From: Hirudinaria manillensis
Taxonomy: Eukaryota; Annelida; Clitellata; Hirudinida; Hirudinidae
Assembly: GCA_034509925.1 (NCBI GenBank)
Contig: CM067534.1
Coordinates: forward strand, 6,978,501-7,042,500
Direction: 5' to 3'
DNA: 64,000 bases
Shown here piece after piece: positions 1-64,000 of the stretch. Below the pieces are notes generated by a model that did no database searches, was not told the DNA's origin, and worked only from the letters and a program-made list of their open reading frames with translations. The translations under genes were made by a program, and so were the position numbers. Within the stretch, counting starts at the first letter, position 1. The number at the start of each line of letters is the position of its first letter.

Positions 1-840
1 TACAAAAATCAGTTAATTAGTATAGTTTTTAACTAGTTTTTACCTAGTTTTTAACGCAATGAAGTTATATATTGATCTATTTTTGCATTTATTTGTATAA
101 AGAACTGTGATTCTCATATTTATATTAAATTTTTAATTGCCTCTTTTTAAGTCATTTAAATAAACAAAAAATAAGTGACTTAAGTCATAAATTTGTAACA
201 AACATCTAAGTGAACCAAGAGATACCCAAGAATACAGCCATCCCAGTTAACACACCCTGGCGGGGGGGGGTCCGCCCAGGACCCGTACTGGCATATTTGC
301 CAGCGTAGGTTAACGCTGAAGCTTGAATCAACTAGTTTGATGTTTTTTTAAAGGTATTAGTCATCTTTAATTGATTTATAACCTATTATTATTTTAAATT
401 CACTTTTTTGCTGTTGATTTGCTGGGAAATGTAATTAGCTGTCGAATTTGTAAATTGGTTCACTCTAGCTATTCTGTGACAAATGAATGACAGCTGAACT
501 GGTCGATGAGTCGTGAGTCTAAATTATAAAGAGTTTGCCTGCGCAATCTGTCACAATGGTTTTGTTTTGTTTTTTCAACTTTGACTTTTCACTGAGAACG
601 TTAGTAACAATTTTTTTAAAGAAATTGCATTGATTGTTCGAACTATATATCTGCTACTTTGCTTTTTAAAATCAAATATCAAATACTTTAACAATTGTTT
701 TGTCGTTTCAAATGATCCAAAACTTGTTTACTTAACTCCTTCACTTAAACCGATTATCTTGATCGAAATCGCTATATCACATTCATGCCACTATTTTGGG
801 TATCGATTACATACCATATCACCGTCAATCAGCCCCTTAA
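1..840. other. No gene recognised; AT-rich DNA
   Basis: I see no coding exon supported by splice sites and family similarity. There is a short C-then-G homopolymer block near 260-275 and otherwise AT-rich sequence. Short open frames here look like chance. Confidence 0.5.
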
Positions 841-1178
841 GTGATTTTTGGTGTGGAAGGCCAAAAGGCTCAACGTAAAATGTCTCCTCCTGGAATTCCA
901 AAGGGCACCATCGTTATTGGCCGTGCTATAGGTCCAAATGTCGCTGGAGTTGACGAGGAAGGCGCTCGACCAGTTTATGGGTTGCTGCGTGGTTTGCCGG
1001 GTGTCTGGAATCCTAACAGCCAACACAAACCTGGCAGAAATCTGGGAAAGGGGATTGACTTCTCCTGCCCTGTGGTGGTTATCTCCAGAACCTTGATTAA
1101 TATTAATACCTTCCAGACTAGACACAAGATCACACAAAGCGCCTCCGACGCTATGCATATGGCGCTATATAAATTAAC

Positions 1179-1209
<31 letters not shown>

Positions 1210-1210
1210 A
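841..1210 (+). mobile_element. Possible 3' end of a LINE-type element with (TTA)n tail
   Basis: An open frame of about 110 codons runs directly into a (TTA)n microsatellite at about 1178-1210. The last part of the frame reads like the C-terminal tail of many LINE reverse transcriptases (a segment of the form ININTFQTRHK followed by a short hydrophobic stretch), and the simple-repeat tail is how many LINE 3' ends look. I recognise no catalytic motif, so the assignment rests on the tail and a weak resemblance. It could be a chance frame over an unrelated repeat. Confidence 0.25.
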
Positions 1211-1535
1211 TTATGAATATGCAGAAAAGATTTTTACTACCCAACAAGGTACGCGTGAATTAACCAGAAACGTTTAAGCTCCTTATTTTGATTTTCTCCC
1301 TCTCTCTCCCTCCCTCTCCCTCTCTCTCTGTCTCGAAGTACTGCGAAATAATCGATTATACAGTGGTTAAATATGAAAACATACAATAAATACACAAGAA
1401 TACATTATAATTTTATAATATAATATTATTTAATATATTATAATTATAATTGTCATTCCGTCACTATCGGGTTTTGAGGTCAATTGAAACAGCCCTCGCG
1501 TGAGAAGCGACACATAATCTGCTGTGAAGCGTGTC

Positions 1536-1542
1536 TATAAAA
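1536..1542 (+). promoter_or_regulatory. Candidate TATA box
   Basis: The sequence TATAAAA lies about 700 bases upstream of the first supported exon of the receptor-like gene. It would fit a promoter for that gene with a non-coding first exon. No start site can be confirmed from sequence. Confidence 0.25.
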
Positions 1543-2249
1543 TGGTTGGCACGAAGTTGTAAAAACTGTAGACAGAGACTGTTGGCGTGGGTGTTGCTCG
1601 TCTGTTGTTCCTGTTGTTGCTTATCCCGAGAACTTATTCTATGTTCTTTATTTTACAAGAATTTAAAGCATTTAAAAAGGATCATTTAAAGCGGATTTAT
1701 TAATTCTCAGTTAATCTACTTCGGTTAGTCACTTAATTTACCGCCGTTTTTTTTTCCAAGGAAATAGGTTGCCTATTACGTTGTATTATTATGTATATTT
1801 ATGTATTATGTATATTGTGTATTATTATTATTATGTATATATTATAAGTTAAGTTACGACGACATAAATTTATGCTTATTATAAGTAAGCTGTATAGAAA
1901 TTAATGTCTGACCATGTAAAAACTAAAGAGATTAGATCTCTGATAGAGATTAGAGCAATCTATTTTTCATCTTATATAGCATTTAAAAAAATACCGCTTG
2001 GTATTACGTATTATACAATGAAGCTGTTCGAATGGCATCAATCAATGTCAGCCAATTTGGTCGTTGTGGCTGTGAATTTTTAATGTTAGTAGAGATTTGA
2101 CCATATATTTATTTAATACAGATTATCTACCTATTCGCCTGATATATCTGATATCTGATATTTGATCACAATCAAAGAGAGGCTTTTTTCAAGTTGTCCA
2201 CAAAAGTTACAAAACTTACTAGAAACCTAACCCTTTGCTGTTTCGTCAG

Positions 2250-4194
2250 TTCCGGAACATGGACTTCAGCTGTCCACAAGGCAATTGGTCATGCAACTAT
2301 GACAAAGGTCATAAAGAAGTAATTAGAAATGGAAACCTGGTGAGCAGAACAATCAGGTATCAACAGATTGAACGTAAATTTACAATCTGAAACTTATTAC
2401 GAGTATTTCAACGCTTTCATCACAGTAGCGATTTTGTATGCCAAAACGGAACTCTATTCCAAAAGACATGTTTGCGTCGGACATATTGTCACAATGGAAA
2501 TGGAGTTGGATACAACTTGACTTGTTAGTATTGATTAAATATTACGTGATTTAGTTAGGTTTTAATTAAATTATTGACAAAATCTTAAATTAATGACAAA
2601 AATCTGCTTCCAATGCTAATCTAAGCGCGCTTAAAGTTCAGCTTTGTAAAGAATTGAATGCGAAGGGAATTCGTGAAACGCTTTTCTGAGCTAACTGATC
2701 ATCATCAGGGGTCACCCACGGAAAGTGGCGCTACATAATTTTTCGGGCGCTAATACCATCTCATTCCAGCCCATGATCTCATTATGAACTGTTTTCTCAG
2801 TTTGTTTCTCACGTAAGCGTTGGTTAACTTCCATCATCTTTCTATTTTCAGGCATTAACGACATTCTAACAAGTATGATTAATGAAAATCAGAGTAAGTT
2901 CTTTTTGTCGTGGAAACGAATTGATTTACAAAATGATTTAATATTATCTGAGATATGCTGTCGTACAAATGGTCGTACAGGTGTAGGATGAGGTTACCAG
3001 CACCTGTTAGCTCAGGCAGCGTTGCTATTTGCGAACGGTAAGGGGAGACAGCTGAAAGTGGCGCTTTGTAATTTGTTGAGCACTAATGCCGCATTCAAGA
3101 GGTCTCGTGGGTAACTTCCCACTCCGTCTTTTTTGGATGACTCGCAACATCTTTCTATTTCAGGCATTAACAACATTTCAACAACAAGCATGATTCATGA
3201 AGATCGGAGTAAGTCCTTTCATTCAATGGTTCACAAAATGATTTTATATTATTCTAAGAAACGATTATGAAATGATTTTATATTATTCTGACAACTGGTC
3301 GCACAAATTTATGACGAAGTTACCAGCAGCGTCCACATTAATAACGCAAGCGTTGCGATTGTAAAATTGGGATTGTACAAATATCCGAACCCTGCATATC
3401 GTAAACAAAATATTCTGACTCAGTTGGTTATTCATCTTCGGTCTTTGAGTATCCATCTAACGATCAGAGAGGTTAGGGTCTAGAGTTTAGACCACGATAT
3501 GAATTAATTTAGAGTTCGGTCCACCGTATTGGTCCTCAATAAGATGTCCTCAAGATGTCGTTGTATGTTAATTGGTAATTTATTGCCAGGGCACTGAAAG
3601 TAACCTTTCTACCTTCTGCGTAACTTCTTTGCAGGGATTTAAGCAGAATTCCCGATAGTTCGTTTAAGCTAAATTGAAAGTCCCATTCCTAAAATTTTAG
3701 TGAAGTCATCAGAGGAATAGCAGTCTGTGTACCTTTCTCTAGGGCTACATGCTCAAATATACAATTGAAGAAGAATTAAGAATTGATTTTTTTTTATGTA
3801 TAAATGATGGCATAGATTTTTATAAATATAAATTTATAAATGTAATTATATGCTTGATTTAGATTGGATTGTTCCACTGCTTTCATGCATTATTAGTGCA
3901 GTCATCATCATCATCATCATCATCATCATCGCATGGAAATGCTACAAGAGGCATAACAGAAACCCCAGTCGACCCATATTGCCAGAGAATCAAAATGGGT
4001 TACATCAGCCAATGATTAACAATGCGAACAAAATAAAAACAGACAACCAATCAGAGCCTAGTGAGCAGATATTAAACAAAATCCAAGATGGCTTCTCATC
4101 ATTTTTCGATTTCTTGCAGATGAAGAAGAGTTGTTGCCCACCAGATTGGCTCAAGTACAGAATGGCAATCAGTACTTCTTTTAGTTTTTACTAA
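2250..4194 (+). CDS. Putative single-pass membrane receptor with duplicated stalk mini-exons (5' end incomplete)
   Basis: I do not recognise the family. Five exons join in phase: 2250-2356, 2426-2523, 2852-2893, 3164-3208 and 3863-4194 (624 bases, 207 residues). The first two encode a Cys-containing extracellular segment (CPQGNWSC, CQNGTLFQKTC). The next two are 42- and 45-base phase 1-1 mini-exons encoding related 14-15 residue stalk units (INDILTSMINENQ and INNISTTSMIHEDR). The last encodes a strongly hydrophobic membrane segment with an isoleucine run, a basic stop-transfer sequence (WKCYKRHNR) and a tail of about 75 residues. Five N-glycosylation sequons precede the membrane segment and support an extracellular N-terminus. 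No signal-peptide exon is certain; an ATG at 2019 ending at a GTGAAT donor is one possibility. The mini-exons and about 320 bases around each are tandem duplicates. Confidence 0.5.
2700..3370 (+). repeat. Tandem duplication of about 325 bases carrying a mini-exon
   Basis: Two diverged units, about 2700-3040 and 3040-3370, align in order. Each has a GAAAGTGGCGCT segment, then a pyrimidine tract and the CAG acceptor of a mini-exon starting GCATTAAC, a GTAAGT donor, and a GAGGTTACCAGCA or GAAGTTACCAGCA segment. The duplication explains the repeated stalk exons of the receptor-like gene. Confidence 0.65.
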
Positions 4195-5223
4195 TATTTA
4201 CCAATACGTTTTACTGATATTTAATATTGTTAAAATTATGCCTGGCATGCGATCGACATGTTTCGTCGAGATGGCCTTTTCCCAACGAACCAATAGACAC
4301 TTGCCTTCCATTAATACATCTCTCTCCATTGGCTGAATCACTATTTCTGCTGCTGTTGATGCTGTTGTTGCTGATGATGATACCGCCTTTTCCGCACGTT
4401 TGGCGGATGTCGATGATGACGATAACGGACACGTGCACAACGAGTCGCTCCTTGTTAAAAAAAAACTGTCTCAAAATTTTCAATAAAATGACTTAACTGA
4501 AACAAGAAAACAGTTCGTAATTTAAAATTAAAAAATAAAATCGTGAAATCGCTGGGCAGGCAATGCCTGGGGGAATCGCAGGGTTAAGGTTAAGATAAGG
4601 TTAAGTTTCTCGTCTTTTACGTGATGAGGATTGAGAGGAAGTAAATGACTTTCTTGTGGATTACGCTCAGAACTTCTGACTGATTGTTTCAACCGCAAAC
4701 AAATACAAAAACTCAATATTTCTTGACAACACACTTTCAATCAATTCAGATATCAACTGCTCTTATTCGAGCTCATAACTTGTCAACAAACCCGCCAGCT
4801 TAATGCAACAATCACCGCATGAATGCGCAAATACATGAAACACATCGAGCTTCGTATCAGTAATTGCCAACATTGGATAGAATATCAGAGTCCAGGGTCT
4901 AAATGAGGCACCACTCTTAAAAACAGGTGTTAAATTAAAGTGCGTTAACAATAAGCCAATATTTGCATAGCAATCGATTTCTTTTAAACAAATACCTACA
5001 GGTATACATAAACATTGAGTCGGACATTCTTTTGTTGCCTGTCAAATTGCCTCATTCAGGCAACAACGCCTTCTTTGGGATAACTTTTCAGTTTTATTGA
5101 AGGGACAAACGCCTATTCAAGTAACCAAAGCATCCAACTTTGCTTCGGTTATTCGGTGAAATAAATATTTTCATGTAGGTGATTCTAAAATTAAAATAAA
5201 TAGTTAATAATAATAATAATAAC

Positions 5224-5271
<48 letters not shown>

Positions 5272-6660
5272 CATCATCATCATCACCATCATCACCGTCG
5301 TCATCATCATCACCATTTTATTAATTAATTATTTATTAAGTGTTCCAACTTTTGACTGCTTCCTTATGATCTTTGACGTCAAGAAATCTAAACATAGACC
5401 TTTCATGTCTCGTTCATGTCACAGCAGACAATAATGATGACACACCGTCCATGACTCAATACTCTACTTTCGATGATTTTTTTTGTCAGGAATTTTCACA
5501 AAAATATTCAAATTATCTTCTACGACGTGGAAAATGAAATAGGACTCGGTTTTGACAAGTAAAGGAAAATGGTAAAATAAAATAGTCAGAAAATGAATGC
5601 CATTTCAGCTTTTTAAGGGACAACAATCATCGAGTAATGGATTACACAATTATGAGATAGCGGATGCCAAATGGCATCCTTGGTCAGGGGCCAAGCTCTG
5701 GCTAGTGGGTTGGCAATTGATGCCACGGATGACAATCACTTTTCTCTCGCCTCCCCCCCCCCCTACCTGGTTCTGAGAACTTCTAGAAACATCGCTTGGA
5801 AAGCTCCGTCTGTTGCATGCTTCGCGTGGCCTCTAAAAATTATCCTAAATCTCGATGAAAGAAGCAAAGGAATAATATAATTTCAACTCAAAAAAAACTT
5901 GTTTATATTTTTTTACTGCGCACTTCTGCGGTCACGTAGTGTCACGAAGTCCTTGATTGTGAAGGTTGAAAGATATTGTCATAAAAAAGAAAAATTATGA
6001 CCCCTTGAGTCATAAAAACGACGTAATATCTATTTTAAGTCACACGACAACATATTTATTTATTTAGTATCCTTAAGAATTTGTTAGTTGACGTCTGATC
6101 TATTATTAGATTGCCTCTTTAGAATCTACGTTAACCAATGACATTCACGAAATATTGAATTTAATAAAAAAAGATAAGTCAATACGTGCTATTAATAGTA
6201 ACCATGTTGTATGAAGATGTCAGTGTGTTTTTTTTTAAATGATAACCTAATGTACATGAATTACACATTTCTTCACACGCAAGAGGAGGTCCTATCTGGT
6301 TGCAGGTGTCGGATCAACAACAACAAAAATTGAGTTTGATGTACACCCATCTTCTCTATAGATCATTAGCATATCATTTCTCTGAAGTCGAATAGATTTA
6401 TCAGTAAATTGTTTGGGGTAGTGTCTATCGGATTATCCCTTAAGTAACTGATACATAATGTGGTTGCATATTGTTGCAGGCACATAAAGTACACCATCAG
6501 CTTTATAAATATGATTTGTATCCCCAAAAACCCTAGATATTTTCAAATCCTGACTTTCAACTGATGAAAATACAAGAGGCTCCAAGAATGTTATCAAACC
6601 AAGGCTTCACTTTGAAAGAGAACGAGAAAACAATGCCCATGGAAATCAGCTTAACAACAG
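4195..6660. other. Intergenic, repeat-rich; no gene recognised
   Basis: The stretch holds a long (TAA)n tract passing into (CAT)n at 5204-5315 and short open frames on both strands without recognisable domains or consistent splice sites. The acidic frame near 4350-4480 has no acceptor linking it to the receptor gene. Confidence 0.5.
5204..5315. repeat. (TAA)n-(CAT)n microsatellite
   Basis: An almost perfect run of TAA units is followed by imperfect CAT/CAC units. This trinucleotide class is the same one into which the retrotransposon at 18.4-19.3 kb is inserted. Confidence 0.9.
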
Positions 6661-6769
6661 CCGTGTAACTCCTGACGGAACATTGTGGAGTTCCCAGCGG
6701 TTCTGAAAGCAACTTACACGTCATATTCGACACCCGTCATGTTCCACCTTTATATTTACATCGATTAGT

Positions 6770-6905
6770 AGGTCCATAGTCTCCTCAGATTATGGCTGAG
6801 GACTTTCTTGGGTGAGGTTGTTGTTGAAGGAACATTTTTCTAAATTTAAGGCCCTCTCCAAACAGGGCTTGGGTTCGAGAAAGAGCTGTTTTTTAACTTT
6901 CTAAA
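6770..6905 (+). promoter_or_regulatory. Conserved upstream element with hairpin, B-box-like motif and T-run (unit 1)
   Basis: A short hairpin (CCTCAG-7-CTGAGG) is followed by TGGCTGAGG, a second stem (CCCT-8-AGGG), the B-box-like GGGTTCGAG and then TTTTTT. Copies occur in the 5' flanks of units 2, 3 and 4. The order resembles an internal Pol III promoter with terminator, but spacing and A-box match are poor. Conservation is explained by recent duplication, so function is not shown. Confidence 0.2.
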
Positions 6906-7484
6906 CATATTTTATATAGAAATTTTTGTTTTATTTCGTTAAAATTTGGACAAGTTAGTTTTAATATTGGTTGAAAATAAGACCACGCAACCCAAGGTTC
7001 ATACAGATTCACATGCCAGAATCATGGTTGTTATCAAGGCATAGTAACGAGTCTGCATGACAACAGAATGAAATTAAATTCCTCACCATAAACAACAAAA
7101 ATGGCAACCAGTAAGAATTCTTAGAAAATATTTTTACAGTTTCGTTTTTAAAAATAAACTCGGGAAATAAAACTAGCCGCACCGCATCGAAACAGCGAAA
7201 CAAAGTAATCGTATTTTTAACAACAATGATGTTAATTCAAAATGTTATTTTTTCTTCTTCTTCTTCTTATTATTATTATTTAATGAATAATTCCTAAAAT
7301 TATTTTTATAATCAGTTATAAAATTTAATTTAATAAATTTTAATTAAAAATTAAATAAAATTACATTTTGGTATTAATAATATTTAAACAATATTCACAA
7401 TCTTTTTTCATTATAATTTCGTGCGAGCTCTTGCAAAACTTTATTTTATAATTATAAATTTTTATACCAAATATATTTTTAAAA

Positions 7485-9965
7485 ATGACTGATCAAACCG
7501 ACGATAAAAAACGAGACTCGTCGTTGTCTCCGACCAGAAGTCCATCGAAATCATTCTTCGACGAAAAGAGACGAAGGTCGAGATCTCCTCAAAGCAAAAA
7601 CGACAACAAGACAGACACTTGCAGAAGTTCAAAGAGAGGTAGAGAAACGAGCAGAGAACGATCGCCTAAGAGGCGCAGATCTCGGACACCGGAATACAGG
7701 AGACATCACGATGGTGACAGAAGAAACAGAAGGGATGACAGTCGAGAACGAGGCGCTCGCAGACGTTCTAGATCGCCCGATGACAAAAGGTCCAAGGATT
7801 CGAATGCACCCCGAAGAAGGGATAGCAACGAGAGATCGCCGAGAAGGAAGTCTCCAGATACTGCACAAGACGTTGAAATGAAAGAGGAGAACGAACAACC
7901 ATTACAAGTGGTTCCTCAGAAAAGAGTCCCGTTGTCTCTTGAAGAGATTTTGGCTCAAAAGAAAGCCAAAGAGGAGGCTGAAAGCAAACCGAAGTTTCGG
8001 ACGAAAGAAGAAAGAGTAGCTGAAGCTCTTAAGGCGAGACAGGAGGAAGCCGATAAAAGGCGTAAGAAAATGGAAGAAGACAAGAATAAGCATGCCGACT
8101 TTTTAAAGATGTCCAGGGAATTAGCCAAAATGGACATCTACGAGAGAGATAGGAGAGGAAGATTGGAAAAAGAGAGAGGTTCACTTAAAGGGGAGGATGA
8201 CAAGGAAAAGCTCGTGGAGCTGAAGGAAAGAGAAAAAGAACTCGAAGTCATCAGGGAAAGATATCTTGGGAAAGTAGAACAAAAGAAGCCACCGAGAAGT
8301 AGAAGCGACCGAAAATTCTTGTTCGATTGGAAAACTTGCGAGGACACGAGCGTGGAATACAATCCCCTTTACAAGCACAAACACGTCATTCAATTCTTCG
8401 GAAGAGGTCACTTCGCCGGCATCGACATCAAACAGCAAGAGAAGGAACGGTCGAAATTCTACACCAAATTGAAGGAAGAAAGAACGACAGCAGATCAGAA
8501 AGAAAAGGAAGATATTAGATTGAAGGGAGTGGCAATCAAGGAAGCCAAGCAAAAGTGGGACGACAGGCATTGGACGGAAAAGGAACTCCATGAAATGACG
8601 GAGAGAGACTGGAGAATCTTCAAAGAGGATTACAACATTCAAACCAAGGGTGGAAAAGTTCCGAACGCTCTGAGAAACTGGGAAGAAGCTGCACTATCTG
8701 AAGAATTGACTGGAATCATCAAGGAAATCGGATACAAAGAGCCGACTCCGATTCAGAGACAGGCCATTCCCATCGGTCTTCAAAACCGCGACATCATTGG
8801 CGTGGCCGAAACCGGTAGCGGTAAAACAGCAGCCTTCCTCATACCTCTCCTTTCCTGGATTCAAACTTTGCCAAAGATCGTGAGATACGAAGACGTTGAC
8901 AACGGTCCTTACGCCATCATTTTGGCACCGACCAGAGAGTTGGCTCAGCAGATCGAAGAAGAGACTGTCAAGTTTGGAAAACCTCTCGGAGTCAGAACCG
9001 TGGCCATAATCGGAGGTTTGTCGAGAGAAGAGCAGGGTTTCAAGTTGAGACAGGGATGCGAAATCGTCATCGCGACGCCCGGTCGTCTTCTCGACGTCTT
9101 GGACAACAAGTACCTCGTCCTTCACAGGTGCACGTACGTCATTCTCGACGAAGCCGACAAGATGATTAACATGGGTTTCGAAGCGGACGTTCAAAACATA
9201 CTCAAGTATCTGCCGGTCTCCAATCAAAAGCCCGACACGGACGAAGCAGAGGATGAAGCACTGCTGAAGGCCAATTTTTGCACCAAGGATAAATACAGAC
9301 AGACCGTCATGTTTACGGCAACCATGCCTCCAGCCCTGGAAAGACTGGCAAGGAATTACCTCAGGAGACCGGCCACTGTTTACATCGGATCCGTAGGTAA
9401 GCCCATTGACAGAGTAGACCAGATCGTCTACATGATCTCAGAGAACGAAAAGAAGAAAAAGCTGATGAGCATACTGAACGACCATACCGATCCTCCTATC
9501 ATCATCTTCGTCAACCAAAAGAAGGGAGCAGACGTGCTGGCTAAATCATTGGAAAAGATGGGTTTCAAAGCCACAACCCTTCACGGAGGCAAAGGTCAAG
9601 AGCAGAGAGAATTTGCTCTGGCGAGCCTTAAAAATGGCGACAAAGACATTCTCGTGGCTACAGACGTTGCAGGACGTGGTATCGACATCAAAGACGTTTC
9701 TCTCGTCATCAACTACGACATGGCCAAGAACATTGAAGATTACACCCATCGTATCGGAAGAACTGGTCGTGCAGGAAAACATGGAACAGCCATTTCACTC
9801 GTCACCAAGGATGACAGCGCCATCTTTTACGATCTCAAGCAGGTACTCATGGAAAGCTCAAAGTCTGTTTGTCCTCCAGAGCTGGCCAATCACCCTGACG
9901 CCCAGCACAAACCAGGAACTGTCGTCCAAAAGAAGCGCAAAGACGAAGTCCTCTTTAACGTGTAA
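7485..9965 (+). CDS. DDX23: DDX23/Prp28 U5 snRNP RNA helicase, array copy 1
   Basis: The gene encodes the DEAD-box helicase that drives U1/U6 exchange at the 5' splice site as part of the U5/tri-snRNP in the nucleus. It is 826 residues, against about 820 for the human protein. Residues 1-135 form an Arg/Ser- and Arg/Asp-rich domain. The Prp28-specific linker follows, with [17 protein letters not shown] and the FGRG/GID block near 310. The two RecA-like lobes carry the Q motif EPTPIQRQ at 419, motif [10 protein letters not shown] at 441, DEAD at 555, TAT at 611 and [10 protein letters not shown] from 755. It ends with the family tail ([17 protein letters not shown]). The frame is uninterrupted by introns, unlike most neighbouring genes. 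It differs from copy 2 at only three residues (K/Q, I/S and V/A), so it is a very recent duplicate. AATAAA lies at 10063. Confidence 0.95.
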
Positions 9966-10116
9966 AGTCACAAAATTCCATACACAAAGGCATAAAATAA
10001 TGTTTATTGCCAGTGTCTTAGATACTGACTTATTTTTGAAGTTTTGTTCGTCGATTTATTAAAATAAATAGATTTTAAAATTTATGAACCGTAAAGGTTG
10101 GAAAAGCAGTAAATTC

Positions 10117-10184
<68 letters not shown>

Positions 10185-11577
10185 TGTTTTAATCTTATAC
10201 TAATTATCACATAAGTAATTATAGTACCAGGTACCAACGTAGTGGAGTCATCCATTAAACCCCATAAAAATCAGATTTTGGCTTGAACTCTCTCATGAGG
10301 AAATCCATGTTTTAGTAAGCTTTCCTTCCCAAAGTAGGCCCGCAATAATCCACTTTGGCCTCTTCCTCCTAGCGGATGTCTTTTACGGACGACCCCCAAA
10401 TAATGTGCGGGTTCAAAAGAAAAGAATTATTGACCGAGCACAAAAAGCCCTCTTTGCTACGAACATCAGATATAATCTAAGAGTGATGCGTCTCAAACGA
10501 AAATAAATCTTTTAAATGATTTTAAAATATAAAATTAATAATTAAATTGAATTACGTTCAATTCCATTTTATCACTGGCAATGAATCAGTATAAATTATA
10601 GGTAAGTTAATTACTTTATCGGTTTTTACCTAGTAAGTGATCAACTATCATTAGTAAAGCAGTACCTTTATGTAAAGCATGAGTCTCGTAGAGTGCGTTT
10701 TTTACTTTTCCCGGCATTGTTGTCTTGAGAAACTTATCCAAGTTTGCGGGACGAGCTGGTGGCGGAACATTGTAGAATTCCCAGCGGTTCTGAGAGCCAC
10801 TTACACGTCATATTCGACACCCGTCATGTTCCACCTTTATATTTACATCGATTAGTAGGTCCATAGTCTCCTCAGATTATGGCTGAGGACTTTCTTGGGT
10901 GAGGTTGTTGTTGAAGGAACATTTTTCTAAATTTAAGGCCCTCTCCAAACAGGGCTTGGGTTCGAGAAAGAGCTGTTTTTTAACTTTCTAAACATATTTT
11001 ATATAGAAATTTTTGTTTTATTTCGTTAAAATTTGGACAAGTTAGTTTTAATATTGGTTGAAAATAAGACCACGCAACCCAAGGTTCATACAGATTCACA
11101 TGCCAGAATCATGGTTGTTATCAAGGCATAGTAACGAGGCTGCATGACAACAGAATGAAATTAAATTCCTCGCCATAAACAACAAAAATGGCAACCAGTA
11201 AGAATTCTTAGAAAATATTTTTACAGTTTCGTTTTTAAAAATAAACTCGGGAAATAAAACTAGCCGCACCGCATCGAAACAGCGAAACAAAGTAATCGTA
11301 TTTTTAACAACAATGATGTTAATTCAAAATGTTATTTTTTCTTCTTCTTCTTCTTCTTCTTATTATTATTATTTAATGAATAATTCCTAAAATTATTTTA
11401 ATAATCAGTTATAAAATTTAATTTAATAAATTTTAATTAAAAATTAAATAAAATTACATTTTGGTATTAATAATATTTAAACAATATTCACAATCTTTTT
11501 TCATTATAATTTCGTGCGAGCTCTTGCAAAACTTTATTTTATAATTATAAATTTTTATACCAAATATATTTTTAAAA
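9966..11577. other. Spacer between DDX23 copies 1 and 2
   Basis: It contains the 3' UTR with AATAAA at 10063, a (TAA)n tract at 10117-10183 (the empty site equivalent to the retrotransposon insertion behind copy 3) and the repeated 5' flank of copy 2. A 64-codon minus-strand frame at 11096-11290 recurs in four units but has no sign of being coding beyond duplication. Confidence 0.7.
10117..10183. repeat. (TAA)n microsatellite, empty site
   Basis: A pure TAA/ATA run is flanked on the left by GCAGTAAATTC and on the right by CTGTTTTAATCTTATAC. The same flanks bracket the retrotransposon behind copy 3. Confidence 0.9.
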
Positions 11578-14058
11578 ATGACTGACCAAACCGACGATAA
11601 AAAACGAGACTCGTCGTTGTCTCCGACCAGAAGTCCATCGAAATCATTCTTCGACGAAAAGAGACGAAGGTCGAGATCTCCTCAAAGCAAAAACGACAAC
11701 AAGACAGACACTTGCAGAAGTTCAAAGAGAGGTAGAGAAACGAGCAGAGAACGATCGCCTAAGAGGCGCAGATCTCGGACACCGGAATACAGGAGACATC
11801 ACGATGGTGACAGAAGAAACAGAAGGGATGACAGTCGAGAACGAGGCGCTCGCAGACGTTCTAGATCGCCCGATGACAAAAGGTCCAAGGATTCGAATGC
11901 ACCCCGAAGAAGGGATAGCAACGAGAGATCGCCGAGAAGGAAGTCTCCAGATACTGCACAAGACGTTGAAATGAAAGAGGAGAACGAACAACCATTACAA
12001 GTGGTTCCTCAGAAAAGAGTCCCGTTGTCTCTTGAAGAGATTTTGGCTCAAAAGAAAGCCAAAGAGGAGGCTGAAAGCAAACCGAAGTTTCGGACGAAAG
12101 AAGAAAGAGTAGCTGAAGCTCTTAAGGCGAGACAGGAGGAAGCCGATCAAAGGCGTAAGAAAATGGAAGAAGACAAGAATAAGCATGCCGACTTTTTAAA
12201 GATGTCCAGGGAATTGGCCAAAATGGACAGCTACGAGAGAGATAGGAGAGGAAGATTGGAAAAAGAGAGAGGTTCACTTAAAGGGGAGGATGACAAGGAA
12301 AAGCTCGTGGAGCTGAAGGAAAGAGAAAAAGAACTCGAAGTCATCAGGGAAAGATATCTTGGGAAAGTAGAACAAAAGAAGCCACCGAGAAGTAGAAGCG
12401 ACCGAAAATTCTTGTTCGATTGGAAAACTTGCGAGGACACGAGCGTGGAATACAATCCCCTTTACAAGCACAAACACGTCATTCAATTCTTCGGAAGAGG
12501 TCACTTCGCCGGCATCGACATCAAACAGCAAGAGAAGGAACGGTCGAAATTCTACACCAAATTGAAGGAAGAAAGAACGACCGCAGATCAGAAAGAAAAG
12601 GAAGATATTAGATTGAAGGGAGTGGCAATCAAGGAAGCCAAGCAAAAGTGGGACGACAGGCATTGGACGGAAAAGGAACTCCATGAAATGACGGAGAGAG
12701 ACTGGAGAATCTTCAAAGAGGATTACAACATTCAAACCAAGGGTGGAAAAGTTCCGAACGCTCTGAGAAACTGGGAAGAAGCTGCACTATCTGAAGAACT
12801 GACTGGAATCATCAAGGAAATCGGATACAAAGAGCCGACTCCGATTCAGAGGCAGGCCATTCCCATCGGTCTTCAAAACCGCGACATCATTGGCGTGGCC
12901 GAAACCGGTAGCGGTAAAACAGCAGCCTTCCTCATACCTCTCCTTTCCTGGATTCAAACTTTGCCAAAGATCGTGAGATACGAAGACGTTGACAACGGTC
13001 CTTACGCCATCATTTTGGCACCGACCAGAGAGTTGGCTCAGCAGATCGAAGAAGAGACTGTCAAGTTTGGAAAACCTCTCGGAGTCAGAACCGTGGCCAT
13101 AATCGGAGGTTTGTCGAGAGAAGAGCAGGGTTTCAAGTTGAGACAGGGATGCGAAATCGTCATCGCGACGCCCGGTCGTCTTCTCGACGTCTTGGACAAC
13201 AAGTACCTCGTCCTTCACAGGTGCACGTACGTCATTCTCGACGAAGCCGACAAGATGATTAACATGGGTTTCGAAGCGGACGTTCAAAACATACTCAAGT
13301 ATCTGCCGGTCTCCAATCAAAAGCCCGACACGGACGAAGCAGAGGATGAAGCACTGCTGAAGGCCAATTTTTGCACCAAGGATAAATACAGACAGACCGT
13401 CATGTTTACGGCAACCATGCCTCCAGCCCTGGAAAGACTGGCAAGGAATTACCTCAGGAGACCGGCCACCGTTTACATCGGATCCGTAGGTAAGCCCATT
13501 GACAGAGTGGACCAGATCGTCTACATGATCTCAGAGAACGAAAAGAAGAAAAAGCTGATGAGCATACTGAACGACCATACCGATCCTCCCATCATCATCT
13601 TCGTCAACCAAAAGAAGGGAGCAGACGTGCTGGCTAAATCATTGGAAAAGATGGGTTTCAAAGCCACAACCCTTCACGGAGGCAAAGGTCAAGAGCAGAG
13701 AGAATTTGCTCTGGCGAGCCTTAAAAATGGCGACAAAGACATTCTCGTGGCTACAGACGTTGCAGGACGTGGTATCGACATCAAAGACGTTTCTCTCGTC
13801 ATCAACTACGACATGGCCAAGAACATTGAAGATTACACCCATCGTATCGGAAGAACTGGTCGTGCAGGAAAACATGGAACAGCCATTTCACTCGTCACCA
13901 AGGATGACAGCGCCATCTTTTACGATCTCAAGCAGGTACTCATGGAAAGCTCAAAGTCTGCTTGTCCTCCAGAGCTGGCCAATCACCCTGACGCCCAGCA
14001 CAAACCAGGAACTGTCGTCCAAAAGAAGCGCAAAGACGAAGTCCTCTTTAACGTGTAA
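11578..14058 (+). CDS. DDX23: DDX23/Prp28 U5 snRNP RNA helicase, array copy 2
   Basis: This is an intact 826-residue copy with all helicase motifs in place: Q motif, [26 protein letters not shown] and the RS-type N-terminus. Compared with copy 1 it reads ADQRRKK for ADKRRKK, KMDSYER for KMDIYER and SKSACPP for SKSVCPP. Where the first two differ it matches copies 3-5 better than copy 1 does, so copy 1 probably carries the derived residues. The 3' UTR differs from copy 1 just after the stop (a base lost at the TAAAG/TAAG junction). The start lies in the same AT-rich leader (TTTTTAAAA before ATG) as in copy 1. It should encode a functional spliceosomal helicase. Confidence 0.95.
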
Positions 14059-14208
14059 GTCACAACAGTCCATACACAAAGGCATAAAATAATGTTTATT
14101 GCCAGTGTCTTAGATACTGACTTATTTTTGAAGTTTTGTTCGTCGATTTATTAAAATAAATAGATTTTAAAATTTATGAACCGTAAAGGTTGGAAAAGCA
14201 GTAAATTC

Positions 14209-14281
<73 letters not shown>

Positions 14282-15710
14282 TGACTGTTTTAATGTTATA
14301 CTAATTATCACATAAGTAATTATAGTACCAGGTACCAACGTACCTGGTACCATGGAGTCATCCATTAAACCCCTTTCCCCTATCCCCGTTATTCATAAAA
14401 ATCAGATTTTGGCTTGAACTCTCTTATGAGGAAATCCATGTTTTGGTAAGCCTTCCTTCCCAGCAATAATCCACTTTTGGCCTCTTCCCCCTTAGCGGAT
14501 GTCTTATGGACGACCCCCAAATAATGTCTCGGTTTAAAAGAAAAGAATTATTGACCGAGCACAAAAAGCCCTCTTTGCTACGAACATCAGATATAAATCT
14601 AAGAGTGATGCGTTTCATAAACGAAAATAAATCCTTTAAATGATTTTAAAATATAAAATTAGTAATCAAATTGAATTACGTTCAATTTCTAATCGTTCGA
14701 TTCCATTTTATCACTGGCAATGAATCAGTATAAATTACAGGTAAGTTAATTACTTTATCGGCTTTTACATAGTAAGTGATCAACTATCATTTGTAAAGCA
14801 ATACCTTCATGTAAAGCATGAGTCTCGTAGAGTGCGATTTTTACTTTTCCCGGCATTGTTGTCTTGAGAAACTTATCCAAGTTTGCGGGACGAGCTGGTG
14901 GCGGAACATTGTAGAATTCCCAGCGGTTCTGAAAGTCACTTACACGTCATATTCGACACCCGTCATGCTCCACCTTTATATTTACATCGATTAGTAGGTC
15001 CATAGTCTCCTCAGATTATGGCTGAGGACTTTCTTGGGTGAGGTTGTTGTTGAAGGAACATTTTTCTAAATTTAAGGCCCTCTCCAAACAGGGCTTGGGT
15101 TCGAGAAAGAGCTGTTTTTTAACTTTCTAAACATATTTTATATAGAAATTTTTGTTTTATTTCGTTAAAATTTGGACAAGTTAGTTTTAATATTGGTTGA
15201 AAATAAGACCACGCAACCCAAGGTTCATACAGATTCACATGCCAGAATCATGGTTGTTATCAAGGCATAGTAACGAGGCTGCATGACAACAGAATGAAAT
15301 TAAATTCCTCGCCATAAACAACAAAAATGGCAACCAGTAAGAATTCTTAGAAAATATTTTTACAGTTTCGTTTTTAAAAATAAACTCGGGAAATAAAACT
15401 AGCCGCACCGCATCGAAACAGCGAAACAAAGTAATCGTATTTTTAACAACAATGATGTTAATTCAAAATGTTATTTTTTCTTCTTCTTCTTCTTATTATT
15501 ATTATTTAATGAATAATTCCTAAAATTATTTTTATAATCAGTTGTAAAATTTAATTTAATAAATTTTAATTAAAAATTAAATAAAATTACATTTTGGTAT
15601 TAATAATATTTAAACAATATTCACAATCTTTTTTCATTATAATTTCGTGCGAGCTCTTGCAAAACTTTATTTTATAATTATAAATTTTTATACCAAATAT
15701 ATTTTTAAAA
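14059..15710. other. Spacer between DDX23 copies 2 and 3
   Basis: It has the same organisation as the spacer behind copy 1: 3' UTR, an uninterrupted (TAA)n tract at 14211-14282 (second empty site, with a TGATGA interruption at its end), a segment with a duplicated GGTACC motif near 14330-14350, and the repeated 5' flank of copy 3. No independent gene is seen. Confidence 0.7.
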
Positions 15711-18199
15711 ATGACTGGATCAAACCGACGATAAAAAAACGAGGACTCGTCGTTGTCTCCGACCAGAAGTCCATCGAAATCATTCTTCGACGAAAAGAGA
15801 CGAAGGTCGAGATCTCCTCAAAGCAAAAACGACAACAAGACAGACACTTGCAGAAGTTCAAAGAGAGGTAGAGAAACGAGCAGAGAACGATCGCCTAAGA
15901 GGCGCAGATCTCGGACACCGGAATACAGGAGACATCACGATGGTGACAGAAGAAACAGAAGGGATGACAGTCGAGAACGAGGCGCTCGCAGACGTTCTAG
16001 ATCGCCCGATGACAAAAGGTCCAAGGATTCGAATGCACCCCGAAGAAGGGATAGCAACGAGAGATCGCCGAGAAGGAAGTCTCCAGATACTGCACAAGAC
16101 GTTGAAATGAAAGAGGAGAACGAACAACCATTACAAGTGGTTCCTCAGAAAAGAGTCCCGTTGTCTCTTGAAGAGATTTTGGGCTCAAAAGAAAGCCAAA
16201 GAGGAGGCTGAAAGCAAAAACCGAAGTTTCGGACGAAAGAAGAACGAGTAGCTGAAGCTCTTAAGGCGAGACAGGAGGAAGCCGATAAAAGGCGTAAGAA
16301 AATGGAAGAAGACAAGAATAAGCATGCCGACTTTTTAAAGATGTCCAGGGAATTAGCCAAAATGGACAGCTACGAGAGAGATAGGAGAGGAAGATTGGAA
16401 AAAGAGAGAAGGGTTCACTTAAAGGGGAGGATACAAGGAAAAGCTCGTGGAGCTGAAGGAAAGAGAAAAAGAACTCGAAGTCATCAGGGAAAGATATCTT
16501 GGGAAAGTAGAACAAAAGAAGCCACCGAGAAGTAGAAGCGACCGAAAATTCTTGTTCGATTGGAAAACTTGCGAGGACACGAGCGTGGAATACAATCCCC
16601 TTTACAAGCACAAACACGTCATTCAATTCTTCGGAAGAGGTCACTTCGCCGGCATCGACATCAAACAGCAAGAGAAGGAACGGTCGAAATTCTACACCAA
16701 ATTGAAGGAAGAAAGAACGACCGCAGATCAGAAAGAAAGGAAGATATTAGATTGAAGGGAGTGGCAATCAAGGAAGCCAAGCAAAAGTGGGACGACAGGC
16801 ATTGGAACGGAAAAGGAACTCCATGAAATGACGGAGAGAGACTGGAGAATCTTCAAAGAGGATTACAACATTCAAACCAAGGGTGGAAAAGTTCCGAACG
16901 CTCTGAGAAACTGGGAAGAAGCTGCACTATCTGAAGAACTGACTGGAATCATCAAGGAAATCGGATACAAAGAGCCGACTCCGATTCAGAGGCAGGCCAT
17001 TCCCATCGGTCTTCAAAACCGCGACATCATTGGCGTGGCCGAAACCGGTAGCGGTAAAACAGCAGCCTTCCTCATACCTCTCCTTTCCTGGATTCAAACT
17101 TTGCCAAAGATCGTGAGATACGAAGACGTTGACAACGGTCCTTACGCCATCATTTTGGCACCGACCAGAGAGTTGGCTCAGCAGATCGAAGAAGAGACTG
17201 TCAAGTTTGGAAAACCTCTCGGAGTCAGAACCGTGGCCATAATCGGAGGTTTGTCGAGAGAAGAGCAGGGTTTCAAGTTGAGACAGGGATGCGAAATCGT
17301 CATCGCGACGCCCGGTCGTCTTCTCGACGTCTTGGACAACAAGTACCTCGTCCTTCACAGGTGCACGTACGTCATTCTCGACGAAGCCGACAAGATGATT
17401 AACATGGGTTTCGAAGCGGACGTTCAAAACATACTCAAGTATCTTGCCGGTCTCCAATCAAAAGCCCGACACGGACGAAGCAGAGGATGAAGCACTGCTG
17501 AAGGCCAATTTTGCACCAAGGATAAATACAGACAGACCGTCATGTTTACGGCAAACCATGCCTCCAGCCCTGGAAAGACTGGCAAGGAATTACCTCAGGA
17601 GACCGGCCACCGTTTACATCGGATCCGTAGGTAAGCCCATTGACAGAGTGGACCAGATCGTCTACATGATCTCAGAGAACGAAAAGAAGAAAAAGCTGAT
17701 GAGCATACTGAACGACCATACCGATCCTCCCATCATCATCTTCGTCAACCAAAAGAAGGGAGCAGACGTGCTGGCTAAATCATTGGAAAAGATGGGTTTC
17801 AAAGCCACAACCCTTCACGGAGGCAAAGGTCAAGAGCAGAGAGAATTTGCTCTGGCGAGCCTTAAAAATGGCGACAAAGACATTCTCGTGGCTACAGACG
17901 TTGCAGGACGTGGTATCGACATCAAAGACGTTTCTCTCGTCATCAACTACGACATGGCCAAGAACATTGAAGATTACACCCATCGTATCGGAAGAACTGG
18001 TCGTGCAGGAAAACATGGAACAGCCATTTCATTCGTCACCAAGGATGACAGCGCCATCTTTTACGATCTCAAGCAGGTGCTCATGGAAAGCTCGAAGTCT
18101 GCTTGTCCTCCAGAGCTGGCCAATCACCCTGACGCCCAGCACAAACCAGGAACTGTCGTCCAAAAGAAGCGCAAAGACGAAGTCCTCTTTAACGTGTAA
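15711..18199 (+). pseudogene. DDX23: DDX23 copy 3, interrupted by many short indels
   Basis: Over its whole length the sequence matches copies 1 and 2 almost base for base, but the frame is broken by about 11 small indels. These lie near 15717, 15731-15745 (two, which together with the first restore the frame), 16183, 16216-16220 (two bases, frame restored), 16409-16413, 16431, 16738, 16806, 17444, 17512 and 17553. Nearly all add or remove one base of a short homopolymer. Substitutions are few, and the last 640 bases are open to the normal stop. As read, it would not give a full-length helicase; the longest pieces are about 150, 220 and 250 codons. Indels without matching substitutions are more typical of uncorrected long-read consensus error than of decay. 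The gene may therefore be intact in the animal. Confidence 0.7.
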
Positions 18200-18350
18200 A
18201 GGCACAAAATTCCATACACAAAGGCATAAAATAATGTTTATTGCCAGTGTCTTAGATACTGACTTATTTTTGAAGTTTTGTTCGTCGATTTATTAAAATA
18301 AATAGATTTTAAAATTTATGAACCGTAAAGGTTGGAAAAGCAGTAAATTC

Positions 18351-19322
<972 letters not shown>

Positions 19323-20735
19323 TCATAATAATAATAATAATAATAACTGTTTTAATCTTATACTAATTATCACATAAGTAATTATAGTACCAGGTACCAA
19401 CGTAGCGGAGTCATCCATTAAACCCCATAAAAATCAGATTTTGGCTTGAACTCTCTCATGAGGAAATCCATGTTTTAGTAAGCCTTCCTTCCCAAAGTAG
19501 GCCCGCAATAATGCACTTTGGCCTCTTCCTCCTAGCGGATGTCTTTTACGGACGACCCCCAAATAATGTGCGGGTTCAAAAGAAAAGAATTATTGACCGA
19601 GCACAAAAAGCCCTCTTTGCTACGAACATCAGATATAATCTAAGAGTGATGCGTCTCAAACGAAAATAAATCTTTTAAATGATTTTAAAATATAAAATTA
19701 ATAATTAAATTGAATTACGTTCAATTCCATTTTATCACTGGCAATGAATCAGTATAAATTATAGGTAAGTTAATTACTTTATCGGTTTTTACCTAGTAAT
19801 TGATCAACTATCATTAGTAAAGCAGTACCTTTATGTAAAGCATGAGTCTCGTAGAGTGCGTTTTTACTTTTCCCGGCATTGTTGTCTTGAGAAACTTATC
19901 CAAGTTTGCGGGACGAGCTGGTGGCGGAACATTGTAGAATTCCCAGCGGTTCTGAGAGCCACTTACACGTCATATTCGACACCCGTCATGTTCCACCTTT
20001 ATATTTACATCGATTAGTAGGTCCATAGTCTCCTCAGATTATGGCTGAGGACTTTCTTGGGTGAGGTTGTTGTTGAAGGAACATTTTTCTAAATTTAAGG
20101 CCCTCTCCAAACAGGGCTTGGGTTCGAGAAAGAGCTGTTTTTTAACTTTCTAAACATATTTTATATAGAAATTTTTTGTTTTATTTCGTAAAAATTTGGA
20201 CAAGTTAGTTTTAATATTGGTTGAAAATAAGACCACGCAACCCAAGGTTCATACAGATTCACATGCCAGAATCATGGTTGTTATCAAGGCATAGTAACGA
20301 GGCTGCATGACAACAGAATGAAATTAAATTCCTCGCCATAAACAACAAAAATGGCAACCAGTAAGAATTCTTAGAAAATATTTTTACAGTTTCGTTTTTA
20401 AAAATAAACTCGGGAAATAAAACTAGCCGCACCGCATCGAAAACAGCGAAACAAAGTAATAGTATTTTTAACAAAAATGATTTTAATTAAAAATGTTATT
20501 TTATCTAATTATACTTCTTATTATTATTATTTAATGAATAATTCCTAAAATTATTTTTATAATCAGTTGTAAAATTTAATTTAATAAATTTTAATTAAAA
20601 ATTAAATAAAATTACATTTTGGTATTAATAATATTTAAACAATATTCACAATCTTTTTTCATTATAATTTCGTGCGAGCTCTTCCAAAACTTTATTTTAT
20701 AATTATAAATTTTTATACCGAGTATATTTTTAAAA

Positions 20736-23195
20736 ATGGCTGATCAAACCGGCAATAATAAACGAGACTCGTCGTTGTCTCCGACCAGAAGTCCATCGAA
20801 ATCATTCTCCGACGAAAAGAGACGAAGGTCGAGATCTCCTCAAAGCAAAAACGACAACAAAACAGACACTTACAGAAGTTCAAAGAGAGATAGAGAAACG
20901 AGCAGAGAACGATCGCCTAAGAGGCGCAGATCTCGGACACCGGAATACAGGAGACATCACGATGGTGACAGAAGAAACAGAAGGGATGACAGTAGAGAAC
21001 GAGCCGCTCGCAGACGTTCTAGATCGCCCGATGACAAAAGGTCCAAGGATTCTAATGCACCCCGAAGAAGGGATAGCAACGAGAGATCGCCGAGAAGGAA
21101 GTCTCCAGATACTGCACAAGACGTTGAAATGAAAGAGGAGAACGAACAACCCTTACAAGTGGTTCCGCAGAAAAGAGTCCCGTTGTCTCTTGAAGAGATT
21201 TTGGCTCAAAAGAAAGCCAAAGAGGAGGCTGAAAGCAAACCGAAGTTTCGGACGAAACAAGAAAGAGAAGCTGAAGCTATTAAGGCGAGACAGGAGGAAG
21301 CCGATCAAAGGCGTAAGAAAATGGAAGAAGAAAAGAAGAAGCATGCCGACTTTTTAAAGATGTGCACGGAATTGGCCAAAATGGACACCCACGAGAGGGA
21401 CAGAAGAGGAAGATTGGAAAAAGAGAGAGGTTCACTAGAAGGGGAGGATGACGAGGAAGAAATCATGGATCGAAAAAAAGAACTCGAAGCCATCAGGGAA
21501 AGACATCTTGGGAAAGTAAGACAAAAGAAGCCACCGAGGAGGTTAAGCGACCGAAAATTCTTGTTCGATTGGAAAACTTGCGAGGACACGAGCGTGGAAT
21601 ACAATCTAATTTATAAGTACAAAGCCCCCCTCATAAATGTTAAATTTGGCGGCATGGACAAAGGAGATCAAATGAAGGAAGAGCAGATTTATTATGAAAA
21701 GTTTATTAGGAAAAGAATGACCGCCGATCAGAGAGAAGAGATAGATCTTTGGTATAAGAAAATTGCAATCGAAGAAGCCGAGCAAAAGTGGAAGGACAGG
21801 CATTGGACGGAAAAGGAACTCCATGAAATGACGGAGAGAGACTGGAGAATCTTCAAAGAGGATTACAGCATTCAAACCATGGGTGGAAAAGTTCCGAACG
21901 CTCTGAGAAACTGGGAGGAAGCTGCGCTATCTGAAGAACTGACTGAAATCATCAAAGAAAGATACAAAGAGCCGACTCCGATTCAGAGACAGGCCATTCC
22001 CATCGGTCTTCAAAACCGCGACATCATTGGCGTGTCCGAAACCGGCAGCGGTAAAACAGCAGCCTTCCTCATACCTCTCCTTTCCTGGATTCAAACTTTG
22101 CCAAAGATCGTGAGATACGAAGACGTTGACAACGGTCCTTATGCCATCATTTTGGCACCGACCAGAGAGTTGGCTCAGCAGATCGAAGAAGAGACTGTCA
22201 AGTTTGGAAAACCTCTCGGAGTCAGAACCGTGGCCATAATCGGAGGTTTGTCGAGAGAGGAGCAGGGTTTCAAGTTGAGACAGGGATGCGAAATCGTCAT
22301 CGCGACGCCCGGTCGTCTTCTCGACATCTTGGACAACAAGTACCTCGTCCTTCACAGGTGCACGTACGTCATTCTCGACGAAGCCGACAAGATGATTAAC
22401 ATGGGTTTCGAAGCGGACGTTCAGAACATACTCAAGTATCTGCCGGTCTCCAATCAAAAGCCCGACACGGACGAAGCAGAGGATGAAGCACTGCTGAAGG
22501 CCAATTTTTGCACCAAGGATAAATACAGACAGACCGTCATGTTTACGGCAACCATGCCTCCAGCCCTGGAAAGACTGGCAAGGAATTACCTCAGGAGACC
22601 GGCCACCGTTTACATCGAATCCGTGGGTAAGATAGTTGATAGAGTGAAACAGATCGTCTACATGATTCCAGAGTACGAAAAGGATCAAAAGCTGATGACC
22701 ATACTGAACGATGCTACCGATCCTCCTATCATCATCTTCGTTAACCAAAAGAAGGGAGCAGACATGCTGGCTAAATTATTGGATGATATGGGGTTCAAAG
22801 TTACAACCCTTCATGGAGGCAAAAGTCAAGAGCAGAGAGAATTTGCTCTGGCTAGTATTAAAAATGGCGACAAAGACATTCTAGTGGCTACAGACGTTGC
22901 AGGACGTGGTATCGACATCAAAGACGTTTCTCTCGTCATCAACTACGACATGGCCAAGAACATTGAAGATTACACCCATCGTATCGGAAGAACTGGTCGT
23001 GCAGGAAAACATGGAACAGCCATTTCACTCGTCACCAAGGGTGACAGCGCCATCTTTTACGATCTCAAGCATTTGCTCATGGAAACCTCGAAGTGTGCTT
23101 GCCCTCCAGAGCTGGCCAATCACCCTGACGCCCAGCACAAACCAGGAACTGTCGTCCAAAAGAAGCGCAAAGACGAAGTCCTCTTTAACGTGTAA
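20736..23195 (+). CDS. DDX23: DDX23/Prp28-like helicase, array copy 4, divergent
   Basis: This is an intact 819-residue paralogue. The RS-type N-terminus, both RecA lobes and the C-terminal tail are nearly the same as in the other copies, but there are sharply bounded divergent blocks. Around residues 225-355 the acidic/basic linker is replaced ([14 protein letters not shown]) and the family's FGRG/GID element is lost, becoming [11 protein letters not shown]. One residue is deleted just before the Q motif (KERYKEPTP for [10 protein letters not shown]). Motif I reads SETGSGKTA instead of AETGSGKTA. Further clusters lie near 628-695 and 775-785 ([14 protein letters not shown]). DEAD, TAT and [10 protein letters not shown] are intact, so ATPase activity is expected. 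The changed block lies in the Prp28-specific region outside the helicase core. The mosaic pattern fits an older paralogue partly overwritten by gene conversion. Confidence 0.9.
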
Positions 23196-24959
23196 AGGCA
23201 CAAAATTCCATACACAAAGGCATAAAATAATGTTTATTGCCTGCGTCTCTGATGTTGACTTATTTTTTTAATCAGTTTTTATGTTTGGTTCGTGGAATTA
23301 TTAAAATAAATAGATTTTAAAATGTATAAACCGTAAACATTAGAAAAGCAGTAGACCGTGGTATCTCAATTATTAAGCCGTATTTGTTTGCAACCGTTAA
23401 TTTTGTGAATATTCCGGTTAAGCCTTGGTCTTAACTGTAATCCTACCTTTAACTCTCTCCCTAAACCTAAGACTAACCGTAACCCTAACTTAACCCAAAA
23501 TTTACCTATTACTTTCAGAACTTTGTAACTTTGAAGTCGATGAATTCATTTTCTAACTAATTTAAACACGATGAAAAATCCATACTTGTGTTAAAAAACA
23601 TTCGTCAGTTCCTGCCATCTGGCGAATAGAATGTATACATTTCTTAATTATTTAGCTCAAAAATTGAGTGATACTAGGCTCAAGAGAATAAACGCAAAAT
23701 TAAATATTATTACTAGTAATATTATTATTATTATTTAATCTAATTATTTACTATTACGCTAATAATTGTCCTTGTGTTATGTATATAATTGTTTGTTTAT
23801 GTTACTTTAACCAAACATTCGCATTCCTACTTTAAAGCCGATAAACAAAGATACTTGACTCTTGATTTGTAAGAACTGGTTGCATTTGTTACGAACGTCA
23901 GACGTAATGAAATCAAAGACTTATGTTTTAATTAAAGACTTGAATCTCTTAAATTGAGTCACCGAAATAAGTCATCGAAAAAAGAACAGCGTTTTAAACG
24001 ACTTCCATGTTTTAAAAAAAATATCAATCAAATAGACTTAATTTTAACTATTAGTTTTCATAATTTCTGATCGATTGCTGGTTATTACTAGAAATAAATA
24101 ATTAGCATTTAATATCACATGTAAATCGCCAAACGTAAAACAATTGTATTTGATACCTTCATGTATCACATGATTAAAGTGATACTTTACCATCTTTACA
24201 GGACTTAAGTGGCCGATATTTTCTACCGTTCATGGATTTTAAAGAAAAAAAATCACTTTTATTTAAAATATTCTAGCACGAAACTTTTCCAGAAACTCCA
24301 CGAAAAACGAATCAAGAAACAAAAAAACTTCATTTTATTTCGACTTGTTTCCACGAAATTCGTCTAAAATCTGGCATATAAACCCCTGCTGCCAGTTATT
24401 GTCATTGACGACCGTAATGGGTTTAACCCTGGGAATGTAATTGTACACCGTAATTGTAATAACAAATTGTAATATCGTAATTCTAATGAAATGTAATTCG
24501 TAATATAAAAAAAAGCCTCAACAGTAACAACTGTTACATATCTTAGCAACTAGTGGAAATTCCTTGAAAATATTGTCTTAGTTTCATTTTGAAAAAAAAA
24601 TCAATTTGCGAGGCACATTCGTAGCAAGATGGCTCTGCATCGAAACAGCAAAAGCAAAGTAAACGTATTTCTAACAACAATGATATTTATTCAAAATGTT
24701 ATTCATTATTATTAATATTTAGTGAGTAATTTATAAAAATTATTTTTATTATCAGTAATAAAATTTTAATAACATTTGAGTAGTAATAAAAGTGAAATAA
24801 ACAATACGATTTTCAATCTTTTTGTTTCATAATTTCGTTCGTGCTCGGACAATAATATTATTGTTAGCTTGAAAATCGCCCAGTAACATTTACAAAGATT
24901 TACATTAAACATCTGAATCGAACCATAGTTAATTTTAATATTAGTTATATTTTAAAAAA
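23196..24959. other. Spacer between DDX23 copies 4 and 5
   Basis: After about 130 bases of shared 3' UTR the sequence is unrelated to the other spacers. It has AT-rich DNA, a degenerate CCTAA-rich patch at about 23400-23505 and no recognised gene. From about 24640 it becomes weakly similar to the shared DDX23 5' flank (the CATCGAAACAGC and ACAACAATGAT segments), leading to copy 5. Confidence 0.6.
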
Positions 24960-27446
24960 ATGCCTCATCAAACCGGCGATAATAAACGAGACTCGTCGTT
25001 GTCTCCGACTAGGAGCCCTTCGAAATCATTCTTCGACGAAAAGAGACGAAGGTCGAGATCTCCTCAAAGCAAAAACGACAACAAGGCAGACACTTACAGA
25101 AGTTCAAAGAGAGATAGAGAAACGAGCAGAGAACGATCGCCTAAGAGGCGCAGATCTCGGACACCGGAATACAGGAGACATCACGATGGTGACAGAAGAA
25201 ACAGAAGGGATGACAGTAGAGAACGAGCCGCTCGCAGACGTTCTAGATCGCCCGATGACAAAAGGTCCAAGGATTCTAATGCACCCCGAAGAAGCAGAAG
25301 GGATAGCAACGAGAGATCGCCGAGAAAGAAGTCTCCAGATACTGCACAAGACGTTGAAATGAAAGAGGAGAACGAACAACCCTTACAAGTGGTTCCTCAG
25401 AAAAGAGTCCCGTTGTCTCTTGAAGAGATTTTGGCTCAAAAGAAAGCCAAAGAGGAGGCTGAAAGCAAACCAAAGTTTCGGACGAAAGAAGAAAGAGAAG
25501 CTGAAACTGTTAAGGCGAGACAGGAGGAAGCTGAGCAAAGGCGTAAGAAAATGGAAGAAGAAAATAATAAGCATGCCGACTTTTTAAAGATGTCCAGGGA
25601 ATTAGCCAAAATGGACAGCTACGAGAGGAATAGGAGAGAAAGACTTGAAAAAGAGAGAGGCTCACTTAAAGGGGAGGATGACAAGGAAAAGCTCGTGGAG
25701 CTGAAGGAAAGAGAAAAAGAACTCGAAGTCATCAGGGAAAGATATCTTGGGAAAGTAGAACAAAAGAAGCCACCGAGAAGCAGAAGCGACCGAAAATTCT
25801 TGTTCGATTGGAAAACTTGCGAGGACACGAGCGTGGAATACAATCCCCTTTACAAGCACAAACACGTCGTTGAATTCTTCGGGAGAGGTCACTTCGCCGG
25901 CATCGACATCAAACAGCAAAAGAAGGAACGGTCGAAATTCTACCCCGATTTGATGGAAGAAAGAACGACCGCAGATCAGAAAGAAAAGGAAGATATTAGA
26001 TTGAAGGGAGTGGCAATCAAGGAAGCCAAGCAAAAGTGGGACGACAGGCATTGGACGGAAAAGGAACTCCATGAAATGACGGAGAGAGACTGGAGAATCT
26101 TCAAAGAGGATTACAACATTCAAACCAAGGGTGGAAAAGTTCCGAACGCTCTGAGAAACTGGGAAGAAGCTGCACTATCTGAAGAACTGACTGGAATCAT
26201 CAAGGAAATCGGATACAAAGAGCCGACTCCGATTCAGAGACAGGCCATTCCCATCGGTCTTCAGAACCGCGACATCATTGGCGTGGCCGAAACCGGCAGC
26301 GGTAAAACAGCAGCTTTCCTCATACCTCTCCTTTCCTGGATTCAAACTTTGCCAAAGATCGTGAGATACGAAGACGTTGACAACGGTCCTTACGCCATCA
26401 TTTTGGCACCGACCCGAGAGTTGGCTCAGCAGATAGAAGAAGAGACTGTCAAGTTTGGAAAACCTCTCGGAGTCAGAACCGTGGCCATAATCGGAGGTTT
26501 GTCGAGAGAGGATCAGGGTTTCAAGTTGAGACAGGGATGCGAAATCGTCATCGCGACGCCCGGTCGTCTTCTCGACGTCTTGGACAACAAGTACCTCGTC
26601 CTTCACAGGTGCACGTACGTCATTCTCGACGAAGCCGACAAGATGATTAACATGGGTTTCGAAGCGGACGTTCAGAACATACTCAAGTATCTGCCGGTCT
26701 CCAATCAAAAGCCCGACACGGACGAAGCAGAGGATGAAGCACTGCTGAAGGCCAATTTTTGCACCAAGGATAAATACAGACAGACCGTCATGTTTACGGC
26801 AACCATGCCTCCAGCCCTGGAAAGACTGGCAAGGAATTACCTCAGGAGACCGGCCACCGTTTACATCGGATCCGTAGGTAAGCCCATTGACAGAGTGGAC
26901 CAGATCGTCTACATGATCTCAGAGAACGAAAAGAAGAAAAAGCTGATGACCATACTGAACGACCATATCGATCCTCCTATCATCATCTTCGTCAACCAAA
27001 AGAAGGGAGCAGACGTGCTGGCTAAATCATTGGAAAAGATGGGTTTCAAAGCCACAACCCTTCACGGAGGCAAAGGTCAAGAGCAGAGAGAATTTGCTCT
27101 GGCGAGCCTTAAAAATGGCGACAAAGACATTCTCGTGGCTACAGACGTTGCAGGACGTGGTATCGACATCAAAGACGTTTCTCTCGTCATCAACTACGAC
27201 ATGGCCAAGAACATTGAAGATTACACCCATCGTATCGGAAGAACTGGTCGTGCAGGAAAACATGGAACAGCCATTTCACTCGTCACTAAGGATGACAGCG
27301 CCATCTTTTACGATCTCAAGCAGGTGCTCATGGAAAGCTCGAAGTCTGCTTGTCCTCCAGAGCTGGCCAATCACCCTGACGCCCAGCACAAACCAGGAAC
27401 TGTCGTCCAAAAGAAGCGCAAAGACGAAGTCCTCTTTAACGTGTAA
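24960..27446 (+). CDS. DDX23: DDX23/Prp28 U5 snRNP RNA helicase, array copy 5
   Basis: This is an intact 828-residue copy with complete motifs: [16 protein letters not shown] and [10 protein letters not shown]. It begins [11 protein letters not shown], has a two-residue insertion in the RS domain ([11 protein letters not shown]), and reads [10 protein letters not shown] where copies 1-3 read [10 protein letters not shown]. The DLME form is closer to what I recall of vertebrate DDX23, so copy 5 may be the least derived member. Its 5' flank is largely unlike that of the other units, and it lies at the downstream edge of the array next to single-copy genes. That is where an ancestral locus would be expected if expansion proceeded leftward. 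Introns are absent here too, so the intronless state predates the array. Confidence 0.95.
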
Positions 27447-28710
27447 AGGCACAAAATTCCATACACAAAGGCATAAAATAATGTTTATTGCCAGTATCTT
27501 AGATGTTGACTTATTTTTGAAGTTTTGTTTGTGGAATCTATTTATTTTAATAATAAATAGATTTTAAAATTTATGAACCGTAAAGTTTAGAAAAGCAGTG
27601 TTGTTTTTCAAGTATTAAGTAAGCCGTGATTGTTTGCTCCCGTTTAGAGCAGAAATTCCATTTGAGACTTAAGGGCTGAGGCGTGCAAAGCAGAAATTAA
27701 AATTCAAGGCGTTCTTTGAGACCGACGTTAGATAACATGTTCTTAAATTATTAAAAAAAGGAACCAATTATTTCTAAAATAAACGAAAATTATGAAAGAT
27801 CTCGAAAAGACCCGCTATTAGGCAACATAAATATTGTCGGATCCGATTAAGTGGGTCATCTCAATGAGTCAGAAGAAAATGACGAATCTAGGTTGACCGT
27901 TAAAATGTTTGTTCGTACTACAGAACTCCACGAATCTTTTGTCTGACAGAGCAGTTTTATTCTGTGAAGAAACATTCACAAAGTACACAGAAAAAAAATA
28001 CTGAAAACCAGTTTTGTTTTTATATATCCTTCATGGAATTGGATAGCGGTTGTTTCGACCTTGGAAGTGAAATGATAGGATATCTTTTGATGGAACCTTT
28101 CTACATGAATTATAATTACTCCTATTTGCGTACAAAAAACTAGAGATTATGGTTCCGCTTTTACAAATTTCTTATTCACTTATTGGGTTTTATCAAGCAC
28201 CGTTGTTTAGCTTTTTTTTTAATTTTCTTGATAACCATGTCAAAGTATTTACATGATGTTCTTAAATGTTGTTTGAAGTACGTGAGTTCTGTCAGCGTTT
28301 GGTGAAAGATGAAGAATCTTGAATACATTATTAGGGTTATTAATGAGGCCGACGGGATAGAGCCTCTTACGTTGAGTTGAGAACTGACATTAGCATGACA
28401 AGAGTCAAAATTTAAAATTAAGTATATTTATGTATATTTAAGTATAAAATTTGTTTTCAAGGCGCTAGAAATCGTGAAGCTGATGTCGCAATATTTAGTT
28501 GTTACGCATAATCCATGATTTCAGCCTTAAATAATGGCTTTTATTGCCCCAGTACTCTATACCCGTCAGCTCTATAATAAGAAGCCTAGTTTAAAAAAAG
28601 TAATCGGAATTCTTGGGGGAATATCGTTGATTTATTTATAGTCGCATTGAAGGCTGAGGCTCATCACAAAGTTGTTCTAGATGGTGTGTTTTCAACTATT
28701 ATATTAAATA
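27447..28710. other. Intergenic; no gene recognised
   Basis: It contains the 3' UTR of DDX23 copy 5, with AATAAA near 27550, then AT-rich DNA leading to the first myosin exon. I see no exon with convincing splice sites, although non-coding 5' exons of the myosin gene could lie here. Confidence 0.5.
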
Positions 28711-31164
28711 ATGCCCAAGGAAACTCGAATTACTGGAGAAGATGCAATGTTGAATGTGTTGAAGGATAGGTATCACAAAGGCAATTATTATGTGAGTATC
28801 TTGAAATTCCATTTTTTAATTTAATTATTAAAAAAAAAACAATATTTAATAGGTTAAATCTTTTGAAGCTCTAACAGCGTAGTGTTCGTATAAATAGGAG
28901 TTCTTTGTTTCAGATGTAGAATTTTTTGGAGAGTTGTCATCTTCATTGCGTTTGTTTAGGGTCGCGTAGTTTGAAGTTTGCTTAAATTGCAAAATCTCTG
29001 CAATGTCATAGCAAAATTAATCTCTATTAAAAAAGATTAATCTGCCTGAAACGTTTTGGCAGATATGGGCAGCAGACATTTTAGTTGCCCTGAGACCACC
29101 GGATGCCTTCAAAAAAAACCTAAATCCTGACCAAGTGGGTAAAATTTTTTTAAAATTATGTCTTAAGTGAATAAGTTACGCTGACCCATACTCAAGCTTT
29201 AAAAAATATTGCTTTTATATGTTCAGGTCTTTATTAATAAAGATTATTTTCATTTGTTTGCATTTCATAATGATGTGCAACAGAGGGCATGCATTACATT
29301 ATTTGTTAAATACCATTTGTAGCCATTAGATGTCTTGAAAGCAGAGGATTTTAAGAACTGCCAACCTCAGTCTTTTGCAAAAGCAATTTACAATGCCCTC
29401 TTGTCTGAAACAGATGAAGAATTGTGTGATCAAGCAGTGGTTCTAAGGTAAGCTAAGGTTGCCATTCACTTTGATGTCTGGATTTGATGGAAGCAGAGGA
29501 CAGTGTTTTAACCAGGGGAGCATGCCTCACTCCAATTCAATTCTCCTTAAAAACCAATAGAGAGTAACCTGTTTACCAGCCACATTCTGCATATGTTTTA
29601 GAAAACCATCCTAAATTTTAAAATCTTCCCAAAGTCTAGGGGAAATCTGAAACACTGGTACCATTAATGTATCTTGTTTACTGTCTTATCTATGGGCAGC
29701 TTCGTGATATTTACAAAGCAATTATTATTAGGTAACCATTACTCAGCTCAGTCATCACATTCTTCATCACAGCCTTTTTCGTTTTTTGTTTTATTTTGTT
29801 GGTGATCTGTTTATAAACGTGCCAGGAAACTTAATCAACACTTGCTCATGAATATCACATTCACAAAAAATGGGTTGATTAGTTGAGTAGTGGATCGGTG
29901 TTAACCTCTTAGTTGTTGTTCTGATTTTTTAATTTTTAAAGTTTTTTTTTTATCAAAACAAACAATGCCTATTATCGAGTGGATTATCTTTAACTATGGC
30001 CGACTATAATTTTAAATAATTTTAATGACGCCCTATTTAAGTAGCTCATTTTACAATTCCTACAGAGGCATCTCGGGGTCTGGTAAGACCGAAATGTGCA
30101 AGGATTTTCTGAACTCCTTGGTCCTGCTCGGGTCGCCGAACCAACATCTGAACGGCAAAATCAATCAGGTACGAATTACAAGATTATTTATGCTCGTTAG
30201 TTGTTAATATCTAATCAACTTGACTGTTATTTATTTTTGATAATTTCTTAGTGAACATCAGCTCAGAGGTTGCCATAGTTCGCCTTCGATGTTGTCGTCA
30301 TAAGTTCTTAACGTGGCGCTACCGTCACGATTTTGAAGCTGATGGGTAGACTGATGGGTAGATTGGCAAGTAGACTGATGGGTAGACTCGTGACAGAAAG
30401 ATTTAAGGATTCAAGGAAACATCGAATATTTAATTGAACGTCTCTTTTTGTTTTGTTTCAATCGTCTAATTAATTTCTCTTTCGGCGACAGGTTTTCACG
30501 GTCTTGGAAGCTTTCGGCAACTCGAGAACGCCTTGCAACGAGAACTCTTCCAGGTTTTCGTCGACATTCACGACGTACTTTCGAGAGGGCAAAGGTCGGT
30601 CGGATGCGAGCGGACGTCGCAATGCTTCTTTGGTTTTCGGTCGGCCGATCGATTTCCTTCAAAAATTATTTTCCAGGAAATGGTAAACTAAAGAATTGTA
30701 AAAGTATTAAATTGTCTAAGTTTGCAGAATCACTTTGTAAAGTGTGACAACAATTTGTTGACTCTTAACATCTCGATCGACTTAAAGTCTCCATTCGCAC
30801 ATGATGTCGTAGGCTCGTAACAATTCCGTTCAGGAATTATGTTAATTTTACATCTAATTAATATTAATTAGTATTGCTAGTAATTCACGGTTTTCTTTAC
30901 CAAGCCGTCGGTTTGAGCATCTCCCGATTCCTCTTCGACCCTTGGAGGGTCTCCGAAAGGTCGGACGAGGGCTCGACCTTCCACGCCTTCTACTATGCTG
31001 TGGCAGGTTGCCACGACAACCAGGCAAAGACCTCGTACAGGTGAAATTGAAGACTTTTACCAGTAAATGTGTCACATTTGTTTGTTTGTGTAAATGATAT
31101 TTTAAAATATAAAGGATTTAATAATAACAATATTATTATAATTATTATTTAATTTGTATGTATA

Positions 31165-31195
<31 letters not shown>

Positions 31196-33848
31196 AAATA
31201 GGACATCGTTTCCATAGATGGAACCTAACTATTAATAATATTTATGCATCATCGTGCTCGTCAATCATGACTCAGGTCCTGCTCGGCGTCAAACGACCTC
31301 TTTTACTAACACTGAGCAATTAATAGCGGATCCAATTACGATGGTCTGCAGGTCTTAATTGTGGCCACCATGGCGGTCCATAATATGTCAAGATGCGATG
31401 ATGTGCGTCAGTCCGATTTGCGAGCTAGGACTTTGAGTCGCCACGACGACTCGATTCAATTAAAATCTTTCCTATTTTGGTTCCCATGTCTTCAAATTGT
31501 ATCTACAAGTGAAGCCCTTATAATTTCTCTGTCTCGGCAGTTCGTACGAGGGCTTCGTTCGTGATTACGGCTTATCATGCTGTAGAAATCTATCAAGAGT
31601 TTGTAATCATAAAAGTTGTTGTTATTTGGGTTTGCATCCCAGCTTTTGTCTGCCAAGCTGTACAAATGATATGTTGATGTAGAGGAGTCTTTGAATTCTA
31701 TTCGTACACCTTAAAGGCACTCTCAACAAATGCCTAATTGCAATTGGTAATCATGTTTGTGGTGGCATCCTCCAGGTTGCTGAAGGACTTATCAGGTTTG
31801 AACAAGCAAGTTCTCGATCGTTACAGGGAGAAACGACAAGCTCTGACGGAAGCCATGAAGGCGTTGGGTTTCAGCACCCAGGTACGGATCGATCGATTGA
31901 TCCGATTGACTCGATTGATTCGGTCGATCGTTTCCAATCGATTGATGTTCTTTGTTCTCGAACGACAGGAACAATCGGACGCGATGCTCGTGTTGAAGAT
32001 GATTTTGATGCTCGGAAACGTGTCGTTCAAGAGGTCCAAGTTTGGGGACGTCACGTTGGATGAAGAATCAAAAGAAATCATTAAGACGTGTGCTGTAGGA
32101 ATTATTGTTATCATAATTATTTTATTATTATTATTGTCATTATTGTTATCATTGTCATTGTTGTTGTTTTTGTTGATATCATTGATTAAGTCGGTTTATT
32201 ATTCGGGCAGGAAGCCATGGGATTGGATGAAGAGGAGTTTTGCGATTGTTTGTGCCTCAAGAAGACCTGCGTATCAAAAGAGGAAGTAGTCAAGAGTTAC
32301 ACAAGGGATGAAGCCGAGGGTGGGTGGAGCCTGCATAAATTGTGACATATTTCATGATTATTCATGCCCGATCATGAATTATCAGTGATTCTAAGATTCT
32401 TTGCCTTGTCAATATATATATTATATTATATTAATATTATTTCTTTCAAATAGTACTCACAAATTAGTAAGGCATCTTGAAAATTGCATTTTCATTTCAT
32501 GAACGTAAGTTTTAAGAAATCAGGAAAACATTTTCACCTAACAAAACATTACAAAGAATCACTAAAAATCCCGACATCTATGGTCCAATCAGATTTCGTG
32601 GATTTCCTGCTGTGGACGATTTATGACCGCCTCTTTTCCTGGCTAATCGCTTCTATCAGCGACAGACTCTCCCCGGACGAAGGAACGACGGAAGGTTCGG
32701 CGAACAAACTCCGACGCGTTCACGTCGTCGACTTTCCGGGCAGGGAGGTTTTCCGGACGAACTCCACGGAGCAGTTCATGATCAACGTCTCGGACGACGT
32801 CCTTCATTACAGCTTCATCGAGGTGCCCGGGAAGTCATTTATAAGAAGTCTAATGATATTAATTATGATAATTATGATTAAATTATAATTATGATTAAAT
32901 TATGATAATTGACGTGGTTTGGGCAATCGTCGTTTTAGAATTATTCTGTCCTGGAAGAAGACGATTACCTAGGCGACGGTTTGGAGTGGGTGCCCAGAAC
33001 TTTGCCCGAAAACTCCGGATTGATTGTAAGTACACGAAGCGATCGAGTTGCGACTCGCTAATAGCAGCAGGATGTATTTTGATAACCTGGTAATTGCTTA
33101 ACGGGCAAAATTCCCGTTAGTTTCTAAATTATGATGACGGTCTTTGCTGGTTAACTTTGATGTTGATCTCAGTTTTGGATGTCTTAACATCCTTGAATCT
33201 TTGAATACGTCTTCTTTGAATGTTTCGTCATCGTCGTCGTAAGTTTCGCATACAACAAGTTGATGCAATGGTTTTGTATATTTTCAGAACTTGTTTCTCC
33301 TTCATGGAGGAGTTTTTGATTCAATTTCCAAAGGTTTAGGAGAGGTTAGTCATAAACCACGTGGTTTGTGCTCACATTCATCGAGGTGAAGGAAATGAAT
33401 GACTACAATTTATTTTAATTTATTCACGACAGGGCAAAACTCCTCCCACGTCTGCAAGCCTTCTGTTTCCCAACCAATCAAAGCAGGACAAGAAGTATTT
33501 TCATTTTGACAGCAAAACGCCAAACACGTTTTTATTTACCCATTATGATAATGAGGTTCGTAAACATTCTTTAACTTCCTGGATGTCCGATCGTGCCCAA
33601 AACTTCCTGTTGTTGATTGTTAGAATGTCGATTATGACATCAGAGGTTGGACTCAAAGGAATAAAAGTAGACTTCCAAGCAACGTGATCATGCTGTTGAA
33701 GAATTCAGAAAATCCTCTCTTGAGTCTCCTGATGAGGGGTTCGGTCGTTAGTCTTTAACCTTTCAAATTATCGTGAAATTGATATCAATTAAGGGTTTTA
33801 TTGGATGACAAAATTTTTTTATTTTGTCTTATGATTTCGTTTCTACAA

Positions 33849-33899
<51 letters not shown>

Positions 33900-34694
33900 A
33901 ATTATTTCTGAGTTTTATTGCTTAGTTTCAATGCTTCACATGCAAAACTCCCAGATGCAAATGTAATGTCGCTTTGATTCTTTTTCTTTTCCAGCAAAGT
34001 TCAACCATCGGGGTAACAGACGACCCCCTGTCACTCCAGAGGTAAATGGGTGGGTGGCAGAAGGCTAACCTTTTGCTCATTAACATTTTATTCAATGACC
34101 TTTTGCTCATTAACATTTTATTCAATGACCTTTTGCTCATTAACATTTTATTTGTTAAACTTTGTACACGTTAACTTGCTACTCCTTGTCATTGCTTACA
34201 TTGCTTATTTAAATATTGTTATTGTATGGTTTGTATGGTTAAGTATAAAAACATAACAAAGTATAACAATGCTTTAATATCCTTCAGACCACCGTACCCT
34301 TGCCGAAGGAAAGATGTTTCACTCCGATGTCTCAATTTAAGGTGATTGATTGACAACAATACAATCTCTTCTGATTCTGATTGACATGCAACAACTTTAA
34401 GGACAGTTGACAATTGTTTCCATGTCGATAATGACATGAATAACAAATGAAATAAATCATTAAATAAATAAATTAATTAAATTGAAAAAAAAACAATAAT
34501 AATAATTACTTCCTTGCAGAGTACGCTCGTTGACTTTCTCAGGCTGTTCACGGATACGACGACTTCTTATATCTGCTGCATCAGACCTTTTTCATCGTCG
34601 TCATCATCATCAGGATACAATCCTCAGCTGGTCCAAAAGCAGGTCGGTTGGATGTTGTAATTGTTGAAACCAACCAAACTTGTGGTGGATTCTT

Positions 34695-34734
<40 letters not shown>

Positions 34735-35510
34735 AACAACCATTTTTATTTCAACCAAAAACAATTCGATATTGTTGCAGTTCGAAGGGATGGGACTGAA
34801 GGATGTCGCCTACAATTTCAAAATTATCCACCAGATGATGTTTACATTCCAAGAATTTGTTGAAAAGTAAACCTAGATTAGTATTATTGTAGGGATGGAT
34901 TCTATTTTCATTTTGATTCTTAATTCAATATAATTCTACAATTGCACATTAAAAAGCTTCACGTCCATGTCCTTCTGTTCAGATATTATTCATTGTCCTC
35001 GTCGTCTTCGTCCTCACCCAAGGACGTATGCCTGAGTATCTTGAATACTCACTTGCCAGACGATAGCTGGAAAATGGGGTGAGAAATACTAAATTATGCT
35101 AATTATCTGATAATTAATTATGTTAATTATTTGATTGTCAGTTTATCCTGGCACCTGTAAAGTTTATGAATGATTTTTAAAACAACTTAAATAATCTTAA
35201 ATCTCGTGGACAAAACAGGTTTTAATTTGTAGAAATTATGATAATGATGGTGTAAAATACCTAATGTTTACAAAATTAATTAATTAATTATTTAATTAAT
35301 TAATTAATCATTTGTTCGATTAATATCGAAGGAGGTCGAAAATCTTCCTCAAGCAGCAGCAGTTGGCTCACCTGAACAACGTCGTGCTCCAGAAAAATAG
35401 GAGTTTGCAAGAATCACGAGGTTATATTGGCATTGTATGATGCATAATGACATGAATTCTTTGGTGACTTTATTGAGAGGGGCTATGCCCGTGCTGTTTT
35501 TAATAATATT

Positions 35511-35541
<31 letters not shown>

Positions 35542-37750
35542 GTATTAATAATACTAGTAATAACAATAATAGTAATATTAATAATAGTAATAACAATAAT
35601 AGTTTATTATTACTTAGTTTTGTTTTTAACCATTGGCACCATCATTATCACTCATCATCTTACTCTTTAAAATCGTCAACTGACAAAGAATCCCATTTCA
35701 GTCGAGCAAAGACAAGAAAACAAATTCGAGGGTTTGTACTCGCAAGTGATTCGTCCGAAAGACCCGTCGTCCAACTATGCGGAGGTTTGTCGTGGCGGGG
35801 GTTCGGAGGTCAAAACCCGGGACGAACAGACGTACGGTCGACCGAACGTCAAGAAAAGCACGAAATCCACCAGGCTTTATCCTCTGCTCGACATGCCTGT
35901 GAGTGGTCTTTTGTTTTCTTTATTAGTTGTTTATTAATTATTATTAATTAGTTATTTATTAGAAATCATTTATGATCTAATATCCCGAAGCAGCAGATTT
36001 GTAGTTTTGTTTTTGTCGACTGTTTAAGTGGCTTTGGCCATTCGATCGCTTTGTAAATAAATAAATAAATAAATGAATAAATAAATAAATAGATAATTAA
36101 ATAAAATAAAATAAATAGTTTTTTTTAAATGAAATTTCTTCCTTTAAAGTGACTTTATTTAATTCAAATTCTGACAATTCGTAGCCGACTTCAGCTCAGA
36201 AACCGTCCGTCCCCATCGTTTACGTGAGTCCTTTCAAGCCTAACCCGCAGAAAGTCGAATCCGATTCGGACAGCGACTTCGAGACTCTGCCGAGCACGCG
36301 CGAAGGGAAGAAGTTCGGAGAAGTTGGAGCCAAAATGGCCTCCATCAAGTGGTTCAAGACTACGCAGGCCAAACAACTCCTGCAGGATAATGGTTTCTAT
36401 GCAGACTGGTTCCATGGCATAATCTCTAGAAGGTGAATAAATAATTAGCATTAATAATAATAATGATAATAATAATAATAACAACATAACTTTAAGTACC
36501 AGAAAAAGAAATACTTTCGAAATTCTAAAAGCATTAATAACACTTGCTTATGAGTTGCTTCAACCTTAAACTTAGAAACTGAATCCATCCTCATCAGTCG
36601 TCGCTCGCAACAGGAACGCAGAAGCGCTGCTGAAAGACAAGCCGAGGGGCTGCTTCCTGATCAGGTTGGCCGAATCCAGGTTGGGTTATTCCCTCTCCTT
36701 CAGGGGCAAAGAAAAGTGTCGACACTACATGATCGACGAGGTCGACGGGGGCAACTTCAGGGTCGTCGGCGAGAGGGCGGTCCATTCGTGCCTCCTGGAT
36801 TTGGTCGAGTTTTACAAGAAGGTCAGAGAGAGGGCGAGCGTGCGTCCATGCGATTGTTGGACAATTGGGATTAATTAATTAGTTACGGGCATAATTGATT
36901 CTGTTTAATTTGTTTGTTTGTTTGTCTAATCTAATGTTGGATGTCATTGATGCGGATGTTGGCTTGTTGCAGATGGGGTTTTGTTTGCTATCGGGTTTTT
37001 ATTTTAGACAACAACTCTTTTTATAGATTGATCATGAAACTGATTTATTATAAATTTTATATTTATTAAATTAATTAATTAATAAATATTCAGCACAAAA
37101 TCAGCAACTGGAAAGGCTATCTCACGGTACCATGCGAACAGGTAGGTCGCCAAGATGTGCAAATAGTTAAGTCTTGATCGCTATGTTATGAAACTATAGG
37201 ACAATTGTATCTCATCTGATAAGATATTTTGTATGTCATTTGATGCTTTCGACATGTTATGAGATTTGTAAGTGGGAGGGACTCAGAATAAATTAACATA
37301 ATCGTCGTTTAACGAAAGCTTTGAATTACTTTTGACAGACGGACGGGGAATGCGACTATGAGGATCTCCTGCTCACCTCAAAAGACATTCAAGAAGTGGG
37401 TGTTCTCAACATTCTTAACTGTTGTTGCTGCTGTTGCTGCTGTTGTTGTTGTTGCTGCTGTTGTTGCTGTGTTGTCATCAAACGAGTTTATTAATTACTT
37501 CGTAAACATCCGAACATTGTAATGCTTTTTGAAGGTGCTCGTGTTATATTTCCCTCAAGTCTTCACTAATAATATGTTAGCCATAAAATAATAATATTAA
37601 TATTAATTATTGGTAATAATAATAATAATAATAGTAATGAATTAATAATTGACATCTATGTTCTTTTAACAGCTGAGACAAGCAATGAATCGTCCAAGAG
37701 TCGAGCCTTCGGCACCTAGCCATTCGTCCAGGAAGGCAATTAATATTTAA
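28711..37750 (+). CDS. Divergent unconventional myosin with C-terminal SH2 domain
   Basis: Twenty-six exons join in phase to 967 residues: 28711-28791, 29063-29134, 29323-29447, 30066-30168, 30492-30594, 30905-31040, 31776-31881, 31969-32094, 32211-32319, 32593-32822, 32939-33025, 33288-33344, 33433-33555, 33624-33738, 33995-34041, 34288-34341, 34520-34642, 34781-34866, 34983-35078, 35332-35420, 35702-35898, 36185-36432, 36614-36821, 37094-37141, 37339-37395 and 37673-37750. The motor has P-loop GISGSGKT (94-101), switch I NENSSRF (143-149), an altered switch II DFPGRE (367-372, usually DIFGFE), ICCIRP near 590 and the converter end KIFLKQQQ. No clear IQ motif is seen. After a linker of about 140 residues comes an SH2 domain (830 to about 930) with WFHGIISR and FLIR, whose Arg855 should bind phosphotyrosine. 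The expected role is an actin-based motor recruited to tyrosine-phosphorylated partners. Two adjacent genes remain possible, but phases run through and no internal start stands out. Confidence 0.8.
33848..33898. repeat. (ATT)n microsatellite in a myosin intron
   Basis: A pure ATT/TTA run between the exons ending at 33738 and starting at 33995. Confidence 0.9.
34696..34734. repeat. (GATT)n microsatellite in a myosin intron
   Basis: About nine consecutive GATT units lie just upstream of the exon at 34781. Confidence 0.9.
37421..37476. repeat. (GTTGCTGCT)-type trinucleotide repeat in a myosin intron
   Basis: A run of GTT and GCT triplets follows the exon ending at 37395. Confidence 0.85.
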
Positions 37751-37934
37751 ATTTATTTAAATTTATTCACATTTTTTCAGATGCTTATTGCTTTTTATTT
37801 GAAACCTCTGGTGCTTTGAGGTTTGGTTTTGGTGTGGGTTATGCATAAATTAATTTTAAAGGAAGCATTTTCAGGAAAGTATTATTGTTTTTTAAAAGTT
37901 TTTGTTTCAAAAATTATGCTAAGTGTCTAATAAG

Positions 37935-37969
<35 letters not shown>

Positions 37970-38942
37970 ATAAAATTATGCTCGATATTACTCGTCGCCC
38001 TATTGATTTCCGTGCTAATTATGGTCCTGTGGCTCAATGTTCGCTAAGTTTTCCTTCAGTTCATTTGCATTTACCTTTGTTTGTCTTTGTTAAAATATTT
38101 TTTTGTTGGAATATTTCAGAATGGCTTCGTTACGGTTTGTTCTTTGCAGATGGCTGTTCACAAGAAGTAAAAGCACAATGCCAGAGTGGCACTCATTGGC
38201 CACAGCATCTTATTAAATAATCTTCTTTTGTTTCTTCTAATATCTAACGTCGATGCATAATTAATTAATTATTAATTAATTAAGTAATTAGTTATGGTAA
38301 ATAATTTAAAACATTTCAGAAGTTTGAGAGCTTTTTTTTAGAAGTCGAGCTGATGTAACTTTTTATTTTTTACTTTTTAATTCGCTTTTTTAATCAACGA
38401 TCCGAGTCCGTCTCCTCCCTAATTTCACATGAAATGGGCCGCCATCTCGATTGGTGGCGACATCTGCCTTTTCCCACGGCACTCGTGGCGTCTGCGCTAC
38501 GCTTCGGGTTCGTTTGGCGCCATTGGCGGGTTCTGGAGATGTGGAGATGTTATTTATTAGACGATCTTCTCCAACAATTTATTTAGAGAGCTTGGGTCAG
38601 GCACGTGAATCCATGGTGGATTGTGATGGTTATGAAGCGGCAGAATTTAGAATCGACGGTAGTAGGTCTGCTGTGAAGATGTGGTCTTCGAAATGGGGAG
38701 AGGATCTTTGGGACTGACGAGTTTCGGTTCGATAATTTGAGGGATGTTTACGTTTCGAGTTATTGCGTGTGCTTTATTTTTTTCTATGGAGGTTCCGTCT
38801 ATAAATAGGACTGGAGCACACTCACGCCCTAATGAATGGCTCTCGCGAAGCAATAAACTATGGCGGCGCTGGTTATCAAATGCCTTTATAAAAAATTGTC
38901 CACAGTGTAATTCCAGCCCAGTTGTCAGACTTGACCGGCACA
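37751..38942. other. Intergenic, with a GC-richer block at 38390-38942
   Basis: The first part is AT-rich with a short (TAA)n tract near 37940. From about 38390 the composition becomes GC-richer and holds an 88-codon plus-strand frame (38451-38717) and a 98-codon minus-strand frame (38647-38943) without recognisable domains. It could be an old transposon remnant or the promoter and 5' UTR of the channel gene. I cannot decide. Confidence 0.4.
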
Positions 38943-41900
38943 ATGATTGATTCCTACGGCAATATTAGTACCTGTGGTCGAGGTGAGGCTGAGAAAAGTT
39001 ATGTGATAATATCATATTCGTAAGGAAAGTGTTATGACATTAAATTTTATGGGGTTTTTTTTTAGGAGTTATCTCGAACGATAATAAATTTCTAAGTAGG
39101 ACCAAATCCGATGCAAGCAGTCTCAGAAGTTGCAAGACTTTTCGAACTTCATCGGACGATGGCTTTTGCCGTGTTCCTAGTCACAGGGACAGTGGCATAC
39201 TCGTCGATTGTGACTTGTTCAAGTATGATTCTCTAGGCCGGCATCGACAATCATCGCATCCACAACATTCTGATGGGTCGGGCAGTGTGCCAGCTAGTCC
39301 TTTTAATTTTGATCGTCTGGGCATGAAGGAAGATTCATTGCGTTTGGACAAAAGACATGACACTCCCACCACTGACCGTAAGCAGTACCCGTTTGCAATT
39401 TCACACTTTTTGGCAGGAGAATACCTGGGCGAACTTCCGAATGCTCACGAAAATTCCCAGGGAGGTAAATATTATATGACTTCAGGTATTATTTTAAATA
39501 TCTCGTTGTAAAGATAACGAAGACCAAAATTTGATATTAAGAACTGGTGTCGAAAAGATTATAAGCTGCTTATAAACAAACGCTTTGCATGGGTTCAATA
39601 AATGATTGTAACACTCTATTTTCAGCCAAAGACCAATCCTTCGATGAAAAGTCAGAAAAGGCAGATCGTGTGTCTCCCTCAGACAAGGAGGAGCTGGAGC
39701 AAAAGTCCTCATGCATCGTGGAAAGATGGAAAAGTTTCATATCGAGGACAACACTACATGGAATAAAATACGCATTCGATGACGGCCCTGTGAGACTGAG
39801 AAGGTGAGATGATGCAGCATGCATTTTTCTTATAATTTATTTAAATTCATCGCTTTAATTCAATCAATAAACATCCGAAATAAACAAAATGGCTTCGAAA
39901 TTTGCACTCATTACAATGAATCAACGCGTCACTCGTAGGATCATCTGGTTGGTTTGCATCGTTTCCTGCGTCGGAATCTTCATCTACCAGGCAATGGACA
40001 GACTGGTGACTTACCTCCAGTACCCTTCCAATGTCAATCTCAAGGTCGTTTATACGAGAAATATGGAATTTCCGGCCGTCACCATCTGCAACTACAACAA
40101 GCACAGGTGATGATGATGACTATACCAAAGACGACGATGAGGATGATAATGTCAATTCTTTCCAAACTGTCAGATTGACCGCAGTGGTCGACATGAATAT
40201 GTATGACTTTATCAGCCAAGCCTATCGACCCGGCTTCGAGTTATATTTTGACGGCATCGTAGGAGATGACTTGGACATGAACATGACGGAATTTATCCTC
40301 AGCACGTCACACCAACTGCATGATTTCATAGTCAGGTGAGTTGAATCAAAATTTGTGCAATTCCTTCATTATTTAACATTAATTTTCAATTACACACTGT
40401 TATTATTATTATTAATCGATTCCAGATGCACCTGGCAAGGTCATCCGTGTAACGGAAGTGCTACGTTCGTCCAGAGAATGACAGACTTTGGTCTCTGCTA
40501 CACCTTCAATGGAGACGCCGACAACAGACTGAGGGTCGTAAAAGCAGGTCGTTAAATTAATTAAAATGCAAATCACATCCTCCTGGATATTCAAGATGCT
40601 AACTTGAATATTTATGGAAAATTATGATCTTAATCGTCGCGAAATCCGTAAATAAATTATGCTAAATGTCTAAGGTTCTCGCTCAGCTCTCGGAGTAATT
40701 TTGAATGTCGAACAGTACGAATATATGGCTGGCCCAGACCAAGAAACCGGTATTAAGGTAAGCAACAACAACAACCAACTCCATTGGTTATTACTTAACC
40801 AATATTATATGACCAATTTAATATTTAAGCCAGACGATACCTTTCCTTTTCCAACATTCCCCTACAAATAGATCCTACTCCACGACCCTCTCGAGTTTCC
40901 ACAGGTTAGGGACCTCGGCTTTGCTGTCTCACCGGGCATGCACGTCCTGGTAGGAGTGAAGAGACAGTGCCTCGAGAACCTTCAGGCCCCCTACGGAACC
41001 TGCCAGCCTGGGGCGGTTGCACGATCCCAGTGTCTGGCCGTCTGCACTTCCAATGAAGTGTTCGGAAGATGTGGCTGCAGAGATCCACACATGAAGCCGC
41101 CCTCGAAATACGACGATCGTTGGTTATCGTTTGACGTTAACGTCTGATGAGCTTGTTAATATAACGAATAATAGCAATAATAATAATAATAGTAATAATA
41201 ATAATAATCTTATTATAACGTTATTCTTAATTGATATTATTATTACTGTTTAAGTGATGACATCTATTGACGTAATGGTAATAATGAATTATTAATTAAG
41301 ATTAAATAATTAATTAAATAGGATATTTAATGAATTACAAGTTGTCTGGAGTTGACTTTGAATATCATTATATTTTTAATGCAGAAGTTTGTTCCCTCGC
41401 AAAATCCTTCCTTTGCGTGAAGGAAAATCGTGGTAAGATCTCTCGCTAATCCTCTTCAACATCTCTCTGCTAAGTAACGAATATAACGACACATGCTAAT
41501 TTATGTTAATTTGTGTAAATATCTCCCAAGATCTGTCGAATAGGAACGTTCAGTCCCTTTGCGAATGTCCAAATCCGTGCAAGATGAAGACGTACGACCC
41601 TCTGCTCTCCTACGCCAGGATGTCAGGGGTCGACTTCGTTGAACTTGACGTGGATTACGATCACGTCCTACGCAGGTGACTTGAAACTGTATTGAAGCGA
41701 TACCTGGATAAGCGGTAGGATCTGGGTAGGACTAGGTATTAAAGAATACCCGCCTGTGAATTGTCTTTTGCCCATCACTTGGATAAGTGACTCTATTGGC
41801 ACATTCTATTAATGGCTTGTAATACTACTTAATTTAAATTAAAGACGATTTTGTGATTAGTTCGTAATAGAACAAAGAAAAGGGCAATTCTAAAACCTTG

Positions 41901-43735
41901 TTGATTCTTAACGTAGCTACGAAAGAGCAAGAGCCACGTTTGAGAAGGTCGATCAAGCGAGCATCGAGAGGAACAAAAACCTGGTGGAAAAATATTTTTT
42001 CAACTTCCACCAACTGCTGGAAAACATTAGCGAAAGTCATTCCATCGTGAAACACGGAGACGAGAGCCTAAAAACAGATCAACGGGTGTTGACAGAGTAT
42101 CTGAAGAACTACAGTGCTCTCTCGAATGACTTCACGATGATCAATAAGAGCTTTCACGACAAAGTCCCGCTAGCCACAAAGCTTCAACCTGACGTGAGCG
42201 TATGGCAGACCATGGTTTGGGATGAATACAGAGGCCTGAACGCCTTCCTCGACATCCAGGGTACTTTCAGTGGACTTCTGGCTGTACTGGAGTCGTGCGC
42301 CGAAGCCGAGAGAAACTCTGACAGGTCCCCGATACTGCCTGAGGACTGCGATGACGAGGACGAATCCATCAGAACGTACCTCTTTTTCCGGAAGAATGTA
42401 CTCGCGAAGTGGGAGTCCATTGCTAATGAATCTCTGCTGATGCTTGCGGAGATGGAGGACAAATACCAGGGAACTCTCTACCGTCTTTTCCACGGCACGG
42501 ACTTTGAATATCACTCCAACGACACCTATCGGGAATGTCTTAAAGTCATCAACGAAACGGTATCTTTCTGGCTGCCTCGTTTTGAAGTCTTGGTGCACGT
42601 CCAATTACGCAACTACCTGACCGTAAACAGTTGGAGAATAAAATTGGAAATAGCAAGAGATTTCGAGAGCTTCTACGATCTCAACAAAGTCCAGGACAAT
42701 GCAGTCGTCCAATCGAATTTCCTCGCTTGTCAGTTCTTTATGAAGCCCAAATGGTTCGATAAGAATTACAACTCTTTCCTCAACTACATGAACAACGCCA
42801 ACCAGGCATTCCTGGGACAGATTTCCCTGGAAAACTCCCTCCTTCGGCAAGCAAGAGAAGTGCAAAAAGTCTTGAACGATTCCTTCTCCCTTACTTCAGA
42901 CTCTCTCAGAGACTTTCTCCTGTCAGAAAGTAACACTTCTAAGAAGGACCTCTGCCAGCTCTTCCACTCTGAAGAACTTCTGACTTCCGAGGCAGTCAAG
43001 CAACTCCAGTTGAAGTCCTACTTGTCGGATTTCCAGCAGCTACTAATCAAGATATCGGACGTGCACAGCAACTTAGCCAAAGCTTATTCTTACGCCTTCC
43101 AGTTAGCCCTGCCCCCTCTCTCTGACTCTGTCATAGAAGGGCTACAACTCGTCCAAGTTGCCAGAAACGTATCAAAGGATGTTGGGTATGAAGAAGTTCA
43201 TCGCTGGTTGTCCGTCTTGAAGTCTGAAAGGCGGTCGGGCGTCATCGGCGTCCTCAACGTTTTCTACGGGAAGTATGTCAAGGTCATGAGGCAGGTTCAA
43301 GGTCGTCTGATTAACGTCATCCATTCTTTCGACTCCGCCCATTCGGAGTTGAAGGCCGATGTCAGGGCTTATTCGGAGCTTTTGAAGTTGGACGATGACT
43401 TTGTCAGGTGATTCGTACATTTATGTCACAATTTGATAACGATTACACGAAGTATGTAATTGTATGAATGAAATTTAATTACAAAATTGGTAAATACAAC
43501 GAATCCTTGCAGGGAGAACTTCATAAAAGTGGAGATATTTTACAAGGAATTGAGCTACGAGCACATTCAGCAGCAGGTCAGTTTCCAAACCTTGACCCTT
43601 CTCAGCGAAATTGGGGGTCTCCTCGGGCTGCTACTTGGAGCCAGTGTCCTCACCGTCTTCGAATTCATCGACTTCGTCGTCGTCCTCCTCGTCGGACAAT
43701 TTTCTTACAATTGTTGTCGCCTCAGAAGACGCTGA
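38943..43735 (+). CDS. DEG/ENaC-family cation channel subunit with a 497-codon extracellular insert
   Basis: Twelve exons join in phase: 38943-38982, 39066-39464, 39626-39803, 39939-40106, 40174-40335, 40426-40547, 40687-40757, 40872-41118, 41385-41432, 41531-41675, 41917-43407 and 43513-43735 (1097 residues). A long cytoplasmic N-terminus carries the gating HG motif (TTLHGIKYA, 191-192). TM1 starts near 206 and is followed by FPAVTICN. The ectodomain has CYTFN, SPGMHV, PYGTC and the Cys cluster CECPNPC. TM2 has ENFIKVEIFYKEL, LLSEIGGLLGLLLGAS and the selectivity-filter GAS (1066-1068). Such channels are Na+-selective trimers, often gated by peptides or protons. Residues 527-1023 come from one exon inserted between the Cys-rich domain and TM2. 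It is helix-rich and has nine N-glycosylation sequons, so it should be extracellular. Skipping it leaves a normal 600-residue channel. The exact N-terminal exon is uncertain. Confidence 0.88.
41917..43407 (+). other. Giant symmetric (phase 2-2) exon encoding the channel insert
   Basis: The exon is 1491 bases (497 codons) with a CGTAG acceptor and a GTGATT donor, both interrupting codons after the second base, so inclusion or skipping preserves frame. The product lacks recognised domains, has only five Cys, is rich in Leu, Ser, Asn and Glu in helical patterns, and carries nine N-x-S/T sites. An imperfect internal repeat (FHQLLENISESHS and FQQLLIKISDVHS) suggests it grew by duplication. Confidence 0.75.
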
Positions 43736-44083
43736 GAGAAAACGCGTTTTGTTTATTTTCATCATCGGTAAATAATTTATTAGCGGACTCGTATGCTAAT
43801 TCGTCTTTCTACAACGACTCTTTTATATTTTCATCTTTATTCCGTTTGCGTAAATATTAAGATTTTTATCCATTAAACATTAGCCATTAGTTTTTTTTTA
43901 AATTATAAGACAGAGCAATAACTAAGCTATTATAGACTCCGTTTATTAGCTGTCAAGGCAATTTGTTATTTACATTTCAAACTCGGACAACGTATAAATG
44001 AAAAATTGAGGAGCTACGCGCCAGTTCCTCCAGGTTTCTCAAACTTATGTCGCAAACTTGTATAAGGGGCTCAAGAGAGTCAA

Positions 44084-47000
44084 CTAAATATAGTATTCCT
44101 TCTTAATAGGGACTTCTGGCTGTTTGTTGGCTCCTGCTATGAGGGCATAATCTGCATTGTCAAAGTATTCGGCATCTTTGGCCTCATAAGTCTTGTATTC
44201 TCTCTTCTGTTTGTAATAATATCTGGTCAGAAGGAAGATTATGCCTGCCAACAGGATGAGGAAAACTCCTATGCAGCCTGGAATAGTGGAAAACGCATGA
44301 AGAAACATTAAACAAGGTCAGGTCATGACCTGACTATTCAATAAATGAATAAATTAATTAGTGAGATTAGTTAATATAGGGCCATATCTTATTGCCAGAG
44401 ATGAGTTTTTACCTCCGATGAGGGCCTGGTCTCCGATGGTGAGAAAACCGCTACCAATGTTACCCCAGTAGGGGGTGGTGGTGCTGAGTCTGAGGGAGGG
44501 TGTGGGCCTGAACTCCATGGGATCGGGGTCGTGGGTATATTCTTCAAATCCACACATGTCTTCTCTCAGAACCCCTGCACAAGTTAATGATTGTTATATT
44601 ATAAACAATTAATTACAGCTATTGAGATTTATTTTTGAAATGGCTATTCTCAATTGGATGATTTGAAGATATTTAAAATAATTTTGACTGATGGCAGATC
44701 TTCTGGTTACCTTTTGGTTCGACGTAGATGTTTCTTCCACGGGGGTCTTGGAAAACCCTCTTAAGGGGGAACTGGTTGTCCCACTGGCCCCTGAACAAGC
44801 AGCCCCTGTAACCCTGGCCAGAAATGGTGGTTTCTGAAAAGACATAATATAGGATGTGATTGAAATGAAAACGAAGAACAACCCAATCACATTTCTGAAA
44901 GCTTAGATGAGATTTGAAACGCAGTGCCCATGTTTACATTAAATATTCATTGTTTTAATTTTTTTCTAATTTATTGGTTAATTACATTATAATTATCCGA
45001 TGCGGCTCATTAAAATCATTGCCATCATTATCACCATCACCTATAAATGTTCTCACCGTTCCTTCCGAAGTAGATGAACCTGGGACTGTCCAATCTGGTG
45101 TCTGCATCCGAGGGAACGTTTTCCCATGTCTTCGATGTAGGGGGGTAGTCGTCAACCTGTTGTTATTAATTAACAATTATTAATAATAATGATAATTATT
45201 ATTGTTTCTCTTATTATTCTCAATATTAATATATTAATATTATTATATTAATAATATTATTATATTAATTAATATTATTATATTAATAATAAATATTATT
45301 ATATTAATAATAAATATTATTATATTAATAATAAATATTAATATATTAATATTAATATTATTATATTATAATCATCCTTAGTACCGGTGAAGTTATTGAC
45401 AAGTGCCGAGCATTATAATTATGCAATAATTTAATTGTTATAAATTACAATAGAGAATCGAATGTTAATCCGTGGCACGAGATCCCACCTGGATGGTCAG
45501 AGTGGATCCTTTGTTGCTCCTCCTGACGCGGACGACGTGCTGCTGTCCGTTCGTGAGGTCGACGTAGGGGTCGAGTATGGTGTTGACCTCGTCCCTGTAC
45601 CAGCCCACGTCTATGATGACTTTGACTCCACCTGGTTTTCAGGATGTGAAAGCCATTGATGATAGAGTAATGGATGATTAAGATGATCTATTGATAGAGG
45701 CTGATGATGTTCACCACGATGATGATGATGGCTGAACGTCTATTTAAAAATATTTTTAGCCATTTTCAATTCAAACCGATAGCCTTTTTTTTTTATATTT
45801 ATTTCAGATTGGTTGTTGCCAAATAATAAAATCATTAATTATAATTATTAATTAATTATCATTAGTACAAGCATAAGCTTTGTAGTTTACTTTGAATTTC
45901 ATGCCATGAATTAAAGATTGTTTCCAGTCTGCTATTGCGAATATTATATTCATATTTATATTTGTATTTATAGCCGATGCTATTATTTGTCGTGCCAACC
46001 GTTGTTGTTGATTTCAATGGAAATGTAGTCAGGCTTGGTGTCGCTCCTGATAAACATGATCTGCCCCCTCTTCTCCTGGGTGGAAAACCCGATGGTTATG
46101 TCCTCCTCCGTGGTGGAAATGTCCCCGGAACTCGGATCGAATTCGTACTTGATCATGTAGTTGGGCTGCATGAGAACTCCGATTTCTGCAATTAATGTGC
46201 AAAATAGATTATAATATCGTCGGATGACTCTATGATTACAAAATGACATCCTCGAAGCTACGAGTTGCTTATTTAAATAAATTAGAATTAATTTGGAGAA
46301 AAATGATGATGAAAATAATTTTTTTTTGAATGAAGTCAGTGCCGGTCACCTCTTCCGCAGTTCCATCCCCTGAAAGGTGTGTATGCACAATCGCACCAGT
46401 ACCTCGAGTAGTACTCCACGCATATCCCCCCGTTGAAGCACGGGTTGCTGGCACACTTTGGGACGCATCCTGTCGGGAACAATTTTCAAGTTAACTTTGC
46501 CACAATTTTAGTAACGTTGATTTTAAATTATGATAATGATGATGATGATAATGACGACGGTGATGATGATGATGTTAACACTCACCCGGTGAAACTCCAT
46601 AAGTGGTTTCCCCTCTTTCCACGATTCCTTTCAAATCCTGAAGTTGTCCGTTGACTTGGAAGGCTCTGATGCAACCGACGTAGCCCTGGCTGTAATCCAC
46701 TGCAGCACCTACATTCGTGTAATTAACATAAATTGAATATTAATGAGTTACTACCCGCTGCTATACGAATAAATAATTATGGAATAAATAATGAATTAGT
46801 GATTTAGGAATAATGATTTTAAACATGGATATTTCAATCAACTCGGTTGTTAATTTCAATTGAAGCAAAGTCGACCACTTAAAATTTGATTGGATGAATA
46901 ATTAGGTCATGAGGTCAACTTACCAACAACTAATTTGCTGGTGAGTTTGAAAGCCCTGAACTCCTGGTCGACCTGCTCGTCCAGGTAAATGGGGTCCTGT

Positions 47001-50000
47001 TGGTCCACTCTGAGCATGGCTTGCTTCCTATTACGCTCAACCTGAGAAGGGATGATGAAGATGATAATGATGGTGATGATGACGACGACGACGATGAGAA
47101 TTACTACCTAATAACAGTAGATGATGAAACGTCAAAGTCAACCGACCTGAACCGTGTGCCAGTTGTCGTCGTTGATCGGATACGAAGTTTGCAATTCGAG
47201 GGTTTGAATTCCGTTGCCGACGTCAAAGCGGAACTGGATGATGTTTCCGACTGAAGGATGAGAATGAGTCTCAGTACCCTGACGCCCTCAATCATCCACC
47301 TAACCATTCATCCATCCATCCACCCACCAATACATCCATCTATCCATCCATCCAACCATCCATCCATCCATCTACCACAAAAAAAACTTTCCCTATCTGC
47401 CCTTTTCAAGCAACTTACAGACAATCCTGACTTCCAAAAAGCTGTACGGTCCGGTGTTCTGGAAAATGATTCCGTCGGTTGCCGTGGTTTTCATCTGAAA
47501 CCTGATGTCCCCGGAGTGCGTGCCGGGGTAGGTCGGCAGTTCCAGGGTGGCGTCCTCTTTTCTGAAGGTCACGACGTTGGAAAACATGTCTGTTTGGGAG
47601 ACGAAATATATATGACGAGTGAAGTGTGATTGATTTGTAAATTTAGAAATTTAGAAATTTAGAAATGATATATGCTTTCATTAAGTACTATGCATAATCA
47701 CAGTCATCATCATCAGCTTGAGAAGCAAAATAATACAGACTCCCATTAAATTTGTATTGTGATTATCATCATCACTGCCATCATCATCATCATTACCATC
47801 ATCTGCAGCACTTACTGTCTCCCTCGCATCTCAGAGGTCCTAATATGTGCTTGCCCCACTTCTCGTCCCCTATGATTCCGGTGTCTCCGAAATGAAGCTC
47901 CTTGACGGGCAGTCTGTCCTTCTCCTGGAGGAAGCCATCGTCGAAAACGTCGTCGTGCGCGAGTCCGGCGTCGCAGTTGCACGGGTTGTTGAGCTTCGTG
48001 GCTCCCATGTACTTGCACTCCATCTTGAGACCGCAGGCGCACTTCTTGCTGTCAGGGGCCGAGCCCCCCCAGTACCTCTCGACCGTCATCTCTTTGCCGA
48101 CGAACCAACCCCAGCTGGGCACGTTCAGGTCCGTCGAACCTGCGTCGGAATGAAAGTTGAGTGAGCGAATAAATTATGTTTATGAGTCATCTTTTGATAT
48201 GAGTCGTTAAAAATGCTAAAATGCTTCTGATCAGTTCAGGTGCTCGTGCAAGAATCATTTCTTGTAAAGGAATCATAACATGGATGAGCAACATGTGTTG
48301 ACGAGTGTCCAATAATTATAATATATATGCCTAATAATAATAATAAAATTAGAGAGTTTTAAAATAGGGTAATTATTAATTATGGTAAATAGGGTAATCA
48401 GTAATTATGTGTAGTGGGAAATAATAACTTTCGAGAGGTTATAAGACAGACCTAGGTTTTCTTGATTATCATAAACTATTGCTATGCAACATTATGTTAT
48501 GTTATGTTAATGTATTAATGATATGTTAATGTTATGCTAATAAGTTATGCTAATGTCAAGCAAAAAACCTTTCAATCACCTGCATCGCTGAGCAGCTTCG
48601 ACTGAAAGCAGGTGTACCTGATGTACTGCTCACAGTTCAACGCCCTTCGTACGATCTCATCGATTTCTTCCTTGTACGTGTCGTACACGATACTCCTGAC
48701 GTACGAGCCCGGCTCCGCGTATCCGTCGACCAACATTTCCTCCAGCGAGTCGTGACTCAATTCGAGTATTGGATTGGCTCGCTCTGCAGGTCACAGAGGT
48801 CATACAAAGGTCGTGTAAAGGTCAGGTCAAATTATAAAGATCAAATTGTATTAAGAAAGGACATAAAGACCATTTGACTTTTTAAAAAAAACTATAGTTC
48901 ATCGTTAGTGACTAAAATTGAAACTCAAAATGGCAGATGAATAAAATGGATCGAAACTTTACCTTGGAAGTTGCACCTGGTTTGGAATGGCTGGAGTGGT
49001 CCTGAGTCGTCAATGTCAATCATCATGTCCTTATAAGGCAAGAGACTGTTCAGCATCTTCGCCTCCACGCACGAGACCAGGTATTTGGCTGATCAACATA
49101 ATTTATTAATGAAATGCAAATCAGAAAGGCATTTAATATATTGCATCATGTTGTGAATGAGCGTCAATTGAATTAACTTAAAAAATATTAATTAATATTC
49201 CGCAACTGCATTCATATTTTCGAATTGGAACAAAGTCAGAAAGTCACGACGCAGACTCACATCTGTGGCAGACGGCACCACCGTATCCAGTGTCTCCGCA
49301 ATCGCAGCTGAAGGTCTCAAATACCTGAGAGCATTTGCCTCCATGTTCGCAAGGGTTAGGGTCGCACCTGGCAACAACGTGGATGATGTCGATGAAAAAT
49401 CATGTGTTTAAGGCCCTTATTTTATCATTTTGTTTTACACAAATTAATCAGTTAACCAATCACTCATTCACTATTGTTAACAAAATAGTTAGCATGTTAG
49501 CTTTTATTATAAGTTAGCTGTTATTATAACTAATATGTCAGATCTGCCAGATCGTCGCAAATGCAAGACTCGAAGTCCTTACCTGTCCTGCAGACCGCAT
49601 GTTCCGTTGATGACTCCGTAGAGGGTGACCTTCCCGATGGACTTGGCATTTGCAACGGAGTCCTCCGCGATGAGGACGTTCCTGCCCTGAACGAAAACCT
49701 TCCTCAGACATCCCACGAATCCGGTCTCTCCGCCGAAATCGTCTTTCCCTGAGCATGCATTTTACAAGAAATTGTTGAAATAAAATAAAATAAAACTCAA
49801 AAAGAAAAAATTGATTGGTCAGAAATTAATCTAAATTCATTGACGATTGCTTCCCGAAGACATTCATTGGTCAGAAATCCCATCGAAGCGAAACTTGCCT
49901 CCGATAAGAAAGTCGGGGGAGCTGGTGAACTCGAGGTGCCTCTCGGAAACATCCGAGTCGCCGTCAACCGAAATCGTGACTTTTCCGGGCGTCCTGTCTC

Positions 50001-53000
50001 GACTGGCTATGATGTCGATGTCCACTTTGTGCCACAAGCCATCAGTGAAAGAGTCCGACTCCGACATGGGGTCACCTGGAAAGGGGTTGGTTTGGTTTGT
50101 TTGTTTGAGATGAAAGACGAGATTTTAAAGGAGATGCTCGGTCGTTAGTTAATTAATCATTCATTAGTTCACTGACTGTTAATGATGGCGTTGTGTACTT
50201 CCGGATCCGCGTCGGTCTTGATGCTGTACTCCAGGTGGCCGTCTTCGTTCAGTTTCACCTTAAATCACGTCGTCGCCGACTTAGCAAAGTCATCGTAACA
50301 TTGGACTCGAGAGTTCAAAAAACATCCTTTTGTTAATCTGCCAGGAATCAGACTTACGATGAACCTCTGGGTTCCTGGCGTGGGATTGGTCAGGAGCAGG
50401 AGTCCGTCTGGGTTGTACGAACGGAACTCGAACGACACTTTGATCCTCTTGTCGGGGGGTATGTCTGTGACCTCGATGTAGTTGTCGACGTACGGCATGG
50501 ATGCGGGGGTGATGACCTCTGACTGGAAGAGGAGATGATGGTGATGATGACGACGATGGTGATAAGGATGATGATTGTGGAAAGAGATTTCAATAGGTTC
50601 ATTAAAGATAGAATCCAATAATCATGGTCATGATGAAAGGTTATTTTTCAGAGCAAATGTGGAAAATCTTACAAAAAAAGTAATATTTATAAACAACATA
50701 GGAAATAATCTTCAATTCAAATGAATTTACTATAATTCAATAATTAATAATATAATTCAAAAAAAGAAAAGAAAAGATGGCAGCATCACCACCAGCATAA
50801 CTGCTCACCCTGCAGTAGCCATAAATGATGTCCCCATAAACTGTAAACCTCTGCTGATTGGTCCTTGAGTCCTGTATCATGTTCATGTAGTTGAACCAAA
50901 CGTTTTCCATGCACCCTGTGAAGTTCTGCCTCACTCTCAGCCTCTTTCCTGGTTGCAGGAAGTTGTCTATTCCACCGAGATGGATCTGACGGAAATGATT
51001 GTGATAATGATATCATAGTAGGTGATTTAAATAGAAATAATCTGGCAATTTCAGGAGGACAAGATATGACATGTTGACAATCATCCACATATTTATTCTA
51101 AAATAGAACCAAAAAATCCTAAATGGCATCGACTCCTCCCACCTTTCTGTCGAGATCCAATTGGATGAAATCCCCGAGGGTGACGTTATCGATTTGCATC
51201 CTGTCGACGCTGAGCCAAACGTTTCGTTGGTCCCTCCGCACCTCGACGTCGTGCCATTGGTTGTCGTCCAGCAGACTCCCCGCCCTTGTCGTCGTGTCTC
51301 CGGTTTCCTGAGCCGTTGACCCTGTGATGTTGCAAATAATAATTAATTGATTATAGTGAATTATAACTTTAAGAAATTATAGTAATTTATGTCAAATTTG
51401 ATACACTTTACAATTAAAGCAGTAACATCAACAATAATTGTTGACCTATCGACACAGTCTTAATGAGGTCAATCTACAACTAATGTAAGCATAAACGAGA
51501 CTCCTTTGTAAATGTGTTTCAGACGAGTCCCGGAGCTAAAACGAACTTAGAACTTCAAAAGCATTCGAACCCACCAAGGTCGTAGTTGAGGTAAAGTTTC
51601 CCTCTGATCATCTCGAGAATGAGGTAATCGCCCTGATTTCCATCCGCATAGAACAGCAGGCCATCCGCCTGCGTGGTCTTGAACCTCAGCTTCAAGAGGT
51701 CCGTTCGGAACTGGACGTATTGGTTCGGTCCGCTGATGTCGTACGAGATTCTCGAGTTGCCGTCGAATCTGGCACCGTCGGAATCTGAAAAAAAAAATAT
51801 TCGTGAATTCCTGGTGAAATGAAATTCATGGATTCCTCTGCAAGTGAAAATCCAAGTCGAGCATAATTTTCAAGTATTTGTTGATGTAAATAATACGTTA
51901 CTAATAATGTTCATTGAAAATGTAAACAGTGGTTACCTCGAAAAAGATAAAATATGTTGACAAAGAAATGTTGAAAAACATGAATCAGTAAATTGTAAAT
52001 GGAATGTGCCAACTCATAAATAACGGGTTAGAATTTAAATGATTAAATTTGATTTAATCACAACAATCACAACCATGAAAATTCACTGCAAATTCATGCT
52101 CACCAAATCTGCATCCATGCAGCTCGGCCCTGAGCGAGATGAATCTGTTCCAACGCTGAGGATTGATGCGGATGTATCTGGCGATGAGTTGGTACGGAAG
52201 GGAATTCCTCACCACCGTGTTGTCGTCAATGTTTCCTTGGAACAACTGAAGGAAAGCAATTTTTAAATTTTAATTAATTTTAAAATTAACCTTAATTTGG
52301 TTCCATTTTAGTATTTCTCCTTCAAATACTTGAAACCTATGATTTATTTTTAAAATCTTAATCATCAGACATTAACTCAGGTGGAGTTAATATATTATTC
52401 ATTAGTATTATTAACATATTACATATTACTAATCGTTAATAATACTAATTTTAATATTACTTATTAAAATAGAAACCATGACCAAATGGTTCTGCAAATG
52501 GGTCATATATCTAGAAATTGTTGTTATTTTGAAATTAAAAATTTAAAAAAATAAAAAAAAAACTATTAAAATGTCTTCCAACCATTGGCGTTCCAAATTC
52601 ATTCGTGTAGACTCTCCAAGTGCTGTTGTCATCAGAGAACCAGATGTAATATTCGAGGACGTATTCGTTGCTTCCTCTTCTTCCCTGCGTCTCGATGTAC
52701 TTGATGACCTGCCGATATCCGAGATCTATGCTCAGGAACTGATTGGAATCCGTGGTTCCGGCAGTCCACGCTCCTCCGCCTTTGATCATCGAAGTAATAT
52801 TCGTTAAGTGATAATCAATTAATAAGTGAATAGTTAATGGATAAGTTTTAATTAAACAATATTTACTTTCAGATCCATATGAACTTATAAAATTAATTTT
52901 ATGTAGAATTTCAAACCTTTCCATCCTCTCAGTCTTGCATATTTTGCATCTCGGGCCCTGTTTGTTTTGGAAGTTGCCCACAAGTTGCTATCGGGTATGT

Positions 53001-53359
53001 AGTACTTCTCCATGCCAACAGGGATCGGATATTGGCACGGATCAGTGATGTTTATTTCCGATTGTTGAATTATAATCGCATTATATTCTGCAAAGCAGAT
53101 ATAGGTTTACCAATGATGCAGAATTCGAATGGGCTGTTAAGATGCTAATGTAGATAAACGATGTTTGATTTTTCATAGAATACAGCCTAAGTGGCTAGCA
53201 TAGCTTAGACGTCGTAGGATTGTTTTACATCGCACAGATCTGAAAAATTATTAAAATTGAAGACTCACGCGATGCAACGGAGGGTAATTCCAAACAAATT
53301 ATAAAAAATACAAAACAAAAAATCATCGTTAGATCCTCTAAAGTCTTTGTTTGCCTCAT
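44084..53359 (-). CDS. CNTNAP: Contactin-associated protein / neurexin IV (Caspr family), complete
   Basis: Twenty-six exons join in phase to 1353 residues, within the family range. The first exon (53269-53359) encodes a signal peptide; the last (44084-44277) encodes most of the TM segment and the tail. In order: discoidin (F5/8C) domain (52104-53087), LamG1 (50809-51784), LamG2 (49583-50522), EGF (49261-49367), a fibrinogen-like part with RYWGGS and CNCDAG (47816-48783), LamG3 (46586-47589), EGF (46350-46469), LamG4 (44711-46185), juxtamembrane sequence, TM, then a cytoplasmic [10 protein letters not shown] protein-4.1-binding motif and C-terminal EYYI, a PDZ ligand like that of fly neurexin IV. 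The family organises septate or paranodal junctions with contactin at lateral membranes and axons. The intron at 49749-49898 appears to be GC-AG. The gene converges on the channel gene about 350 bases away. Confidence 0.95.
45190..45370. repeat. AT-only microsatellite (ATTAATA-type) in a CNTNAP intron
   Basis: About 180 bases of interleaved ATT, TAA and ATTAAT units lie between the exons at 45057-45156 and 45489-45631. Confidence 0.85.
47305..47380. repeat. (CATC)n microsatellite in a CNTNAP intron
   Basis: Imperfect CATC/CACC units lie between the exons at 47147-47250 and 47419-47589. Confidence 0.85.
49749..49898 (-). other. Probable GC-AG intron in CNTNAP
   Basis: On the minus strand the upstream exon ends ATCGGAG followed by gcaagt, and the next exon starts after ctcag. 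Joining at this GC donor keeps phase 1 and gives LIGG-KDDFGG, which continues the LamG fold. I found no GT donor that does the same. AG|GCAAGT is the classical strong GC-donor form. Confidence 0.7.
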
Positions 53360-54041
53360 CGTTCATTTCATGGTTGAGTTTCGTTACCTGTATTCCTCAC
53401 AGGCAAACGCATAGGTAAAAAGTAGCGATGTGCCTAGATTTTTTTCAGTTTTTAAAAATAACATAATACTGTTAAAATCTAAACTATTACTAAATTAATC
53501 TAGAATTAAATTTTAAAATGTCTCTTCTGTGACAAATTTAACAGCTCAAATTATCAGTCGCGCAAACTCCACTGAAACCTGCATTCAAAGCAGTCACCAA
53601 CAACCCCGATCATGAATCTATAAAGTAAAAATTATAAATATTTCACAACATATCATCTTATCTGGGCGCCGAATTCTTGAAATGACAAAACCGTGCCAAA
53701 CGCCAGAACCCGACTATCTTAAGTCACGCACGACATGACACTCCCAAACTTCACAGAGATGGATAGAGAAAGCGTGAATCACCAGTCCCCAACAACTATT
53801 CAACTCGTCACCAATTTATCCCCAACTACACGAGGCCTTGAATGCCCATCTGAGCCTCGTGTTGTAACAAAAAACCTCCCAAAAACTTTAAGAGTGATTC
53901 GAATACTCAACGTAATTATTCCGCTGACGAAAATATAAACTAATCACAAGTCACTGGCAATGAAAGATAGAATACGAATGTGATTACAACAATAACACTA
54001 CAACAACAACAGCAGATATGCAATTGGTCGACTGGAGCCAA
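53360..54041. other. Intergenic between CNTNAP and DPCD
   Basis: It should hold the CNTNAP promoter and 5' UTR and the DPCD 3' UTR. The 67-codon plus-strand frame at 53735-53938 has no recognisable features. Confidence 0.5.
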
Positions 54042-55672
<1,631 letters not shown>

Positions 55673-56027
55673 CTCTCCGTGTCGCGAAAACAAACTTTCT
55701 TAATATAACATGTGTTCCTTAACAACTGAAAATGAATCTATGTTACATATAAAACATTAAAATAAATAAATTACAAATGGAACTCTGAATTTTTTTTATA
55801 TTTTTAGAAATTTTTAAATTTTATATAAGTTTGCGAAGGCTATTTTGGCTATATTATCGCTATTTACCCTCGTGGAATTGTTTTTGTTTATCGACGCATT
55901 TACTTTTCGAGAGCTTTAACATCATCCTGCAAATGGGAGACGATTTTAATATTCAGTTAAATATTGTTACATCTAGTTTTGGTAAGAATGCAAACAATTC
56001 ATCGGTTGGTTTCAGGATTTTCATTCC
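55673..56027. promoter_or_regulatory. Bidirectional promoter region DPCD/DDX31
   Basis: Fewer than 360 bases separate the start codons of two divergent genes, so their promoters must overlap. No TATA box is placed convincingly for either. An ATG at 55935 followed by 16 codons and a GTAAGA donor could be a 5' exon of DDX31, but its phase does not join the helicase frame. Confidence 0.5.
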
Positions 56028-58532
56028 TTGCCTATAATTTTTTGTACTTTAATTTCTTATGACATAATTCAATTACAGGATATTCTTGATAGCATCATAT
56101 CTCAGCATAAAAAACCGCAGGGAAATGCCTTGGGAAAATCAAAAGGGATCGCTCTGAAGACCAAGCCAGGACTTGCTAAAAAGGATATATCCTCTGGTTC
56201 AGTAATAACTAAAACTGCAAAACCGTTGATATCTGTTTTGGCTAAAAAAAAGAAGGCATCTTTGGGAAAAGAGGAAACGTTTGAAAATTCCTCATCAACC
56301 ATTGATTTGAAAGCTAACAATAACACAAGTCGGTTATTGAACAACAAGGCAAAGTCTGCAACTTATAATACTATTAAATTTGATGGTGGCTCAAATAAAA
56401 GTGATATCAAAACCATTCTCAAGGCTCAAAAAAAGCCTGCGAAGGAATTGAACAAACGGAAAAGAGTCTCTTTTGGGAACGATGAGATTTTTAAGGAGGA
56501 CGACGCTCCCCAGCCTTCCAAGAAATTCAAACCATCGGCATTGTTTGCCAACAATCCAAGAATTCCCAAAGTTGATTGTGATGATGTGACACCACTTTCT
56601 GAGAATGTTTTCTCAAAGACTTCCTTTGCATCTCTAAACCTTCACCCATTCATGGTTTCGAACCTCGAAAAGATGAATATAACAAAATTGACTGCTGTAC
56701 AAAAGAAAGCCATCCCTGTGATCATGCAAGGTAAAGACATTCTTGTAAAATCACAGACAGGCTCAGGGAAGACAATGTCTTATGCGATACCCATAGTTCA
56801 AGAACTCCAATCCATGGAGCCAAAGATCCAAAGGACGGATGGCCCCTATTGTGTTGTGGTTGTGCCCACGAGAGAACTAGTTGCACAAAGCTACGAAGTC
56901 ATCATGAAGTTGGTCAGTCCATTCTTGTGGGTTGTTCCTGGCCAATTGATGGGTGGGGAGAAGAGGAAGTCAGAAAAGGCCAGAATAAGAAAAGGCATGA
57001 ACATTATCGTCTCGACGCCAGCGAGATTGGTGGACCATCTTGATCACACTTGTTCTCTCGAGCTGGGCAAGATCAGATACCTCGTCATAGACGAGGCTGA
57101 CAGAATGCTTGACATGGGCTTTGAGAAAGACATATCCAGAATTGTTTTGGTGATGAACAATAAGTGCCAGAAATTCCAGACTATCCTCCTTTCTGCAACG
57201 CTTAGTCCTGGAGTTGAGAAATTGGCAGGAATGAGTTTGGAAGAGCCAATCAGAATTGATATGGCACAGTCCATCAAGACTCTTGAGGATGGAGCAGAAG
57301 CCGTCGAAGAGTTTGCCACTCCCTCCAGTCTCCGGCATAACTTTGTCGTCGTGCCCAGCAAGTTGCGATTGGTCACTTTGGCTTCCTTCCTGCTCTGGAA
57401 ATGTCAACTTAACACGAAGCCGTGCAAAGTGATTGTGTTTCTTTCTACTCAGGGTGCCGTGGAGTTCCACCACAGCCTCTTTCAATCGACCTTCTTTTCG
57501 CCGGAAGACAATGACGAGGCCGTCAAAGATTTCGAGATTTTCAAGCTTTATGGAGACATGGAACAGAAAGATCGCATGAGGATTTTTAAAGAATTCAAGG
57601 CAGCTAAGTCTGGGGTTCTTCTCTGCACAGACGTGGCTTCGAGAGGACTCGATCTGCCCCACATTGAGTGGATCGTTCAGTACAATACTCCCGGCACGCC
57701 AGCAGATTACATCCACAGAGCTGGAAGGACTGCTAGGATCGGTACTAAAGGCAATGCCTTACTATTTCTTGCTCCGTCTGAGGTAGAATATGTCAAAATT
57801 ATGACGGAACACAAGATAGCGATGAACGAAATGCCAATGGACAACATCTTGAAAAACCTTCTCATTCAAGCTCAAGTGGGGAAGCTCAATCTAATACACA
57901 AGGGTAACGTCCCGAGTACCCTGCAGGATGCGGCTGCTTTCTTGCAAGCGCAGTTCGAAAACAACTTGTCGCAGAACAAGAGCATGAGGACGTTGGCCAG
58001 AAAAGCCTATCAGTCATTCATAAAGGCTTACACCACTTATCCGGCTTCCCTTAAACACATCTTCCACGTGAAAAATCTTCACTTGGGTCATGTGGCGACC
58101 AGTTTTGCCCTGGCGGAGACACCGAGTGGGGTCTCGAAACTCGTGGGAATTCATCACAAGAATAACAAAAACGCTGTCAAAAAGTTCTTCTCGTCGAAGG
58201 CGGCCAGAGGGCCGAGAATGCCGGCACCAAGTCAGGGTGCGAAGAAGATCGTTCGCGATAGGACGGAAAGGATAAAGATTCCGTTCGGTTTTGACAAGAC
58301 CTCCCTCAAGTCGAAGTTAGTGAATGTTTTTGATTTTTCAGAAACAGTACACATTATTGATAATTATTAATCTTTAATCATCATAATTACTATTTACTTT
58401 TACATTGGATTTCCATAAAATGCTTTTTAGCTGACTGATATCATATCATGAAAATGTGACTTAAATGAATGATTCCTTTTCAGATCCAGTTCAACTTATG
58501 GCAACTTCAGTGAATTTGATGACGGACTCTAA
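56028..58532 (+). CDS. DDX31: DDX31 (yeast Dbp7-type) nucleolar DEAD-box helicase
   Basis: One long exon (start taken at 56028, coding to 58315) joins a 49-base last exon (58484-58532) through a GTTAGT donor and TTTTCAG acceptor, giving about 778 residues. A basic low-complexity N-terminus is followed by FKPSALFANNPRIP, the Q-motif region LTAVQKKAIPV, motif I SQTGSGKT, PTREL, MGGEKRKSEKARIRKG (diagnostic for DDX31/Dbp7), DEADRMLDMGFEKD, SAT, CTDVASRGLD and HRAGRTARIG. The DUF4217-type C-terminal part contains QSFIKAYTTYP and LHLGHVATSFAL. The family acts in 60S ribosomal subunit assembly in the nucleolus. The first ATG is uncertain: residues before LQDILDSI look like intron or UTR, and a CAG acceptor lies just before GATATTCTTG, so true coding may begin in an upstream exon. 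AATAAA lies at 58577. Confidence 0.93.
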
Positions 58533-58723
58533 AGAATGACTTTATTGAAAAATGTTGCATTATTATTGATTATATCAATAAATTTTTACTGTGATTGTCG
58601 ATATATTATATACAAGAACGATGTATTGTCTCACTAGGCGATACCCTCCTGTTGATTTGTTCAGAAGTCCGTGCATAAAGATGGGAGTATTTATGCTGAA
58701 ATTAGAATTGGAACGCTTCGCTG

Positions 58724-59685
58724 TTAGCAATCGAAGTGAGGGCTCGAAAAAGCGCACATAAAAGCATTGAAATGCCATCTTCTGATCGTTTCATAGTTCT
58801 CTGGTGTGGTTACTGAACGATAAAACCTTTCCTCTATTTCGAATAAGTTAGAGTCGTGTTGATCTCCACGTTGACTGCCAAAGAATGGTGATCGTTGCGA
58901 GCTCTCCGCCCAAGCATTTCTTTGGATTTCAATTGGACATGCCTTTTCCTCCAGTTCTTTCAATAATTCGCCACTGCTTGAAAACCTTTTCGGCATCCAT
59001 TTTGAAAGATGATTGGAGTTTACGATTTTGCGACTTGATTCACGTTTCCACTTTGTCCTAAAATGGTATTGATGTTTCTAAAAGGCTCCAAATCTAGATG
59101 TAAAAACAGGTACGTAATTATTTAATTAACCTTACCTTCGGTTCTGGTACCAAGTCTTGATCTGAACATCGGAAAGTTTCAGAGAATTCGAAAGGAACAC
59201 TCGATCCTTCACTGTGAGGTATTTGCGTCTTCCGAATGATGCTTCCAATTTTTCTAATTGGTTTTTAGTAAAGGAAGTCCTCAGCTTTTTCCTGGCTGGT
59301 TCTAGTCCGTGAAGAATGCTATTCCACGTTCCGCTGTGTCTCGAGGAATCGTCTGCCAATTTTGCGGCATTTATTACAAAAAAGATTGATTAACCAGAAA
59401 ATTATCAATTTATAATCTTATTGCAGATCGACTAAATGAATTTATTTAAAAACCTGATAATGAATCGAGTTCCTGATAATCTTCGAACTTTGGACATTTT
59501 GTAATAATTCCAGAATTATTTTGATCTAATTTTTTATTTTGTCTACTCCTATATTTGATGACCGACGTATAAGTTACATTGGAACGATTATTTAAATTTG
59601 AAATTGCGTTTTTGAGTTCTTCTTTGGCACTGCTTCTTTCGGAATTTTCGGATCGTAATCCGAGGATATTTCTTATGTGAAACAT
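58724..59685 (-). CDS. NK-like (BarH-like) homeobox transcription factor
   Basis: Three exons on the minus strand (59454-59685, 59136-59352 and 58724-59057) encode 260 residues. The N-terminus starts MFHIRNILGLR, where FHIRNIL matches the eh1 (Groucho/TLE-recruiting) motif F-x-I-x-x-I-L. The homeodomain spans residues 98-157: KKLRTSFTKNQLEKLE, RRKYLTVKDR, and recognition helix IKTWYQNRRTKWKR with Gln50 and Asn51. The intron after QNRR, a Tyr at position 49 and TKWKR point to the NK-like/BarH branch. Divergence outside the third helix prevents a firm name; Barx or Tlx relatives are alternatives. The C-terminus (about 105 residues) has no known domain. It should act as a DNA-binding repressor in the nucleus. 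The gene is convergent with DDX31, with less than 200 bases between stops. Confidence 0.88.
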
Positions 59686-61523
59686 CTACTAATTGCTGAA
59701 AATCCCTCTTTATGCTGAAGATTGCCTTTATAATTATCGGGATTTATTAGTTAAGCAAATCCTTATCTTGGGAGTATAGTGCCAAAATTTAGAAAAGCTT
59801 AAAAGCTCTGCTGTAATCTGCCGAGTAAGCCTTTAAGAAAGATCTTAAAACAGTATAAAAAAAAAATTGCGTGCAGAAAACGTTTTAGAAATGCATTAAA
59901 ATTTTCACACTGAAATTTACGATACAATAGACAGTGCCCTTGCTATTGAAAGCGTCGAGAACAGCGGGGGATGATCTTAAATGTCTGTCCAAAAGCAGTT
60001 TGGGATTCTCTCTTAGTGGCCTTACTTGGTAGGCTGAGTATGTTTCTCTGTGCTCCTCTTTCATGCGTGTCTTAATTGATCGACTTCCCCAATGGATTAA
60101 TCAAGGCGAATTTTTTTTTATAAAGGATGACAATGTCTGTTGAGTCCGTTTCCGTCTTGTTTAATTCTATTGGCGTACAAAAATTAAAATAATTTTCTCC
60201 TCGCAAAATTCGCTGAGTCTTTAGGTTAAAAATCAATAAAATTTTCACGCTAACGAGTTTCATCACGAAATGGTCTCCTGCATATTCCTATCGAATGAAA
60301 TTTGTGGGACAGGAACGATGTTTGAAATTGTTTCTTCTGAGATGCTTGTTTAAGCGTTAAATAAAGTTACGTTTGGGCATACTTATTTAGGGACCAAAAC
60401 ATTTTTTAGCGATACACAACGGAACCTCCCGCAAAATTACAGGCCGCTCCAAGTGTCAGGTATTAATACTAATCTCATATCTAATCGACGATAACAGCTT
60501 ACGACCTAAACTACTTTGATTGCTTTCGATTTACCCCACAATTTCAAGGAAGTCAATCTAAATCTAAATCTTTTGACTTTGCGAAGTACCAAAGGTGGAA
60601 GTATGGACAATCAGCTATTGCCTTTAAGCAGTCTAGTGAACAGATTGATTACTCTACACACAGTCTTCCAAAATTCGTTTATCACCATCAAAGCTCATGA
60701 TGAGTGCTGAATCCGACAATGCTCAATGGTTCCTAAGAACATACGCACAAGGTGGGATAATACAACAAAAACAGACAAATCCAATGATGAAACAACTTTA
60801 GACAATGCCTTTAGCACGTCACAACACAAAATCGCAAGCAAATCCACCAAACTGATCGCACATGCAAACCCAACTGCCATCTTTACAAACACATTTGCAT
60901 CAAAATCTCCTGGACAAATGATGCCTTTTACGGACGAACCTCACCTAACGAATTAAATGCAGAACATTCAACTTGCTTAGGAAAAGTTCACAAACTAGTT
61001 AACACACAAGTAGCTTTTGCAAGCTTAGAAAGCATGATGGAGATCTATGAATGCCAAAATCTCAATCATAAACTCCTTTCTCGCAGAAAGCTAGGCCGGT
61101 TTGCCGTTAAAAATGTCAAACCTTGTGCATCAAATCCACAAAAACTGCCAAATCATCCTAAATTGCAAAAACATCCACAAGCAAAAGCACCAACATATGT
61201 TTCGATGAACTCTCAAGTGGCCCGCCAGCCAAGCTGCTACCACAGTGTCTTCTGGCATTCACCCAACCAAGCAATCCATGATGTGCATTCCATTTCATAT
61301 CAACAATGCACAGAAAGGAATGACTACTGACTCGTTAGAGATGTTCACGAAGGTAAAAGTCGTCGGCGACATAATTTTCGACGGTAAGTTCCTACGCACG
61401 AGGGCACGAAAAGGGGGTTGCCGTGCCACGGTTCGACGACGACGCCTACGGCTCTCACAAGATGGCGTTGATAAAGACTTTTGGAAAAAATTGCGTGTAA
61501 CAACAAAAATTCAAGTCAATCGT
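59686..61523. other. Intergenic; decayed or unrecognised open frames
   Basis: Plus-strand frames at 60516-60710 and 60726-60956 are in the same frame, separated by one stop, and are rich in Thr, Asn and Lys. Another lies at 61034-61330 and a basic one at 61245-61529. None shows a known domain or good splice sites. They may be remnants of a transposon or a fast-evolving gene. CACAAGATGGCG near 61460 resembles a YY1 site. Confidence 0.4.
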
Positions 61524-62292
61524 TCATAACTTCTTCTTCGGTGGGTTCTTCTTGGCTGCCTCCTTCTCTTTCTTGATCTGTTTGGCTTTCTTCTTTTCCT
61601 CTTGTGCGCTCTTTTTGTCTCGAAGGTTCTTGACCAGCTTGTAGACGAAGAAGACTGTAGGAGTACAAATTACAGAGTACTGATCATAGGATGAGGCGAG
61701 GAAGAGATCACGTGATTTGGCTATGGATGCTTTTCAGGATTTAAACTATTAATCATTTACATGTCATTTACTAATGTCGTTCTATAACCACAATGAATTG
61801 GTTGTGTTAGGTCGATCAAACTAAACTCTGGATATCAATACTTCTCCTGCTCGTGCAAAACATACATTAACACAAATGAAGTTGTAATAAACATTAAGTT
61901 CATTGCAATAGAATCTAGTAAAGTCTACAGACTGTATTTTAAGATTAGGTTTATGAGGAAGGAAGAAACTACTTAACAAAATCTTAATTCTGGAAGTTTA
62001 GTGCAAACAACTTATACAAACTAGTCAAGAAATCTTGCTTCAGTTGAAAACTATCCAACTGCAAAACATCATCTAAGTATTAAACAGATCTTAAATTAAT
62101 ATTGTTTTCATACAATGTTATGCACAAATGTGAGCCACCTCAGATCATGTGATTTTCATAAGCAGCCTTCAAGCAGTATTTTATTTTTGAATATTAATAC
62201 TAACTAAACAATGAGACGACGATGATGCCTGGAATGACGAACACGGAGTTGTCGATGCCTTCCTTGTAAGGTCCCTTTCCAATTTCCACCAT
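61524..62292 (-). CDS. Small single-pass membrane protein with Lys-rich tail (72 residues)
   Basis: Two exons on the minus strand, 62205-62292 and 61524-61654, join in phase through a GTTAGT donor and CTCCTACAG acceptor. The product starts MVEIGKGPYKEGIDNSVF, has one hydrophobic segment (VIPGIIVVSLFIFFVYKLV, about residues 19-37) and ends in a charged tail dominated by Lys, Ala and Glu (DKKSAQEEKKKAKQIKKEKE, then PPKKKL). The layout suggests a type III or tail-anchored-like protein of the ER or another internal membrane, with the basic tail in the cytosol. I do not recognise the family. It resembles the SMIM/RAMP4 size class of micro-membrane proteins but not any one by sequence. No single frame covers it, so ORF callers that ignore introns will miss it. 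Confidence 0.72.
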
Positions 62293-63878
62293 ATTGACGA
62301 CTTATTACGAGTTTTTTCGAACAACAAATGTCCAGCTGCCGATGTCTCGAACTAGCTTAAACAAAACAAGACAAAATGTAGAAGCAGGAATGTCACTAAA
62401 AACTGCGAATGAAGAATTTTTCAAACTTGTTGTTTCGCACATTAAGGCAGTTTCTAAGAATCCTAACAACACCTCAAAGCGTTAGCAACTCACCCTCCTC
62501 CCGACTCCTACAACGTGTATTAACAGACCTGTTTACGTGTAAGTCCTTATAACTAGTTAGTGATTAATATTAATTTATGCATACGTCGACTGTTAGAGCA
62601 CGTGCCCCAGATGTGGATCTTAAATTTCGATTAAGGTAACTGATAATAGTTTTGCCCTCAGAGAATTTATTTCCAGTTTAGTTTGACGATTATGTCACGG
62701 CAAATTTATGCTAGATTTTTCTGAACGAGAAACATAAGATCTGCTATCAACAAAGAAATAGCATCGCAAGCGTTCATCTTCGCAAAGGAATACTTACATG
62801 ATTTTTTTAATTACATAAAATTAATTATTTAATTAAACTAGTGGAAAATCAGTAAAGCCGAAGTCTATTTAATGTATTTAGAAGAAATTCTTAGGTAAAG
62901 CTAGACGACGCTTACTTATAATGGCACATTATTTGTATAACAATAAACCTTGAGTTGTAACTATGCTATTTGAATATTTATTTGAAAGTGGTTGTGCTTC
63001 TTTGTCAAATAAATTCGCGGACTATAACCACCCTTTTTGAATCAATCTTACTTGCTGGACCAAAGAAAAATACAAAATCTTACATAAATCATCACGCATA
63101 AACATGTTACTAAAATTCAAATGTTTAGACAAGTTCAATATCGTTGACCAAAGAAATTGGGACAAGAAAGGTGTGTCTTGTGGGGTGAATTACTGACCTG
63201 AGATTTAACTCGTTAATATTCATAATATTTATTCTAGTCTTGATTGGTCTGAAATGCATGTAAACAAACTCTAGCGATCTTTAAATAATTTTGTTTATTA
63301 AAAATTATCGCATTTCTATTTTGCAATATTAAATTGCAATATTGCAAGATTAAAATGGCAAAATTATTTTCAATTTAAAACCGTTACAGCTGACAGAGTG
63401 GCTGGATTAATCAAGAAATAAGAAGGAGCTCGTGAGAGACTAACGAATATATTTTACCTGAAATCATATAAATTAGTTGTATTGCTTTGCACCAAATCTT
63501 GACATATTTGTTGCAACTTTTTACAGAACTAGAATCATTTCGAGAAGCCTTGCAGTTGCTGCAACTTCTCGGGTTCGGCGAGACAAAATTAGCATCGTTA
63601 TTGTCTTCTGAGCTCAAACTTTTTCCGCTATTTAAGTTATTTAAACTCAGGATCTGAAATTGCAAAATAGAGAACATTTACAAGCGTTGACAAGAACTAA
63701 TGATGAAAATATTCGCGAAAGCACAAAATATTGCCTGAGCATCCGCCGATTAGGGATGGATTGACGTGATTGAAACGGATTGCCTTGGGCTCGTTAAGTC
63801 ATGTTTTAGTTTTTTTTTTTATCGAATATTTCTAAAATCTAATCTCGAATTTGAAAGTCTAACGAATTGCTGGCAGCC
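62293..63878. other. Intergenic; no gene recognised
   Basis: AT-rich sequence with a 63-codon plus-strand frame (62294-62485) and an 88-codon minus-strand frame (63411-63677). The latter contains CSNC and a Ser/Asn-rich stretch but no domain I can name; it could be an unattached exon. The rest shows nothing. Confidence 0.45.
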
Positions 63879-64000
63879 ATGAAATGCGGAGGGTCGTTTC
63901 TTTCCTCAGCCATCGTCTTTTCGGTAGCGATGACCACCATTTGCCACTTGGTTGCCCTAGTTACCGCCTATTGGCTGAGGTCGAGTACGTCCAGCCAACG
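63879..64000 (+). CDS. First exon of a probable four-span membrane protein (cut by window end)
   Basis: An ATG at 63879 opens a frame of 40 codons to the edge of the window: MKCGGSFLSSA, then a hydrophobic segment (IVFSVAMTTICHLVALVTAY) and WLRSSTSSQ. A short N-terminus, first membrane segment and W-L just outside it resemble claudin/PMP22/LHFPL-type tetraspans, which shape junctions or assist ion channels. Only the first span is visible, so the family is a guess. The local sequence is GC-richer than the intergenic DNA, which supports coding. Confidence 0.4.
   Translation, partial: MKCGGSFLSSAIVFSVAMTTICHLVALVTAYWLRSSTSSQ

Follow-up and report, generated by a model that had tools for sequence, protein, structure and literature searches.

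The locus raises the question of what an open exon of nearly 500 codons is doing just upstream of the TM2 exon of a DEG/ENaC channel gene of Hirudinaria manillensis: where on the channel its product would sit, whether other genes share it, what it could contribute, and whether splicing can remove it.

Gene model and position of the insert

The channel gene lies on the forward strand at 38943-43735 of the window (the whole stretch analysed, 64,000 nucleotides, C9:6978501-7042500), and was modelled as 12 exons encoding 1101 residues, with the exon joins checked for phase, the start set at an in-frame ATG at 38943 and the stop at 43735. The first coding exon (38943..38982, MIDSYGNISTCGR) is modelled from that ATG, a GAG/gtgagg donor and a phase that fits exon 2. 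It is followed by 39066..39464 (cytoplasmic N-terminus; splice signals and phase), 39626..39803 (the TLHGI motif preceding TM1; alignment to ASIC1 and ASIC2) and 39939..40106 (TM1 and FPAVTICN; translation, ASIC alignment and a genome-wide PF00858 search). The ectodomain continues in 40174..40335 (phase, with partial ASIC alignment), 40426..40547 (phase, ASIC alignment and PF00858 search), 40675..40757 (phase and ASIC alignment) and 40872..41118, which carries ectodomain cysteines (phase, ASIC alignment and splice score) and ends in a weak donor, ATC/gttggt, whose poor score (-1.9) leaves the junctions of the insert unaffected; this donor may be misplaced in the model. After a short coding exon (41385..41432, VCSLAKSFLCVKENR; phase and ASIC alignment), the exon at 41531..41675 encodes CECPNPC and the first part of the knuckle and ends in phase 2 (Pfam, phase and ASIC alignment). 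The insert exon, 41917..43407, runs from phase 2 to phase 2 and is supported by its open frame, its splice sites and its homology to an insert on C10, while the last exon, 43513..43735, encodes RENFIKVEIF, TM2 with the GAS filter, and the stop (Pfam ASC, 1.1e-17).

All the motifs of the original prediction, TLHGI, FPAVTICN, CECPNPC and GAS, are present in the translation, and we take the first and the last two to be the HG motif, the cysteine-rich domain (CRD) and the filter. Four stretches of the gene scored over cut-off in the PF00858 genome search (profile positions 16-83, 154-215, 216-324 and 396-455), so that membership of the DEG/ENaC family is marked by profile matches over TM1, ectodomain and TM2 as well as by the HG motif, the cysteine-rich domain and the G-x-S filter. 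When the insert is left out, the protein of this gene (hereafter C9) ranks nearest in the PDB to ASIC2 (5.2e-56), ASIC1 (7e-51) and ASIC5 (4e-47), with ENaC alpha (3.2e-31), FaNaC (2.8e-21) and a pickpocket subunit (4.7e-13) below them. It shares with the three ASICs the HG motif, CRD and GAS filter, and, presuming that we have placed the five proton-gating residues correctly within the C9/ASIC alignment, it keeps two of them (the equivalents of K211 and E416), whereas the equivalents of H73, D78 and E411 read S, K and K. With three of the five lost, gating of the channel by acid through the ASIC route appears doubtful; these residues are described in the accessible portion of PMC9949801 as serving proton gating and as fairly conserved among ASICs. 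The same paper gives the ASIC ectodomain as ~300 residues, whereas that of C9 is ~790 or slightly more (292 preceding the insert plus 497).

In the ASIC1/ASIC2 alignment the insert falls between the strand following CECPNPC and RENFIKVEIF, and the joined flanks (...CECPNPCKMKTYDPLLSYARMSGVDFVELDVDYDHVLR-RENFIKVEIFYKELSYE) align, with a 3-residue gap, to the ASIC segment extending from the final cysteines up to the TM2-entering strand. ASICs have ~30 residues in this interval, as had been stated, whereas C9 has ~500 extra. The longer splice form of human ASIC1 reportedly also has a short extra exon in the interval before TM2, although it adds tens rather than hundreds of residues. The exact borders of the knuckle helices within our alignment are an assumption on our part. 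In the published division of the ectodomain, as given in the available text of PMC6827283 and PMC10178586, the knuckle helices lie within that ASIC segment; alignment position and subdomain division together thus place the insert in the knuckle, which tops the ectodomain, rather than attached to the wrist as originally proposed. Counted from the ATG at 38943, it comprises residues 531-1027, not 527-1023.

We found no description of an insert of such size in a DEG/ENaC channel in the open-licence PMC literature, as far as its accessible text extends. The nearest precedent is in Trichoplax, for which knuckle insertions have already been published: TadNaC likewise carries extra residues in the knuckle subdomain, between the knuckle helices, but those insertions are predicted loops, whereas the C9 insert is ~500 residues long and helix-like (PMC6827283, available portion). 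Judged against that precedent, the C9 insert is an extreme new form of knuckle insertion. FaNaC is also a DEG/ENaC channel, with a peptide pocket flanked by alpha-6, a helix of the knuckle, but the match of FaNaC to C9 is far weaker than those of the ASICs and the accessible part of PMC11026163 mentions no such insert. The EGAS (EGF plus ASC) proteins of C. elegans are likewise DEG/ENaC subunits with an added domain (PMC10424705, in excerpt), but there the additions are EGF modules, whereas the C9 insert has no Pfam match above cut-off and five cysteines; a Pfam scan of the insert, CRD and TM2 exons found no EGF domain in any of the three. Databases may already contain gene models from other species in which inserts of this kind have passed unnoticed.

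Paralogs with an insert and the question of one origin or two

The PF00858 search covered the full genome of 148.4 Mb in 23 contigs and gave at least 64 matches; 17 stretches around multi-exon matches were examined. Grouped by hand, the matches represent at least ~30 DEG/ENaC genes or fragments, four of them with an insert. Twelve single-ORF genes of 507-580 residues have no room for one, and in twelve multi-exon genes, among them L046 with a long intron-like gap, the interval looks short by eye; two fragments, C2:9768060 and C12:9207163, make up the rest. Several other genes of the genome have a knuckle interval of roughly 40-90 residues, again by eye. The family is partly clustered, with intronless copies on C2:9974093-10034856 and multi-exon ones on C6:2297500-2545500. 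Among 14 control genomes, PF00858 also scored over cut-off in Thermotoga maritima, a surprising match for a family from animals.

The three further genes with an insert at the same place are C10 (L040), C12a (L043) and C12b (L044), and the four inserts measure 483-549 residues each. The exon models of C10, C12a and C12b were assembled manually, guided by homology; the junctions of C12b are approximate, and the C10 model includes one GC donor and one insert exon whose 5' end is possibly too long. In C10 seven exons, lying between those for the CRD and TM2, together encode the insert. In C12a the exon with ECPSAC continues intron-free into ~400 residues and one more exon precedes TM2, a design repeated in C12b. 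Upstream of the C12a ectodomain exons and in the same orientation (L043, minus strand, ~7770-6640), hand-joined exons encode a kringle domain (7.7e-17), with a MAM-like match in the same stretch (0.00013, below cut-off); this may be a second insert in the C12a channel or a separate gene.

The inserts of C9 and C10 are homologous and can be aligned along most of each: 127 of 489 aligned residues are identical, and the local score lies 20.6 s.d. above 500 shuffles. Used as a genome query, the C10 insert found the window exon at 2.1e-11 and returned only C10 and C9. The window insert returned only itself, even at E <= 10, because the C10 exons are short; against the open frames of the examined loci it matched one C10 exon at 6e-5. 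The C12a and C12b inserts (~30% identity) find each other in the genome at 1.0e-27 and 1.5e-43, and the C12b query gave one weak extra match (C9:9421807-9422097, E 0.066).

Between the two pairs the inserts could not be aligned (local z 0.7, 1.5, 1.7 and 0.2), and hhalign gave a probability of 0.3% (E 0.19, 22 columns); whole-length scores were slightly raised (z 2.2 and 3.0). The case for one origin thus rests on site, size and a moderately supported tree. That tree was built from the channel cores, with the inserts left out, of 13 hand-picked sequences: the four insert genes, L032, L034, L035, L038, L041, L042, L004, L009 and L013. It omits the two fragments, nine of the twelve single-ORF genes and six multi-exon genes (L033, L036a, L036b, L037, L039 and L046); the rows of C12b, L038 and L032 are partial, and the branches of L042 and L032 are long. 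The four insert genes cluster together (82/79; recovered in 81% of 200 bootstrap trees), the cluster being made up of C9 with C10 (94/92) and C12a with C12b (99/97), beside L038 and L032, both of which lack an insert.

The site, size and helical signal of the inserts, together with the tree, are most simply explained by one old insertion that has since diverged. Two independent insertions, one in C9/C10 and one in C12a/C12b, at a site tolerant of extra helices are a less probable alternative, though one to be taken seriously: there is no convincing similarity between the insert pairs, the knuckle interval varies in other genes of this genome, and knuckle insertions are carried by Trichoplax channels too (PMC6827283, in its available part). 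Against a double origin stand the grouping of the four genes in the core tree, the site, size range and helical signal common to all four, and the phase-2 intron that lies directly before the TM2 exon, at the 3' edge of the insert, in C9, C10 and C12a.

Character and possible function of the insert

The original prediction described the insert as rich in sequons, poor in cysteines, helical in character and without a recognisable domain, and this description has stood. The C9 insert holds nine N-x-S/T sequons (shuffle mean 3.9, with nine or more in 1% of 2000 shuffles) and five Cys; in C10, C12a and C12b the sequons are not clearly above shuffles (0.35, 0.115 and 0.71). Periodicity at 100 degrees, as expected of helices, is above shuffles in all four inserts, with z 5.5 in C9, 4.6 in C12a, 3.6 in C12b and a weak 2.1 in C10, whereas the ectodomain preceding the insert in C9 gives z 0.6, not above shuffles. 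A helical character is therefore supported, if indirectly, by this sequence measure. Pfam gave no family above cut-off for the C9 insert (best E 0.0098, below cut-off) and nothing credible for the inserts of C10 (best 0.056, below cut-off), C12a (minus its last exon) or C12b. No PDB chain matched the C9 insert (best E 0.48), and a PDB search with the C9 insert, the C12a insert and two pair profiles yielded nothing credible (best E 0.31). Collections of viral and non-animal genome contigs contained no relatives of the inserts, a result that is uninformative on other animal species.

Internal duplication of the inserts was considered, with best z values of 2.6, 3.0, 0.1 and 2.0, which are unconvincing because each is the best of many cuts. 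Extra membrane segments are unlikely in C9, C12a and C12b, where the best 19-residue hydrophobicity means are 1.25, 0.91 and 1.08; the most hydrophobic 19 residues of the C10 insert average 1.54, which we take to be close to the value normally required of a membrane segment.

The extracellular domains of DEG/ENaC channels are what these channels use to detect protons, peptides and force. We put at about even the chances that C9 is an ASIC-like subunit of this family whose knuckle, the helical cap bounded by the final cysteine-rich strand and by the one running to TM2, has gained a helix-like domain of ~500 residues that is constitutive and probably glycosylated. Such a domain would always be included in the C9 channel and would stand atop the trimer in up to three copies per channel, where ligands outside the cell, the matrix or partner proteins could dock onto it; a load on the domain, or binding to it, might then act on the pore via the knuckle and the neighbouring subunit's finger. 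In alpha-ENaC, glycans on the knuckle and the palm are important for sensing shear (PMC10178586 and PMC10148893, in the text available), and alpha-6 lies beside the FMRFamide pocket in FaNaC (PMC11026163, likewise in part); by analogy with both, the knuckle insert perhaps serves as a docking or force-bearing module.

It is unlikely, by our estimate, that the insert is instead fast-evolving filler, or an aid to assembly or trafficking with no sensing role. No known domain was detected in the inserts, and they diverge faster than the cores (identity 25.8 vs 41.4% for C9/C10 and 31.4 vs 52.8% for C12a/C12b), as filler would; but insert identities remain well above noise, ~500 open codons have been maintained in four genes, and homology is visible within both pairs.

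A subfamily whose knuckle is enlarged would show that this cap tolerates a whole extra domain with the channel intact, and offers a natural test of whether ligands or extracellular tethers dock at the knuckle. A bolder version, which we advance only tentatively, is an old four-gene subfamily in which each subunit bears a new helical knuckle fold, so that a trimer would hold up to ~1500 extra residues above the pore and be gated by a ligand or tether. If true, this would be a sensor at a site not described, in the literature accessible to us, as holding a large domain.

Splicing of the insert exon and other sequences nearby

The insert exon (41917-43407) has 1491 bases, acceptor cgtag/C, donor CAG/gtgatt and phase 2 at both ends, confirming the frame-neutral exon of 497 codons first reported. 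It lies in a stop-to-stop open frame of 499 codons (41912-43411); if codons are treated as independent, the probability that a particular frame stays open for 497 codons by chance, given the local base composition, is ~8e-13. From this symmetry it had been proposed that the exon is an alternative cassette, by which splicing switches between a long form and an ordinary channel of about 600 residues. The skip product itself is as predicted, an open frame of 604 residues that joins ...DHVLR-RENF at near-normal ASIC spacing, with the 3-residue gap. Symmetric exons are common, however, and matching phases by themselves say little in favour of a cassette. In C10 the phase is 1 at the end of the CRD exon and 2 at the start of the TM2 exon, so that skipping of the block shifts the frame, and in C12a and C12b there is no intron between the CRD exon and the insert at its 5' edge. 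Nor are the splice sites of the C9 insert exon weak: in a small leave-one-out test over the 11 introns of the gene, its donor ranked second (10.4) and its acceptor fifth (3.8). The presence of the insert at the same spot in three sister genes points to a built-in part of the subfamily rather than a removable cassette and, since these genes keep no means of frame-neutral removal, a splice switch is possible but distinctly unlikely. The first reading thus survives as an unrecognised, helix-like insert in a frame-neutral exon of a DEG/ENaC gene, without the wrist attachment or the switch.

Codon usage, trained on the gene's other exons, fits the insert frame best (0.132, against -0.339 and -0.274 in the other forward frames and 0.067, -0.198 and -0.383 in the reverse ones), although the antisense frame at 0.067 means that codon usage alone separates it narrowly. 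That slightly positive frame, and a gene model built from genomic sequence alone, could suggest that the insert exon is noncoding or part of another gene, an artefact made very improbable by the matching phases on both sides and by the homologous insert at the same place in C10.

Elsewhere in the window, an SH2 domain is encoded at 36576-36878 (+; Pfam, 1.2e-11), and opposite-strand frames adjoin the channel at 44084-52987 (-); Pfam places an F5/8 type C domain in them at 52538-52987, and they include neurexin/CNTNAP-like pieces judged by eye only. Five tandem DDX23-like DEAD-box helicase genes occupy 7458-27443 (+; Pfam on the first copy only), at 7458-9962, 11551-14055, 15715-18293, 20709-23192 and 24945-27443. 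Four of the five are single open frames of 828-835 codons, and the third is split into several frames. The frames that follow this broken copy (18448-19244, +) include a weak match, below cut-off, to zf-RVT, a zinc-binding tail of reverse transcriptases (18448-18813, +, 0.00016). A second type of DEAD-box helicase frame, SPB4-like and of 794 codons, lies at 55986-58367 (+). Elsewhere on the same contig, C9:3026446-3027786 matches COX1 with a score identical to that of contig C23, which has 15,581 bases and is probably mitochondrial, its COX1 reading through with mitochondrial code 5; the equal scores suggest either that a copy entered the nuclear genome recently or that sequences were joined in assembly.
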